Assembly: GCA_964017045.1 (NCBI GenBank)
Contig: OZ024808.1
Coordinates: 4,481,284-4,545,283, forward strand
Source of the DNA: Omphiscola glabra
Taxonomy: Eukaryota; Mollusca; Gastropoda; Lymnaeidae
Length of the DNA: 64,000 nt
Direction: 5' to 3'
The translations under genes and the position numbers were made by a program. Shown here one piece after another: positions 1-64,000 of this stretch (position 1 is the first letter of the stretch; every line of letters starts with the position of its first letter). A model generated the notes under the pieces. That model did not search any database, had not been told where the DNA came from, and worked only from the letters and a program-made list of their open reading frames with translations.

Positions 1-440
1 GACACATTTAAATACTAATATCCAAAATGATGACAGTGCGTTGTTGAACAAGAATCTAGGAAAAAGAATGACACTGGGAGATGAGCAAGAAAATCTCAAA
101 TAATTAAATCTTTAAAGTACCAACTTAGATTATTATTAAAGACAAAAATTTGTTATTAATTTCTTAACATTGGTGCACTGCTGTTGAGCAAACACTTCAT
201 TTAAATATATTTTATTTTATAAAAATTTCCTTACACTTACTTACTCAATTGATATAACAAGAATACACAACAAGTTTTGAGAGATTACAAGCCATATTTA
301 GACTAAGATGTGCACCAAATCAAAAAGTGTTCCATAAACCAGAGATTATTAGCATTAAAATGTAACTCAATAAGTTTTATATTATCTACATTATTTATCA
401 GCCATGTACAATTTATAGAAATTTGTTACAAAGAACTAAC
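1..440. other. Probable sulfiredoxin intron 1 (minus strand)
   Basis: AT-rich sequence downstream (minus strand) of the sulfiredoxin exon donor. I searched for the catalytic GGCHR-coding segment expected in the next exon and do not see it, so the remaining exon or exons must lie left of the window. No other gene-like signal. Confidence 0.5.
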
Positions 441-1190
441 TTCAATAGTGTTCATCAATGATGCTACTTTTTCCTCATCCAATATGGAAGGAATGGGTCG
501 TATAAGGACACGCATAGGAACTTCGTGGACTTCTGTAATGTGTGCACCATGTACAGTTAAGTGGTCTGACATGATCTTGCAAGGTAATTCCCTCTTTTCT
601 GTTATCTGTGTTTGGTCTTCTGTTCGAGACATGACTTCAGGTTCAGAATCAGATTCAAGTGTTATATCTAAGCCAGTTTCACTGCCCTTAAAATTATGAG
701 AATGAAGGCAAGGGCCTGAAGATATTCTATTTTTACAAAAAAATCCTGAAGTGAAACTTGAAGGAGACTGGCCATTTAATTGTTCAGCACACCTACCATT
801 AATAAATCTCATAAAACTCGAAGGAGGGCATGGCTTTGGCTTAAAACTTAACAGCTGGCTAAAGCCAAAGGGACAGCTGTTACTGTTACTGTTTGAAAAT
901 CCGCCTTTGAAATGGTGCTTAATAATTTGTTTATTTTCAGGAACAGATGAAAGACAAAATTTTGAATGTAAAATTGAAGTTAAACTTAACCATTTCAATA
1001 TGACTGCAAAAACATAATTTGTGCTCAGTATTGTAGAACTTAGTGAAAACGTTAAATTAAATTTAGGCTTTCGACTGCTGGCAGTGCTGTGGAATCCTAG
1101 GCCTAGACTTGGTCCTAAGCCAACGGAGACGGCAGACAAAGATCCTTGAAATCGGGATACATACGTATATCCTAGATAATGCTGCGTCAT
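441..1190 (-). CDS. SRXN1: Sulfiredoxin, first coding exon (partial gene)
   Basis: Sulfiredoxin reduces cysteine sulfinic acid in over-oxidised 2-Cys peroxiredoxins, using ATP and thiols. The last ~45 residues of this open frame (IxEVHEVPMxVLIRPIPSIL, then DEEKVxSLMxTIE) match the conserved N-terminal part of the fold, including the VLIRP strand. The frame ends at a 5' splice site after ...NTIE (GAA|GTTAGT, boundary at 441). The catalytic GGCHR motif is not in the window. The frame is open from an ATG at 1190, but ~205 residues precede the conserved core, much longer than the family's usual short leader. Methionines at 812, 632 and 572 are alternative starts. The upstream part is Ser/Phe-rich and could be a mitochondrial presequence or simply 5' UTR. 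Family call is firm; the start is not. Confidence 0.85.
1181..1190 (-). promoter_or_regulatory. Candidate antioxidant response element
   Basis: On the minus strand this reads ATGACGCAGC, a perfect fit to the NRF2/small-Maf element RTGACNNNGC. SRXN1 is a well-known NRF2 target in animals. The site coincides with the first ATG of the long open frame, so either that ATG is a promoter motif and translation starts further in, or the overlap is chance. Confidence 0.45.
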
Positions 1191-1586
1191 TTAAATATTC
1201 GTCATTGGTTTAATTTCCGATACAATGAATGTGTGTAAAGAGTAGCTTTGCCCTTTCTAAAAAAAAAAAAAAGGTCTAAAGTCTTGCTTAAACGGCGAAA
1301 CATTATTGCAATGTCATTGTTTATCGTGATAGTTTATTTTAACTTCGTCGCAAAGGAGAGAGTTAGTTAATTGGCGAGTTGTCGAACTTCGTTAGAGGAA
1401 TTCAATAACGAATTAAAATTCTATTTTACAATATAGTAAGCAATTGTTCATTTAAATGAAATTAAATATGCATGGCCTTTCCGTATGGATAAAAATGTAT
1501 AAAACAAAATCGCCATCCTTCTCTGCAAGAGTTATGTAATGGGATATAATCCACGAAAGTAACGAAATGAAAACTAATTTATAATA
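1191..1586. other. Intergenic, presumed sulfiredoxin upstream region
   Basis: AT-rich with an A13 run near 1260. No convincing TATA box or exon seen. Confidence 0.4.
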
Positions 1587-1842
1587 CGAAGTGGCTATAG
1601 GTACACGGGTACCAGAATTGAGAGGTTTGGATTAAAAAACGATTTAAAATATTATTGTTGGGTTTGTAAGACTAAATGAGGTATCAAATGAAAGATAATT
1701 GAATGTACTATACGTTTGAAATGTTAATTCTTCAGTTTTACTAAAATAAACTACCACAAATGACATCCGAATAGCATTGAACTTAATGGTACACGGGTGC
1801 GAATGGCGGTGCTGCGTGTCCGGGTCCATTTTGACTAATGAC
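1587..1842 (+). repeat. Dispersed repeat A, copy 1
   Basis: About 255 bp beginning CGAAGTGGCTATAGGTACAC and ending near GTGTCCGGGTCC. The same sequence recurs at 26,808-27,062, and in inverted and direct copies at 36,150-36,630. It looks like a non-autonomous interspersed element; class unknown. Confidence 0.75.
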
Positions 1843-1949
1843 CATTGGACACTAACCAAGCAAGTGGATTACTTCCTTTTCTACCATTTACTCAATTATG
1901 AACACTAACCCCCTCATTCATCACCCCCCTACACATATCCAAATTCACA

Positions 1950-2173
1950 CAGAGAGAGAGAGGAGAGAGAAATAGGGTGAGGGAGAGAAATAGGGGGAGA
2001 GGGAGAGAAATAGGGAGAGAGAGAGAAATATGGAGAGAGAGGTAGTAGGGGGAGAGAGAGAGAGAGAGGAGAGAGAAGTAGAGAGCGAGAGAAATAGGGT
2101 AAGAGATAGATAAATAAGGAGAGAGAGAGAAATAGGGAGAGAGAGAAATAGAGAGAGAGAAAAAAGAGAGAGA
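1950..2173. repeat. (GA)n-rich low-complexity tract
   Basis: Interrupted GAGAGA with AAATAGGG punctuations. A shorter (GA)n tract at 15,060-15,120 has a similar left flank (CTAACCAAG...TGGATTACTTC...), suggesting a mobile unit carrying the tract. Confidence 0.85.
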
Positions 2174-4644
<2,471 letters not shown>

Positions 4645-4699
4645 CAATATAAGCCAAGATACATCGTGGAATATGAGCAAGCTCCTTGAAAACAACGAG

Positions 4700-5300
4700 C
4701 TTTGTACAAAATAATGTACGTATGCGCTCTTACACCATTTATCCGAATGAGAGAAATCTTTGGAGAGATGTTGTGCGCACGCCCGCAAAGGTTTCTAAAT
4801 TTATTACAGTCATTTTAAAATATTCCATTTTTTACCAGAGGCCCTATTTTCGTTTTTTTTTTTTAAATATTAGCTATATAATTATAACTTCAAACGTTCT
4901 GCGCCTCTTTCACCACTCATGCGATTGATCCTACACCACTCATGCGATTGAAATAAAACTGTAGTGAGTTGTTGTCCACAGGCCTACGCATTTTTTTTTA
5001 AAAGTCCTTTAAAACCTTTTAAAATATTCCGTTTTGGGCCGTTGGCCCTAAATTTGTGTTTTCTTCTTATTTTTATGAGCAATGTAAAAATATATTCCAT
5101 AAGTGCTCCTATACCATCTATACGATTGCGATTTAAAAAAAAAACAAAAAAAAAACGTTGTTGATACGTTGTGAGCAAGGCCGCAAAGATTTTCGGAATT
5201 ATTACAACCATTTTAAAATATTCCGTTTTGAGCGAGGGGCCCTTTTTTTCGTTTTCTTCTTCTTCTACACATTAAGGGCCCACGATCAATTATGGCTCCT
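4700..5300 (+). repeat. Dispersed repeat B, tandem partial copies
   Basis: Copies of a segment with TATGCGCTC...CCATTTATCCGAATG, then GTTGT..GCGCACGCCCGCAAAG, then TTTTAAAATATTCC and a GGCCC-rich end, at ~4720, ~4900-5040 and ~5090-5260. The same family is at 8,868-9,400. Class unknown. Confidence 0.65.
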
Positions 5301-5333
5301 ATAACATATGAGCTAAACAAGTATAATTTCATA

Positions 5334-5401
5334 CAGAGGCGTAACAATGGCTTGGCATTGGGGCAGTTGACAAGGGCGCCAAAAACCCAGTTACGCCTCT
5401 G
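5334..5401. mobile_element. 68-bp hAT-type MITE with perfect 8-bp TSD
   Basis: Inverted ends CAGAGGCGTAAC and GTTACGCCTCTG flanked by perfect duplications ATTTCATA at 5326-5333 and 5402-5409. An 8-bp duplication with CAG...CTG ends is the hAT signature. It is a very short, internally deleted relative of the ~207-bp elements at 17.3, 18.7 and 19.5 kb, sharing GGGCGCC inside. Confidence 0.9.
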
Positions 5402-5409
5402 ATTTCATA

Positions 5410-5986
5410 CCGTACACGCCCCCCATACCATCGGATTTTTGAAGGGCTTAAAGTTGTGATGAGGTTATTTTCTTAATTATCATCTTTCAATGCAGGTAGG
5501 GTAAAGGGGGACGGAAATTCTTTACCTGCTTGTGTTATGCAAAAAATATTTTATCTTACTAAAACTAGTAACACGGCTCATGGACGCCCGCAAGTAGTGG
5601 CGGATTGATTGATTAAAAAATTTTTTTTAGACAAAAATAGATTTTTTTTTATTAAAGTAAAGAGAAAATAAAGAGAAAGTATTTTGACATCCCCCCCCCC
5701 ATGGAAAATATTTTGCCCCCCCCCTAAATTTTTTTCTCTAGATCAGTTAATGGCCCCCAAAGGGCTGTGGTCGCAAAGAAAACTTGAGAACCATTGTATT
5801 TCATGATGACATGTTTATCAGACATCTAGAAACATTATTTAGGAGTCAAGAACCGTTGAATTTTGTCGTTAACCGAATTTCGCTGAGCACTTAGCCACCC
5901 TGGGATTTCCCCATGGTTGAGAGATGTGATCGTGGGTCGGACTGCTCTATTATGTCACTATGCATGGCTAGTTACGTAACTGAGAT
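5410..5986. other. Intergenic, no gene seen
   Basis: Low-complexity AT and C-run sequence. A CTTGAGAACCATTG stretch near 5786 resembles a decayed SPIN-like end but is too short to call. Confidence 0.5.
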
Positions 5987-6029
5987 GTCTGGTGTCACGC
6001 TGACCTAGTTGGTCAACTTGACACCAGAC
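5987..6029. repeat. Nested hairpin
   Basis: GTCTGGTGTCA at 5987-5997 pairs perfectly with TGACACCAGAC at 6019-6029. Within the loop TGACC and GGTCA (6001-6005 and 6011-6015) pair around TAGTT, giving two stacked stems. Confidence 0.7.
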
Positions 6030-6062
6030 TCAATGCTTTCTTCCTATTCAATTTAAAATGTT

Positions 6063-6310
6063 TCACTTCAAGTGGACCATGTCAATCTGGAGTAAGACCA
6101 TGTCACTCTGGAGTAAGATCAGGTCACTTTGGAGTAAGACCAGGTCACTCTGGAGTAAGAACATGTGACTTTGTAGTAAGAACAGGTCACTCTGGAGTAA
6201 GACCATGTCACTCTGGAGTAAGACTATGTCACTTTGGAGTAAGACCATGCCACTCTGGAGTAAGACCATGTCACTCTGGAGTAAGACCATTTGACTCAGG
6301 AGTAAGACCA
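6063..6310. repeat. ~21-bp tandem repeat, ~11 copies
   Basis: Unit around TCACTCTGGAGTAAGACCA, variably diverged. It shares this core with the 49-bp array that follows, which evidently grew from it. Confidence 0.9.
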
Positions 6311-6800
6311 TAGAATAAGCTTCTCTTGAAGTGGACCAGGTCACTCTGGAGTAAGACCATAGAATAAGCTGCTCTTGAAGTGGACCAGGTCACTCTGGAG
6401 TAAGACCATAGAATAAGCTGCTCTTGAAGTGGACCAGGTCACTCTGGAGTAAGACCATAGAATAAGCTTCTCTTGAAGTGGACCAGGTCACTCTGGAGTA
6501 AGACCATAGAATAAGCTGCTCTTGAAGTGGACCAGGTCACTCTGGAGTAAGACCATAGAATAAGCTTCTCTTGAAGTGGACCAGGTCACTCTGGAGTAAG
6601 ACCATAGAATAAGCTGCTCTTGAAGTGGACCAGGTCACTCTGGAGTAAGACCATAGAATAAGCTTCTCTTGAAGTGGACCAGGTCACTCTGGAGTAAGAC
6701 CATAGAATAAGCTGCTCTTGAAGTGGACCAGGTCACTCTGGAGTAAGACCATAGACTAAGCTGCTCTTGAAGTAGACCAGGTCACTCTGGAGTACAGACT
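6311..6800. repeat. 49-bp tandem repeat, ~10 copies
   Basis: Unit combines AATAAGCT(T/G)CTCTTGAAG with GGACCAGGTCACTCTGGAGT. The alternation of TTC and GCT variants suggests duplication of two-unit blocks. Confidence 0.92.
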
Positions 6801-7023
6801 ATGGAATACACTACACTTGAAGTTCAGCCATGTTACTCTAGAGTAAGGACCATAGAGTAAGCTTTCCTCAAAGCCCGAAACCAGCCTTGGTGCTATCATA
6901 ACACAAACATTAATTTAAGTCTACTATTATTCATACGACTGTTCCTAATCCAGGGGATTCGCGTATGAACTGCTGACGTTAAGTGAACTTATTATTAGTC
7001 AAGTTGAAACCTAAGTATAGTGG

Positions 7024-7553
7024 TACATCAATCTTATCCTTCAAAGTCATTTAAATACATCAATCTTATCATTCAAACTCATTTAATACATCAGTCTTAT
7101 CATTCAAACTTATTTAAATACTTCAATCTTATCATTCAAACTCATTTAAATACATCAATCTTATCATTCAAACTTATTTAAATACTTCAATCTTATCATT
7201 CAAACTCATTTAAATACATCAATCTTATCATTCAAACTTATTTAAATGCATCAATCTTATCATTCAAACTCATTTAAATACATCAATCTTATCATTCAAA
7301 CTTATTTAAATGCATCAATCTTATCATTCAAACTCATTTAAATACATCAATCTTATCATTCAAACTTATTTAAATACATCAATCTTATCATTCAAACTTA
7401 TTTAAATGCATCAATCTTATCATTCAAACTCATTTGAATACATCAATCTTATCATTCAAAGTCATTTAAATACATCAATCTTATCATTCTAACTCTTATA
7501 AATACATCAATCTTATCATTCAAACTCATTTAAATACATCAAAGTATTTTGTT
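7024..7553. repeat. ~32-bp tandem repeat, ~17 copies
   Basis: Unit around TACATCAATCTTATCATTCA followed by AACTCATTTAAA. It lies ~300 bp upstream of the TATA box of the secreted-protein gene. Confidence 0.95.
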
Positions 7554-7854
7554 AAAGCATGTCACGTGTTCGACATGCAACAGCTCCCTGGCCATCGATT
7601 TAAGGACGTGTTCTTGGACAAACATTTTCAAAAAGTTAAAAAATAAAAATAAAAATACTGAAAGGAAAATTAATGAACCCTATTAAAATATGAAGATTCA
7701 AAATATTACATAATTTTAAAAAATTAAGTCAACTATTTATAAGTTAAGTGCCATGTTTTGAATGAAGCCCGGGACAATAAAACGCGACCGACATGCATGT
7801 AAAGTCAGTGAACCGTGTGCAATTTTACAGAGTTTAAAGCGACCTGAAGAGTGC

Positions 7855-7862
7855 TATATAAG
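7855..7862 (+). promoter_or_regulatory. TATA box, secreted-protein gene
   Basis: TATATAAG lies about 30 bp before the presumed start of a short leader exon that ends at a good donor (CAAT|GTAAGTAG at 7915/7916). Placement is by spacing only; no transcript evidence. Confidence 0.5.
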
Positions 7863-7885
7863 ACCACAGTGATCTGTTTTAGACC

Positions 7886-7915
7886 ATCACACCCAGCAGT
7901 GAGCAGACCAACAAT
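7886..7915 (+). other. Non-coding leader exon (5' end approximate)
   Basis: Ends at donor GTAAGTAG (7916). The next exon starts at 8266 after TTTGTGTATTTGCAG and reaches the ATG at 8333. The 5' end is inferred from TATA spacing. Confidence 0.4.
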
Positions 7916-8064
7916 GTAAGTAGTTAAGAGTTAACTACAGTGAACTGACCTTCAATTTAAGTAGCTAAGAGTTAACTACAGTGAGCAGACCTTCAATTTA
8001 AGTAGCTAAGAGTTTACTACAGTGAACTGACATTCAATATAAGTAGTTTAGAATTAATGACAGT
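7899..8064 (+). repeat. 41-bp repeat duplicating the leader-exon donor
   Basis: About four copies of a unit running from CAGTGA through GACC..CAAT, across the donor and into the intron. Only the first copy has a usable GT (GTAAGTAG). Later copies read TTAAGTAG, TTAAGTAG and ATAAGTAG, so the extra donors are dead. Confidence 0.8.
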
Positions 8065-8332
8065 GACTTGATTGTACATACTGACTGGGTGACTAGATTA
8101 TATCTACAGAGTGAATGTCTGCTCTTCTGAAACTATGTGTAATTGAATGAAGTTATTCAGCCTTTTAAATAAATGTCTTTACATTCAATGTGGCAAGCAG
8201 AAATATAGTACCGCTTTAAATTAATTTCTTTAATTTATTTGCTTCATATTTTTGTGTATTTGCAGTTAGACATACCTGATCCATACAAGTCTTGTATACA
8301 GATTGATATAGCTCTGTCTTACAGTCTCCAAA

Positions 8333-14156
<5,824 letters not shown>

Positions 14157-14373
14157 TAGTTTCCAGATGTGGGTCACCTAAACTGGACTCTTCTAATACA
14201 TTTTCATTTTTATAATCTCAAATTTATTATTTCTTACAATGTATTTTTTCCCAGCATAGATTAGCTTATTTCCTGCATATCTATTTTGCTTAGTTCATAA
14301 TCCCCTATCTATGTCATAGATAACAGCCATTTTTAATACAAATTAATATCATACAGTTATTTTACATAATGGA

Positions 14374-14379
14374 AATAAA
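14374..14379 (+). terminator. Candidate poly(A) signal, secreted-protein gene
   Basis: AATAAA about 220 bp after the stop codon; another AATAAA occurs near 14,719. Confidence 0.5.
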
Positions 14380-15169
14380 ACGAAACAAGATATGTTATGT
14401 AAGATAAAGCGATACATGTATGCAATGCATATTGTTTTATGTTGACTAGATTTAAATTTTAAAACAAACTCTTTTAAAAGTGTCGAGCAAAATTGTTTTC
14501 TCTACTGCATCAACAATGAAACACATAATTTTCAATACCATTTAGGATTTCCAAAATAATAAAATTAATAATAACAACAAAATTCCTTTGCCTTTCGTTG
14601 AAATATTTCAAATTGGAATAATTGGTCATTTATATGATTCGTATAATTATTATTGTTTAAATGTGCTGTTATTTGTATTACACGCTTAATTTCAAAATTC
14701 ACTTAGTATAGCTACTCAATAAACTCTGCAAACTTCATTTCTGTTTTGACTCTTTTGTTCATATTTGGTGATTTGAAAACAAATACAATCCAATCGTTTT
14801 CGTTAAAGAAGTGAAATTGTTTCTACAAAGATTAAGATCCCATTTACTGAGGAGAAGCCATCTTTGTAATGTTAAATAAATATTCTGTTAAAAAACATTG
14901 TATATAATGCCCGCTCACAAAAACTGAAGGTACCGCACTCTAAACATTGGAAACTAACCAAGGGCAACAAACCAAGCAAATGGATTACTTCGTTTTCTAC
15001 CATTAACTCCCTTATCAACACTCACTCATCCCAATACACAAATACACATTCACACTGAGAAAGAGGGGAGAGAGAGAGAGAGAGAGAAAGAAAGAGAGAG
15101 AACAAGAAAGAGAGATAGACAGAAGGACAGACGGACAAACAGAGAAAAGGAAAAGCACTCCCCGTTGTA
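14380..15169. other. Intergenic, no gene seen
   Basis: AT-rich; from ~14,945 it resembles the sequence at 1,850-1,960 and leads into a short (GA)n tract (15,057-15,125). Confidence 0.5.
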
Positions 15170-15278
15170 CTTCCGTTTTGTCATCGTTAAGTTTCAACTT
15201 GCTGAGTGTCATCCATGACTTGACATCAGCAAAGCTCTCCTGCAAAGTCCGGACAGCGGAATCGACAAGAGATGGATG
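15170..15278 (-). pseudogene. Non-LTR retrotransposon RT fragment
   Basis: Minus-strand translation contains LQESFADVKSWMTLSKLKLN followed by DDKTEV, the well-known segment after the catalytic motifs of CR1/L2/Jockey-type reverse transcriptases. About 36 residues survive; both sides are unrelated low-complexity sequence. Confidence 0.85.
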
Positions 15279-15504
15279 GGTATGTATATGTATATACATA
15301 TATATGTATGTATGTATGTATATAAAGCTTTTGTACAAAATGTTGACCCTGTATATATATATAAATATGTAGATAGGCCTACATCAAACATTGGCAATCT
15401 GTTTAAAAAATTATATTTCTTTAAAAATCAGATTAACATATTTAGTTCAATATCAGTTGTATAATGACGTCATTCTTTTCAAAAACAATGTACATGTAAA
15501 TGAT

Positions 15505-15975
15505 GTCGGCACTGAGCATGTTGAACTATGATGTCTACACTGTGCATGTTGAACTATGATGTCGGCACTGTGCATGTTGAACTATGATGTCGGCACTGAG
15601 CATGTTGAACTATGATGTCGGCACTGAGCATGTTGAACTATGATGTCTACACTGTGCATGTTGAACTATGATGTCTACACTGTGCATGTTGAACTATGAT
15701 GTCTACACTGTGCATGTTGAACTATGATGTCTACACTGTGCATGTTGAGCTATGATGTCTACACTGTGCATGTTGAACTATGATGTCTACACTGTGCATG
15801 TTGAACTATGATGTCGGCACTGTGCATGTTGAACTATGATGTCTACACTGTGCATGTTGAACTATGATGTCTACACTGTGCATGTTGAACTATGATGTCT
15901 ACACTGTGCATGTTGAACTATGATGTCGGCACTGTGCGTGTGGAGCTATGATGTCGGCACTGTGCATGTTGAGCT
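15505..15975. repeat. 28-bp tandem repeat, ~17 copies
   Basis: Unit TGATGTCTACACTGTGCATG plus TTGAACTA, with a GGC variant for TAC in several copies. Confidence 0.97.
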
Positions 15976-16094
15976 GGACAACGAAAAGGAAACTTCAATT
16001 AACCGATTAAAAAGTTAAATGAGGATGTCATCGGGTGCGCACTTTATATGGAGAGTTACATTTCATCCATTATTATTGAGCTAAAGCATCTGTA

Positions 16095-16200
16095 ATCTTC
16101 TTGAAATGAATGAAACACAGACACTGTGTGTAAGTAAAACAATTCAAAGTTTTCGGCAAACGCCTTCATCAATACAACAACAAAATTCATATATGTCTTA
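16095..16200. repeat. Dispersed repeat E, copy 1
   Basis: Contains GAATGAAACACAGAC...GTAAAACA..TTCGGCAAACGCCTTCATCA..ACAACAA. A diverged relative is in ABCG2 intron 8 at ~41,545-41,700. Confidence 0.5.
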
Positions 16201-16847
16201 ATTAATTGTACAAAATACATATATTATGTCTATAGATTTATAAATATATATTTTATATCTTAGCTATAAAGATGAAAGAAAATAATAAGTAATGGCAGAA
16301 GTCACTTGCGAGAACAGAGCAAATTTTTTTTTTTTTTTAGTAGCTAGCAGCTTAACTCTATTAAAACAGGAAATTGTAATATCAGGGTAATAATAAAATA
16401 TCTAATCTGTTTGCAACCTTCTATTCAAAAATTAAACATATCTTGACAGTTTTGGGATAAGACGCCCCCCCCCCACCCAGAGTTCACCCGACGGTCAATA
16501 TAGTGGGGACAACCTACCAAATAAATTCTTAATGTCATATCCGTCACTATGACTTGGAAGTTGGATTCAAGCTAATATTAAAATATGAAGAGTGGCAAAA
16601 TAAAAAGTATTTTTGGTCTCAGAGTTTTTGGGGGGTCTTTTATCTATGCACCGGATGATATTCTTGGCAGTTTGTCTCAATTATCCATCCTTCTAATGGG
16701 CTAACTCTAAATGGGAAAACCTAAGTTTTCTCTCGCGATCTCAACACGTCCCCCTTACTGATATTTCCCAACGCTCTATTGTCCCATGTTGCCATGCAAT
16801 TTGAAAAAAAGTTACCGAAAAAAAATTAAAAATTAAAAAAAACGTCA

Positions 16848-17137
16848 TTCGTTATTAAAGGGAGACCATTCGTTATTAAAGGGAGACCATTCGTTATTAA
16901 AGGGAGACCATTCGTTATTAAAGGGAGACCATTCGTTATTAAAGGGAGGCCATTCGTTATTAAAGGGAGACCATTCGTTATTAAAGGGAGGCCATTCGTT
17001 ATTAAAGGGAGACCATTCGTTATTAAAGGGAGACCATTCGTTATTAAAGGGAGGTCATTCGTTATTAAAGGGAGACCATTCGTTATTAAAGGGAGGCCAT
17101 TCGTTGTTAAAGGGAGACCATTCGTTATTAAAGGGAG
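16848..17137. repeat. 21-bp tandem repeat, ~14 copies
   Basis: Unit CATTCGTTATTAAAGGGAGA plus C, with occasional GGAGG variants; very homogeneous, hence young. Confidence 0.97.
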
Positions 17138-17243
17138 TCTCCATTATACAATTATTTTTTAATGTAAACGCATTTCTCATTAATTAATTATTTTTTTTTA
17201 AATTTGTTTCATTCCTTGTGAAACCCAACAGGAGTAAGCCAGT

Positions 17244-17520
17244 CAGTGGCGTACCTAGGGCTGGTGTCACCGGGTGCGGTCCCAGAGGCGTAGCGTAGGG
17301 GGGCAGGGGGGAACAGATGTACCCGGGCGCCAGCTAGTTAGGGGCGCCATAATGTGCTTTGGTATTATTTTATTGATGAAAACAATGGGTTTGAGAGTTG
17401 AAAAAAGGAAAAGAGGGCGCTTTAAAACGAATCTTGTCCCCCGGGAGCGAATCTTGTCCCCGGGCGCCAAACCCTCTAGCTACGCCACTGTGCGGTCCGC
17501 ACCCCTTGACTATGCCACTG
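17244..17520. mobile_element. Short hAT-type MITE split by a second MITE
   Basis: Outer ends CAGTGGCGTA and TATGCCACTG with flanks AAGCCAGT and AAGCCAAT (7 of 8). Without the inner insertion and its duplication the outer element is only ~61 bp. Confidence 0.8.
17283..17490. mobile_element. hAT-type MITE nested in another, perfect 8-bp TSD
   Basis: Starts CAGAGGCGTAGC, ends CTAGCTACGCCACTG; flanked by perfect TGCGGTCC at 17,275-17,282 and 17,491-17,498. Same family as 18,746-18,951 and 19,484-19,653. The interior has paired CCCGGGCGCC blocks and is non-coding. Confidence 0.92.
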
Positions 17521-17537
17521 AAGCCAATGTCTGTATC

Positions 17538-18616
17538 CAGGGCCGGATGAAGCCATTTTGGTGACCAAGCCACAAACCCACATGGGTGCCCCCTTCTGCC
17601 CGGGGCCCCTGATCTTTCACTGACCGTGACCGCTGGTATGTTCAATATTATGCAAAGAAAACAGTTGTTAACAAATATGTTTGTAGTTTGTACTAGTATC
17701 ACTTATATAAAACCTACAATAAAGTATTTCTGCATTAAAATTAATAGTTAATAAATTTTGAAATAATAATAGACAAAAATACTTTGAGTATACCGTCAAA
17801 GTTAATTTTGCGCAACACATCTGCCTCGATCATAAGCAGAGAGAAGGAATCGAGGCTTTCTTGTTTCATTGTTGATCTATTTGGATTTGTTGTACGTTTC
17901 AACTGAGAAAAAGAGCGCTCAGTTGAACAGGTAGTAACCATTAATGTTAAAAATATGCGCAAGGCGATTTCAACATTTGGAAAGGCACACTATGTTGTCT
18001 CTAACTATTACTTTGTATAAGTCTCCATGATTGAACTGTTGTTTTCTGATTTTGATGCAGGAAACTTGGGTCGAATATATGAATGAAACTGTTGTAGTTC
18101 AGTACATAAATTATTGTTCAGATCTTTAGGATAAGCATTTATTAGTTCTTCACAACACTGAGATGTTTGTGATAGTGATACATCGACCAAACAAGAAAAT
18201 TGAACTGCTACATCATTATATACTTGTCTACTCATTTCTGTCTCAAGTTTGTCAACAACGGCGTAGAATGCAGATATACGAAATTTGTCTATGGCATTCA
18301 GAGATACCGTACCTCAGGGGCATCACCATCAATGACCACTGTCGTTCGTTTACAATTACGGGTCAAAGTTGACTTATAAACTACACCTGGTGTTATTATG
18401 CGCTTAATTTTTAAGCATTCAAGATTGTACCAAACTTGAATGTGAATTTTTATTATAATGTATTTCTTCATTTTCATAGCACTTGTTCAATTTTCAGTTG
18501 TTTCTGGGCTTAAATTTGTTCAAAAAAAAAAAATAATTCTTGAGGACTTGAGGTGCCCCCGAACGCTTGGTGCTCAAGGCACGTGCCTTGTTTGCCTAAT
18601 GGTTAATCCAGGCCTG
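17538..18616 (-). mobile_element. Decayed hAT transposon, ~1.08 kb
   Basis: The left end CAGGGCCGGATGAAG and right end TTAATCCAGGCCTG are inverted matches of a typical hAT terminus. Inside is a minus-strand transposase C-terminus. No matching 8-bp flanks were seen, so it is old or rearranged. Confidence 0.75.
17741..18363 (-). pseudogene. hAT transposase C-terminal remnant
   Basis: Minus-strand segments: RISAFYAVVDKLETEMSRQV..., EELINAYPKDLNNNL.., then MRIFLTLMVTTCSTERSFSQ LK..TNPNRSTMKQESLDSFSLL. The last is the hAT dimerisation region (VTxxSxERSFSxLK, RSTMxQERL). The layout resembles ZMYM1-like hAT proteins. It is broken by stops and has no DDE core. Confidence 0.85.
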
Positions 18617-18745
18617 CTTCCAAGGCAAATTTAACCGCTGAGACTCACGATAAAACACAAGATTATCTGCACCTCCCCCCCAAAATAACATATTTCATAT
18701 TTATCACCCCTTGAATTACAAATAAAATATTTTAAAAACTCAAAA

Positions 18746-18951
18746 CAGAGGCGTAGCGTAGGGGGGCAGGGGGTACAGATGTACCCGGGCGCCAGCTAGT
18801 TAGGGGCGCCAAAATATGCTTTGGTATTATTTTATTGATGGAAATAATGGGTTTGAGATTGGAAAAAAGGAAAAGATGGCGCTTTAAAATGAATCTTGTC
18901 CCCGGGCGCGAATCTTGTCCCCGGGTGCCAAACACTCTAGCTACGCCTCTG
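18746..18951. mobile_element. hAT-type MITE, 206 bp
   Basis: Ends CAGAGGCGTAGC and GCTACGCCTCTG; flanks ACTCAAAA and ACTCAAAC (7 of 8). Confidence 0.9.
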
Positions 18952-19483
18952 ACTCAAACTATTCATAACGCTGAAAAGATGAGCACAGATGCAATCGGGT
19001 CGCCTGCAGAGCGGCATCACGGAAGTATTATCAAAGAAATTTATTAAATTTTAACAAAAAACAATATTACTATTTAGTAGTATTTATTTTATAACCAAAC
19101 GAAGATCAAGTGAACCTTACTTCGATTGCTCTCCGATAATTGCAGATTGGTTCTAAACTCAATTCAGCAGTGCGCAAAAAAAAAATGCACTGCTGAATTT
19201 TGAATTTATCAAAAAAGTAAAAGATTTCTGGGGCATGGTTCAAGGAGCCCCTCTACCCCCCCCTCCTGTTTTCGCTCAGGAGCCGTAGGCACCCTCGAGT
19301 TCTGCTAAAACCGAAATGAATCCATGACATACATGACATCCATGACACTGGATGATATTATGCTTGAATAGCGCGTTGATGTTGATAGACCCCCACCCCT
19401 TCAAACCCCATGTCCATTTCCTGGAACGTTAATTGTCTGATAGAAGCACTTCAAGCCAATACACGCCCCTGTTCTCAACAAAT

Positions 19484-19653
19484 CAGAGGCGTAGCAAAGG
19501 GGAGGGGGGCAGATGTTCTCGGGCGCCAGCCAGTTAGGGGCGCCAAAATGTGCTTTGATATTATTTTATTGATATGAGGGTTGAAAAAAAGACAAAAGGG
19601 GCGCTTTAAAATGAATCTGTCCCCGGGCGCCAAACACTCTAGCTACGCCTCAG
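19484..19653. mobile_element. hAT-type MITE, 170 bp, internally shortened
   Basis: Starts CAGAGGCGTAGC, ends CTAGCTACGCCTCAG (mutated end); flanks CAACAAAT and CGACAAAT (7 of 8). One of the two CCCGGG blocks is deleted. Confidence 0.85.
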
Positions 19654-19825
19654 CGACAAATCGAACTCAAGAGTAGACTTTGTGGAGTGAAGCCACTGAG
19701 CGATAATTGCATGAAAGCTGAGGGTGAATTTGAGGCTGTAGCTACAGTATATTTAGGCCTGGTCTATTTATATTCATTAAATATCCAGTTGGAAGTGAAG
19801 AAGAAAATCATAATTTGGAATAGAA

Positions 19826-20205
19826 TGGACTACGTCACTTCCTTGTTTTGTCACGTGATACGTACCAGCCATTGGTAGGCTTTCTGCTACACATAACAAC
19901 AAATAAACAGCTGATCAGCCATAGCCATTATCATTAATTCTAAAGCAAAATGTTTGTCTCCATCAGCGCTTCCCCAGTGTTAATTAAAATTTTACTTTTC
20001 AAAATATTCTTGAATACACGTGTTTTTTGTTTAATGACATTCATAAATGTGACAATAATTATAATTCAGTTATGATTAAAGGAGGAAAGTTGTTTGAAGA
20101 AAAATTTGTGAGCGACTAGTGTGTTGCAGACAGCCTACCGGAAGTATTACTTGTTTTTACTCGTATCACGTGACAAAACAATCGACTAATCGTAGTCCAT
20201 TCCCT
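19826..20205. repeat. Inverted repeat with palindromic TCACGTGA cores
   Basis: GAATGGACTACG...TTGTTTTGTCACGTGATACG at ~19,826-19,863 recurs in inverted form at ~20,161-20,204. Both arms carry CACGTG. This may be the arms of an old foldback element. Confidence 0.6.
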
Positions 20206-20639
20206 GGATTCAACTTGAGCACACAAAAAACTATGCTAACAACTATGCAGCCGAACAAAACGCACTACGTCGATTGTGCGCAAGTCTCTGACGCAACAGG
20301 CGGCGCATCGATTTGGTAACACGCCACTCCACTTACGTAGCTAAATATCTCATTATAGCTCCGCCTATATCACGATTTGACACGCATAACAGCAGTTGTG
20401 TCAGTCGCTGACGATAAATCAACGCAACACAGTTCTTCTCAGAACTTGCAATGTCATGGACCGGAAGCAGCTTACCCATGCCGTCAGAGACTGGGGCTAA
20501 AATTAAATGTTTGCGATCCATATTTGTTGCCTTTTTTGTGTTGGTTAATGGCTGGGGACCACTGATGGATACCAGTCCACCTAACACCATTTGGGAAGCA
20601 CTGCTCTAGCGCATCATGACGACCTGAAGCGAGACAGGC

Positions 20640-21055
20640 ATTCTTGTTTCAGCTTGAAGGTTCATATAATTCTTCATGTTGCTGATCTAACAAATCTATC
20701 GTTCAACAAGACAGCCAGGCATTCTTGTTTCAGCTTAGCTTTAAGGTTCATATAATTCTTCATGTTGCTGTTCTAACAAATCTATGGTTCAACAAGACAG
20801 CCAGGGATTCTTGTTTTAGTTTTCAGGTTCAAATAATTCTTCATGTTGCTGTTGTAACAAATCTATCGTTTAACAAGACAGCCAGTCATTCTTGTATTAG
20901 CTTGAATGTTCATATAATTCTTCATGTTGCTGTTCTAACAAATCTATGGTTAAACAAGACAGCCAGAGATTCTTGTTTTAGCTTTCGGGTTCAAATAATT
21001 CTTCATGTTGTTGTTGTAACAAATCTATTGTTCAACAAGGCAGCCAGGGATTCAA
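20640..21055. repeat. ~81-bp tandem repeat, 5 copies
   Basis: Unit contains AACAAGACAGCCAG, ATTCTTGTTTCAGCTT and ATAATTCTTCATGTTGCTG. Copies are moderately diverged. Confidence 0.93.
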
Positions 21056-21224
21056 ATGACGCTTGGCTGTATTGCAGGATCCGAGAGGATAGCACTAAAA
21101 ATGGCATAAAGTATAACGAATCAAAACTGAATGCTGTGTTTCAAATTCAAGGAATTTCGTTACCAGAAGTTTCCAACTTCATGTTTTCTTAAACTGGTTG
21201 GCAGCATAGGGAAGGACTTGGGTG

Positions 21225-21480
21225 CGTTGGTCAGCTGGATTGGGTGTGTTGGTCCGCTGGATTGGGTGTGTTGGTCAGTTGGATTGGGTGTGTTGGTCAG
21301 TTGGATTGGGTGTGTTGGTCAGTTGGATTGGGTGTGTTGGTCAGTTGGATTGGGTGTTTTGGTCAGCTGGATGTGTTGGTCAGCTGGATTGGATGTGTTG
21401 GTCAGTTGGATTGGGTGTTTTGTTCCGCTGGTTTGGGTGTGTTGGTCAGCTGGATTGGGTGTGTTGGTCAGTTGGATTAA
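21225..21480. repeat. 22-bp tandem repeat, ~11 copies
   Basis: Unit GTTGGTCAGTTGGATTGGGT plus GT. Open in all three plus frames because 22 is not a multiple of three; not coding. Confidence 0.95.
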
Positions 21481-21534
21481 AATATTTATTGACGTTTACG
21501 ACCCTGCTTAAGTCTGCATTCTCTCAATCCTAAA

Positions 21535-21800
21535 ATTAAAAGTCACCATTTCCAAATTCATTCCCTCCACACTAATGTTTAAAAGACACCATTTCCAAAG
21601 TCACTCCCTCCACACTAATGTTTAAAAGACACCATTTCCAAAGTCATTCCCTCCACACTAATGTTTAAAAGACACCATTTTTAAAGTCATTCCCTCTACA
21701 CTAATGTTTAAAAGACACCATTTTTAAAGTCACCATTCCCTTTACTTCTACCCTAAAACTAAACAGTTACCTTTTCCAAAGTCATTCCCTCTACACTAAA
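21535..21800. repeat. ~43-bp tandem repeat, ~6 copies
   Basis: Unit contains AATGTTTAAAAGACACCATT and AAAGTCATTCCCTCCACAC. Confidence 0.92.
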
Positions 21801-22029
21801 AGGCTTTCCCCCCCCCCCTTCTTCTCTCTACAAGCCAATATTTCCTATGGCGGCTGTAGCATTCTCTCAACCCTAAAAAAAAATCCCTATTCGCAAGTCA
21901 CGGCGCTGCTCCAGCCAACTTCACCTGTGTTCTCATTCACACAACAGGTGGTTCTCCTTTCTCTTCACTGGACAGTCACGTGACACATTTAATCATTCCA
22001 TTAACTTTTTTTTTTTAGGCAGGCTTGGC

Positions 22030-22391
22030 CAGTTGTTCCTACCCAGCTCCCCCTCCCACTCAACCCCCTCCCCCCCCCCGGGCCACCCTCCACCTAACAC
22101 AACGACCCGTGTCCACGAACTAAGCGGAGCGAGCGCTTTTCTCCCATTGGTTGGATATCTTTGGTTCGATTTCAGGGTCTGTGACTGTGACTATTTAGGT
22201 TGAAAACTGTAACAACCTTCGTTGATGTTCATCTTATGAAACGATCTTACATAAACTGAAACCACCGTGGACAAAAAAGGGGCAAAAAATAGCCGATAAG
22301 AGAACGAGCAGCAGGTTTAACTTAGCTGACACATGCAAGACGCAAACTTGATTATCGGGAGATAGCGAATAAACACAAATCTTGGTCTTTG
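22030..22391 (+). promoter_or_regulatory. Candidate ABCG2 promoter and leader exon
   Basis: A C/G-rich stretch (22,030-22,130), an inverted CCAAT box (CCATTGGTTGG at ~22,143), then ~250 bp of mixed-composition sequence ending at a perfect donor TTTG|GTAAGT (22,391/22,392). It could splice to the acceptor TTCCTCTCCAG before 33,376. This is the only such combination I see upstream of ABCG2, but there is no transcript evidence. Confidence 0.3.
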
Positions 22392-22594
22392 GTAAGTCCT
22401 GTGTTGAAACTTCATTTTTTTCCCCCCTTCATTTCGCTTACATGGATTTCATTGATTGTTGTTTAACGTGCCATTTAAATACAAGGGCCGTAGTGGAAAT
22501 GGCGTGGCGAACGTGCTACGGACAGGCATTGAGTTAAAAATCAGAGTTATTTGACATTCTTAGTAGTAGTATTTCATTGTGTTATTTGTCGGGT

Positions 22595-22870
22595 AAATGC
22601 AGACCATTGGTGCCATGATGATATCACACTGCCGCCCTCTTGGTTGCCACGACCCGCGAACTTTTATAATTCACTGTCACTAAACCTAACCTGAACCCTA
22701 AATGTATCCCTCAACCTAACCTGAACCCTAAATGTATCCCTCAGCCTAACCTGAACCCTAAATTTATCCCTCAACCTAACCTGAACCCTAAATGTATCCC
22801 TCAGCCTAACCTGAACCCTCAAACTCAATGTATCCCTCAGCCTAACCTGATGAACCCTAAATGGCAACAA
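22595..22870. repeat. Dispersed repeat C with internal 30-bp tandem repeat
   Basis: Starts near TGGTGCCATGATG, followed by CCCTCTTGGTTGCCACGACCCGC and six copies of CCTAACCTGAACCCTAAATG plus TATCCCTCAG. A diverged copy at 32,400-32,640 has the same lead-in and three such units, so the tandem tract travelled with or preceded the element's spread. Confidence 0.75.
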
Positions 22871-24129
22871 TTCTCTGCATTAGCAGAATAACGTATTATT
22901 GGCCTAAACTTAAACGTTTGTTAAAACTTAAGTCTCGAGATAATATTTCTTACGCTTCGACTCTTGTGATTTTGTGAAACACACCAATTACTATTTCATT
23001 AGATGTCTTCCGTCAGAGCATTTTTGGTGCATTTTTTTTGTTGTTATTGTTATTTATGCTTTTGAAATTTGATTTGTAGAAGGTAATGAAATATTAAGAA
23101 CCACGTAATTAAATACGATACAAGGGAATATAATTTTTCAGCGAACAAAACCAAAGAAAAAGATTTAGATAAAGTTGAACGATATTATTATATTATTTAA
23201 TTGGAACTATTCGTGTTGATTGTGTCTTTTGATTTTGGACTAGTTGGACGGGGTTTATGAACTACACATCACAACAACTTACACTAGGATTCGTACACTA
23301 GAATTTGTACACTTGGATTTGTACACTAGGATCTGTACACCAGGATTTGTACACTAGTCACTAGAATTTGTACACTAGGATTTGTACACTAGGATTTGTA
23401 CACTAGAATTTGTACCATGACATTTTAAGGTTTCACAAGTTTGTTTACAAAATATTATGAAATTGACCTATCATTTCGTATAGTTAGATCACGCTTGTAC
23501 AATCGGCAAGTCTTTTTAAATGTCAAATTTTCTTCTATCCATTTCTCCTTTATTTCTCTCTCTCCCCTTCACATTTCAGTTTATACTTTACTATTGCTCT
23601 CCATCTCATCGTCATTTCCTTTTCTTGCCCCACCACCAAATGTATTTTTAAGCGAAAAACGCATTTAAATCCCACCTTCCAACATGGCTGGTGGTCAGTG
23701 CCGTTTCTGCCGATTGTTTGTCAGGTGGTCAGTGCGGGAGGTCGTTAAAAGACAAATACACAACGTCTTCGTTCGTTAGCAGTGGACATTACTTCCAACG
23801 GCTACCCCCGTCTAGAGCAGGGATGGCACAGGGACGGCCAACAATAGGGCTTGTCATTTAATGGCGGAAATCTATAAATAGAACTGCTGTAATCATCCGG
23901 GTAATTATGCGGACAAAATGCCAACACTGTTCAGCACTGCTATGTTAGCCAAGCGACTCTTAACCTAAATCAAAACTTTGTTTTCAACTATATTTAATGA
24001 AATATTTACACCACATTAAAAAATCCACAATCTCAATAATAAAATGACATAATACTTTTTGAGAGAGATCGAGAGAAACACACTAATTAGTGGTGTTAAG
24101 GGATTGGGATCATCCGAACGCAGGTCCAA
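22871..24129. other. Intergenic with a 15-bp minisatellite
   Basis: AT-rich, no gene seen. At 23,285-23,415 are ~9 copies of TACACTAGGATTTG(T). Confidence 0.6.
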
Positions 24130-24475
24130 AATTCATAACACTAGTAGTAGTAGTTAGTTACTAGAAAGTATGCCTAATTCAAAACACTAGTAGTAGTAGG
24201 CCTAATTCATAACACTAGTAGTTAGTAGGCCTAATTCATAACACTAGTAGTTAGTAGGCCTAATTCATAACACTAGTACTAGTAGTTAGTAGGCCTAATT
24301 CATAACACTAGTAGTTAGTAGGCCTAATTCATAACACTAGTAGTAAGTAGGCTTAATTCATAACACTAGTAGTTAGTAGGCCTAATGCATAACACTAGTA
24401 GTTAGTAGGCCTAATTCATAACACTAGTAGTTAGTAGGCCTAATTCATAACACTAGTAGTAGTAGTAGGCCTAAA
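24130..24475. repeat. ~29-bp tandem repeat, ~12 copies
   Basis: Unit CATAACACTAGTAGTTAGTA plus GGCCTAATT; an internal TAGTAG expansion varies between copies. Confidence 0.95.
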
Positions 24476-25649
24476 TCGAATGTCAGTTTAATAATGTTTT
24501 ACCATTAGTAAATGGTCAAATGTGATAAAAGTCACTTAACAACTGTCGGAAACACGTTCAAGTTGTGTGTGTGTCTCTCTCTTTCTTACTCTCTCTCTGT
24601 CTCTGTGTTGGGGTGTGGGTGGGTTTTTGTAGTTTGGAAACAGGCCAATTTACGCTTGACCTGCACCCAAAGTCCATCAATAGTATTTGTGTAGATTCCT
24701 GGATGAAAGGGTGTATGAAATCTTGGGTATCTTTTAACATATAGCACGAACACTTACAAAAATTGATATTTTAATAACAAAAATTAAGAATTTAACGTGT
24801 TCTTACAAATAGGGCACTTTTCATCGATTATTATTGTGTTATTTGTGTTTTCTTCAAATTTGCTAATTGTGTAACACAGTTTCCTAAATTACATAGTTAA
24901 AAAAAAATCTTAGCCTATGCCTATAGTTATTAAATTGCCGACAGTTTTTTATCTTTTTATTTTCAGAATAATAAACAATCTGCCCCGCCCATTTGCATTC
25001 ATTTTTATTTTAATGATTTCTTTTTAGATGGGAATCTAGTAGAAAGCTAAAAGAAAGCCAAAAAATTTTGTGAACTAACATTTTGATTATCATTCCAATT
25101 TCAATTTTTGTTTAGTGTTGGGTACCAGTTGTAGAAAAAATTCTTCGTTGTATACCGTGTTTTCAGATTTATTTGTCCGCCGTTCTAAAAATAGTAACAT
25201 TACGTAGTGCGCTATGACGTTTTCCGTTTTTGGGGCATCGTTCATCACAAAGTTAATAGAAAGGTGTAAGGACATGCGGCCCGCCAATGTTGAACTCGCT
25301 GTCTTAAGTGGCCCCGCGAAGACTTTTGGGCTGGCAACAGCCTGTGAAGAGGCGTCTGCTGATGTGTTTACTTAGTCCAAATAGTAAGGGTAAAAATGTT
25401 GCCTGGGGACACTGGGGTCAGCAGTTCTCATCCTAAAGAAAATGGGTTTCCGTGCATCATCAGATGTGTCAATCGGGAATTTATGAAAAAGGCGGTTGTG
25501 CCGTTCTGTCAGAAGTCTTGTGGACCTCGGGCCACCTTAATAGACCCACAAGGCCCATAGTAGATGTTATTCTTTTTCAAATCTCAAACTAGTGAAAACA
25601 ACGGAAATGAAAATGTCCTTTCATTGCAGCGAATGATTATCATTAATAA
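24476..25649. other. Intergenic, no gene seen
   Basis: AT-rich sequence with a short TCTC/GTGT tract at 24,565-24,630. No recognisable coding segment. A minus-strand 65-codon frame at 25,090-25,287 has no family resemblance I can name. Confidence 0.5.
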
Positions 25650-25870
25650 TAAATGCCTACCTTTAGATAAATAGAGGCCCCTGAAAATATGAATATCATC
25701 CTGATATCCCAGCTACCTTTATATAAATAGAGACCCCTGTAAATATGTACTCCTGATGACCCAGCTACCTTTAGATAAATAGAGGCCCTTGTAAATATGT
25801 CATCCTGATGTCCCAGCTACATTTAGATAAATAGAGGCCCCTGTAAATATGAATATCATCCTGATGTTCC
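25650..25870. repeat. ~60-bp tandem repeat, ~4 copies
   Basis: Unit contains TAGATAAATAGAGGCCCCTG then TAAATATG, ATCCTGATG and CCAGCTAC. Confidence 0.85.
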
Positions 25871-26591
25871 ATCTACGTCCTTCTCTGTAATACGATCTAT
25901 AATAATCTAGATTCTAGACATTATATCACCAACTAATTACAGTAAATTACACCTTTTCGGGCTGTCAGTAGCTGCTATACAGGAACACCTCGAACATTGA
26001 CGGGTGCTATATTCCGAGGGACCCCCCCCCCCACCCAAACCGAAACATTTTGGGGTTCATGTTCAGACTCTAACCAAGATCCCACCCATATATTCACATC
26101 ACTTTTTTTTTTTTTAAATTACAGAGAAGTAGAAAACCTCTCTACTCTAACCACTCCATAATCAAGGTCAAGGGAATTGCTAGTTCTTTCCCTTTGATTA
26201 CCTTCGTATGTTTTTATTTCATCCCCCGCCTTTGTTGATTTGTATTTTTTTTACAAATTCACACGTCGCACGGGTTGGTATAAACAAACAAAAAAGTTCA
26301 GTCAATTCGCTAGTGTCCTGACGCCGCCTTTAATATTCTACTGTCAGGTGGGCCAGGTTATGGCCTATTACAGCCGGTGTTCAAAGGTCAAACGTCGTCA
26401 AACCAGATCAATATCACACGCGCGACTGGAATCTTGTGCGACACGCTTCAGTGATGCGTGAACGGGGGGGGGGGGGGGGGTCATGTTTATAGACGATAGA
26501 GAATTACAATGCTTCTCACGGCGTAGGCGCCCTAGGCTCACAGGCCTGTACCAATGGACCGTGTCGCGGAATGTTCTCATGCGGCTGTAAC
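25871..26591. other. Intergenic, no gene seen
   Basis: Mixed sequence with C10 (26,023) and G17 (26,464) homopolymers. Nothing supported. Confidence 0.5.
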
Positions 26592-26775
26592 ATACAGCAA
26601 TAACCTGCAGTGTATGCACACCAACAGAATAGCAATAACCTGCAGTGTATGCACACCAACAGAATAGCAATAACCTGCAGTGTATGCACACCAACAGAAT
26701 AGCAATAACCTGCAGTGTATGCACACCAACAGAATAGCAATAACCTCCACACCAACAGAATAGCAATAACCTCCA
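26592..26775. repeat. 35-bp tandem repeat, ~5 copies
   Basis: Unit AATAGCAATAACCTGCAGTG plus TATGCACACCAACAG; the last copies are truncated. Confidence 0.95.
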
Positions 26776-26807
26776 CACCGAGTGGCTCAAGAGAGGGTTT
26801 TTCAAAA

Positions 26808-27062
26808 CGAAGTGGCTATTGGTACACGGGTACCAGAAGTGAGAGGTTGGGATTAAAAAACGATTTAAAATATTATTGCTGGGTTTGTAAGACAAAATGA
26901 GGTATCAAATGAAAGATAATTGAATGGACTATACGTTTGTAATCTTATTTCTTCAATTTTACTAAAATAAACTACCACAAAGGACATCCGAATAGCATTG
27001 AGTCTAATGGTACCCGGGTGCGAATGGCGGCGCTGCGTGTCCGGGTCTATTTTGACTAATGC
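26808..27062 (+). repeat. Dispersed repeat A, copy 2
   Basis: Same ~255-bp sequence as 1,587-1,842, abutting a LINE fragment on its right. Confidence 0.85.
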
Positions 27063-27064
27063 TT

Positions 27065-27352
27065 TGATGTTATCTTCCCATCTTTTTCTCTGTCTTCCTC
27101 TTCTTCTCCCTCCTCTAGTTGTGCCCTGCGTGATTTCTTTGGCGAGCCCTTGTTTTCTGGTCACCTGGCCATACCACTCAAGTTTGCGTTTTTTTTACAG
27201 ACACCAGGAGGTCATCGTACTGCCCAGTTGCTTGAAGAATCCTTTCTTTCAATTGTTCATTGGTGATATGGTCTCTATAGCAGATGCCAAGAATGCTTCT
27301 GAAACATCTCATCTCCATCGCCTTTATTTTCCTTTCAAGATTTTGAGAATGT
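27065..27352 (-). pseudogene. Non-LTR retrotransposon C-terminal fragment
   Basis: Minus-strand: AMEMRCFRSILGICYRDHIT NEQL.., DDLLVSV.., then after a frame change QGLAKEITQGTTRGGRRRGR QRKRWEDNIK. This is the common C-terminal signature of LINE polyproteins in invertebrate genomes (MRCFRxILGIxYxDHITNE ... RRRGRQRKRWEDNI). Frameshifted and 5'-truncated. Confidence 0.9.
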
Positions 27353-27480
27353 GTAACGGTAATACATTTTGATGGCTCTTTATACAGGTCCAGTGTAATA
27401 CTAATACTGAAGTGAGTGAGAAATGAAGCCAGCAATAATTAAAATTTAAAAAAATAAACGTTATAAATAAATGCTTAGAA

Positions 27481-27674
27481 CAGTGGTTCTCAACCTTCCC
27501 AATGCCGCGACCCATTAACACAGCTCGTCATGTTGTGGCGACCCCTAACCACAAAATTATTATCGTCTGCAGAGTATATGTGTTTTCTTGATGGTCTTAG
27601 GTGACCCCTCTGAAAGGGTCGTTCGACCCCCCCCCCCCACCAAGGGGTCGCAAGCCATAGCTTGAGAACCGCTG
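27481..27674. mobile_element. SPIN-like non-autonomous hAT element, 194 bp
   Basis: Ends CAGTGGTTCTCAACCTTC and CTTGAGAACCGCTG, with inner TGTTGTGGCGACCCCTAACC and GATGGTCTTAGGTGACCCCT. Flanks GCTTAGAA and GCTTAGGA (7 of 8). The terminal and sub-terminal sequence is that of SPIN (Space Invaders) elements. Confidence 0.88.
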
Positions 27675-28141
27675 GCTTAGGAAAAATATCTAATGCGGTG
27701 TCAGAGGAGGTTTTGCTACCAGAATTCAAACTCGTAAAAACAATTGTGCATGGCTCCGACTCCTTGTAAAAATGTCTACCTTGTCGACCTCACAGCACGG
27801 TGGTAACCCCGTGCCAAATCAACTGACCATGCAGCTAAAGACTGACGTCACACAGTTTTCTGGGTGTTACCAAACATTCTTATCTCTTCGAGCGCTTGCC
27901 ATAAAACTTCATTCACTGCTTAAGTAAAACTATTTAAGGCGCGTAGGCGTAACAAACTAGGTGCAGGCGTACTTGGAGCCGTGGCGTGACCTAGTTTTAT
28001 ATTTTATTGGGGTAAGGGGTGGGGTTATATGTAGTGTAGTATACCCCCCCTCCCCCTTTGCCAGTAGTGGAACAGTTTTTAAAAAGTAAGCAAAATTTAT
28101 AGTCCTATTGATGATAGAAACATAAATGAGAACCAATACTT
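27675..28141. other. Intergenic, no gene seen
   Basis: No supported feature. Confidence 0.5.
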
Positions 28142-28460
28142 TATTTCTGTAAGGGATTTGATCCGACTTAGGCCTGTACACTGTACACACATTTATTTCT
28201 GTAAGGGCTTTGATCCGACTTAGGCCTGTACACTGTACACACATTTATTTCTGTAAGGGCTTTGATCCGACTTAGGCCTGTACACTGTACACACATTTAT
28301 TTCTGTAAGGGATTTGATCCGACTTAGGCCTGTACACTGTACACACATTTATTTCTGTAAGGGATTTGATCCGACTTAGGCCTGTACACTGTACACACAT
28401 TTATTTCTGTTAGGGCTTGATCCAACTTAGGCCTGTACACTGTACACACATTTATTTCTG
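28142..28460. repeat. 52-bp tandem repeat, 6 copies
   Basis: Unit contains TTATTTCTGTAAGGG, TTTGATCCGACTTAGGCCTG and the palindromic TGTACACTGTACACA; GACTTA recurs at 28,165, 28,217, 28,269 and so on. Confidence 0.95.
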
Positions 28461-29536
28461 TATTCATCTATTTCCAGCGTATGGCTGATCTTTGTTCTTA
28501 CCTATTTACAAGTTATTACAAGTACTGAATTTAGTTGTTTCCCTCTTTTGTTATTATTATTATTGTTATTTACAATGCATGAAATCTTTATGAATTATTT
28601 TGTGTTATTGCTTAACTAACTTCCCAACGTCTTGTTGAGAATGAAATTGGTCATGGCCAGATATTCTATCCGAGACCGCAACAAGCAAATTCGAAGCCTG
28701 GATTTGGGGTTCCCTTACCTATATACATCTTATTAAGTTAATACACATTTTGCACGAAACAGTAACATTTGGACGCCTTTGGAATATGGCTCCCGGTGCT
28801 AGTGTCCCATTTGCACAGCCATGATTTCAACCGTTCAAAGTAATGGCGGATGGTCGATGTGTGCCTCATTTCAAACATCCCATTTCTCAAATGTATTTCA
28901 CTTTTTTCCCCCCTATGATTTTTGACAAAGTAACCAGGTGAACATAAGACCGTCGTAATGTGTGATCGATCCTAGGTTATTGATAACAACAAAACAAACT
29001 CAGGCGTAACAATGTCTGCCCATAGTTCGGGCTGTTGCTCAGCTCTTATCTTCAAGGGTTATAAAGTCATTTCACCGACTTCTACTTTTAAAACTTGGTT
29101 TTATGTCCCAAAAATTGACATTTACCCTAGACAGCTGCCTAGAGGTTGACGTACTTTGCATGTCTCTGTGAATTCGAGTTGCTATTGCATTATTTTGTTT
29201 CAAATAATGGAAGATTTAAACTTCTATAAAAACAGTGAGTGTTAGTAGTTTTTAACACAAGATGTCTACGTTATCACAGACTTAATCAATTTAAATTATT
29301 TAATAATTTAACAAACATTACATTTAAAATTAAGGAGTTCATAAAGACTGCAGGTAAAAAGAAAATATCTCGTGGACAAGAAGGTGTCATAGCAATGTAC
29401 CAAAAGCCACTCTTGAAAAGAAATTATGGCTTTTTTGTTGGGTCTAAAAATCTTGCCCCCCCCCCCAACTCTCTCAATTCTGGGGCCGGCCCCCACACAT
29501 TTTTTCCCCGGTCTCTGTAGCGTTTTTTTTTTTTTG
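28461..29536. other. Intergenic, no gene seen
   Basis: AT-rich; ATTATTATT microsatellite near 28,553. Nothing supported. Confidence 0.5.
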
Positions 29537-29862
29537 GTGCCCGCTTGTCGGATTGATGTGCCTGGATGGATGTGCCCGCTTGTCGGATTGATGTGCCTGG
29601 ATGGATGTGCCCGCTTGTCGGATTGATGTGCCTGGATGGATGTGCCCGCTTGTCGGATTGATGTGCCTGGATGGATGTGCCCGCTTGTCGGATTGATGTG
29701 CCTGGATGGATGTGCCCGCTTGTCGGATTGATGTGCCTGGATGGATGTGCCCGCTTGTCGGATTGATGTGCCTGGATGGATGTGCCCGCTTGTCGGATTG
29801 ATGTGCCTGGATGGATGTGCCCGCTTGTCGGATTGATGTGCCTGGATGGATGTGCCCGCTTT
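29537..29862. repeat. 35-bp tandem repeat, ~9 copies, near-perfect
   Basis: Unit GTGCCCGCTTGTCGGATTGA plus TGTGCCTGGATGGAT. Copies are essentially identical, so the array is recent. Confidence 0.97.
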
Positions 29863-30774
29863 CGAGTTTTACTTTGCAATATGCGGAGAGGCCTCATGAT
29901 AAAAATGTAGCTATCACCTTCATGATAAAAGTAATGTAGCTATATCCTTTATGATAAAACTAATGTAGCTATCACCTTTATTTCATATAACGTTCTAATT
30001 CCGTGCATGATAAAAAGAGTGTGTAATAGTAAAGCATAATGCCAACTCGTCTGTGGTCTGTGTAACAACTGGGGTTAATTTCTACATTCTTTTTATACCT
30101 CACACTCACATCGCATGATCACTCACTCTAGTTCTCCAACAAATATTCACACCTTTAACTTACTTTAAGTTAAAACATTCATGAATACAACTCACCCACG
30201 TCCTGACATAGCACACGATAACAACACAGGACAATCAGGTCACAAAGTTCAATCTATACACACAATAATCATCAGTCATACATACTATAACAGAAAGAAA
30301 GTCAGAGGAAGTTACCTCGGTGCACATTTCGACATGATTATGCCGTCAGTGCATAATAGTTGGAGCCAACGTTTCCTCTAAGGTTTGCTGGTTCGTGTGC
30401 AAAATCATAAAGAGTGCTGTTCGAATTTATTTTTATAAAAGTTTGCTGCGCGGATGCCCAAAACTGCTTAAAGGGAACATTGGAGCAGATACTCTTGCTC
30501 CAGATAGTGCAGCCCAGCCCTGACCGGCCCATGGCTCAACTGGGAGTCGAAGCTTGACTCAAAGACCACTTTCGTGAAGAGTGGCTCAACGAAACATTTA
30601 CCGCAACATGCAGCAACCCAGTAAGAGCAAGCTCTGGTGGAAACTGGCAAGACGTGAACAAAAGCCTCATTATACATTTGCGAACGTATTGTCTAGTTTG
30701 TTTGGTGACGTACGTTTTAGTCGTGCGGCAGTCGTGAAATGAGATTGTGTTTTATTTCTGTCTGACAGCGAGCT
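29863..30774. other. Intergenic, no gene seen
   Basis: A short CATGATAAAA.TAATGTAGCTAT repeat at 29,895-29,970; otherwise nothing supported. Confidence 0.5.
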
Positions 30775-30783
30775 GCGCTATAC

Positions 30784-31081
30784 GGTTACGGAAATTTGAT
30801 CGAAAGAAATTTCGTCGACGGAAAATTGATCGACGGTAATTTGATGGAACGGAAATTTGGTCGAATCTTTTTCTCAGTTCAGACGTTGAAATTTTCGTCA
30901 AATTTCTTTTTGAACGCACTATACTATATAGTAAAACAAAATAATGCGTTCAAAAAGAAATTTGGCGCAAAATTTTAACTTATAAACTGAAAAAACGATT
31001 CGACCAAATTTCCGTTCGATCAAATTTCCGTCGATCAATTTTCCGTCGACGAAATTTCTTTCGATCAAATTTCCGGATACG
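30784..31081. mobile_element. Foldback element with 9-bp TSD (Mutator-like size)
   Basis: Arms CGGAAATTTGATCGAAAGAA...CGACGGAAAATTGATCGACG and their inverse span nearly the whole element, with inner arms AATTTCTTTTTGAACGCA and TGCGTTCAAAAAGAAATT. Flanked by perfect GCGCTATAC at 30,775-30,783 and 31,082-31,090. Nine-bp duplications are typical of MULEs; no transposase is present. Confidence 0.82.
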
Positions 31082-31090
31082 GCGCTATAC

Positions 31091-31682
31091 ACGTGTTGCT
31101 AAAATATACCGTCTGTGGATATATTTATAGATTATTATTATTATTAGTTGTCTTGTATAGCGCGGTACTCCAGCCTAGGTCTAGGCTCACCGCGCTGTAC
31201 ATAAAAATATTAGCAAAAGAGACATAATCGTGACAATGAAATAAAATACAACAGCTGTATAGAGACAAAACAAAATCTAATGCATATTCACCCCATCCAC
31301 CCCAGAAGTTTTACATGCCAAGACAAGGACGGCGGCCAGCAGCGTGGAGTTAAATGGAACTTTTAAATAGACGTTTCGTTTGCGTAAACACCCTAAGCTC
31401 AAAGGTCAAATCTTCTTCTAAGAAGTTAGAAAACTAAAAGACTTGGCTCCACGAAGTTTTGAAAGTCTTACTGAACCTGTGCATATTTAATATTTATTTA
31501 ATACAATAAACAAGCTAAATATTAATATACTGTAGCCTATTATCATGGCTCAGGAGGTAATGATGTATTTTATTGTGTCTAATTTCTTTCAATTTCAATA
31601 TATATTATCACATTTATATTGATTAGTTTAGTCTATTTAATTTAAAATAATATATTAATTAATTGTCCGGAAAAAGATATCA
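31091..31682. other. Intergenic with a short SINE-tail-like segment
   Basis: 31,130-31,200 carries (ATT)n followed by TTGTATAGCGCGGTACTCCA and CACCGCGCTGTACATAAA, resembling interspersed-repeat tails, but the class cannot be fixed by eye. Confidence 0.4.
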
Positions 31683-32044
31683 GACCACATTACTCCAGTT
31701 CTACGAGATCTCCATTGGGTTCCTATTAGTAAGCGCATAGACCACAAGATTCTGTCCTTGGCGTATCCGTATAGCTGCTTAGAAGGCTCTGCACCAGAAT
31801 ATCTGAAAGAACTGCTTTATAAACACGTAACCTTAAAGAACCTGCGGTCCTCAATCAGTCCTTATTGAAAATTCCCAGTGTGGATGAACACAGAAAAAAG
31901 TCATACGGAGTGCGCTCTTTTGAAGCGGTAGCGCCAAAGTTATGGAATATTTTACCTCCATCTTTGAGGAGTACTGACAAGGACAGAAAATTATTTAGGA
32001 AAAATTTAAAGACTTATTTGTTTAATAGATTTGATTACACCTGA
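31683..32044 (+). pseudogene. LINE (CR1/L2-type) ORF2 C-terminus with tail
   Basis: Reads HITPVLRDLHWVPISKRIDH KIL.., EGSAPEYLKELL.., then YGVRSFEAVAPKLWNILPPS LR.. and KNLKTYLFN, the standard C-terminal end of CR1/L2-like LINEs. There is an in-frame TGA around 31,867. A (CAAT)n tail follows at 32,098-32,117, as expected for the 3' end of this class. Confidence 0.92.
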
Positions 32045-32399
32045 GCGCAGTGAGCATGCTAAAGTAGCATGGATACCACCAGCGCTATAGAAGTATCCAA
32101 TCAATCAATCAATCAAACCTTTTCGGGACGAAGTCTTTTCAGTGTCTGTGCCAAAAAAAGACGGAGCCCTTTTTACAAGCTCGGCACTAGCATTGCAAAA
32201 ATTTAAAAAAAAACTTATTTCATTTACATACATAAAACTATATATATTCTTGTAGGAAATTGAATGAACTAATACAATATATCATGCATCTTTAATGTCT
32301 TTATGATTATGAATTGCATTGAATAATGAAATCTCAAAATTTATGGAAATGAGCTATCCTGATTTGCATAATTTATGTGATTAATAAGTGGTAAATTTT

Positions 32400-32640
32400 G
32401 AGAGATGGCGACGCTTTTTTTACCATGGCTGCCATCTTGGTTGACACGACCCGTAAAATTAAGAATAAAACGTTTAAAAATAATGAAAAAACTTCCTAAA
32501 TGTATCCCTAACCTGAACCCTAAATCTATCCCTCACCCTAACCTGAACCCTAAATCTATCCCTAAACCTAACCTGTACCCTAAAGTCATCAGCAACATAA
32601 CAAAACACGCAAATGACGTCATGTACCCATCTTTCAAAAT
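32400..32640. repeat. Dispersed repeat C, copy 2
   Basis: CATGGCTGCCATCTTGGTTG, ACACGACCCG, then three CCTAACCTGAACCCTAAAT units; related to 22,595-22,870. Confidence 0.7.
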
Positions 32641-32823
32641 CAGCCGATTAATTAATTGTTAAACTTAGATTACATGACTTACTAAGTATCATTTGTGTGA
32701 ATTTTTTGATGGATGAAGACTGAATAAGTCCTAAATTTTGTACTTTGGGAAACAAGGCCCATGGAGGCCCTTAGGCACCTCTGGAATATGGTTCTAATTC
32801 TAATCCTTTTCCTGCCCCGGCTA

Positions 32824-33081
32824 TTATTCAGTTGCTACCCAGTTGCTACAGACACTCACTGTAACTTGCCCCCATTTATGACCTAGGGACCTTCTCTTAA
32901 GCTGAGTGTTACTGAGAAAGTTGTCTGCATACCTATTGGTCTCTCTCATAAACATTTGAGTGATATTTAGTGTAAAAATTTGCATAAAGTACTCAAATGG
33001 GGTGCTTATGCCTTGAGGCATATTTATAGGACCTATATTGTCTAAAAATTCGGAGGGGTCATCTCTATCCAAGTATACCAT
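32824..33081 (-). pseudogene. piggyBac transposase N-terminal-side fragment
   Basis: Minus-strand open segment with GISTPFEYFMQIF, then ITQMFMRETNRYADNFLS. The pattern P..YF..(F)...(I/M)..ETNRYA is characteristic of piggyBac/PGBD proteins just before the DDD domain. The rest of the transposase is absent. Confidence 0.75.
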
Positions 33082-33207
33082 GGCATTGATTAGTGCTAAT
33101 ATTATAATATGTCAAATTTCAAGACAAATTAAAATAGTTCATAAAAATAAAGTAGTATTTTAACAAGTCGTATAACTATACTCCCCTAGTTATACACTGT
33201 AGTCACT

Positions 33208-33375
33208 TTACTGCCTAAACATGTTACTTGGATATATAATTCATATAGTTTTGAACATATCAATTTTAAGGAATTAAACTTCTTTAATATACTGCCTATA
33301 CATGTTAGTTGGATATATAATTCATATAGTTTTGAACATATACATTTTAAGGAATTAAACTTTTTTCCTCTCCAG
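33208..33375 (+). repeat. 81-bp duplication ending at an acceptor
   Basis: Two copies of CTGCCTA.ACATGTTA.TTGGATATATAATTC...AAGGAATTAAACTT. Only the second continues into TTTTCCTCTCCAG, the acceptor in front of the first ABCG2 coding exon. Confidence 0.85.
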
Positions 33376-33454
33376 AATTTCTTTCCCAAGTTTTTTCCCG
33401 TGGATGCTCCCTTAAAGTTCAACCCTGTCTGTCAAACCTTACCCATCTGTAGCA

Positions 33455-33648
33455 ATGGACAGCCATGCAATGACTATGGCCTCCATTGATATGGAAACAT
33501 CATTTGCCAACGGCAAGACACAAAATGGACACGCTCATCAAGGCCCAATGGCCTCAGTCCTCTCTGCACACAACATCAACTACATGGTGAAGGTGTCCAC
33601 AAAGTGCTGCCGGGGGAAAACTGATAAGCAAATATTATTTAATGTCTC
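33455..33648 (+). CDS. ABCG2: ABCG2 exon 1 (N-terminus)
   Basis: Start ATG in TGTAGCAATGG context, after an acceptor at 33,375. Encodes a variable N-terminus then VLSAHNINYMVKVSTKCCRG and KQILFNV, the lead-in to the ATPase domain. Donor TC|GTACGT, phase 2. Confidence 0.93.
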
Positions 33649-36600
33649 GTACGTAGAAAAATGGTGACACATTATATTACATTACATTTTTTTTGCTTTT
33701 TTGTTTTAAAATGGATATTAAAACACTATTGTACTAAACTGAATTTGAATGCTTTAAATATAGACAATTTTACTTATACAGTAACTCAAAAACTACTAAA
33801 ATTAAAATTGTTTGTGAAATATGGTTTTAAAAATAGGATTAAAGTATGTTTTTATTTCCTACAGGGGCATATTCAAAAAGGGCATGACTGCTATTTTAGG
33901 ACCGACGGGCTCAGGAAAATCATCGTGAGTCATTTAATTCTGGAAACTAAGTTATTATTATAATAAAAAAAATACAATAACTTCAACAAATTTTTTTTCA
34001 TCTCTCTTTAAGGCTGCTGAAGCTTTTAACTGCATCAAGTACACCTTTCTACTTTTCAGCTTTCTTGATGTGTTAGCTGGCCGGAAAGATCCAGAGGGTG
34101 TATCTGGACAACTCCTTTTGGATGGAAAACCTGTGCCTAAAAACTTCAAGTGCATGGTGGGATACGTTGTGCAGGTATTGTTGCAGTTTATTGGTGGGAT
34201 ATTTTGTGCAGGTATTGTTGCAGTTTATTGTTGGGATATGTTGTGCAGGTATTGTTGCAGTTTATTGGTGGATATGTTGTGCAGGTATTGTTGCAGTTTA
34301 TGTCAATCTTTGTCTTTTCCATTGGTTAATTCAAAAATTCTTAACACAATACTGTTGGTTTGTTTATGCAGGATGACGTTGTGATGGGAACTCTGTCTGT
34401 CAGAGAGAATTTTGCCTTCTCTGCTGCCCTAAGACTGCCAACGTCGGTCAAGGCCAACGAGAGAAAGGAGAGGATCAACCAGGTTATTAAAGAACTAGGT
34501 CTGGAGAGGTGCGCTGACACCAAGGTAAGAAATTTAGTTTTCCTACAACATTCGGTCTGGACAGGTGTGCTGACATCAAACGCGAGAATTATAGAATCGA
34601 AATGTTACACCCGAATATTAATTCTTTATATATTAGATTTATTTTTGATTATTAAATAAATTTAACCATTCAGAGGAAATGTAAATATAATCTTTTCAAT
34701 TTTCTTAGATGAATAGTATTTTTTTTTTCCAGCAGGGCAGTAGATTTGTTATATGTTTTGTTCTAAATATAGAATGTTTCTGTCAATCTTAATATGGAAT
34801 GTTTCTGTCAATCTTAATATGGAATGTTTCTGTCAATCTCAGGTTGGAAATGAATTTATCCGAGGAGTTTCAGGGGGAGAGAGGAAAAGATGCAACATTG
34901 GCATGGAGCTCATAATCTCCCCTGCTGTGCTATTTTTAGATGAGCCAACAACAGGTCTTGATGCCAATACAGCAAACACAGTTCTCATGTTTTTGAAAAG
35001 GTTTGCAATGTTGTCAGATCAGTGGTCCTCAAAATGAAATGAGCGATAAAATAAAGCTTTTTGGAAGCAGAGCTTAGTTTTGATTGAATGAAATTTTAAG
35101 AAACCTATACCTTAATTGAATAAAGTTCACTGGATTAATTTCATGGTCATTATTTTTTTTTCAGATTGTCTCGTAGAGGAAGGACCATTATTTTCTCCAT
35201 CCACCAACCCCGTTATTCCATCTATCGTCTGTTTGACAGTTTGATGCTCTTATCTCAAGGTCACACAGTGTATCACGGACCATCAGAGGAAGCTTTGGAG
35301 TTCTTCTCTTCACAAGGTTAGTATTAAGGTAGTACCATAAATTTACCAAAATTGTAGCAGAGGACTATATAGCAGAGGACTATATAGCAGAGGACTATAT
35401 AGCAGAGGACTATATAGCAGAGGACTATATAGCAGAGGACTATATAGCAGAGGACTATATAGCAGAGGACTATATAGCAGAGGACTATAGAGCAGAGGAC
35501 TATAGAGCAGAGGACTATATAGCAGAGGACTATATAGCAGAGGACTATATAGCATTTATTAGTAAATTTGTCCCATCTATGATCAACAGAGTTGCCACTT
35601 TTCCGAGTTATCCCGGGATTCCGGATTCGTGAGAATTAGTATTTTTCAGTTCCGGATTCGCGAGGCTAAATATTTTTCAGTTCCGGATTCGCGAGTTTCT
35701 ATTTTCTCTCGTTCTGGGTTCGCCAGTTACATTTTTCAAACACGGGCTCCTGGAAGGACCATCCATTCAGCGAAAAGCGAGTTTGTTTTTTGCTATAAAT
35801 AGAACAGGTACCTCGACCATCTCTCACTTCTGTTTGCGAGCGTCTCGTTTTTGTTTGCAAGCACCAGTAGCCAGGGCTACCACACCTTGGGAAATTTCCC
35901 AAGATCTTGCGAAATCACGACTCCGATTGGGATCTGGGGAATAAGTTTGAAAATCAAGCAAAACCTTGGGAAATATTAACAGGGGAAAGATTTTTTTTTT
36001 TACATATTTCGAAAAACGCAAACAATATATTATGTGATTAAAATTAATGTGAAAATAAAACAAAATAATTTTTAAAGTAACCAGGAAAACATTAATTGTG
36101 TTAATTCTTTTCTGGTTTCAATTTTTAAAACCACTCATACATAAATAAGAAATTAGGCTCAATGCTATTCGGATGTCATTTGTAGTAGTTTATTTTAGTA
36201 AAACTGAAGAATTAAGATTTCAAACGTATAGTACATTCAATTATCTTTCATTTGATACCTCATTTGATCTTACAAACCCAGCAATAATATTTTAAATCAT
36301 TTTTTAATATAAATCTCTCAATTCTGGTACCCATGTACCAATAGGTGCAGCCAAAGTTAATAATTAAAGAACGAAGTGGCTTTTGGTACCTGGCTTTTGT
36401 TGTTTGCAAGACCAAATGAGGTATCAAATGAAAGATAATTGGATGGACTATACGTTTGTAAACTTAATTCTTCAGTTTAAATAAAAAAAACTACCACAAA
36501 GGACATCCGAATAGCATTAGACAAAATGGACCCAGACATGCAGCACCGCCATTCGCACCCGGGTACCATTAGGCTCAATGCTATTCGGATATCAATTTTG

Positions 36601-39600
36601 TTAGTTTATTTTAGTTAAAATGAAGAATTATGCAAATTAAATGTCTTCAACTGCCTGTGATTTGTCCCCAGTTAGTAGTTTTGTGGTTAAATATATGCAT
36701 ATAGTATAGGATATAGTATGAGAAAAGTGTATGAATTTTAAGAGTTTCGTTAGGGTTGGAAAATTTGGTAGATGAAGTTTCAGGGTTCAAGAAATTTTTA
36801 GAAAGAGATTTCAGGGTTCACAGCTTTCAGTGAGTGGCACCCCTGAATTGATCAGTGATATGGTAAAATATTTATTAACCTCTTATAAAAATTGTATGAC
36901 AGAAAACTTCCAAAAACAATAGATGGTCAGAAAATAATTATGCCCAATATAAAAAAAAATTGAATTTTTCCATTTATCCATGTTTCACCATTTGAATGTT
37001 TTAATACAATATGTTAATTTAAAAAAAATTATTATATTTAAGTATAGTGTCCACTTATAGGCCCATAAGCTACATTAGTCAAGGGAGCAACAAATGTTAA
37101 GTTTTGTTCTATTTCTCCATTATTAGGCTACATCTGTCAAGTGAACAACAAATGTTAAGTTTTGTTCTATTTCTCCATTTTTAGGCTACATCTGTCAAGT
37201 GAACAACAAATGCTAAGTTTTGTTCTATTTCTCCATTATTAGGCTACATCTGTCAAGAACACAACAAATGTTCAGTTTTTTTCTATTTCTCCATTTTTAG
37301 GCTACATCTGTCAAGTGAACAACAAATGTTCAGTTTTTTTCTATTTCTCCATTTTTAGGCTACATCTGTCAAGTGAACAACAAATGTTAAGTTTTGTTCT
37401 ATATCTCCATTTTTAGGCTACATCTGTCAAGTGAACAACAAATGCTAAGTTTTGTTCTATTTCTCCATTTTTAGGCTACATCTGTCAAGTGAACAACAAA
37501 TGTTAAGTTTTGTTCTATTTCTCCATTTTTAGGCTACATCTGTCAAGTGAACAACAAATGTTACGTTTTGTTCTATTTCTCCATTTTTAGGCTACATCTG
37601 TCAAGTGAACAACAAATGTTAAGTTTTGTTCTATTTCTCCATTTTTAGGCTACATCTGTCAAGTGAACAACAAATGTTAAGTTTTTTTCTATTTCTCCAT
37701 TTTTAGGCTACATCTGTCAAGTGAACAACAAATGTTAAGTTTTGTTCTATTTCTCCATTTTTAGGCTACATCTGTCAAGTGAACAACAAATGTTAAGTTT
37801 TGTTCTATTTCTCCATTTTTAGGCTACATCTGTCAAGTGAACAACAAATGTTACGTTTTGTTCTATTTCTCCATTTTTAGGCTACATCTGTCAAGTGAAC
37901 AACAAATGTTAAGTTTTGTTCTATTTCTCCATTTTTAGGCTACATCTGTCAAGTGAACAACAAATGTTAAGTTTTGTTCTATTTCTCCATTTTTAGGCTA
38001 CATCTGTCAAGTGAACAACAAATGTTAAGTTTTGTTCTATTTCTCCATTTTTAGGCTACATCTGTCAAGTGAACAACAAATGTTAAGTTTTGTTCTATTT
38101 CTCCATTTTTAGGCTACATCTGTCAAGTGAACAACAAATGTTAAGTTTTGTTCTATTTCTCCATTTTTAGGCTACATCTGTCAAGTGAACAACAAATGTT
38201 AAGTTTTGTTCTATTTCTCCATTTTTAGGCTACATCTGTCAAGTGAACAACAAATGTTAAGTTTTTTTCTATTTCTCCATTTTTAGGCTACATCTGTCAA
38301 GTGAACAACAAATGTTCAGTTTTGTTCTATTTCTCCATTTTTAGGCTAAATCTGTCAAGTGAACAACAAATGCTAAGTTTTGTTCTATTTCTCCATTTTT
38401 AGGCTACATCTGTCAAGTGAACAACAAATGTTAAGTTTTGTTCTATTTCTCCATTTTTAGGCTACATCTGTCAAGAACACAACAAATGTTCAGTTTTTTT
38501 CTATTTCTCCATTTTTAGGCTACATCTGTCAAGAACACAACAAATGTTCAGTTTTTTTCTATTTCTCCATTTTTAGGCTACATCTGTCAAGAACACAACA
38601 AATGTTCAGTTTTTTTCTATTTCTCCATTTTTAGGCTACATCTGTCAAGTGAACAACAAATGTTAAGTTTTGTTCTATTTCTCCATTTTTAGGCTACATC
38701 TGTCAAGTGAACAACAAATGTTCAGTTTTTTTCTATTTCTCCATTTTTAGGCTACATCTGTCAAGTGAACAACAAATGTTAAGTTTTGTTCTATTTCTCC
38801 ATTTTTAGGCTACATCTGTCAAGTGAACAACAAATGCTAAGTTTTGTTCTATTTCTCCATTTTTAGGCTACATCTGTCAAGTGAACAACAAATGTTAAGT
38901 TTTGTTCTATTTCTCCATTTTTAGGCTACATCTGTCAAGTGAACAACAAATGTTAAGTTTTGTTCTATTTCTCCATTTTTAGGCTACATCTGTCAAGTGA
39001 ACAACAAATGTTAAGTTTTGTTCTATTTCTCCATTTTTAGGCTACATCTGTCAAGTGAACAACAAATGTTCAGTTTTTTTCTATTTCTCCATTTTTAGGC
39101 TACATCTGTCAAGTGAACAACAAATGTTAAGTTTTGTTCTATTTCTCCATTTTTAGGCTACATCTGTCAAGTGAACAACAAATGCTAAGTTTTGTTCTAT
39201 TTCTCCATTTTTAGGCTACATCTGTCAAGTGAACAACAAATGTTAAGTTTTGTTCTATTTCTCCATTTTTAGGCTACATCTGTCAAGTGAACAACAAATG
39301 TTAAGTTTTGTTCTATTTCTCCATTTTTAGGCTACATCTGTCAAGAACACAACAACCCACCTGATTTCTTTTTGGATGTCATTAACGGAGACCCAACGAC
39401 ATTTGCCGCTAATGGCATGAGCATTGAAAAGGAAGTGGAATCTGACTTTGAAAGTAAGCTGACACAATTCTATTGTTAAGACATGAAACTTGCTTCAAAT
39501 TGAGTCTTTCGTATAAACTGAAATTATTCATTTTAAACAGAGGTTCCCATGAAATATGCTATAGCTAGAATAGAGACCATCACACACAACAATTGGTCCT

Positions 39601-42600
39601 CTCACGAGACAGTCGGTCATTAGATGCACTGTTGTATTTCTATTGAAGAACTAAGATCAGTGCTTGACTTTTTCATCAGGGGTCTATTACCAAAATAGAA
39701 AGGAGGCCAACGATTGTTCAAACAAACAAAAAATAATTTGATTTTTTTTTCTATTATGTAACAAAATTATTTAGTTTTCAACACAACTCATGCATATATT
39801 ATTTTAATCACTGCCATAAACCTCATGTAGCCAGCATCATCGGATAACATATTTTTTTTGTAATATTAAAGCACCGAAACTACGTGTCGGCATTGGATGC
39901 CAGGATCAAATTTGTATCCATGCCATAGTATCCACAGCAGCAATCACTGGCAAAAATGCCATTAACATGATTCAATTCAGTGAATAGGTGTAGTGATATC
40001 ATCTAATGTCATAGAAACCTCTCTAATAAGCCAGCTCCCTTTCAGATCTGTCTGTAGCTGATAGTGAGCTGCCAAGTAAGAACAATTTCAGACTTTTTAC
40101 ATATTCCCTTTGTATAACCCTTTTTGTTGTGTTCACTGGATGTTTCACTTAAGAAAGAAAATAACTCATGCTAATAAAATTGTTCCTGCCTGGGGATGGT
40201 ATGAGTTTGTGTTTACCTGAGAATACAACAAAAAGTGCACCAAGGGAGAACGTTGTCAAAATTATTCTCCCAAGAAACAACCAGCACAGTTCCTTTAATT
40301 ATGATTTTTTTTTGTCACAGATTTTACAAAATTAATTTCAAATGCATTATTGCAATTGTCACTTCTGAGCATTGTGGGAAATGACTGTTAGAATGCCAAA
40401 CTTTGAAAAAAAAGTTTTTTAGTGACATAAAATATACTTGTATCAGTTTACAAACCAGTGATTAGTTGTATCTGTGTTAAATGTCTGTTGCTTTCAAATA
40501 CCCCTAAAAAAAAATTAAATTCTTGTCTGTAAAGTTCAATCAGTTATCTTGTAATGTTACATAAGCATTCTCCTTTGTTGTTGTTGTTTTTTGTTTTTTT
40601 TCACACAGTGTTTCTCAAAGTGGGAAATATTTATGAGCATGACATAGTTGGTGGTTGGGAGGAGAAGGGTCTGGGTAGAGGCTTAAACCATAGGGCATAT
40701 TTTTCTATGATATCAGTATGTTAGTGATTATTGTGTTTGCAAAATTTTAGAACCATTGCTTGAGGGTAAATGATTAAATACTTTGTGCCTGAAATAATTA
40801 ACAAGATAAAATACACTAAATACTATTTAATCTCACTGGTTCTATAACGAATTTACTTTTGGTATTAGCCATTTCTATGTTGTATTTAACAATTTCAATA
40901 TTGTTCTTAACCATTTTCTGTTTTTAAATCCCCAATGTCTCAGTGAATTTATGAAATATTTTATGGTAAATTGGCTAGTTAAGTAATGATCAGTACAAGT
41001 GGCCTGTTTGACCTTTTTCTCCCACTGTGAAAATAATTAATAGAGATCTCACCATTTTCAAGATAATTAATAGAGATATCCCTATTGGAAGATAATTATT
41101 AGAGATCTCCCCATTGAGAGGATAATTAATAGAGATCTCCCCATTTGGAAGATAATTAAGGGAGATCCACATTATTTACAGTGTTCACTCAACAGATAAT
41201 TAATTGGGATCCTCTGTATGTAGATGTTTGTTATAGTGTTATGAAATCAATATATATTTATATAATTTCTAATTATTCTCTACTGACTGGCTGTAACTAA
41301 AAACACGCATAACAAATATCACAGAGATGAAATAAGAAATGTTCTCCCCCCCCCCCCCCCCCCCGGTCTTAAATATAGTAAATTTATAAGTTTGTAAATT
41401 TATGTTATTCTATATTTAGACCGTCAAGTTACATAGGCAGTTTCTTTAGGTTCTTCGCTTTTCTACTTTTAACGAAGACCTTGATTAAATTGCACACTGA
41501 GAATTTGCAAATTTTCTTGCCACAGTTTCTTATGGAGTCTTGATTGAAACAATTAGATGAATGAGACACAAACAATTGGTGTAAATAAAACAGTGTGTTT
41601 TAAGCTTCAAATATGATGGCACTACGCACTCATTCAAAAGTTTGGGCGAATGCCTTCATCAGCACAACAAAAAACATTATTATAAATTAAATATACAACA
41701 AAGATCAGAAGAACGGAATGAAAGTGGGTAGAAGTACAATATCAAACATAACAGAAAAAAAAGACATTGCTGCTATGTAAAATTGGGAATTTGGTTTATG
41801 CCGTATGGAGTCAACGTACAAAATCTTTTTATTCCATGTCCACATAGTATAAACATGAGATCATCTGACACACAGAGTAAAGCATTTTAGTTTACAGTTT
41901 TCTCACATAATTTAAACTTGTTCAGCAGAAATACAAAGACTTCAAACATCACATTTGTTTTTTGGTTTAAATATTAAAAAAAATTATTTTGTTTGTTTGC
42001 TGTATAGCACCACAAAGTCAACATGAAAAGTTGGTGGAAGGATTCAAAAACTCAATTTGGAACAAGAGGTAACTCTTTTCTTTTTTGTGTGTTTTTGGCT
42101 ACTGTTCTTTATTGGACCAGTTAAATTATAAGAACCAATGGCATGAATCAAACTGCAATAACATCTAGATTTTTTTTCTTTGTGATTTTTCTTTAAGTTG
42201 TATTTTTGATTAGGCCTATATAAAAATTCATGTTTTTCGTTGCTCAGACTTCAAGAAGAAGTTGGCAGTATATACAACAAATTTGAAGCTCAGGGAGGCC
42301 TGAAGGGTGAACAGCACAAAGCTGTTGATTATGTTACATCATTCGGACATCAAGTAAGACCCAAGGAACATCTTTATGAAGAGAAAAAAATTACATTTAT
42401 TAAAATAAAATGTTGTATTAGAACAGTGGTTCTCAACCTTTCTAACGCAGCAACCCTCTAATACATTTCCTCATGTTGTGGCGACCCCCAGCCACAAAAT
42501 TATTTTCGTTGCTACTTTATAAATGTGGAGTATATGTGTTTTGAGAAGGTCTTAGGCGACCCCTGTGAAAGGGTCATGTGACACCCAAAGTGGTCGCGAC

Positions 42601-45600
42601 CCACAGGTTGAGAACCGCTGTATTAGAATTTGAACTTAATATTAGTTTTGTAAATGTAGGTCTATGACTGAACTTTTGAATTGTACAAGAATTGTTATAC
42701 AATGCTGCGTAATGTAAATATTAAAACCAACAATGGTTGTATTTATTTTAGTTATTGGGTAGTTGAAATAAATGTTGGGGGGTAAACAGGTTTTTTGAAA
42801 TTATTTCTCGAAATATTTATTGACAAGAAAAATACACTGCTTATATCAGTATATCTCTGATATAATATCAGTAAATCTCTGATGTTACAATGTAGTCAAT
42901 TGACACTTAAAACTCCAGTGTGGTTTTTATTATGAAAATACAAGAAACTTACACACCTGTTCAGTTAAACATTTTGATACTTAAAACTTTTTGCTTAAAA
43001 TATGGGTGTGTCTTATTTGCCAATGATCAAACTTTTTTTTTTTCTTTTTAAAAATAAGTATAAAAAGGGTATGTGTCGTAAATGAACAGCTGCGTCTAAA
43101 GAGCCCATAAAATAACCTAAAGAATCTGTCTACCATCTTAGAAAACAAAATAGTCTTTAACTTCTTTCAATTTTGTGAATACTGTTTATGAACGTTTCAG
43201 GTGGTGGTTGTGGCCAAAAGAGCTACGATAAATCTTATCAGAAATCCACAGACAAGTGTCCTCACAGTAAGAAATGCCTTTTCCCTGATTTAATTTGAAT
43301 AGTTTATTTTACTAAATAGTTTTATTTAAACTGCAGACTTTATACTTATTTTGTGCCTCTGGGCTTCTCTGACAATTCATAACGAAAAATTACAAACATA
43401 ATTTTTGTACAGCTGGCCACAACTTTAGTCTTTGCCATCATCATCAGCGCCATATACTGGCAACTAGGGGACGATCCGAGCCACGCCTTCAAAGACAGGT
43501 TAGCATTTTTCTTGTCCATTTAGAGTTTACTCCCTTTTACTGTTGAGATGAGAATTCTAAATTTTTGAAACATTATGATCTGTTACAAAATTTAATTTTC
43601 ACGTGCCATATGTGAGCCAAATTTAAATTTCACGTGCCATAGGTGAGCCAAATTTAATTTCTATGTGCCATAGGTGAGCCAAATTTAAATTTCACGTGCC
43701 ATAGGTGAGCAAAATTTAATTTTCACGTGCCATAGGTGAGCCAAATTTAAATTTCACGTGCCATAGGTGAGCCAAATTTAATTTTCACGTGCTATAGGTG
43801 AGCCAAATTTAAATTTCACGTGCCATAGGTGAGCCAAATTTAATTTTCACGTGCCATAGGTGAGCCAAATTTAAATTTCACGTGCCATAGGTGAGCCAAA
43901 TTTAAATTTCACGTGCCATAGGTGAGCCAAATTTAAATTTCACGTGCCATAGGTGAGCCAAATTTAATTTTCACGTGTTATAGGTGAGCCAAGCGCCCCA
44001 AAACTCTCCTATCTCTGTTATTATAAAATAAGTATTTCTTCAATCTGGAAGCCACTGTATTGCACACACAAAAACATGTCACATTTCAGATGTTTCCACC
44101 ATGACACGTGTTTGTTTGTTTGTTTGTTTAAGAAATGCCGTCTTTTAAAACGTTCCCAATTTAGAAAAATTGCCTACATTTAATGATGGACCTTTTTTTA
44201 AATAAAATCCCGGCTCGCTGATCTAAGGGGGACATTTACATTTGGGGGGCGGTGGTGGTGGGCTCAATTTCTGTTTTTAATATCTACATTAATTATTTTT
44301 TTTTGCTTTTTAACAATTGAATACAATTCCAAAATGTGTTGCTCTATCCCAACAGATCGGGAGTGTTATTTTTCCTCATCATGAATCAGTTGTTCTTCAA
44401 TATGTCTGCTGTCGAGGTGTTCATCAATGAAAGGAAAATTTTTATGTAAGTAAATTTAGATTCATTTGTCCCCCATTTTGATTTTAAAGATAAATAGTTG
44501 ATGTTTGGGACAGTCTGATGCTAGATGTTTGGGGACGGAGTCATGTTGGATGTTTGGGGATGGAGTCATGTTGGATGTTTGGGGATGGTGAAGGTTGGAT
44601 GTTTGGGGATGGAGTCATGTTGGATGTTTGGGGATGGTGATGTTGGATGTTTGGGGAATGAGTCATGTAAGTTGTTTGGATTAGATGTTTTGTGATAATG
44701 TCATGTTGGTTGTTTGGGGAATGAGTCATTTTAAATGTTTGGGGACTGAGTCATGTTAGATCAGCGGTTCTCAAACTTCCTAATGCCGCGACACTTTAAT
44801 ACAGTTCCTCGTGTTGTGGCGACCCCCAACCACAAAATTATTTTTGTTTCTTCTTCATAATTGTAAAGTATGTGTTTTCCGATGGTCTTAGGCGACCCCT
44901 GAGAAAGGGTCCTTTGACCCCCAAAGGGATCTTGAACCACTGTGTTAGATGTTTTGTGATGGTGTAATGTTGGATGTTTGGGGAATGAGTCATGTTGGTT
45001 GTTTGGGGAATGAGTCATGTTGGATGTTTGGGGAATGAGTCATGTTGGATTTTTGGGGATGGTGTAATGTTGGATGTTTGGGGAATGAGTCATGTTGGAT
45101 TTTTGGGGATGGTGTAATGTTGGATGTTTGGGGAATGAGTCATGTTGGATGTTAGGCTATTCAGACACTTAATTGCTACCAGTATAAAAATAAATACACA
45201 AGAAGTATTTAAGATTTATCAGACCTTAAAAAAGAGAGCATCATCATTGTCAAATCTAGCTGAAGTCTTTGGTGTTAACTTGTGAAATGTTGTTTCTACT
45301 TTGAATTCTGTTCTCAATAACTGGATCTTAAAAGATCTTTGATTAACTTGTACATGATACACAAAGATCTTTGATTAACTTGTACATGATACGGTGCCCG
45401 AGCCACGTGCAGATTTTTTTTTTTTGATACCCACTTGAACGTGTCAACAGGCATGAAAGTATTGTGTCAATGTCTATGTCTATGTCCACAGGCATGAAAG
45501 TATTGTGCCAATGTCTATGTCCACAGGCATGAAAGTATTGTGCCAATGTCTATGTCCACAGGCATGAAAGTATTGTGTCAATGTCTATGCCCACAGGCAT

Positions 45601-48600
45601 GAAAGTATTGTGTCAATGTCTATGCCCACAGGCATGAAAACATCAGTGGGTTCTACAGAGTGTCTGTCTACTTCCTGGTCAAAGTGCTTTTTGATATCAT
45701 ACCTCTGAGAATGATTCCTGTCAGCCTACTGTCCGTCGTCGTTTACTTTGCTGTTGGTAAGTGTCTTGTTGCACAATTCATTACACATTTGTAAGGTACG
45801 ATAAACAGATACATTACTCTTCTGTCAAATATAAAATACATATATAGATTTGTCTTTTTTTCCCCACAAGGCATGAAACTTTCCCATTGTTGCATCAGCC
45901 ATATCATTTGTGCCCATGAGGTATCTTACTTTCCCATTGTTGTATCAGCCATGTCATTTGTGTGTTTTGTCCCCACAAGGTATCTTACTTTCCCATTGTT
46001 GTATCAGCCATGTCATTTGTGTGTTTTGTCCCCACAATGTATCTTACTTTCCCATTGTTGTATCAGTCATGTCATTTGTGTGTTTTGTCCCCACAAGGTA
46101 TCTTACTTTCCCATTGTTGTATCAGCCATGTCATTTGTGTGTTTTGTCCCCACAAGGTATCTTACTTTCCCATTGTTGTATCAGTCATGTCATTTGTGTG
46201 TTTTGTCCCCACAAGGTATCTTACTTTCCCATTGTTGTATCAGCCATCTCTTTTGTGTGTTTTGTCCCCACAAGGTATCTTACTTTCCCATTGTTGTATC
46301 AGCCATGTCTTTTGTGTGTGTGTCAATGACCACACTAAATGTGCTACTAAAATGTGTGTATTAGGAGAGCATAATTTGTTTTCTTGTTATATTTCATGTC
46401 ATTCCAATACTAAATACTCTTAGGACAGTGCAAATATTTTGTCTCATCATTATGTCAGTAAGAAATTGTCAATGGTGTCATTACGTACAGTGTTTAACTA
46501 GATCCTTACAGAAAAGTAGGAACATATCTGGGCTCCAAAAAAATCTTTTCAGTAGTCCAGACCTGTTTACTCTTACGATTTTGGAGTACAATGTATGATT
46601 TTGAGGTGTATAGATTATATATACTGTATGTTTATTTTTTTACTATTAAGATAATGTATTGAATATGTCGTGATGAAATCGTAAGATTTTAAGAGATTGA
46701 GGGTAAACAGGTCTGGTAGTTTTAGGTATAGTAATATATCTTAAAAGACAGTATTAAATACAGTTTTTCTTCTATGACAGGTCTCCATCCGGGTGCTGAT
46801 CACTTTTTCCTGTTCGTGTTGTGTCTGTTCTGCACCACAATGGCAGCCGCCGGCCTGTGCTTCCTCATCAGCTCCACTGTACGTGTGTTTGCTGTGGCGC
46901 AGCTTCTCCTGGCCCTGTGTTATGTGCTTATGATGGTAAGAAGAAATACGTCATGACAAGGTGTTACACATATTCACATTATTGCGCATCCTATGATCAT
47001 TTTAAAAATGGTGTGATTTGATTTGTGTTAAGATCTTTTAGCATTTCTCTGACCTGATTTTTTCATACCAATCTCTCTCAATGATAGGGGACCAATCTCT
47101 CTCAATGGTAGGGGACCAATTTCTCTCTCAGTGATAGGGGACCAATCTCTCTCAGTGATAGGGACCAGTCTCTCTCAGTGATAGGGGACCAGTCTCCCTC
47201 AGTGATACGGGACCAATCTCTCTCAGTGATTGTGGACCAGTCTCTCTCAGTGATAGGGGACCAATCTCTCTCAGTGATAGGGACCAGTCTCTCTCAGTGA
47301 TAGGGGACCAATCTCTCTCAGTGATAGGGGACCAATCTCTCTCAGTGATAGGGGACCAGTCTCTCTCAGTGATAGGGGACCAATCTCTCTCAGTGATAGG
47401 GGACCAGTCTGTCTCAGTGATAGGGGACCAATCTCTCTCAGTGATAGTGGACCAGTCTCTCTCTGTGATAGGGGACCAATTTCTCTCTCAGTGATAGGGG
47501 ACCAATCTCTCTCAATGACAGCGGACCAATCTCTCTCTGTGATAGGGGACCAATTTCTCTCTCAGTGATAGGGGACCAATCTCTCTCAATGACAGCGGAC
47601 CAATCTCTCTCAATGACAGCAGACCAATCTCTCTCAGTGCTAGGGGACCAATCTCTCTCAATGACAGCGGACCAATCTCTCTCAATGACAGCGGACCAAT
47701 CTCTCTCAATGACAGGGGACCAATCTCTCTCAATGACAGCGGACCAATCTCTCTCAATGACAGCGGACCAATCTCTCTCAATGACAGCGGACCAATCTCT
47801 CTCAATGACAGCGGACCAATCTCTCTCAATGACGGGACCAATCTCTCTCATGACAGGGGACCAATCTCTCTCAATGACAGCGGACCAATCTCTCTCAATG
47901 ACAGGGGACCAATCTCTCTCAATGACAGCGGACCAATCTCTCTCAATGACAGGGGACCAATCTCTCTCAATGACAGCGGACCAATCTCTCTCAATGACAG
48001 GGGACCAATCTCTCTCAATGACAGCGGACCAATCTCTCTCAATGACAGCGGACCAATCTCTCTCAATGACAGCGGACCAATCTCTCTCAATGACAGGGGA
48101 CCAATCTCTCTCAATGACAGGGGACCAATCTCTCTCAATGACAGCGGACCAATCTCTCTCAATGACAGGGGACCAATCTCTCTCAATGACAGCGGACCAA
48201 TCTCTCTCAATGACAGCGGACCAATCTCTCTCAATGACAGCGGACCAATCTCTCTCAATGACAGCGGACCAATCTCTCTCAATGACAGGGGACCAATATC
48301 TCTCAATGACAGCGGACCAATCTCTCTCAATGACAGCGGACCAATCTCTCTCAATGACAGCGGACCAATCTCTCTCAATGACAGCGGACCAATCTCTCTC
48401 AATGACAGCGGACCAATCTCTCTCAATGACAGGGGACCAATCTCTCTCAATGACAGCGGACCAATCTCTCTCAATGACAGGGGACCAATCTCTCTCAATG
48501 ACAGCGGACCAATCTCTCTCAATGACAGGGGACCAATCTCTCTCAATGACAGCGGACCAATCTCTCTCAATGACAGCGGACCAATCTCTCTCAATGACAG

Positions 48601-51600
48601 GGGACCAATCTCTCTCAATGACAGCGGACCAATCTCTCTCAATGACAGCGGACCAATCTCTCTCAATGACAGGGGACCAATCTCTCTCAATGACAGGGGA
48701 CCAATCTCTCTCAATGACAGGGGACCAATCTCTCTCAATGACAGGGGACCAATCTCTCTCAATGACAGGGGACCAATCTCTCTCAATGACAGGGGACCAA
48801 TCTCTCTCAATGACAGCGGACCAATCTCAATGACAGGGGACCAATCTCTCTCAATGACAGCGGACCAATCTCTCTCAATGACAGCGGACCAATCTCTCTC
48901 AATGACAGCGGACCAATCTCTCTCAATGACAGCGGACCAATCTCTCTCAATGACAGCGGACCAATCTCTCTCAATGACAGGGGACCAATCTCTCTCAATG
49001 ACAGCGGACCAATCTCTCTCAATGACAGCGGACCAATCTCTCTCAATGACAGCGGACCAATCTCTCTCAATGACAGGGGACCAATCTCTCTCAATGACAG
49101 CGGACCAATCTCTCTCAATGACAGCGGACCAATCTCTCTCAATGACAGGGGACCAATCTCTCTCAATGACAGCGGACCAATCTCTCTCAATGACAGCGGA
49201 CCAATCTCTCTCAATGACAGGGGACCAATCTCTCTCAATGACAGGGGACCAATCTCTCTCAATGACAGGGGACCAATCTCTCTCAATGACAGGGGACCAA
49301 TCTCTCTCAATGACAGGGGACCAATCTCTCTCAATGACAGGGGACCAATCTCTCTCAATGACAGCGGACCAATCTCTCTCAATGACAGGGGACCAATCTC
49401 TCTCAATGACAGGGGACCAATCTCTCTCAATGACAGGGGACCAATCTCTCTCAATGACAGCGGACCAATCTCTCTCAATGACAGCGGACCAATCTCTCTC
49501 AATGACAGGGGACCAATCTCTCTCAATGACAGGGGACCAATCTCTCTCAATGACAGGGGACCAATCTCTCTCAATGACAGCGGACCAATCTCAATGACAG
49601 GGGACCAATCTCTCTCAATGACAGCGGACCAATCTCTCTCAATGACAGCGGACCAATCTCTCTCAATGACAGCGGACCAATCTCTCTCAATGACAGCGGA
49701 CCAATCTCTCTCAATGACAGCGGACCAATCTCTCTCAATGACAGGGGACCAATCTCTCTCAATGACAGCGGACCAATCTCTCTCAATGACAGCGGACCAA
49801 TCTCTCTCAATGACAGCGGACCAATCTCTCTCAATGACAGGGGACCAATCTCTCTCAATGACAGCGGACCAATCTCTCTCAATGACAGCGGACCAATCTC
49901 TCTCAATGACAGGGGACCAATCTCTCTCAATGACAGCGGACCAATCTCTCTCAATGACAGCGGACCAATCTCTCTCAATGACAGGGGACCAATCTCTCTC
50001 AATGACAGGGGACCAATCTCTCTCAATGACAGGGGACCAATCTCTCTCAATGACAGGGGACCAATCTCTCTCAATGACAGGGGACCAATCTCTCTCAATG
50101 ACAGGGGACCAATCTCTCTCAATGACAGCGGACCAATCTCTCTCAATGACAGGGGACCAATCTCTCTCAATGACAGGGGACCAATCTCTCTCAATGACAG
50201 GGGACCAATCTCTCTCAATGACAGCGGACCAATCTCTCTCAATGACAGGGGACCAATCTCTCTCAATGACAGGGGACCAATCTCTCTCAATGACAGCGGA
50301 CCAATCTCTCTCAATGACAGGGGACCAATCTCTCTCAATGACAGGGGACCAATCTCTCTCAATGACAGGGGACCAATTATCATTTTAACTATTGGATCTT
50401 CCTTTAATTTCTTTTTTAATGAATAAATAGAATTAAGGTTCCATGGGTAAAGTGTTGTTTGCTCTCTTTCAGCCCTCTGTCAGCCATTCTTTCATAAGCA
50501 GTCATTCCAAATACAGACATAAGTTCTGTTGGCAAAGTTCTTAACAATTTAGGAGATAATAAAATACCTTGATTCAGTTGATGTTTTACTGTTGAGTGCT
50601 TCCTCGGCAGAGCGGGACTCCAAGAATGTTAACTAAAATAATAACCTTTTTTTGTGTTAATTCATAATTATAATGTAAAATCCCCTTCTCCATTGTTAGA
50701 TCGTAAAATGCTATCTATGAAACATAGTTGGTGAAATGTAAAATCTGGCAATATTCCTCATGTTTTAATGCATCACAAATTGCAACTCTAAAGTATATTT
50801 AAAAAAAAAAAATATTTGAAAGCAACATTAAATTATTGTATTTCACATTGATAACATTGACTTTTTTTAAACGAATGCTGCCACTATGACAAGGGCATTT
50901 TTATATTTGAACAGCTGCTTGGAGGATTCCTGATCAACTTTGATTCAGTGGGTCCCTGGCTACACTGGGCACAGTACCTCAGTCTGTTCAAGTATGCTCT
51001 ATCTGTAAGTGCTTTATAACATCAGCCCAAAGTCACTGGGAACGACTGGGGTTTTCTGGGTTTTGATTAGGGTTTTCTGGGCAGGGTCCTCACACAGTCG
51101 GGAAAACGGGAAATAGTCGGGATTTCCTCCAAATTTTTTTCCGGCCGTGAAAACCGGGAAATTGAGCATTCTAGTAAGGAAATTTTCAGAATAGTCGGGA
51201 ATTTTTTAATTCACAATTTAATAATAAAAAAAAAAAAACTATGTGAATCGCTTCAATTATGCCCCCATAGTATTTTATCGACTGGATTTTACTTTAGTAT
51301 TAGTTTCGACTTATCTGCGTATGCGTTGAATCATTCTTCCGATGCAGATCTCATTTAAAATTGAATAAATATTACAGGTCTACCACACCTTGGGAAATTT
51401 CCCAAGATCTTGGGAATTCACTACCCCCCATTGGCATCTGGGGAATAATTTTGAAAATCAGGCAAAACATTGGGAAATATTAACAGGCAGAAGATTTTTT
51501 TTTACATATTTTGAAAAACGCAAACATGTGATAAAAATGAAAGTGAAAACAAAGCAAAACAATAATAAAGTAACAAGGAAAAAATTAATTGTTTTAATTT

Positions 51601-54600
51601 TTAAAACCACTCATAAATGTCTAAGAAATCTTCTGAAATTAAAGTTAATATTATGAATTATTAAAAAGTTAATAATTAAAGAAATTCAATTTTCTCTGAT
51701 TTTTTTTACGTTGATATAAATTACATCAAGGTGTTGAATTTTTATCAAATAGACCTTGTACACCATAGGCATAGAACAGTCTCAACAATAAATAAACTGA
51801 TAATAAATCTTGAAAACTTAAATGAAATCAATATAGACTATTACTATTAATATATTAGAATTTGTGGTGGGGGGGGGGGGCGGGGCGGTAGGCTCGGAAA
51901 CTTTATCATTAAGCTATTACACATTAGCAACAAGAAGAAAAACATTACAAGCCAAGAGTGAACGATTGTGTTCAATCAAGAATCCCTAGTAATTTCCATT
52001 GAAATAATCTCAGTTAATTTGAGCATGTCCACATCAACAGATGTTTAAATAATTATTACAGTATACATGCATTGAAATATGTCAAATGACTTTATATTTT
52101 TATGATATTATGGATGTACTACTACTGTATTATTGAGTCCAGGCATTGGAAAGTTAATGGTTAGTCAAGATAGTATTACCGTATATTATATTGTTTTGTA
52201 AAGTTTATTTATTTTACTATTGATAGCATTATATTTTAAAACATGTACCAGGATATTGGATGGAAATTTTTAATGAAAAAAGCTTGAAAATCGGTCGCAA
52301 TAATGTCGATAAAGCCGCATTTTATATAGTCAGGAATTTTTATTTTTCAGTTGGGGAAAAAGTTGGGGAAAAAGTAAGGAATTTAGTTTTGAAAAAAATG
52401 TGAGAACCATGTCTGGGGTTTTCTTTTTTAAGGGGGAAGTTGTGAGAGGGGGGTGGGAAATAGTTTACCACAAGGGTAAATAATGTTATCTTATACAAGG
52501 GCGTGTCTGTATAATGTTATTTTATTCAAGGGCATGTCTATATAATGTTATCTTATACAAGGGCATGTCTATATAATGTTATCTTATACAAGGGCGTGTC
52601 TGTATAATGTTATCTTATACAAGGGCATGTCTATATAATGTTATCTTATTCAAGGGCATGTCTATATAATGTTATCTTATACAAGGGCATGTCTATATAA
52701 TGTTATCTTATACAAGGGCATGTCTATATGTTATCTTATACAAGGGCATGTCTATATAATGTTATCTTATACAAGGGCATGTCTATATAATGTTATCTTG
52801 TGTACCATTGTAAATGTCCTGATCATCTGTGTTAGGGTGTGCCACAAGTTAGTGTTGTTTAGGTATGCAGAATGTTTAAATGTAAACTTCCTTTAAGTTA
52901 TTTATCTAGGTGACTCGGAATTGAGTAGAACATGTACAGAATAGTGTAGGCCTTGTACAGAATAGTGTAGGACATGTACAGAATAGTGTAGGCCATGTAC
53001 AGAATAGAGTAGAACATGCACAGAATAGCGTAGGACATGTACAGAATAGTGTAGGACATTTACAGATTAGTGTAGACTATTTCATACAATTGTCACTTTT
53101 ATAACTTTGTGTACCCACAGGCCCTGTACATCAATGAGTTTAAAGGAAGGATGTTTTGTGCCAATGAGACATCCTGGTAAGTTGGATCATCTTTATTGTC
53201 AGCTACTCCATATCGCACCACCTGATTCTAGGGGTTGCCACTTTTCATATCACAACCGGTTTTTGGGGGTGACACTTATATCACACAATCTGTTTCTGAG
53301 GATGACCTCATATCACACAACCTGTTTCTGAGGGTGACCTCATATCACACAACCTGTTTCTGGGGCTGACTTCATATCACACATCCTGTTTCTGAGGGTG
53401 ACCTCATATCACACAACCTGTTTCTGAGGGTGACCTCATATCACACAACCTGTTTCTGGGGGTGACCTCAAATCACACAACCTGTTTCTGGGGCTGACCT
53501 CATATCACACAACCTGTTTCTGAGGGTGACCTCATATCACACTACCTGTGTCTGGGGCTGACCTCATATCACACAACCTGTTTCTTAGGGTGACCTCATA
53601 TCACACAACCTGTTTCTGAGGGTGACCTCATATCACAAAACCTGTTTCTGGGGCTGACCTCATATCACACAACCTGTTTCTGAGGGTGACCTCATATCAC
53701 ACAACCTGTTTCTGGGGGTGACCTCATATCACACTACCTGTGTCTGGGGCTGACCTCATATCACACAACCTGTTTCTGAGGGTGACCTCATATCACACAA
53801 CCTGTTTCTGGGGGTGACCTCATATCACACAACCTGTTTCTGAGGGTGACCTCATATCACACAACCTGTTTCTGGGGGGTGACCTCATATCACACAACCT
53901 GTTTCTGGGGGGTGACCTCATATCACACATCCAGTTTCTGAGGGTGACCTCATATCAGACTACCTGTTTCTGGAGCTGACCTCATATCACACAACCTGTT
54001 TCTGAGGGTGACCTCTTATCACACAACCTGTTTCTGGGGGTGACCTCATATCACACAACCTGTTTCTGGGGCTGACCTCATATCACACAACCTGTTTCTG
54101 AGGGTGACCTCATATCACACTACCTGTGTCTGGGGCTGACCTCATATCACACAACCTGTTTCTGAGGGTGACCTCATATCACACTACCTGTGTCTGGGGC
54201 TGACCTCATATCACACAACCTGTTTCTGAGGGTGACCTCATATCACACAACCTGTTTCTGAGGGTGACCTCATATCACACAACCTGTTTCTGGGGCTGAC
54301 CTCATATCACACAACCTGTTTCTGAGGGTGACCTCATATCAAACAACCTGTTTCTGGGGGTGACCTCATATCACACTACCTGTGTCTGGGGCTGACCTCA
54401 TATCACACAACCTGTTTCTGAGGGTGACCTCATATCACACAACCTGTTTCTGGGGGTGACCTCATATCACACAACCTGTTTCTGAGGGTGACCTCATATC
54501 ACACAACCTGTTTCTGGGGGTGACCTCATATCACACAACCTGTTTCTGGGGGTGACCTCAAATCACACAATCTGTTTCTGAGGGTGACCTCTTATCACAC

Positions 54601-56147
54601 AACCTGTTTCTGGGGGTGACCTCATATCACACAACCTGTTTCTGGGGCTGACCTCATCACACAACCTGTTTCTGAGGGTGACCTCATATCACACAACCTG
54701 TTTCTGGGGCTGACCTCATATCACACAACCTGTTTCTGAGGGTGACCTCATATCACACTACCTGTGTCTGGGGCTGACCTCATATCACACAACCTGTTTC
54801 TGAGTGTGACCTCATATCACACAACCTGTTTCTGAGGGTGACCTCATATCACACAACCTGTTTCTGGGGGTGACCTCATATCACACAACCTGTTTCTGGG
54901 GGTGACCTCATATCACACAACCTGTTTCTGGGGGTGACCTCAAATCACACAACCTGTTTCTGAGGATGACCTCATATCACACAACCTGTTTCTGGGGGTG
55001 ACCTCAAATCACACAACCTGTTTCTGGGGGTGACCTCATATCACACAATCTGTTTATGAGGGTGACCTCATATCACACAATCTGTTTCTGGGGGTGACCT
55101 CAAATCACACAACCTGTTTCTGGGGGTGACCTCATATCACACAACCTGTTTCTGGGGGTGACCTCATATCACACAACCTGTTTCTGGGGGTGACCTCATA
55201 TCACACAACCTGTTTCTGGGGGTGACCTCAAATCACACAATCTGTTCCTGGGGGTGACCTCATATCACACAACCTGTTTCTGGGGGTGACCTCAAATCAC
55301 ACAACCTGTTTCTGAAGGTGACCTCATATCACACAACCTGTTTCTGGGGGTGACCTCATATCACACAACCTGTTTCTGGGGGTGACCTCATATCACACAA
55401 CCTGTTTCTGAGGGTGACCTTATATCACACAACCTGTTTCTAGGGGTGACCTCATATCACACAACCTGTTTCTGGGGGTGACCTCATATCACACAACCTG
55501 TTTCTGGGGGTGACCTCAAATCACACAATCTGTTTCTGGGGGTGACCTCATATCACACAACCTGTTTCTGGGTGTGACCTCAAATCACACAACCTGTTTC
55601 TGAGGGTGACCTCATATCACACAACCTGTTTCTGGGGGTGACCTCAAATCACACAACCTGTTTCTGGGGTGACCTCATATCACACAACCTGTTTCTGGGG
55701 GTGACCTCATATCACACAACCTGTTTCTGAGGGTGACCTCATATCACACAACCTGTTTCTGAGGGTGACCTCATATCACACAACCTGTTTCTGAGGGTGA
55801 CCTCAAATCACACAACCTGTTTCTGAGGGTGACCTCATATCACACAATACTCAGTGTGTTGAGATCACTTGACTGTGCTGCCAAGTTTAGTGCTAAGAAA
55901 TTAAAACAGCTCTAAACAATGTTATTCAGTATTTGTTAATGCCTAGTTTGTATGCACAGAGTTGTATTTACAAACTTTCATTTTTTTTCCAAACAGTGAT
56001 TCAGGCGATAAATATCTCTCCATGCAAGACATGGACTACACAGAACCGTGGGACTTCTGGCAGAACTACGTAGCTTTGGCGCTGTATGCGGTATGCTTGT
56101 TGACCCTGACATACATTCAGCTAAGACGCATGAAGAAGACAACATAG
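33455..56147 (+). CDS. ABCG2: ABC transporter G subfamily member 2-like, complete
   Basis: Half-size multidrug exporter, working as a dimer in the plasma membrane. 18 exons: 33455-33648, 33865-33924, 34060-34174, 34372-34524, 34843-35000, 35165-35316, 39331-39453, 40046-40075, 42008-42068, 42248-42353, 43201-43266, 43413-43498, 44356-44445, 45632-45756, 46781-46935, 50915-51004, 53121-53176, 55997-56147. They total 1,971 nt, in frame: 656 residues (human ABCG2 has 655). Walker A GPTGSGKSS (77-85), Q123, signature VSGGERKR (183-190), Walker B LFLDE (204-208, catalytic E208), H240. Six membrane segments in the C-terminal half. R491 matches human R482; N445 and F448 match N436 and F439 of the drug pocket. 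The extracellular loop keeps two Cys (601, 607) and sequon NET (603). Reverse order (NBD first) and ~655 length fix the G family. Confidence 0.97.
33865..33924 (+). CDS. ABCG2: ABCG2 exon 2 (Walker A)
   Basis: Encodes GIFKKGMTAILGPTGSGKSS; donor TC|GTGAGT, phase 2. 60 nt. Confidence 0.97.
34060..34174 (+). CDS. ABCG2: ABCG2 exon 3 (Q-loop)
   Basis: Encodes FLDVLAGRKDPEGVSG... to ..GYVVQ; donor CAG|GTATTG, phase 0. The donor and exon end are copied three more times downstream. Confidence 0.97.
34165..34300 (+). repeat. ~37-bp repeat duplicating the exon 3 donor
   Basis: GGATA..TTGTGCAGGTATTGTT followed by GCAGTTTATTG occurs four times; junction-like CAG|GTATTG at ~34,174, 34,211, 34,248 and 34,284. 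The first is the true exon end, where the preceding codons encode GYVVQ. Confidence 0.92.
34372..34524 (+). CDS. ABCG2: ABCG2 exon 4
   Basis: 51 codons: DDVVMGTLSVRENFAFSAAL R.. to ..ADTK; donor AAG|GTAAGA, phase 0. The helical part of the ATPase domain. Confidence 0.97.
34768..34842 (+). repeat. ~25-bp repeat of the exon 5 pyrimidine tract
   Basis: ATGGAATGTTTCTGTCAATC occurs three times, followed by TTAAT in the first two and by TCAG (the real acceptor) only in the last. Confidence 0.88.
34843..35000 (+). CDS. ABCG2: ABCG2 exon 5 (signature, Walker B)
   Basis: Encodes VGNEFIRGVSGGERKR.. and ..AVLFLDEPTTGLDANTANT..; donor AAAAG|GTTTGC, phase 2. Confidence 0.97.
35165..35316 (+). CDS. ABCG2: ABCG2 exon 6 (H-loop)
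   Basis: Encodes RGRTIIFSIHQPRYSIYRLF DSL.. to ..EFFSSQ; donor CAAG|GTTAGT, phase 1. Confidence 0.97.
35354..35551. repeat. 15-bp tandem repeat, ~13 copies
   Basis: Unit AGCAGAGGACTATAT, starting ~37 bp after the exon 6 donor. Confidence 0.97.
35868..36130. repeat. Dispersed repeat D, copy in intron 6
   Basis: CTACCACACCTTGGGAAATT, TCCCAAGATCTTG.GAA, then GGAAATATTAACAGG and ACATATTTCGAAAAACGC. A direct copy lies in intron 16 (51,376-51,640). The upstream TTCCGGATTCGCGAG triplication (35,600-35,700) may belong to it. Confidence 0.8.
36150..36346 (-). repeat. Dispersed repeat A, copy 3 (inverted)
   Basis: Reverse-orientation copy: AATTAGGCTCAATGCTATTCGG to GGTACCCATGTACCAATAGG. It forms an inverted pair with the next copy, 24 bp away. 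Confidence 0.85.
36370..36635 (+). repeat. Dispersed repeat A, copy 4, plus inverted fragment
   Basis: Direct copy from GAACGAAGTGGCTTTTGGTA to ~36,566, immediately followed by an inverted ~65-bp piece (CCATTAGGCTCAATGCTATT to GAAGAATTA). Copies 3 and 4 could fold into a ~190-bp stem in the pre-mRNA of intron 6. Confidence 0.8.
37075..39330 (+). repeat. 58-bp array of 39 exon 7 acceptor sites
   Basis: Exact 58-bp period. Every unit carries TTCTATTTCTCCATTTTTAG followed by GCTACATCTGTCAAG, i.e. the pyrimidine tract, AG and first 15 bases of exon 7. Acceptor-like junctions fall at 37,127 + 58n; the 39th (39,331) is the real exon. In most copies the exon-like part continues GTGAACAACAAATGTTAAG, giving an in-frame stop ~10 codons in. 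A minority (near 37,255 and at 38,470-38,610) keep AAGAACACAACAA as in the true exon. Confidence 0.97.
39331..39453 (+). CDS. ABCG2: ABCG2 exon 7
   Basis: Encodes GYICQEHNNPPDFFLDVING D.., the end of the conserved NBD region; donor AAA|GTAAGC, phase 1. Distinguished from the 38 decoys by AACCCACCTGATTTC downstream. Confidence 0.96.
39454..40045 (+). other. ABCG2 intron 7
   Basis: AT-rich, no repeats or genes seen. Confidence 0.7.
40046..40075 (+). CDS. ABCG2: ABCG2 exon 8, 30-nt microexon
   Basis: Acceptor CTCCCTTTCAG, donor CCAA|GTAAGA; encodes NLSVADSELP in the linker between ATPase and membrane domains. Both ends are phase 1, so skipping keeps the frame (FE-T instead of FE-NLSVADSELP-T). 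Called from splice signals and frame only; the family linker is poorly conserved here. Confidence 0.65.
40076..42007 (+). other. ABCG2 intron 8
   Basis: AT-rich. Contains a ~30-bp repeat GATAATTAATAGAGATCTCC (41,030-41,165, ~5 copies), a C20 run near 41,345 and a diverged repeat E copy (~41,545-41,700). Confidence 0.7.
42008..42068 (+). CDS. ABCG2: ABCG2 exon 9
   Basis: Encodes TPQSQHEKLVEGFKNSIWNK; donor AGAG|GTAACT, phase 2. Confidence 0.85.
42248..42353 (+). CDS. ABCG2: ABCG2 exon 10
   Basis: Encodes RLQEEVGSIYNKFEAQ... to VDYVTSFGHQ, matching the connecting helix that precedes the membrane domain; donor CAA|GTAAGA, phase 0. Confidence 0.95.
42424..42620. mobile_element. SPIN-like hAT element in intron 10, perfect TSD
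   Basis: 197 bp with ends CAGTGGTTCTCAACCTTTC and AGGTTGAGAACCGCTG, flanked by perfect TATTAGAA at 42,416-42,423 and 42,621-42,628. Inner GGTCTTAGGCGACCCCTGTG and AAAGGGTCATGTGAC. Confidence 0.95.
42629..43200 (+). other. Rest of ABCG2 intron 10
   Basis: AT-rich, nothing supported. Confidence 0.7.
43201..43266 (+). CDS. ABCG2: ABCG2 exon 11
   Basis: 22 codons: VVVVAKRATINLIRNPQTSV LT; start of the membrane domain (human ..SKRSFKNLLGNPQAS..). Donor ACA|GTAAGA, phase 0. Confidence 0.95.
43413..43498 (+). CDS. ABCG2: ABCG2 exon 12 (membrane segment 1)
   Basis: Encodes LATTLVFAIIISAIYWQLGD D..; donor GACAG|GTTAGC, phase 2. Confidence 0.95.
43590..43990 (+). repeat. 30-31-bp array with donor-like motif, ~13 copies
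   Basis: Unit CACGTGCCATAGGTGAGCCA plus AATTTAAATTT. Nearly every copy contains TAG|GTGAGC, close to the 5' splice consensus, and CACGTG. Starts ~90 bp inside intron 12. Confidence 0.95.
44356..44445 (+). CDS. ABCG2: ABCG2 exon 13 (membrane segment 2)
   Basis: Encodes SGVLFFLIMNQLFFNMSAVE VFINERKIF; pocket N445 and F448 conserved, human T435 replaced by M444. Donor AT|GTAAGT, phase 2. Confidence 0.96.
44500..45160. repeat. ~22-bp tandem repeat, interrupted
   Basis: Unit GTTGGATGTTTGGGGAATGA plus GTCAT or GGTGTAAT; split by the SPIN-like insertion at 44,762-44,942. Confidence 0.92.
44762..44942. mobile_element. SPIN-like hAT element in intron 13, perfect TSD
   Basis: 181 bp, starts CAGCGGTTCTCAAAC, ends ATCTTGAACCACTG; perfect TGTTAGAT flanks at 44,754-44,761 and 44,943-44,950. 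It inserted into the minisatellite, so it is younger than the array. Confidence 0.95.
45445..45631 (+). repeat. 35-bp array of exon 14 acceptor sites, 6 junctions
   Basis: Five decoy copies of CACAG|GCATGAAAGTATTGTG followed by CAATGTCTATG(T/C)CCA; the sixth CACAG|GCATGAAAACATC is the true exon 14 start (45,632). Confidence 0.93.
45632..45756 (+). CDS. ABCG2: ABCG2 exon 14 (membrane segment 3)
   Basis: Encodes MHENISGFYRVSVYFLVKVL FDIIPLRMIP..; R491 in PLRM corresponds to the substrate-determining R482 of human ABCG2. Donor GTTG|GTAAGT, phase 1. Confidence 0.97.
45875..46310 (+). repeat. 59-bp tandem repeat, ~8 copies, intron 14
   Basis: Unit contains TTTGTCCCCACAAGGTATCT and TACTTTCCCATTGTTGTATC. 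The first copy reads CCCCACAAG|GCATGAAAC, echoing the exon 14 acceptor (CCCACAG|GCATGAAAA), so the array may derive from a copy of that junction. Open frames here are artefacts. Confidence 0.93.
46558..46715. mobile_element. MITE F, copy 1 (158 bp)
   Basis: Ends CAGACCTGTTTAC and GTAAACAGGTCTG; interior ACAATGTATGATTTTGAGGT. A second copy is at 56,497-56,643. Flanking duplications are not clear. Confidence 0.75.
46781..46935 (+). CDS. ABCG2: ABCG2 exon 15 (membrane segments 4-5)
   Basis: Encodes GLHPGADHFFLFVLCLFCTT M.. and ..VAQLLLALCYVLMM; acceptor TTCTTCTATGACAG, donor ATG|GTAAGA, phase 0. Confidence 0.96.
47069..50376 (+). repeat. 24-bp tandem array, ~138 copies, intron 15
   Basis: Unit GGACCAATCTCTCTCAATGA plus CAGG/CAGC. 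The left ~450 bp uses a TGATAGGG variant, the rest TGACAG. Each unit has a pyrimidine stretch and ends ATGACAG, like the exon 15 acceptor. A 764-bp higher-order block (31 full units plus a 20-bp short unit) is duplicated: the short unit CCAATCTCAATGACAG occurs at 48,821 and 49,585. All frames are open on both strands because 24 is a multiple of three; not coding. Confidence 0.98.
50377..50914 (+). other. End of ABCG2 intron 15
   Basis: AT-rich, nothing supported besides the acceptor TATATTTGAACAG at 50,914. Confidence 0.7.
50915..51004 (+). CDS. ABCG2: ABCG2 exon 16
   Basis: 30 codons: LLGGFLINFDSVGPWLHWAQ YLSLFKYALS. F563-L564 occupy the di-leucine valve (human L554-L555). Donor TCT|GTAAGT, phase 0. 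Confidence 0.96.
51060..52480 (+). repeat. Dispersed elements in intron 16 (includes repeat D)
   Basis: 51,376-51,640 is the second copy of repeat D (ACCACACCTTGGGAAATTTC). It is embedded between GTCGGGA-type sequence at 51,060-51,200 and AGTTGGGGAAAAAGT at ~52,345-52,400, which may be two ends of one larger old element (~1.3 kb) of unknown class. Confidence 0.6.
52485..52800. repeat. ~29-bp tandem repeat, ~11 copies
   Basis: Unit TATAATGTTATCTTATACAA plus GGGCATGTC. Confidence 0.95.
52920..53085. repeat. ~22-bp degenerate repeat, ~7 copies
   Basis: Unit ATGTACAGAATAGTGTAGGA plus C; ends ~35 bp before the exon 17 acceptor. Confidence 0.85.
53121..53176 (+). CDS. ABCG2: ABCG2 exon 17 (extracellular loop)
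   Basis: Encodes ALYINEFKGRMFCANETSC; Cys601 and sequon N603-E-T605. Acceptor TGTGTACCCACAG, donor CCTG|GTAAGT, phase 2. Confidence 0.95.
53205..55845 (+). repeat. 31-bp tandem array, ~85 copies, intron 17
   Basis: Unit ACCTCATATCACACAACCTG plus TTTCTGGGGGTG, with GAGGGTG and GGGCTG variants and CTACCTGTGTC units alternating in blocks (higher-order duplication). Begins ~30 bp after the exon 17 donor. Confidence 0.97.
55997..56147 (+). CDS. ABCG2: ABCG2 exon 18 (last membrane segment, stop)
   Basis: Begins with the second half of the Cys607 codon, encodes DSGDKYLSMQDMDYTEPWDF W.. then the final membrane helix and a basic tail RRMKKTT, stop TAG. Loop shorter than human and only one Cys after 601. 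Confidence 0.96.
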
Positions 56148-56385
56148 GACTCGTACATAACTTAGGACTAGTAAACGACATAGGGCTAGTAAACAACTTT
56201 TGACTAGTAAATGGCATAGGACTCGTAAACAACTTAGGACTAGTGAATGGCATAGGGCTAGTAAACAACTTGGAACTGGAAAGTACCTTCAGCCTGTTGT
56301 GTGTACATTTTTTTCATAATTTGTCTTTTGGTCAGTTATTTGCAATCAAATTTTTATGTAAATAAAAACACATTTTTAAAGCAAA
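56148..56385 (+). other. ABCG2 3' UTR with small tandem repeat
   Basis: 56,150-56,275 holds ~6 variants of ACTAGTAAACAACTTAGG. The poly(A) signal follows. Confidence 0.8.
56361..56366 (+). terminator. ABCG2 poly(A) signal
   Basis: AATAAA 214 bp after the stop codon, followed by T-rich sequence. Confidence 0.75.
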
Positions 56386-56496
56386 GTTAGTTTTAATTTA
56401 TTTACCCTGAAGTCATCATACGCTTATAGTTATTGAAATAATACCACCCCAAGGTACCCCCTCCCTCCACCCACCCCCTAAAAAAACCTACTAAAG

Positions 56497-56643
56497 CAGA
56501 CCTGTTTACTATTCCGATTTTGGCGTACAATGTACGATTTTGAGGTGTATACATTATAAATTATATAAACTTTTTTTACTATTCAGATAATGTATTTGTG
56601 ATGGTATTGTAAGATTTTAAGAGATTGAGGGTAAACAGGTCCG
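56497..56643. mobile_element. MITE F, copy 2 (147 bp)
   Basis: Ends CAGACCTGTTTAC and GTAAACAGGTCCG; collinear with 46,558-46,715. Confidence 0.75.
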
Positions 56644-56820
56644 GTATAGTATAGAAATGTTACTAGATAACAGTAAAATTATTAGTTTGTTTGTTTCCCT
56701 GGTAATTTCAGCACTGTACATGTTACAATGTTTGAAGCTTCAGTTAGATTATAAATAACCAGAAGAAAATTAAGAATTATATAAACAAACTGAAGCTGAA
56801 GCTTATCCTGTATGTTGTGA

Positions 56821-58438
56821 AACTTGCACCAAACTTCAGTCTTAACTAACACGATCAAAATAGAGTGCCGTTAAATGTGAGACTTGCACCAAACTTCAGT
56901 CTTAACTAACACGATCAAAATAGAGTGCCGTTGAATGTGAGACTTGCACCAAACTTCAGTCTTAACTAACACGATCAAAATAGAGTGCCGTTAAATGTGA
57001 GACTTGCACCAAACTTCAGTCTTAACTAACGCGATCAAAATAGAGTGCCGTTAAATGTGAGACTTGCACCAAACTTCAGTCTTAACTAACACGATCAAAA
57101 TAGAGTGCCGTTGAATGTGAGACTTGCACCAAACTTCAGTCTTAACTAACGCGATCAAAATAGAGTGCCGTTAAATGTGAGACTTGCACCAAACTTCAGT
57201 CTTAACTAACACGATCAAAATAGAGTGCCGTTAAATGTGAGACTTGCACCAAACTTCAGTCTTAACTAACACGATCAAAATAGAGTGCCGTTAAATGTGA
57301 GACTTGCACCAAACTTCAGTCTTAACTAACACGATCAAAATAGAGTGCCGTTGAATGTGAGACTTGCACCAAACTTCAGTCTTAACTAACACGATCAAAA
57401 TAGAGTGCCGTTAAATGTGAGACTTGCACCAAACTTCAGTCTTAACTAACGCGATCAAAATAGAGTGCCGTTAAATGTGAGACTTGCACCAAACTTCAGT
57501 CTTAACTAACACGATCAAAATAGAGTGCCGTTGAATGTGAGACTTGCACCAAACTTCAGTCTTAACTAACGCGATCAAAATAGAGTGCCGTTAAATGTGA
57601 GACTTGCACCAAACTTCAGTCTTAACTAACACGATCAAAATAGAGTGCCGTTAAATGTGAGACTTGCACCAAACTTCAGTCTTAACTAACACGATCAAAA
57701 TAGAGTGCCGTTAAATGTGAGACTTGCACCAAACTTCAGTCTTAACTAACACGATCAAAATAGAGTGCCGTTAAATGTGAGACTTGCACCAAACTTCAGT
57801 CTTAACTAACACGATCAAAATAGAGTGCCGTTGAATGTGAGACTTGCACCAAACTTCAGTCTTAACTAACGCGATCAAAATAGAGTGCCGTTAAATGTGA
57901 GACTTGCACCAAACTTCAGTCTTAACTAACACGATCAAAATAGAGTGCCGTTGAATGTGAGACTTGCACCAAACTTCAGTCTTAACTAACACGATCAAAA
58001 TAGAGTGCCGTTAAATGTGAGACTTGCACCAAACTTCAGTCTTAACTAACACGATCAAAATAGAGTGCCGTTAAATGTGAGACTTGCACCAAACTTCAGT
58101 CTTAACTAACACGATCAAAATAGAGTGCCGTTAAATGTGAGACTTGCACCAAACTTCAGTCTTAACTAACACGATCAAAATAGAGTGCCGTTAAATGTGA
58201 GACTTGCACCAAACTTCAGTCTTAACTAACACGATCAAAATAGAGTGCCGTTGAATGTGAGACTTGCACCAAACTTCAGTCTTAACTAACGCGATCAAAA
58301 TAGAGTGCCGTTGAATGTGAGACTTGCACCAAACTTCAGTCTTAACTAACGCGATCAAAATAGAGTGCCGTTAAATGTGAGACTTGCACCAAACTTCAGT
58401 CTTAACTAACACGATCAAAATAGAGTGCCGTTAAAAAC
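56821..58438. repeat. 60-bp satellite array, 27 copies
   Basis: Exact 60-bp period: GAGACTTGCACCAAACTTCA, GTCTTAACTAACACGATCAA, AATAGAGTGCCGTTAAATGT. Only two positions vary (ACACG/ACGCG and TTAAA/TTGAA), and their order repeats in blocks. No frame is maintained; lies ~450 bp downstream of ABCG2. Confidence 0.98.
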
Positions 58439-58682
58439 TAATTGTTAGAGAAGAATGATGTAGCGTATTCTGTATATATTAAATATTTCGTGTACATTCC
58501 AGCTCAATCATCTGCTCATCAAACAGTTATTGTGTACTCATCTAACAGTTATTGTGTACTCATCTAACAGTTATTGTGTACTGGTACTTAATTTAACCTT
58601 TCAGTGTGTCGAAAAAAGTAACTTTTTTATGATTGCAAGAATTGAACACTTATGTCTACATGCACAATTTTAAGGTACTTAA

Positions 58683-59222
58683 CCCTTTACAGTCCGATGC
58701 GCCCGAAATGCGCCGATTTTTTCCTTACGCCTACAGTCCGTTGCGGCCAAACCCGCCCGCTTCGCCCAGCTGCGAGGTTGTTTACTTTCGTTCTTAGCAC
58801 AGCGGAAATCCATTGCGCATTACTATTTATAGTTCTACCGGAAGAAAGCCTCGTTGTCGGCATTTATTTTGATATTAGTTTGACCGCGGTGTCTTTAGGG
58901 GCTGATTTTCTACGATTTTTTTTAAAGTTGCGATTTTTTCGCTGTAAAAAATGGCTTTCGAAGCCTTGGATACAATTTCAAAAGAACTTAGGACTAATGA
59001 AGCTTCACTATTTCATAAATCTAGGGTCCCTGAAACTGTTTTTTGGTGCAACTTTTGCTTTAATCATTTCTTTGTATTTAGGTATTTTTTATTTTATTTT
59101 CTTGCTTATAGGTTATTTTCTGTAAATTAATTAGATAAAGAACCATCATTTAGAATGGAGTTATGACCCTTTGCTTGGTCGCTGGGATTAGACAAGGCTG
59201 AATAGGCTTGGATTGTAAAGGG
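58683..59222. mobile_element. piggyBac-type MITE, 540 bp, TTAA flanks
   Basis: Inverted ends CCCTTTACAGTCC and GGATTGTAAAGGG, each bordered by TTAA (58,679-58,682 and 59,223-59,226), the fixed piggyBac target. A small ORF (58,951-59,130) starts MAFEALDTISKELRTNEASL and ends in an FF/Y-rich stretch; it could be a transposase start or chance. Confidence 0.85.
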
Positions 59223-59226
59223 TTAA

Positions 59227-59953
59227 GAAAGATGAAAAAATTACATTGTGTACTACATTTTAAAGTAATTTTCAATAATTTTGTGAGCTATTTGAGCCCC
59301 TGCCATTAGTGTTATTAAATTATATTATATATGCATCTATACATATTTTGTAAATATTTTTTGTATTATTTTATATAAATCACCGGGTTCCCATTCATTA
59401 CAAAAGTTGCTTTGAATAACTTGTAGATGCAAATTCAAATGACATATTTTGTAAATATCTTGTACCATTTTAATATACATCAATTGTCTCCCTTTATATA
59501 AGAATTGTCTCCCTTTATATAAGAAATGTTACTTTGAATATTTGGGAGATTCAATTCAAATTTATGCAAATCCACAATTTGTAAAGCTGATTATTATTTA
59601 TGATGCAAGCTTTTAATACATCGTAAGTTTGATTATGTATATATTTATAATTTTTTGTATCCATGATTTTTGAATATTTTAAAACACAAATGTGCTACAC
59701 CGCTTGGTGTCTTGCCAGTTGATCTGTTGACAGTTATTGGTGTGTGAACACTTGACACAAGTAATCTTAAAGACGTGTTTGGACAAAGCATTGCGACTTA
59801 CATTATGTTTACCATTGAGCTCATTTGTGTTCTTCATCATTTAACAAACTACTTAAACTTTCTAAAAAAAAATCTTCCGTTGACAAGAATACAGGAAATA
59901 AAATCCTTTAAAATTTTTATTCTTATAGTTATACTTAACTTGCTTTCAAAATA

Positions 59954-60003
<50 letters not shown>

Positions 60004-60915
60004 TGTTTTAGTAATGTGGGATGAAAGGTTTGTTAAAGTTAAAGACATAAAAATGTCTGATTTCCTTGCATTGTCTTATAAGATGCTTTTAATTAAAGTG
60101 TGTTGGAAGACCAGCCAGTAAGTAAAATGTTTATCAAAACTGATCACTTCTCTTTTGGATCTAAGTATTTTTTTGGTGAAAAGGCAAAAATTTATGATTG
60201 ATATTAATGCGGTCAAATTATGCTGATTGATAAAAATGTCAAAAAAATGAATCAAATTCAAAATGAAGAATTACAAATTATGATGTTTAATGCTGTCAAA
60301 ATATAAATCAAATTCAATACGAGTTTTCATCTGGTCACAGTGTATGCATCACGCTTCATAAGCTCAGCTAGTCAACCGTAACAAAAACCAATTGCTGCGT
60401 CATGGAAGGGTTCAAGTTTCCTTCTCATGTAGGATCGGGACAAATGAATTCGATTACTCGATTTTCGTTTCTTGAATATATATATATATATATATATATA
60501 TTTTAATGAATTTCGATCATGATATACCGTAACATCAAGTAACAAAATCAGATCTGCTAATAAATGTTAAGATTCTTCAAATCTACTCCCCCCCCTCCCT
60601 TTTTTTCTTGTTACGGTCCAAGCAGGAATTGTCGACTTTAGCTGGGTATGTTTGCCGGTTAAATGGTCTTTTAATGACGTCATATTGTTAACTGGTTAGG
60701 GTGTGTGTCGTGACAATATTTGACGAGGGGAATGGCAAAGAAATGTGACATCGCAAAAATGGCGGGAAAATAATGAACATCATGACCACTTTGTCACACA
60801 AATTGTGACCACAATTTATAAAAGTCACATTTAGATTATTAAAGTACGAATTATAGCTTGTGTAAGTTTGTTTAGAATATGGTTCACTAAACTGACAAAA
60901 TGACTATGGGGGGCC
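59227..60915. other. Intergenic, AT-rich, no gene seen
   Basis: Contains a T44 run near 59,958-60,002 and an (AT)n at 60,475-60,500. The long homopolymer is likely approximate in length. Confidence 0.6.
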
Positions 60916-61135
60916 ACGTAATCATACTGTACAATACTTGCAAGACACATAATCATACTGTACAATACTTGCAAGACACATAATCATACTGTACAATACT
61001 TGCAAGACACATAATCATACTTTAAAATACTTGCAAGACACATAATCATTCTGTACAATACTTGCAAGACACATAATCATACTGTACAATACTTGCAAGA
61101 CACATAATCATACTGTACAATACTTGCAAGACGCA
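60916..61135. repeat. 31-bp tandem repeat, ~7 copies
   Basis: Unit CATACTGTACAATACTTGCA plus AGACACATAAT. Confidence 0.96.
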
Positions 61136-61182
61136 ACGGAAGCTCTGGGGAAAAAGACAAAACACTAAGTGTAGTATTCCAT

Positions 61183-61263
61183 GTTAATCATGGATGAGTG
61201 ACGTGCAATGTAATCATGGATGAGTGGCGTGCAATGTAATCATGGATGAGTGGCGTGCAATGT
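61183..61263. repeat. 26-bp tandem repeat, 3 copies
   Basis: Unit ATCATGGATGAGTGGCGTGC plus AATGTA. Confidence 0.9.
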
Positions 61264-61397
61264 ACAAAAAACAAACATATTAATTTATTTACTAAAAAAA
61301 AGTTATCAAAGAAGGCGATGTTATCAAAAATATAGTTACATCCGAACCTCACAAACTAAGCAGCCAAAAAACGAAAAGGGTAGTGAGATTTGTGAAA

Positions 61398-61618
61398 CTA
61401 ACGTTTGGCTTCCAAGATATCATCAATGTTCGGTTTGGAGTTGCGGCATCCAATCAAGAGAAGTGCTTTCAACTGTTCACCCGTCAATCTCGTTCGATGT
61501 GTTGACTTCAGATATTTCATTTTTTTTAAAAAGTTTGCTCACAGACAAACATGTTGGGAGACTGTGGCGCAAAACTCTTTGAAACAGTGGAAATGAGAAA
61601 AGTTTTCTCCTTCCAGTT
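61398..61618 (-). pseudogene. hAT transposase C-terminus (GTF2IRD2/ZBED-like)
   Basis: Minus-strand: NMFVCEQTF, then after a 1-base shift in an A8 run KMKYLKSTHRTRLTGEQLKA LL.. and NIDDILEAKR stop. The K(S)K/HRTRLTxEQL and terminal AKR motifs are those of the GTF2IRD2/ZBED5-like hAT family. Only the C-terminus is left. Confidence 0.78.
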
Positions 61619-61669
61619 GTGCTTCAAACAACGGCAACTTTCTCCGAAATCCTTTGACGATCCTGTAGA

Positions 61670-62070
61670 GACCCCATTTGAGGTTATCCTTAGAGATCAC
61701 CGATGAGATGATCATTAGAGATCACAGATGAGGTTATCCTTGGAGATCACAGATGAGGTTATCCTTGGAGATCACAGATGAGGTTATCCCTAGAGATCAC
61801 AGATGAGGTTATCCTAGAAGATCACAGATGAGGTTATCCTTAGAGATCACAGATGAGGTTATCCTTGGAGATCACAGATGAGGTTATCCTTGGAGATCAC
61901 AGATGAGGTTATCCTTGGAGATCACAGATGAGGTTATCCCTGGAGATCACAGATGCGGTTATCCTTAGGGATCACAGATGAGGCTATCTTTAGAGATCAC
62001 ATATGAGGTCATCCTTAGAGATCACGGATGAGGTTATCCTTAGAGATCACAGATGAGGTTATCCTTTCCT
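61670..62070. repeat. 25-bp tandem repeat, ~16 copies
   Basis: Unit AGATCACAGATGAGGTTATC plus CTTGG or CTTAG; it grew from the transposon remnant's own sequence (GAGGTTATCCTTAGAGATCAC next to it). Confidence 0.95.
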
Positions 62071-62284
62071 GAAATTTCAAGTTCAGTTAATTCACAAAAA
62101 TGGACCTTCAGTCCATAGTAATAAAAACCAAACAATTTTATTTGAAATTCATTCTATTTAGCGGTAATATTTGAATACGTTTTTGGTTTTACCGAAGTAC
62201 CTAACTCTAAACATAATAATTTTAATATTTAAACTTATATTGTATCACAACGTCTCTTGTTCCATAAGTTTTATCAAACAAATT

Positions 62285-62362
62285 CAACTACCATCGGCGG
62301 GCCTGATGAACTGACGTTGCGGGCTGGATCCGGCCCACGGGCCGTAGTGTGGTGACCCCTGG
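62285..62362. mobile_element. hAT terminal fragment
   Basis: GGGCTGGATCCGGCCCACGG GCCGTAGTGTGGTGACCCCTG is the typical end of hAT elements of the Charlie/GTF2IRD2 type and probably belongs to the remnant at 61.4 kb. Confidence 0.6.
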
Positions 62363-62369
62363 TCTAGGG

Positions 62370-62400
62370 CAGTGGTTCTCAAGCTCCATCGGCCCGAAGT
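62370..62400. mobile_element. SPIN-like element end, partial
   Basis: CAGTGGTTCTCAAGCTCCAT resembles the SPIN-like left end; no right end found. Confidence 0.4.
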
Positions 62401-63145
62401 TTACACATTATTAGCAGCCCATGTCTATCGTGTTATTAGCATTCTCTATGGAAGATTAAATTTCCAATTATAATATAAAAATGTAAACACTATTTAAGAA
62501 AGACAATACTTCATTAAAGGTGAATGTAACGCTCACTTTTATTTATTCGATACTAAGATTATTAATTTGATCCAGCGATACATCGGCGTTTAAAGTGCTA
62601 CTTAGCATAAGTTATGGATATCTAACGTCTTCTCTGATCGATTATTCTTATTGAGAAGTGTGAGCCTAGTAATGTGATATATGAGTTTTTTAAAGTCTAT
62701 CGGAAAGTTTTTGCATATATTAATATACTATGCACATTTTTATCTTTCCTTTATTGATTGGAGCCAAGTTGAACGCGCGCACTCTAAGCGCTTTGAACAA
62801 TATAAAATGGAATTTCGAATATTGGTTTTTACTGCACACACGACTCGCATCGCTTCACGTACTGCATACATTATGAAAACTGCTTCCTCCTTCATCCCGT
62901 GAGTTCAAATCCTTTACTACACAATATCTCTCCTAATACTTTATGAAACATGTCTAAGTTTGTCTCCAGCTACTTGCAGATAATTATCTCTTTATCTCCC
63001 AGCTCAGATCACGTTCAGATAATTGCATACGATGATCTTCTTTGAATAATTTAATATCATTAGCGCATAATTTCATGTGTCACATATACATCCATATATA
63101 GTCTCAAATAGATTCGTAGAGTACAGATGTATAATGCTATGGGAT
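62401..63145. other. Intergenic, no gene seen
   Basis: AT-rich, nothing supported. Confidence 0.6.
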
Positions 63146-63568
63146 AAACTCAGTCAATGGGATGAACTCAGTCAGTGGGATGAACTCAGTCAATGGGATG
63201 AACTCAGTCAATGGGATGAGCTCAGTCAATGGGATGAGCTCAGTCAATGGTATGTACCCAGTCAATGGGATGGACTCAGTCAATGGGATGAACTCAGTCA
63301 ATGGGATGAACTCAGTCAATGGGATGAACTCAGTCAATGGGATGAACTCAGTCAATGGGATGAACTCAGTCAATGGGATGAACTCAGTCAATGGGATGAA
63401 CTCAGTCAATGGGATGGACTCAGTCAATGGGATGGACTCAGTCAATGGGATGAACTCAGTCAATGGGATGAACTCAGTCAATGGGATGAACTCAGTCAAT
63501 GGGATGAACTCAGTCAATGGGATGGACTCAGTCAATGGGATGAACTCAGTCAATGTGATGAACTCAGT
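63146..63568. repeat. 18-bp tandem repeat, ~23 copies
   Basis: Unit GATGAACTCAGTCAATGG; open frames on both strands (SQWDEL, TEFIPL) are by-products of the 18-bp period. Confidence 0.97.
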
Positions 63569-64000
63569 AACATACTAAGTACTCTTTAATAATTAAACAT
63601 TATTATAAGAATCATTTCGTCGTCTGTTTGTATAACCCGTGCTATATCACCATCATGTATTTTTTATTGCTAGTTAGGTAAGCTCGTCATAACTTTTACG
63701 TTCTAGAGATATCCAGCATGTTTACGGTTGGTTGTGTACATGGCCTAGCGAATCAATTTAATTTTGAGTGTCACAAAGGGATATCATCTTGTTTTTTTAA
63801 TTGACTGATCACTTGGGAGTTAAGTATCAAACACACCTTAAAGAAAGTTGACATTTGTTATCTATTGTGTCACAATGGCACTACGGCATTTACAGGATAA
63901 AGGGATACACGGACAGCTGTACACTCATTATTGAAGCACATAGTTAGCAGGTAAATGCTTTCATCCCCAGTTGATGATTTAACTACACAGTCTATCAAAG
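63569..64000. other. Intergenic, no gene seen
   Basis: Nothing supported up to the window edge. Confidence 0.6.

What the first reader, a model, noticed from the sequence alone, without database searches (positions are those of the whole stretch)
37075..39453. Thirty-eight decoy copies of a 3' splice site in front of ABCG2 exon 7
Seen: an exact 58-bp period in which every unit holds the pyrimidine tract, AG and the first 15 bases of exon 7; junctions at 37,127 + 58n, with the real exon at n=38. Most copies would add ~10 codons and then a TAA, truncating the protein after the ATPase domain. A few copies retain the AAGAACACAAC of the true exon, suggesting that the exon edge seeded the array or that conversion occurs. 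Inference: an exon edge was captured and amplified, so the cell must choose 1 of 39 nearly identical acceptors, or copy number tunes the productive ABCG2 mRNA level. I know of no described locus with this many clones of one acceptor.
Basis: partly seen in the sequence, partly recalled or inferred. Interest (0 to 1): 0.88.

Follow-up and report, generated by a model that had tools for sequence, protein, structure and literature searches.

The report
Exon edge copied 38 times over
In the ABCG2 transporter gene of what is likely a pond snail close to Lymnaea stagnalis, the first bases of exon 7 and the splice signal before them are repeated 38 times in a row in the preceding intron, so the splicing machinery would meet 39 near-identical landing sites, of which only the last is predicted to give the full-length protein.

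Summary
Confirmed: 39 head-to-tail 58-bp units (37069-39330), without indels, run straight into coding exon 7 (39331-39453) of an ABCG2 gene modelled here as 17 exons and 646 aa without internal stop; nearest protein Lymnaea stagnalis, 98% identical. Thirty-eight upstream acceptors carry a pyrimidine tract, AG and about 25 exon-like bases; 35 of 38 equal the true site from -20 to +3. The exon edge is the likely seed: the residue changed in most copies is conserved in all 8 snail proteins aligned. A decoy junction would not just add 10 codons: it keeps all downstream units in the exon, and 38 of 38 end in premature stops (278, 287 or 315 aa), predicted decay targets. It is not a one-off: in this gene exon 13's acceptor (5 extra), exon 3's donor (3 extra) and, decayed, exon 4's donor are duplicated too; minisatellites fill 52% of intron bases and exon edges are not enriched in them. 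Likely working: exon definition picks the exon-adjacent site; nearby decoys leak a little; multiple occupancy may slow splicing. Donor-side minisatellites are published (IFI6, ABCA7); ten paper searches listed no acceptor-side one. No RNA, reads or other individuals could be examined.

The parts
37069..39330 (+). 58-bp array, 39 units; first unit without an AG before its exon-like part
37127..39273 (+). 38 decoy acceptors: first exon-like base at 37127+58n, n=0-37
39331..39453 (+). ABCG2 coding exon 7 (123 nt, phase 1), true acceptor at 39331, donor AAA|GTAAGC
37243..37300 (+). unit of the AAC class (25 of 25 exonic bases kept; further ones at 38461, 38519, 38577)
33455..56147 (+). ABCG2-like gene model, 17 coding exons, 646 aa, no internal stop
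34155..34301 (+). 37-bp x4 array over the exon 3 donor (true 34174; copies 34211, 34248, 34284)
34554..34594 (+). single decayed duplicate of the exon 4 donor edge (34498-34537), donor GT lost
45442..45639 (+). 35-bp x5.5 array over the exon 13 acceptor (true 45632; copies 45451, 45492, 45527, 45562, 45597)

Best explanation
The 58-bp array is most likely a tandemly amplified copy of the intron 6/exon 7 edge, and splicing would mostly still join at the one acceptor next to the full exon, because only that site and the nearest few decoys are predicted to define a normal-sized exon. Shown: the array runs from the intron into the exon; 38 units carry a near-identical acceptor; all 38 decoys lead to premature stops. 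Inferred: a local duplication across the edge started it, and unequal exchange or slippage amplified it; only the last unit continues into the rest of the exon, so growth stays on the intron side. Inferred: U2AF and U2 can settle on many units of one pre-mRNA; pairings at distant units make exons of up to 2327 nt and would mostly fail, or give short transcripts removed by nonsense-mediated decay. Predicted: nearly all junction reads at 39331, a small leak at 39273, 39215 and 39157 (exons of 181, 239 and 297 nt), and some loss of splicing efficiency.
For: Array and acceptors. Sites are not told apart locally: with a matrix from the gene's other 15 acceptors the true site scores 5.32, the decoys 0.75-5.32 with median 5.32, and 35 of 38 are identical over -20 to +3, so context must decide. 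Polarity: Q272, G273, C276, Q277, E278, N280 and N281 at the exon edge are invariant in all 8 proteins aligned (window + 7 snail proteins, paralogues included); the common decoy triplet turns E278 into V, so it is the derived form. Products: 38 of 38 decoys stop 149-2295 nt before the exon 7/8 junction. The 17 exons are 56-194 nt and 9 of 16 introns exceed 800 nt, the setting in which exon definition is expected (general knowledge). The L. stagnalis protein P0001 is joined as at the true site. [quoted passage not shown] a strong-site version bound two U2AF or two U2, spliced poorly, and spliced several-fold better when occupancy was reduced (PMC5389562, sections 12 and 15 read). ABCA7: a 25-bp VNTR holding the exon 18 donor gives low one-unit retention (2 +/- 1% as I read the order of the figures) (PMC5954066, passages).
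Against: No RNA evidence at all. A first-come model would favour decoys, transcribed up to 2.2 kb before the true site. The splice matrix is weak (15 sites): 50 of 862 other intronic AGs in the gene score at least as high as the median decoy. The P0001 join may be a prediction and is from another lineage. PMC5389562 says proximal exon length had been reported (1986 work) to affect acceptor choice, unlike its own result, and it tests two sites in human extract, not 39 in a snail. In ABCA7 unit retention did not change with array length, while skipping of the next exon rose, so a length effect here could be exon 7 skipping instead of leak.
Confidence: 0.62

Rival explanations
1. Copy-number rheostat: the array has been kept because its length sets the level of productive ABCG2 mRNA, through multiple U2AF/U2 occupancy or poison extended exons.
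For: 38 of 38 decoys are unproductive; double occupancy inhibits splicing; in ABCA7 expression falls with VNTR length.
Against: No sign of selection for the array: 52% of intron bases of this gene lie in minisatellites and exon edges are depleted, not enriched, in arrays (3 of 32 against a rotation mean of 15). Near-identity of units is what homogenisation alone gives.
Confidence: 0.14
2. Decoys are used often and ABCG2 is mostly spliced unproductively, or a 287-aa ATPase-only product is made.
For: Decoy acceptors equal the true one locally and are transcribed first.
Against: Duplicated acceptors in vitro went exclusively to the distal site; a search with the 287-aa form gave 26 proteins, none named Lymnaea, best identity 81%; the gene model is intact, so it is likely expressed and needed.
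Confidence: 0.1
3. Assembly artefact: copy number inflated or array misjoined.
For: One assembly, no reads; the genome search did not complete.
Against: 11 unit types in mixed order, 39 units without indels; similar arrays all through the window; the exon edge itself joins an intact gene.
Confidence: 0.05
4. The four AAC units arose by gene conversion from the true exon.
For: They match exon 7 over all 25 shared bases.
Against: 4 of 4 also carry C30 and T37 in the intronic part, absent from the exon; 3 further units carry C30 and T37 without AAC.
Confidence: 0.15

Closest known systems
Human IFI6 (6-16) minisatellite with multiple splice donors (Turri, Cuin, Porter 1995)
   Same: A minisatellite at an exon edge whose units are splice sites; two downstream repeat units serve as donors, giving three mRNAs (one passage in PMC4526556; title in the PMC2572611 reference list).
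   Different: Donor side, not acceptor side. The 1995 paper is not held, so nothing in it was checked directly.
Human ABCA7 intron 18 VNTR (PMC5954066, passages)
   Same: Tandem array that includes a true splice site of an ABC transporter gene, each unit starting with the donor GT; retention of one unit shifts the frame; longer arrays go with lower expression.
   Different: Donor side; 25-bp unit, about 12 to 427 copies; length affects skipping of the next exon, not unit retention; in the passages the unit starts at the donor, whereas here 25 exon-like bases are in the unit.
Laboratory substrates with duplicated 3' splice sites (Reed and Maniatis 1986, citation only; PMC5389562, sections 12, 14, 15 read)
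   Same: Identical acceptors, the upstream one followed by a short piece of the true exon (14, 55 or 205 nt; here 25).
   Different: Engineered, two sites, human extracts.
NAGNAG and other alternative 3' splice sites (general knowledge)
   Same: Several acceptors compete for one donor.
   Different: 58-nt spacing, 39 sites, the whole acceptor region duplicated.

Membership tests
Minisatellite | Head-to-tail units of roughly 10-100 bp | tested here: met
   58 bp x 39, no indels
Minisatellite | Copy number varies among individuals | not testable with these tools
   one assembly only; own-genome search did not complete
Splice-site-bearing minisatellite (IFI6, ABCA7) | Array includes a true exon edge and its units repeat the splice site | tested here: met
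   39331 lies inside the array; 38 of 38 upstream copies keep AG
Splice-site-bearing minisatellite (IFI6, ABCA7) | Extra sites are used in mRNA | not testable with these tools
   no RNA; truncated-protein search found nothing from Lymnaea
Splice-site-bearing minisatellite (IFI6, ABCA7) | Donor side, as in both published cases seen | tested here: not met
   acceptor at exons 7 and 13; a donor array exists at exon 3 of the same gene. Filed as a variant of the kind
Duplicated or mutually exclusive exons | Each copy is a whole exon with its own donor | tested here: not met
   units hold 25 of 123 exonic positions; the best GT of the unit, CAA|GTGAAC, is matched or beaten by 23% of 1300 GTs of the gene region
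Recursive splice sites | AG directly followed by GT | tested here: not met
   AG|GC in 39 of 39
Dispersed mobile element | Copies elsewhere in the genome | tested here: inconclusive
   39 of 39 matches in the 64-kb window lie in the array; the rest of the genome could not be searched

The most novel reading that the evidence does not exclude
A natural 39-acceptor array works as a cis sponge for U2AF and U2 snRNP: each extra unit lowers productive exon 7 splicing, so a fast-mutating minisatellite creates heritable, graded ABCG2 dosage, and this minisatellite-rich genome keeps making such splice-edge rheostats on both donor and acceptor sides.
Probability: 0.14. Interest if true: 0.82.

Novelty: new variant of a known kind. 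Interest (0 to 1): 0.58.

Why it matters
How a cell picks one of several equal 3' splice sites has been studied with two engineered copies; this is a natural series of 39 sites that are locally almost the same and differ mainly in distance to the exon's donor. Counting junctions along it would separate exon definition (use falls off away from the exon), first-come choice (use highest at 37127) and multiple-occupancy block (low splicing overall). It also shows an acceptor-side counterpart of the known donor-side splice-site minisatellites, and a gene in which exon edges have been duplicated at least four times, which bears on how repeat-rich genomes keep their genes readable.

Tried and rejected
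Enrichment of arrays at exon edges: rejected. 3 of 32 edges lie in arrays against a rotation mean of 15.0, P(>=3) 0.997 (exon 1 start then set 15 nt too late). Higher-order 6-unit repeat: looked suggestive by eye, not significant (2 matches, P 0.13). A degenerate 40th unit left of 37069: local alignment score 17 against a shuffle mean of 9.6, 0.8% of 500 single-base shuffles reach it, but in an AT-rich flank and out of register, so not claimed. Exon 5's neighbouring 25-bp array as another captured edge: no similarity (P 0.84). Microexon or recursive splicing through CAA|GTGAAC: the donor-like site is weak. Rfam: no family in the window at gathering scores. A second gene's acceptor array at 13374-13599: units hold TTTCAG|AAC and the last opens a 125-nt open stretch, but my coding scan did not pick it, PDB and Pfam gave nothing above cut-off, so it stays putative.

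Branch-point-like motifs (TTAAG, CTAAG, TTCAG, TTACG about 26 nt before AG) were read by eye; no call tests them. NMD in this snail is general knowledge, untested. Own-genome comparison, RNA and population data could not be had.

Papers: ten searches ran, only listings seen, capped lists (one search listed 12 of 41); that no acceptor-side array is in print is a statement about those listings only, and subscription papers are mostly absent.

Full report
Observation. The window holds 39 head-to-tail units of 58 bp at 37069-39330; 20 of 39 equal the consensus and there are no indels. A 32-base acceptor core matches 39 times at 58-bp steps (38 decoys and the true site) and 0 times in 100 shuffles. 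The last unit runs without a seam into 39331-39453, which translates to GYICQEHNNPPDFFLDVINGDP... and matches human ABCG2 residues 281-309 of chain 6eti_A at E 7.4e-07.

Gene. Nearest protein: Lymnaea stagnalis P0001, 98% identical; a paralogue P0002 (84%) lies on a contig of the same length, probably the same one. The window is therefore likely from L. stagnalis or a close lymnaeid. Two short elements with hAT-like ends and 8-bp target duplications in the introns look to me, from memory, like the SPIN family reported in this snail; that label comes from no call.

Anatomy of a unit. 25 exon-like bases (22 of 25 identical to exon 7) are followed by 33 intronic bases ending in TATTTCTCCATTTTTAG. 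About 26 nt before the AG there is a branch-point-like TTAAG, CTAAG, TTCAG or TTACG (by eye). 35 of 38 decoys equal the true acceptor from -20 to +3, and the median score equals that of the true site (5.32). So the local acceptor cannot be what tells them apart. The matrix is small, and 50 of 862 other intronic AGs score as high.

Origin. The exon-edge residues Q272, G273, C276, Q277, E278, N280 and N281 are invariant in 8 of 8 aligned proteins. The common decoy triplet would change E278 to V, so the exon form is ancestral and the array came from the exon edge (inference). The four units that keep the exon triplet all carry C30 and T37; the other combinations are 28 TGA-A-G, 3 TGA-C-T, 2 TGA-A-T, 1 TGA-C-G and 1 GGA-A-G. 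This linkage favours an ancestral unit class over conversion from the exon, which lacks those intronic sites.

What decoy use would do. Because all downstream units stay in the exon, a decoy adds 58 to 2204 nt. Of 38 decoys, 27 give 287 aa, 10 give 315 aa and 1 gives 278 aa, with stops 149-2295 nt before the next junction: predicted NMD targets lacking the membrane part. A search with the 287-aa form gave 26 proteins, none named Lymnaea, best identity 81%; this is weak negative evidence.

Not a one-off. Of 32 exon edges of the gene, 4 have a copy in the adjoining intron that no shuffle of 200 reaches: the exon 3 donor, the exon 4 donor, the exon 7 acceptor and the exon 13 acceptor. The exon 3 donor has 3 extra copies with the same score as the true one, and the exon 13 acceptor 5 extra, 4 of them as strong as the true one or stronger. 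The exon 4 copy has lost its GT. Use of any of those 5 acceptors or 3 donors would also truncate the protein (479-491 aa and 136-163 aa). The stop codon lies in an 18-bp array. Minisatellites (period 10 or more) cover 32% of the window and 52% of the gene's intron bases; only 3 of 32 edges lie inside arrays against 15 expected from rotation, so edges are avoided rather than sought. The plain cause is therefore a genome dense in young minisatellites, some of which start across an exon edge and survive because the working site stays at the exon end.

How it likely works. [quoted passage not shown] with stronger sites two U2AF and two U2 bound at once, splicing was poor, and a competitor that reduced occupancy raised it several-fold (PMC5389562, sections 12 and 15). 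That paper notes an earlier report that proximal exon length affects the choice. In ABCA7, a VNTR holding the exon 18 donor gives a low level of one-unit retention unaffected by length, while next-exon skipping rises and expression falls with length (PMC5954066 passages). I infer: exon definition favours 39331; exons of 181, 239 and 297 nt from the last three decoys are the plausible leak; the rest of the array is mostly silent but may cost efficiency. The gene's exons are 56-194 nt and 9 of 16 introns exceed 800 nt, which suits exon definition.

Novelty. Splice-site minisatellites are known on the donor side (IFI6: passage in PMC4526556; ABCA7). The ten paper searches listed none on the acceptor side. 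I file it as a new variant of a known kind. No RNA, read or population test could be made; the genome search was unreachable in six tries.

Noticed in passing
34155-34301: Exon 3 donor of the same gene repeated in a 37-bp x4 array; four CAG|GTATTG donors with equal, low score (-0.83).
   Followed up: partly
45442-45639: Exon 13 acceptor repeated in a 35-bp array; 5 upstream copies, one weak (45451) and four as strong as the true site or stronger.
   Followed up: partly
34498-34594: Exon 4 donor edge duplicated once 56 bp downstream; the copy has lost its GT.
   Followed up: partly
13374-13703: 42-bp x5.4 array whose units hold TTTCAG|AACCCTCC and read in frame as a 14-residue repeat; the last unit opens into an open stretch with a good donor at 13703. 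Putative exon of another gene; no family match.
   Followed up: partly
56139-56271: 18-bp array starting on the ABCG2 stop codon (TAG at 56145-56147).
   Followed up: no
1-64000: Minisatellites of period 10 or more cover 32% of the window (54 merged loci), 52% of ABCG2 intron bases; arrays of 138 x 24 bp (47067-50377) and 81 x 32 bp (53251-55847) fill two introns.
   Followed up: partly
42424-42620 and 44762-44942: Two short hAT-like elements with 8-bp target duplications (TATTAGAA, TGTTAGAT); they look like the SPIN family by recall.
   Followed up: partly
441-686 (minus strand): Open stretch that looked to me like sulfiredoxin by recall; the Pfam scan gave no family.
   Followed up: partly
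about 17290, 18750, 19480: Dispersed repeat with GGCGTAGC...GGGGGCAG starts, seen by eye.
   Followed up: no
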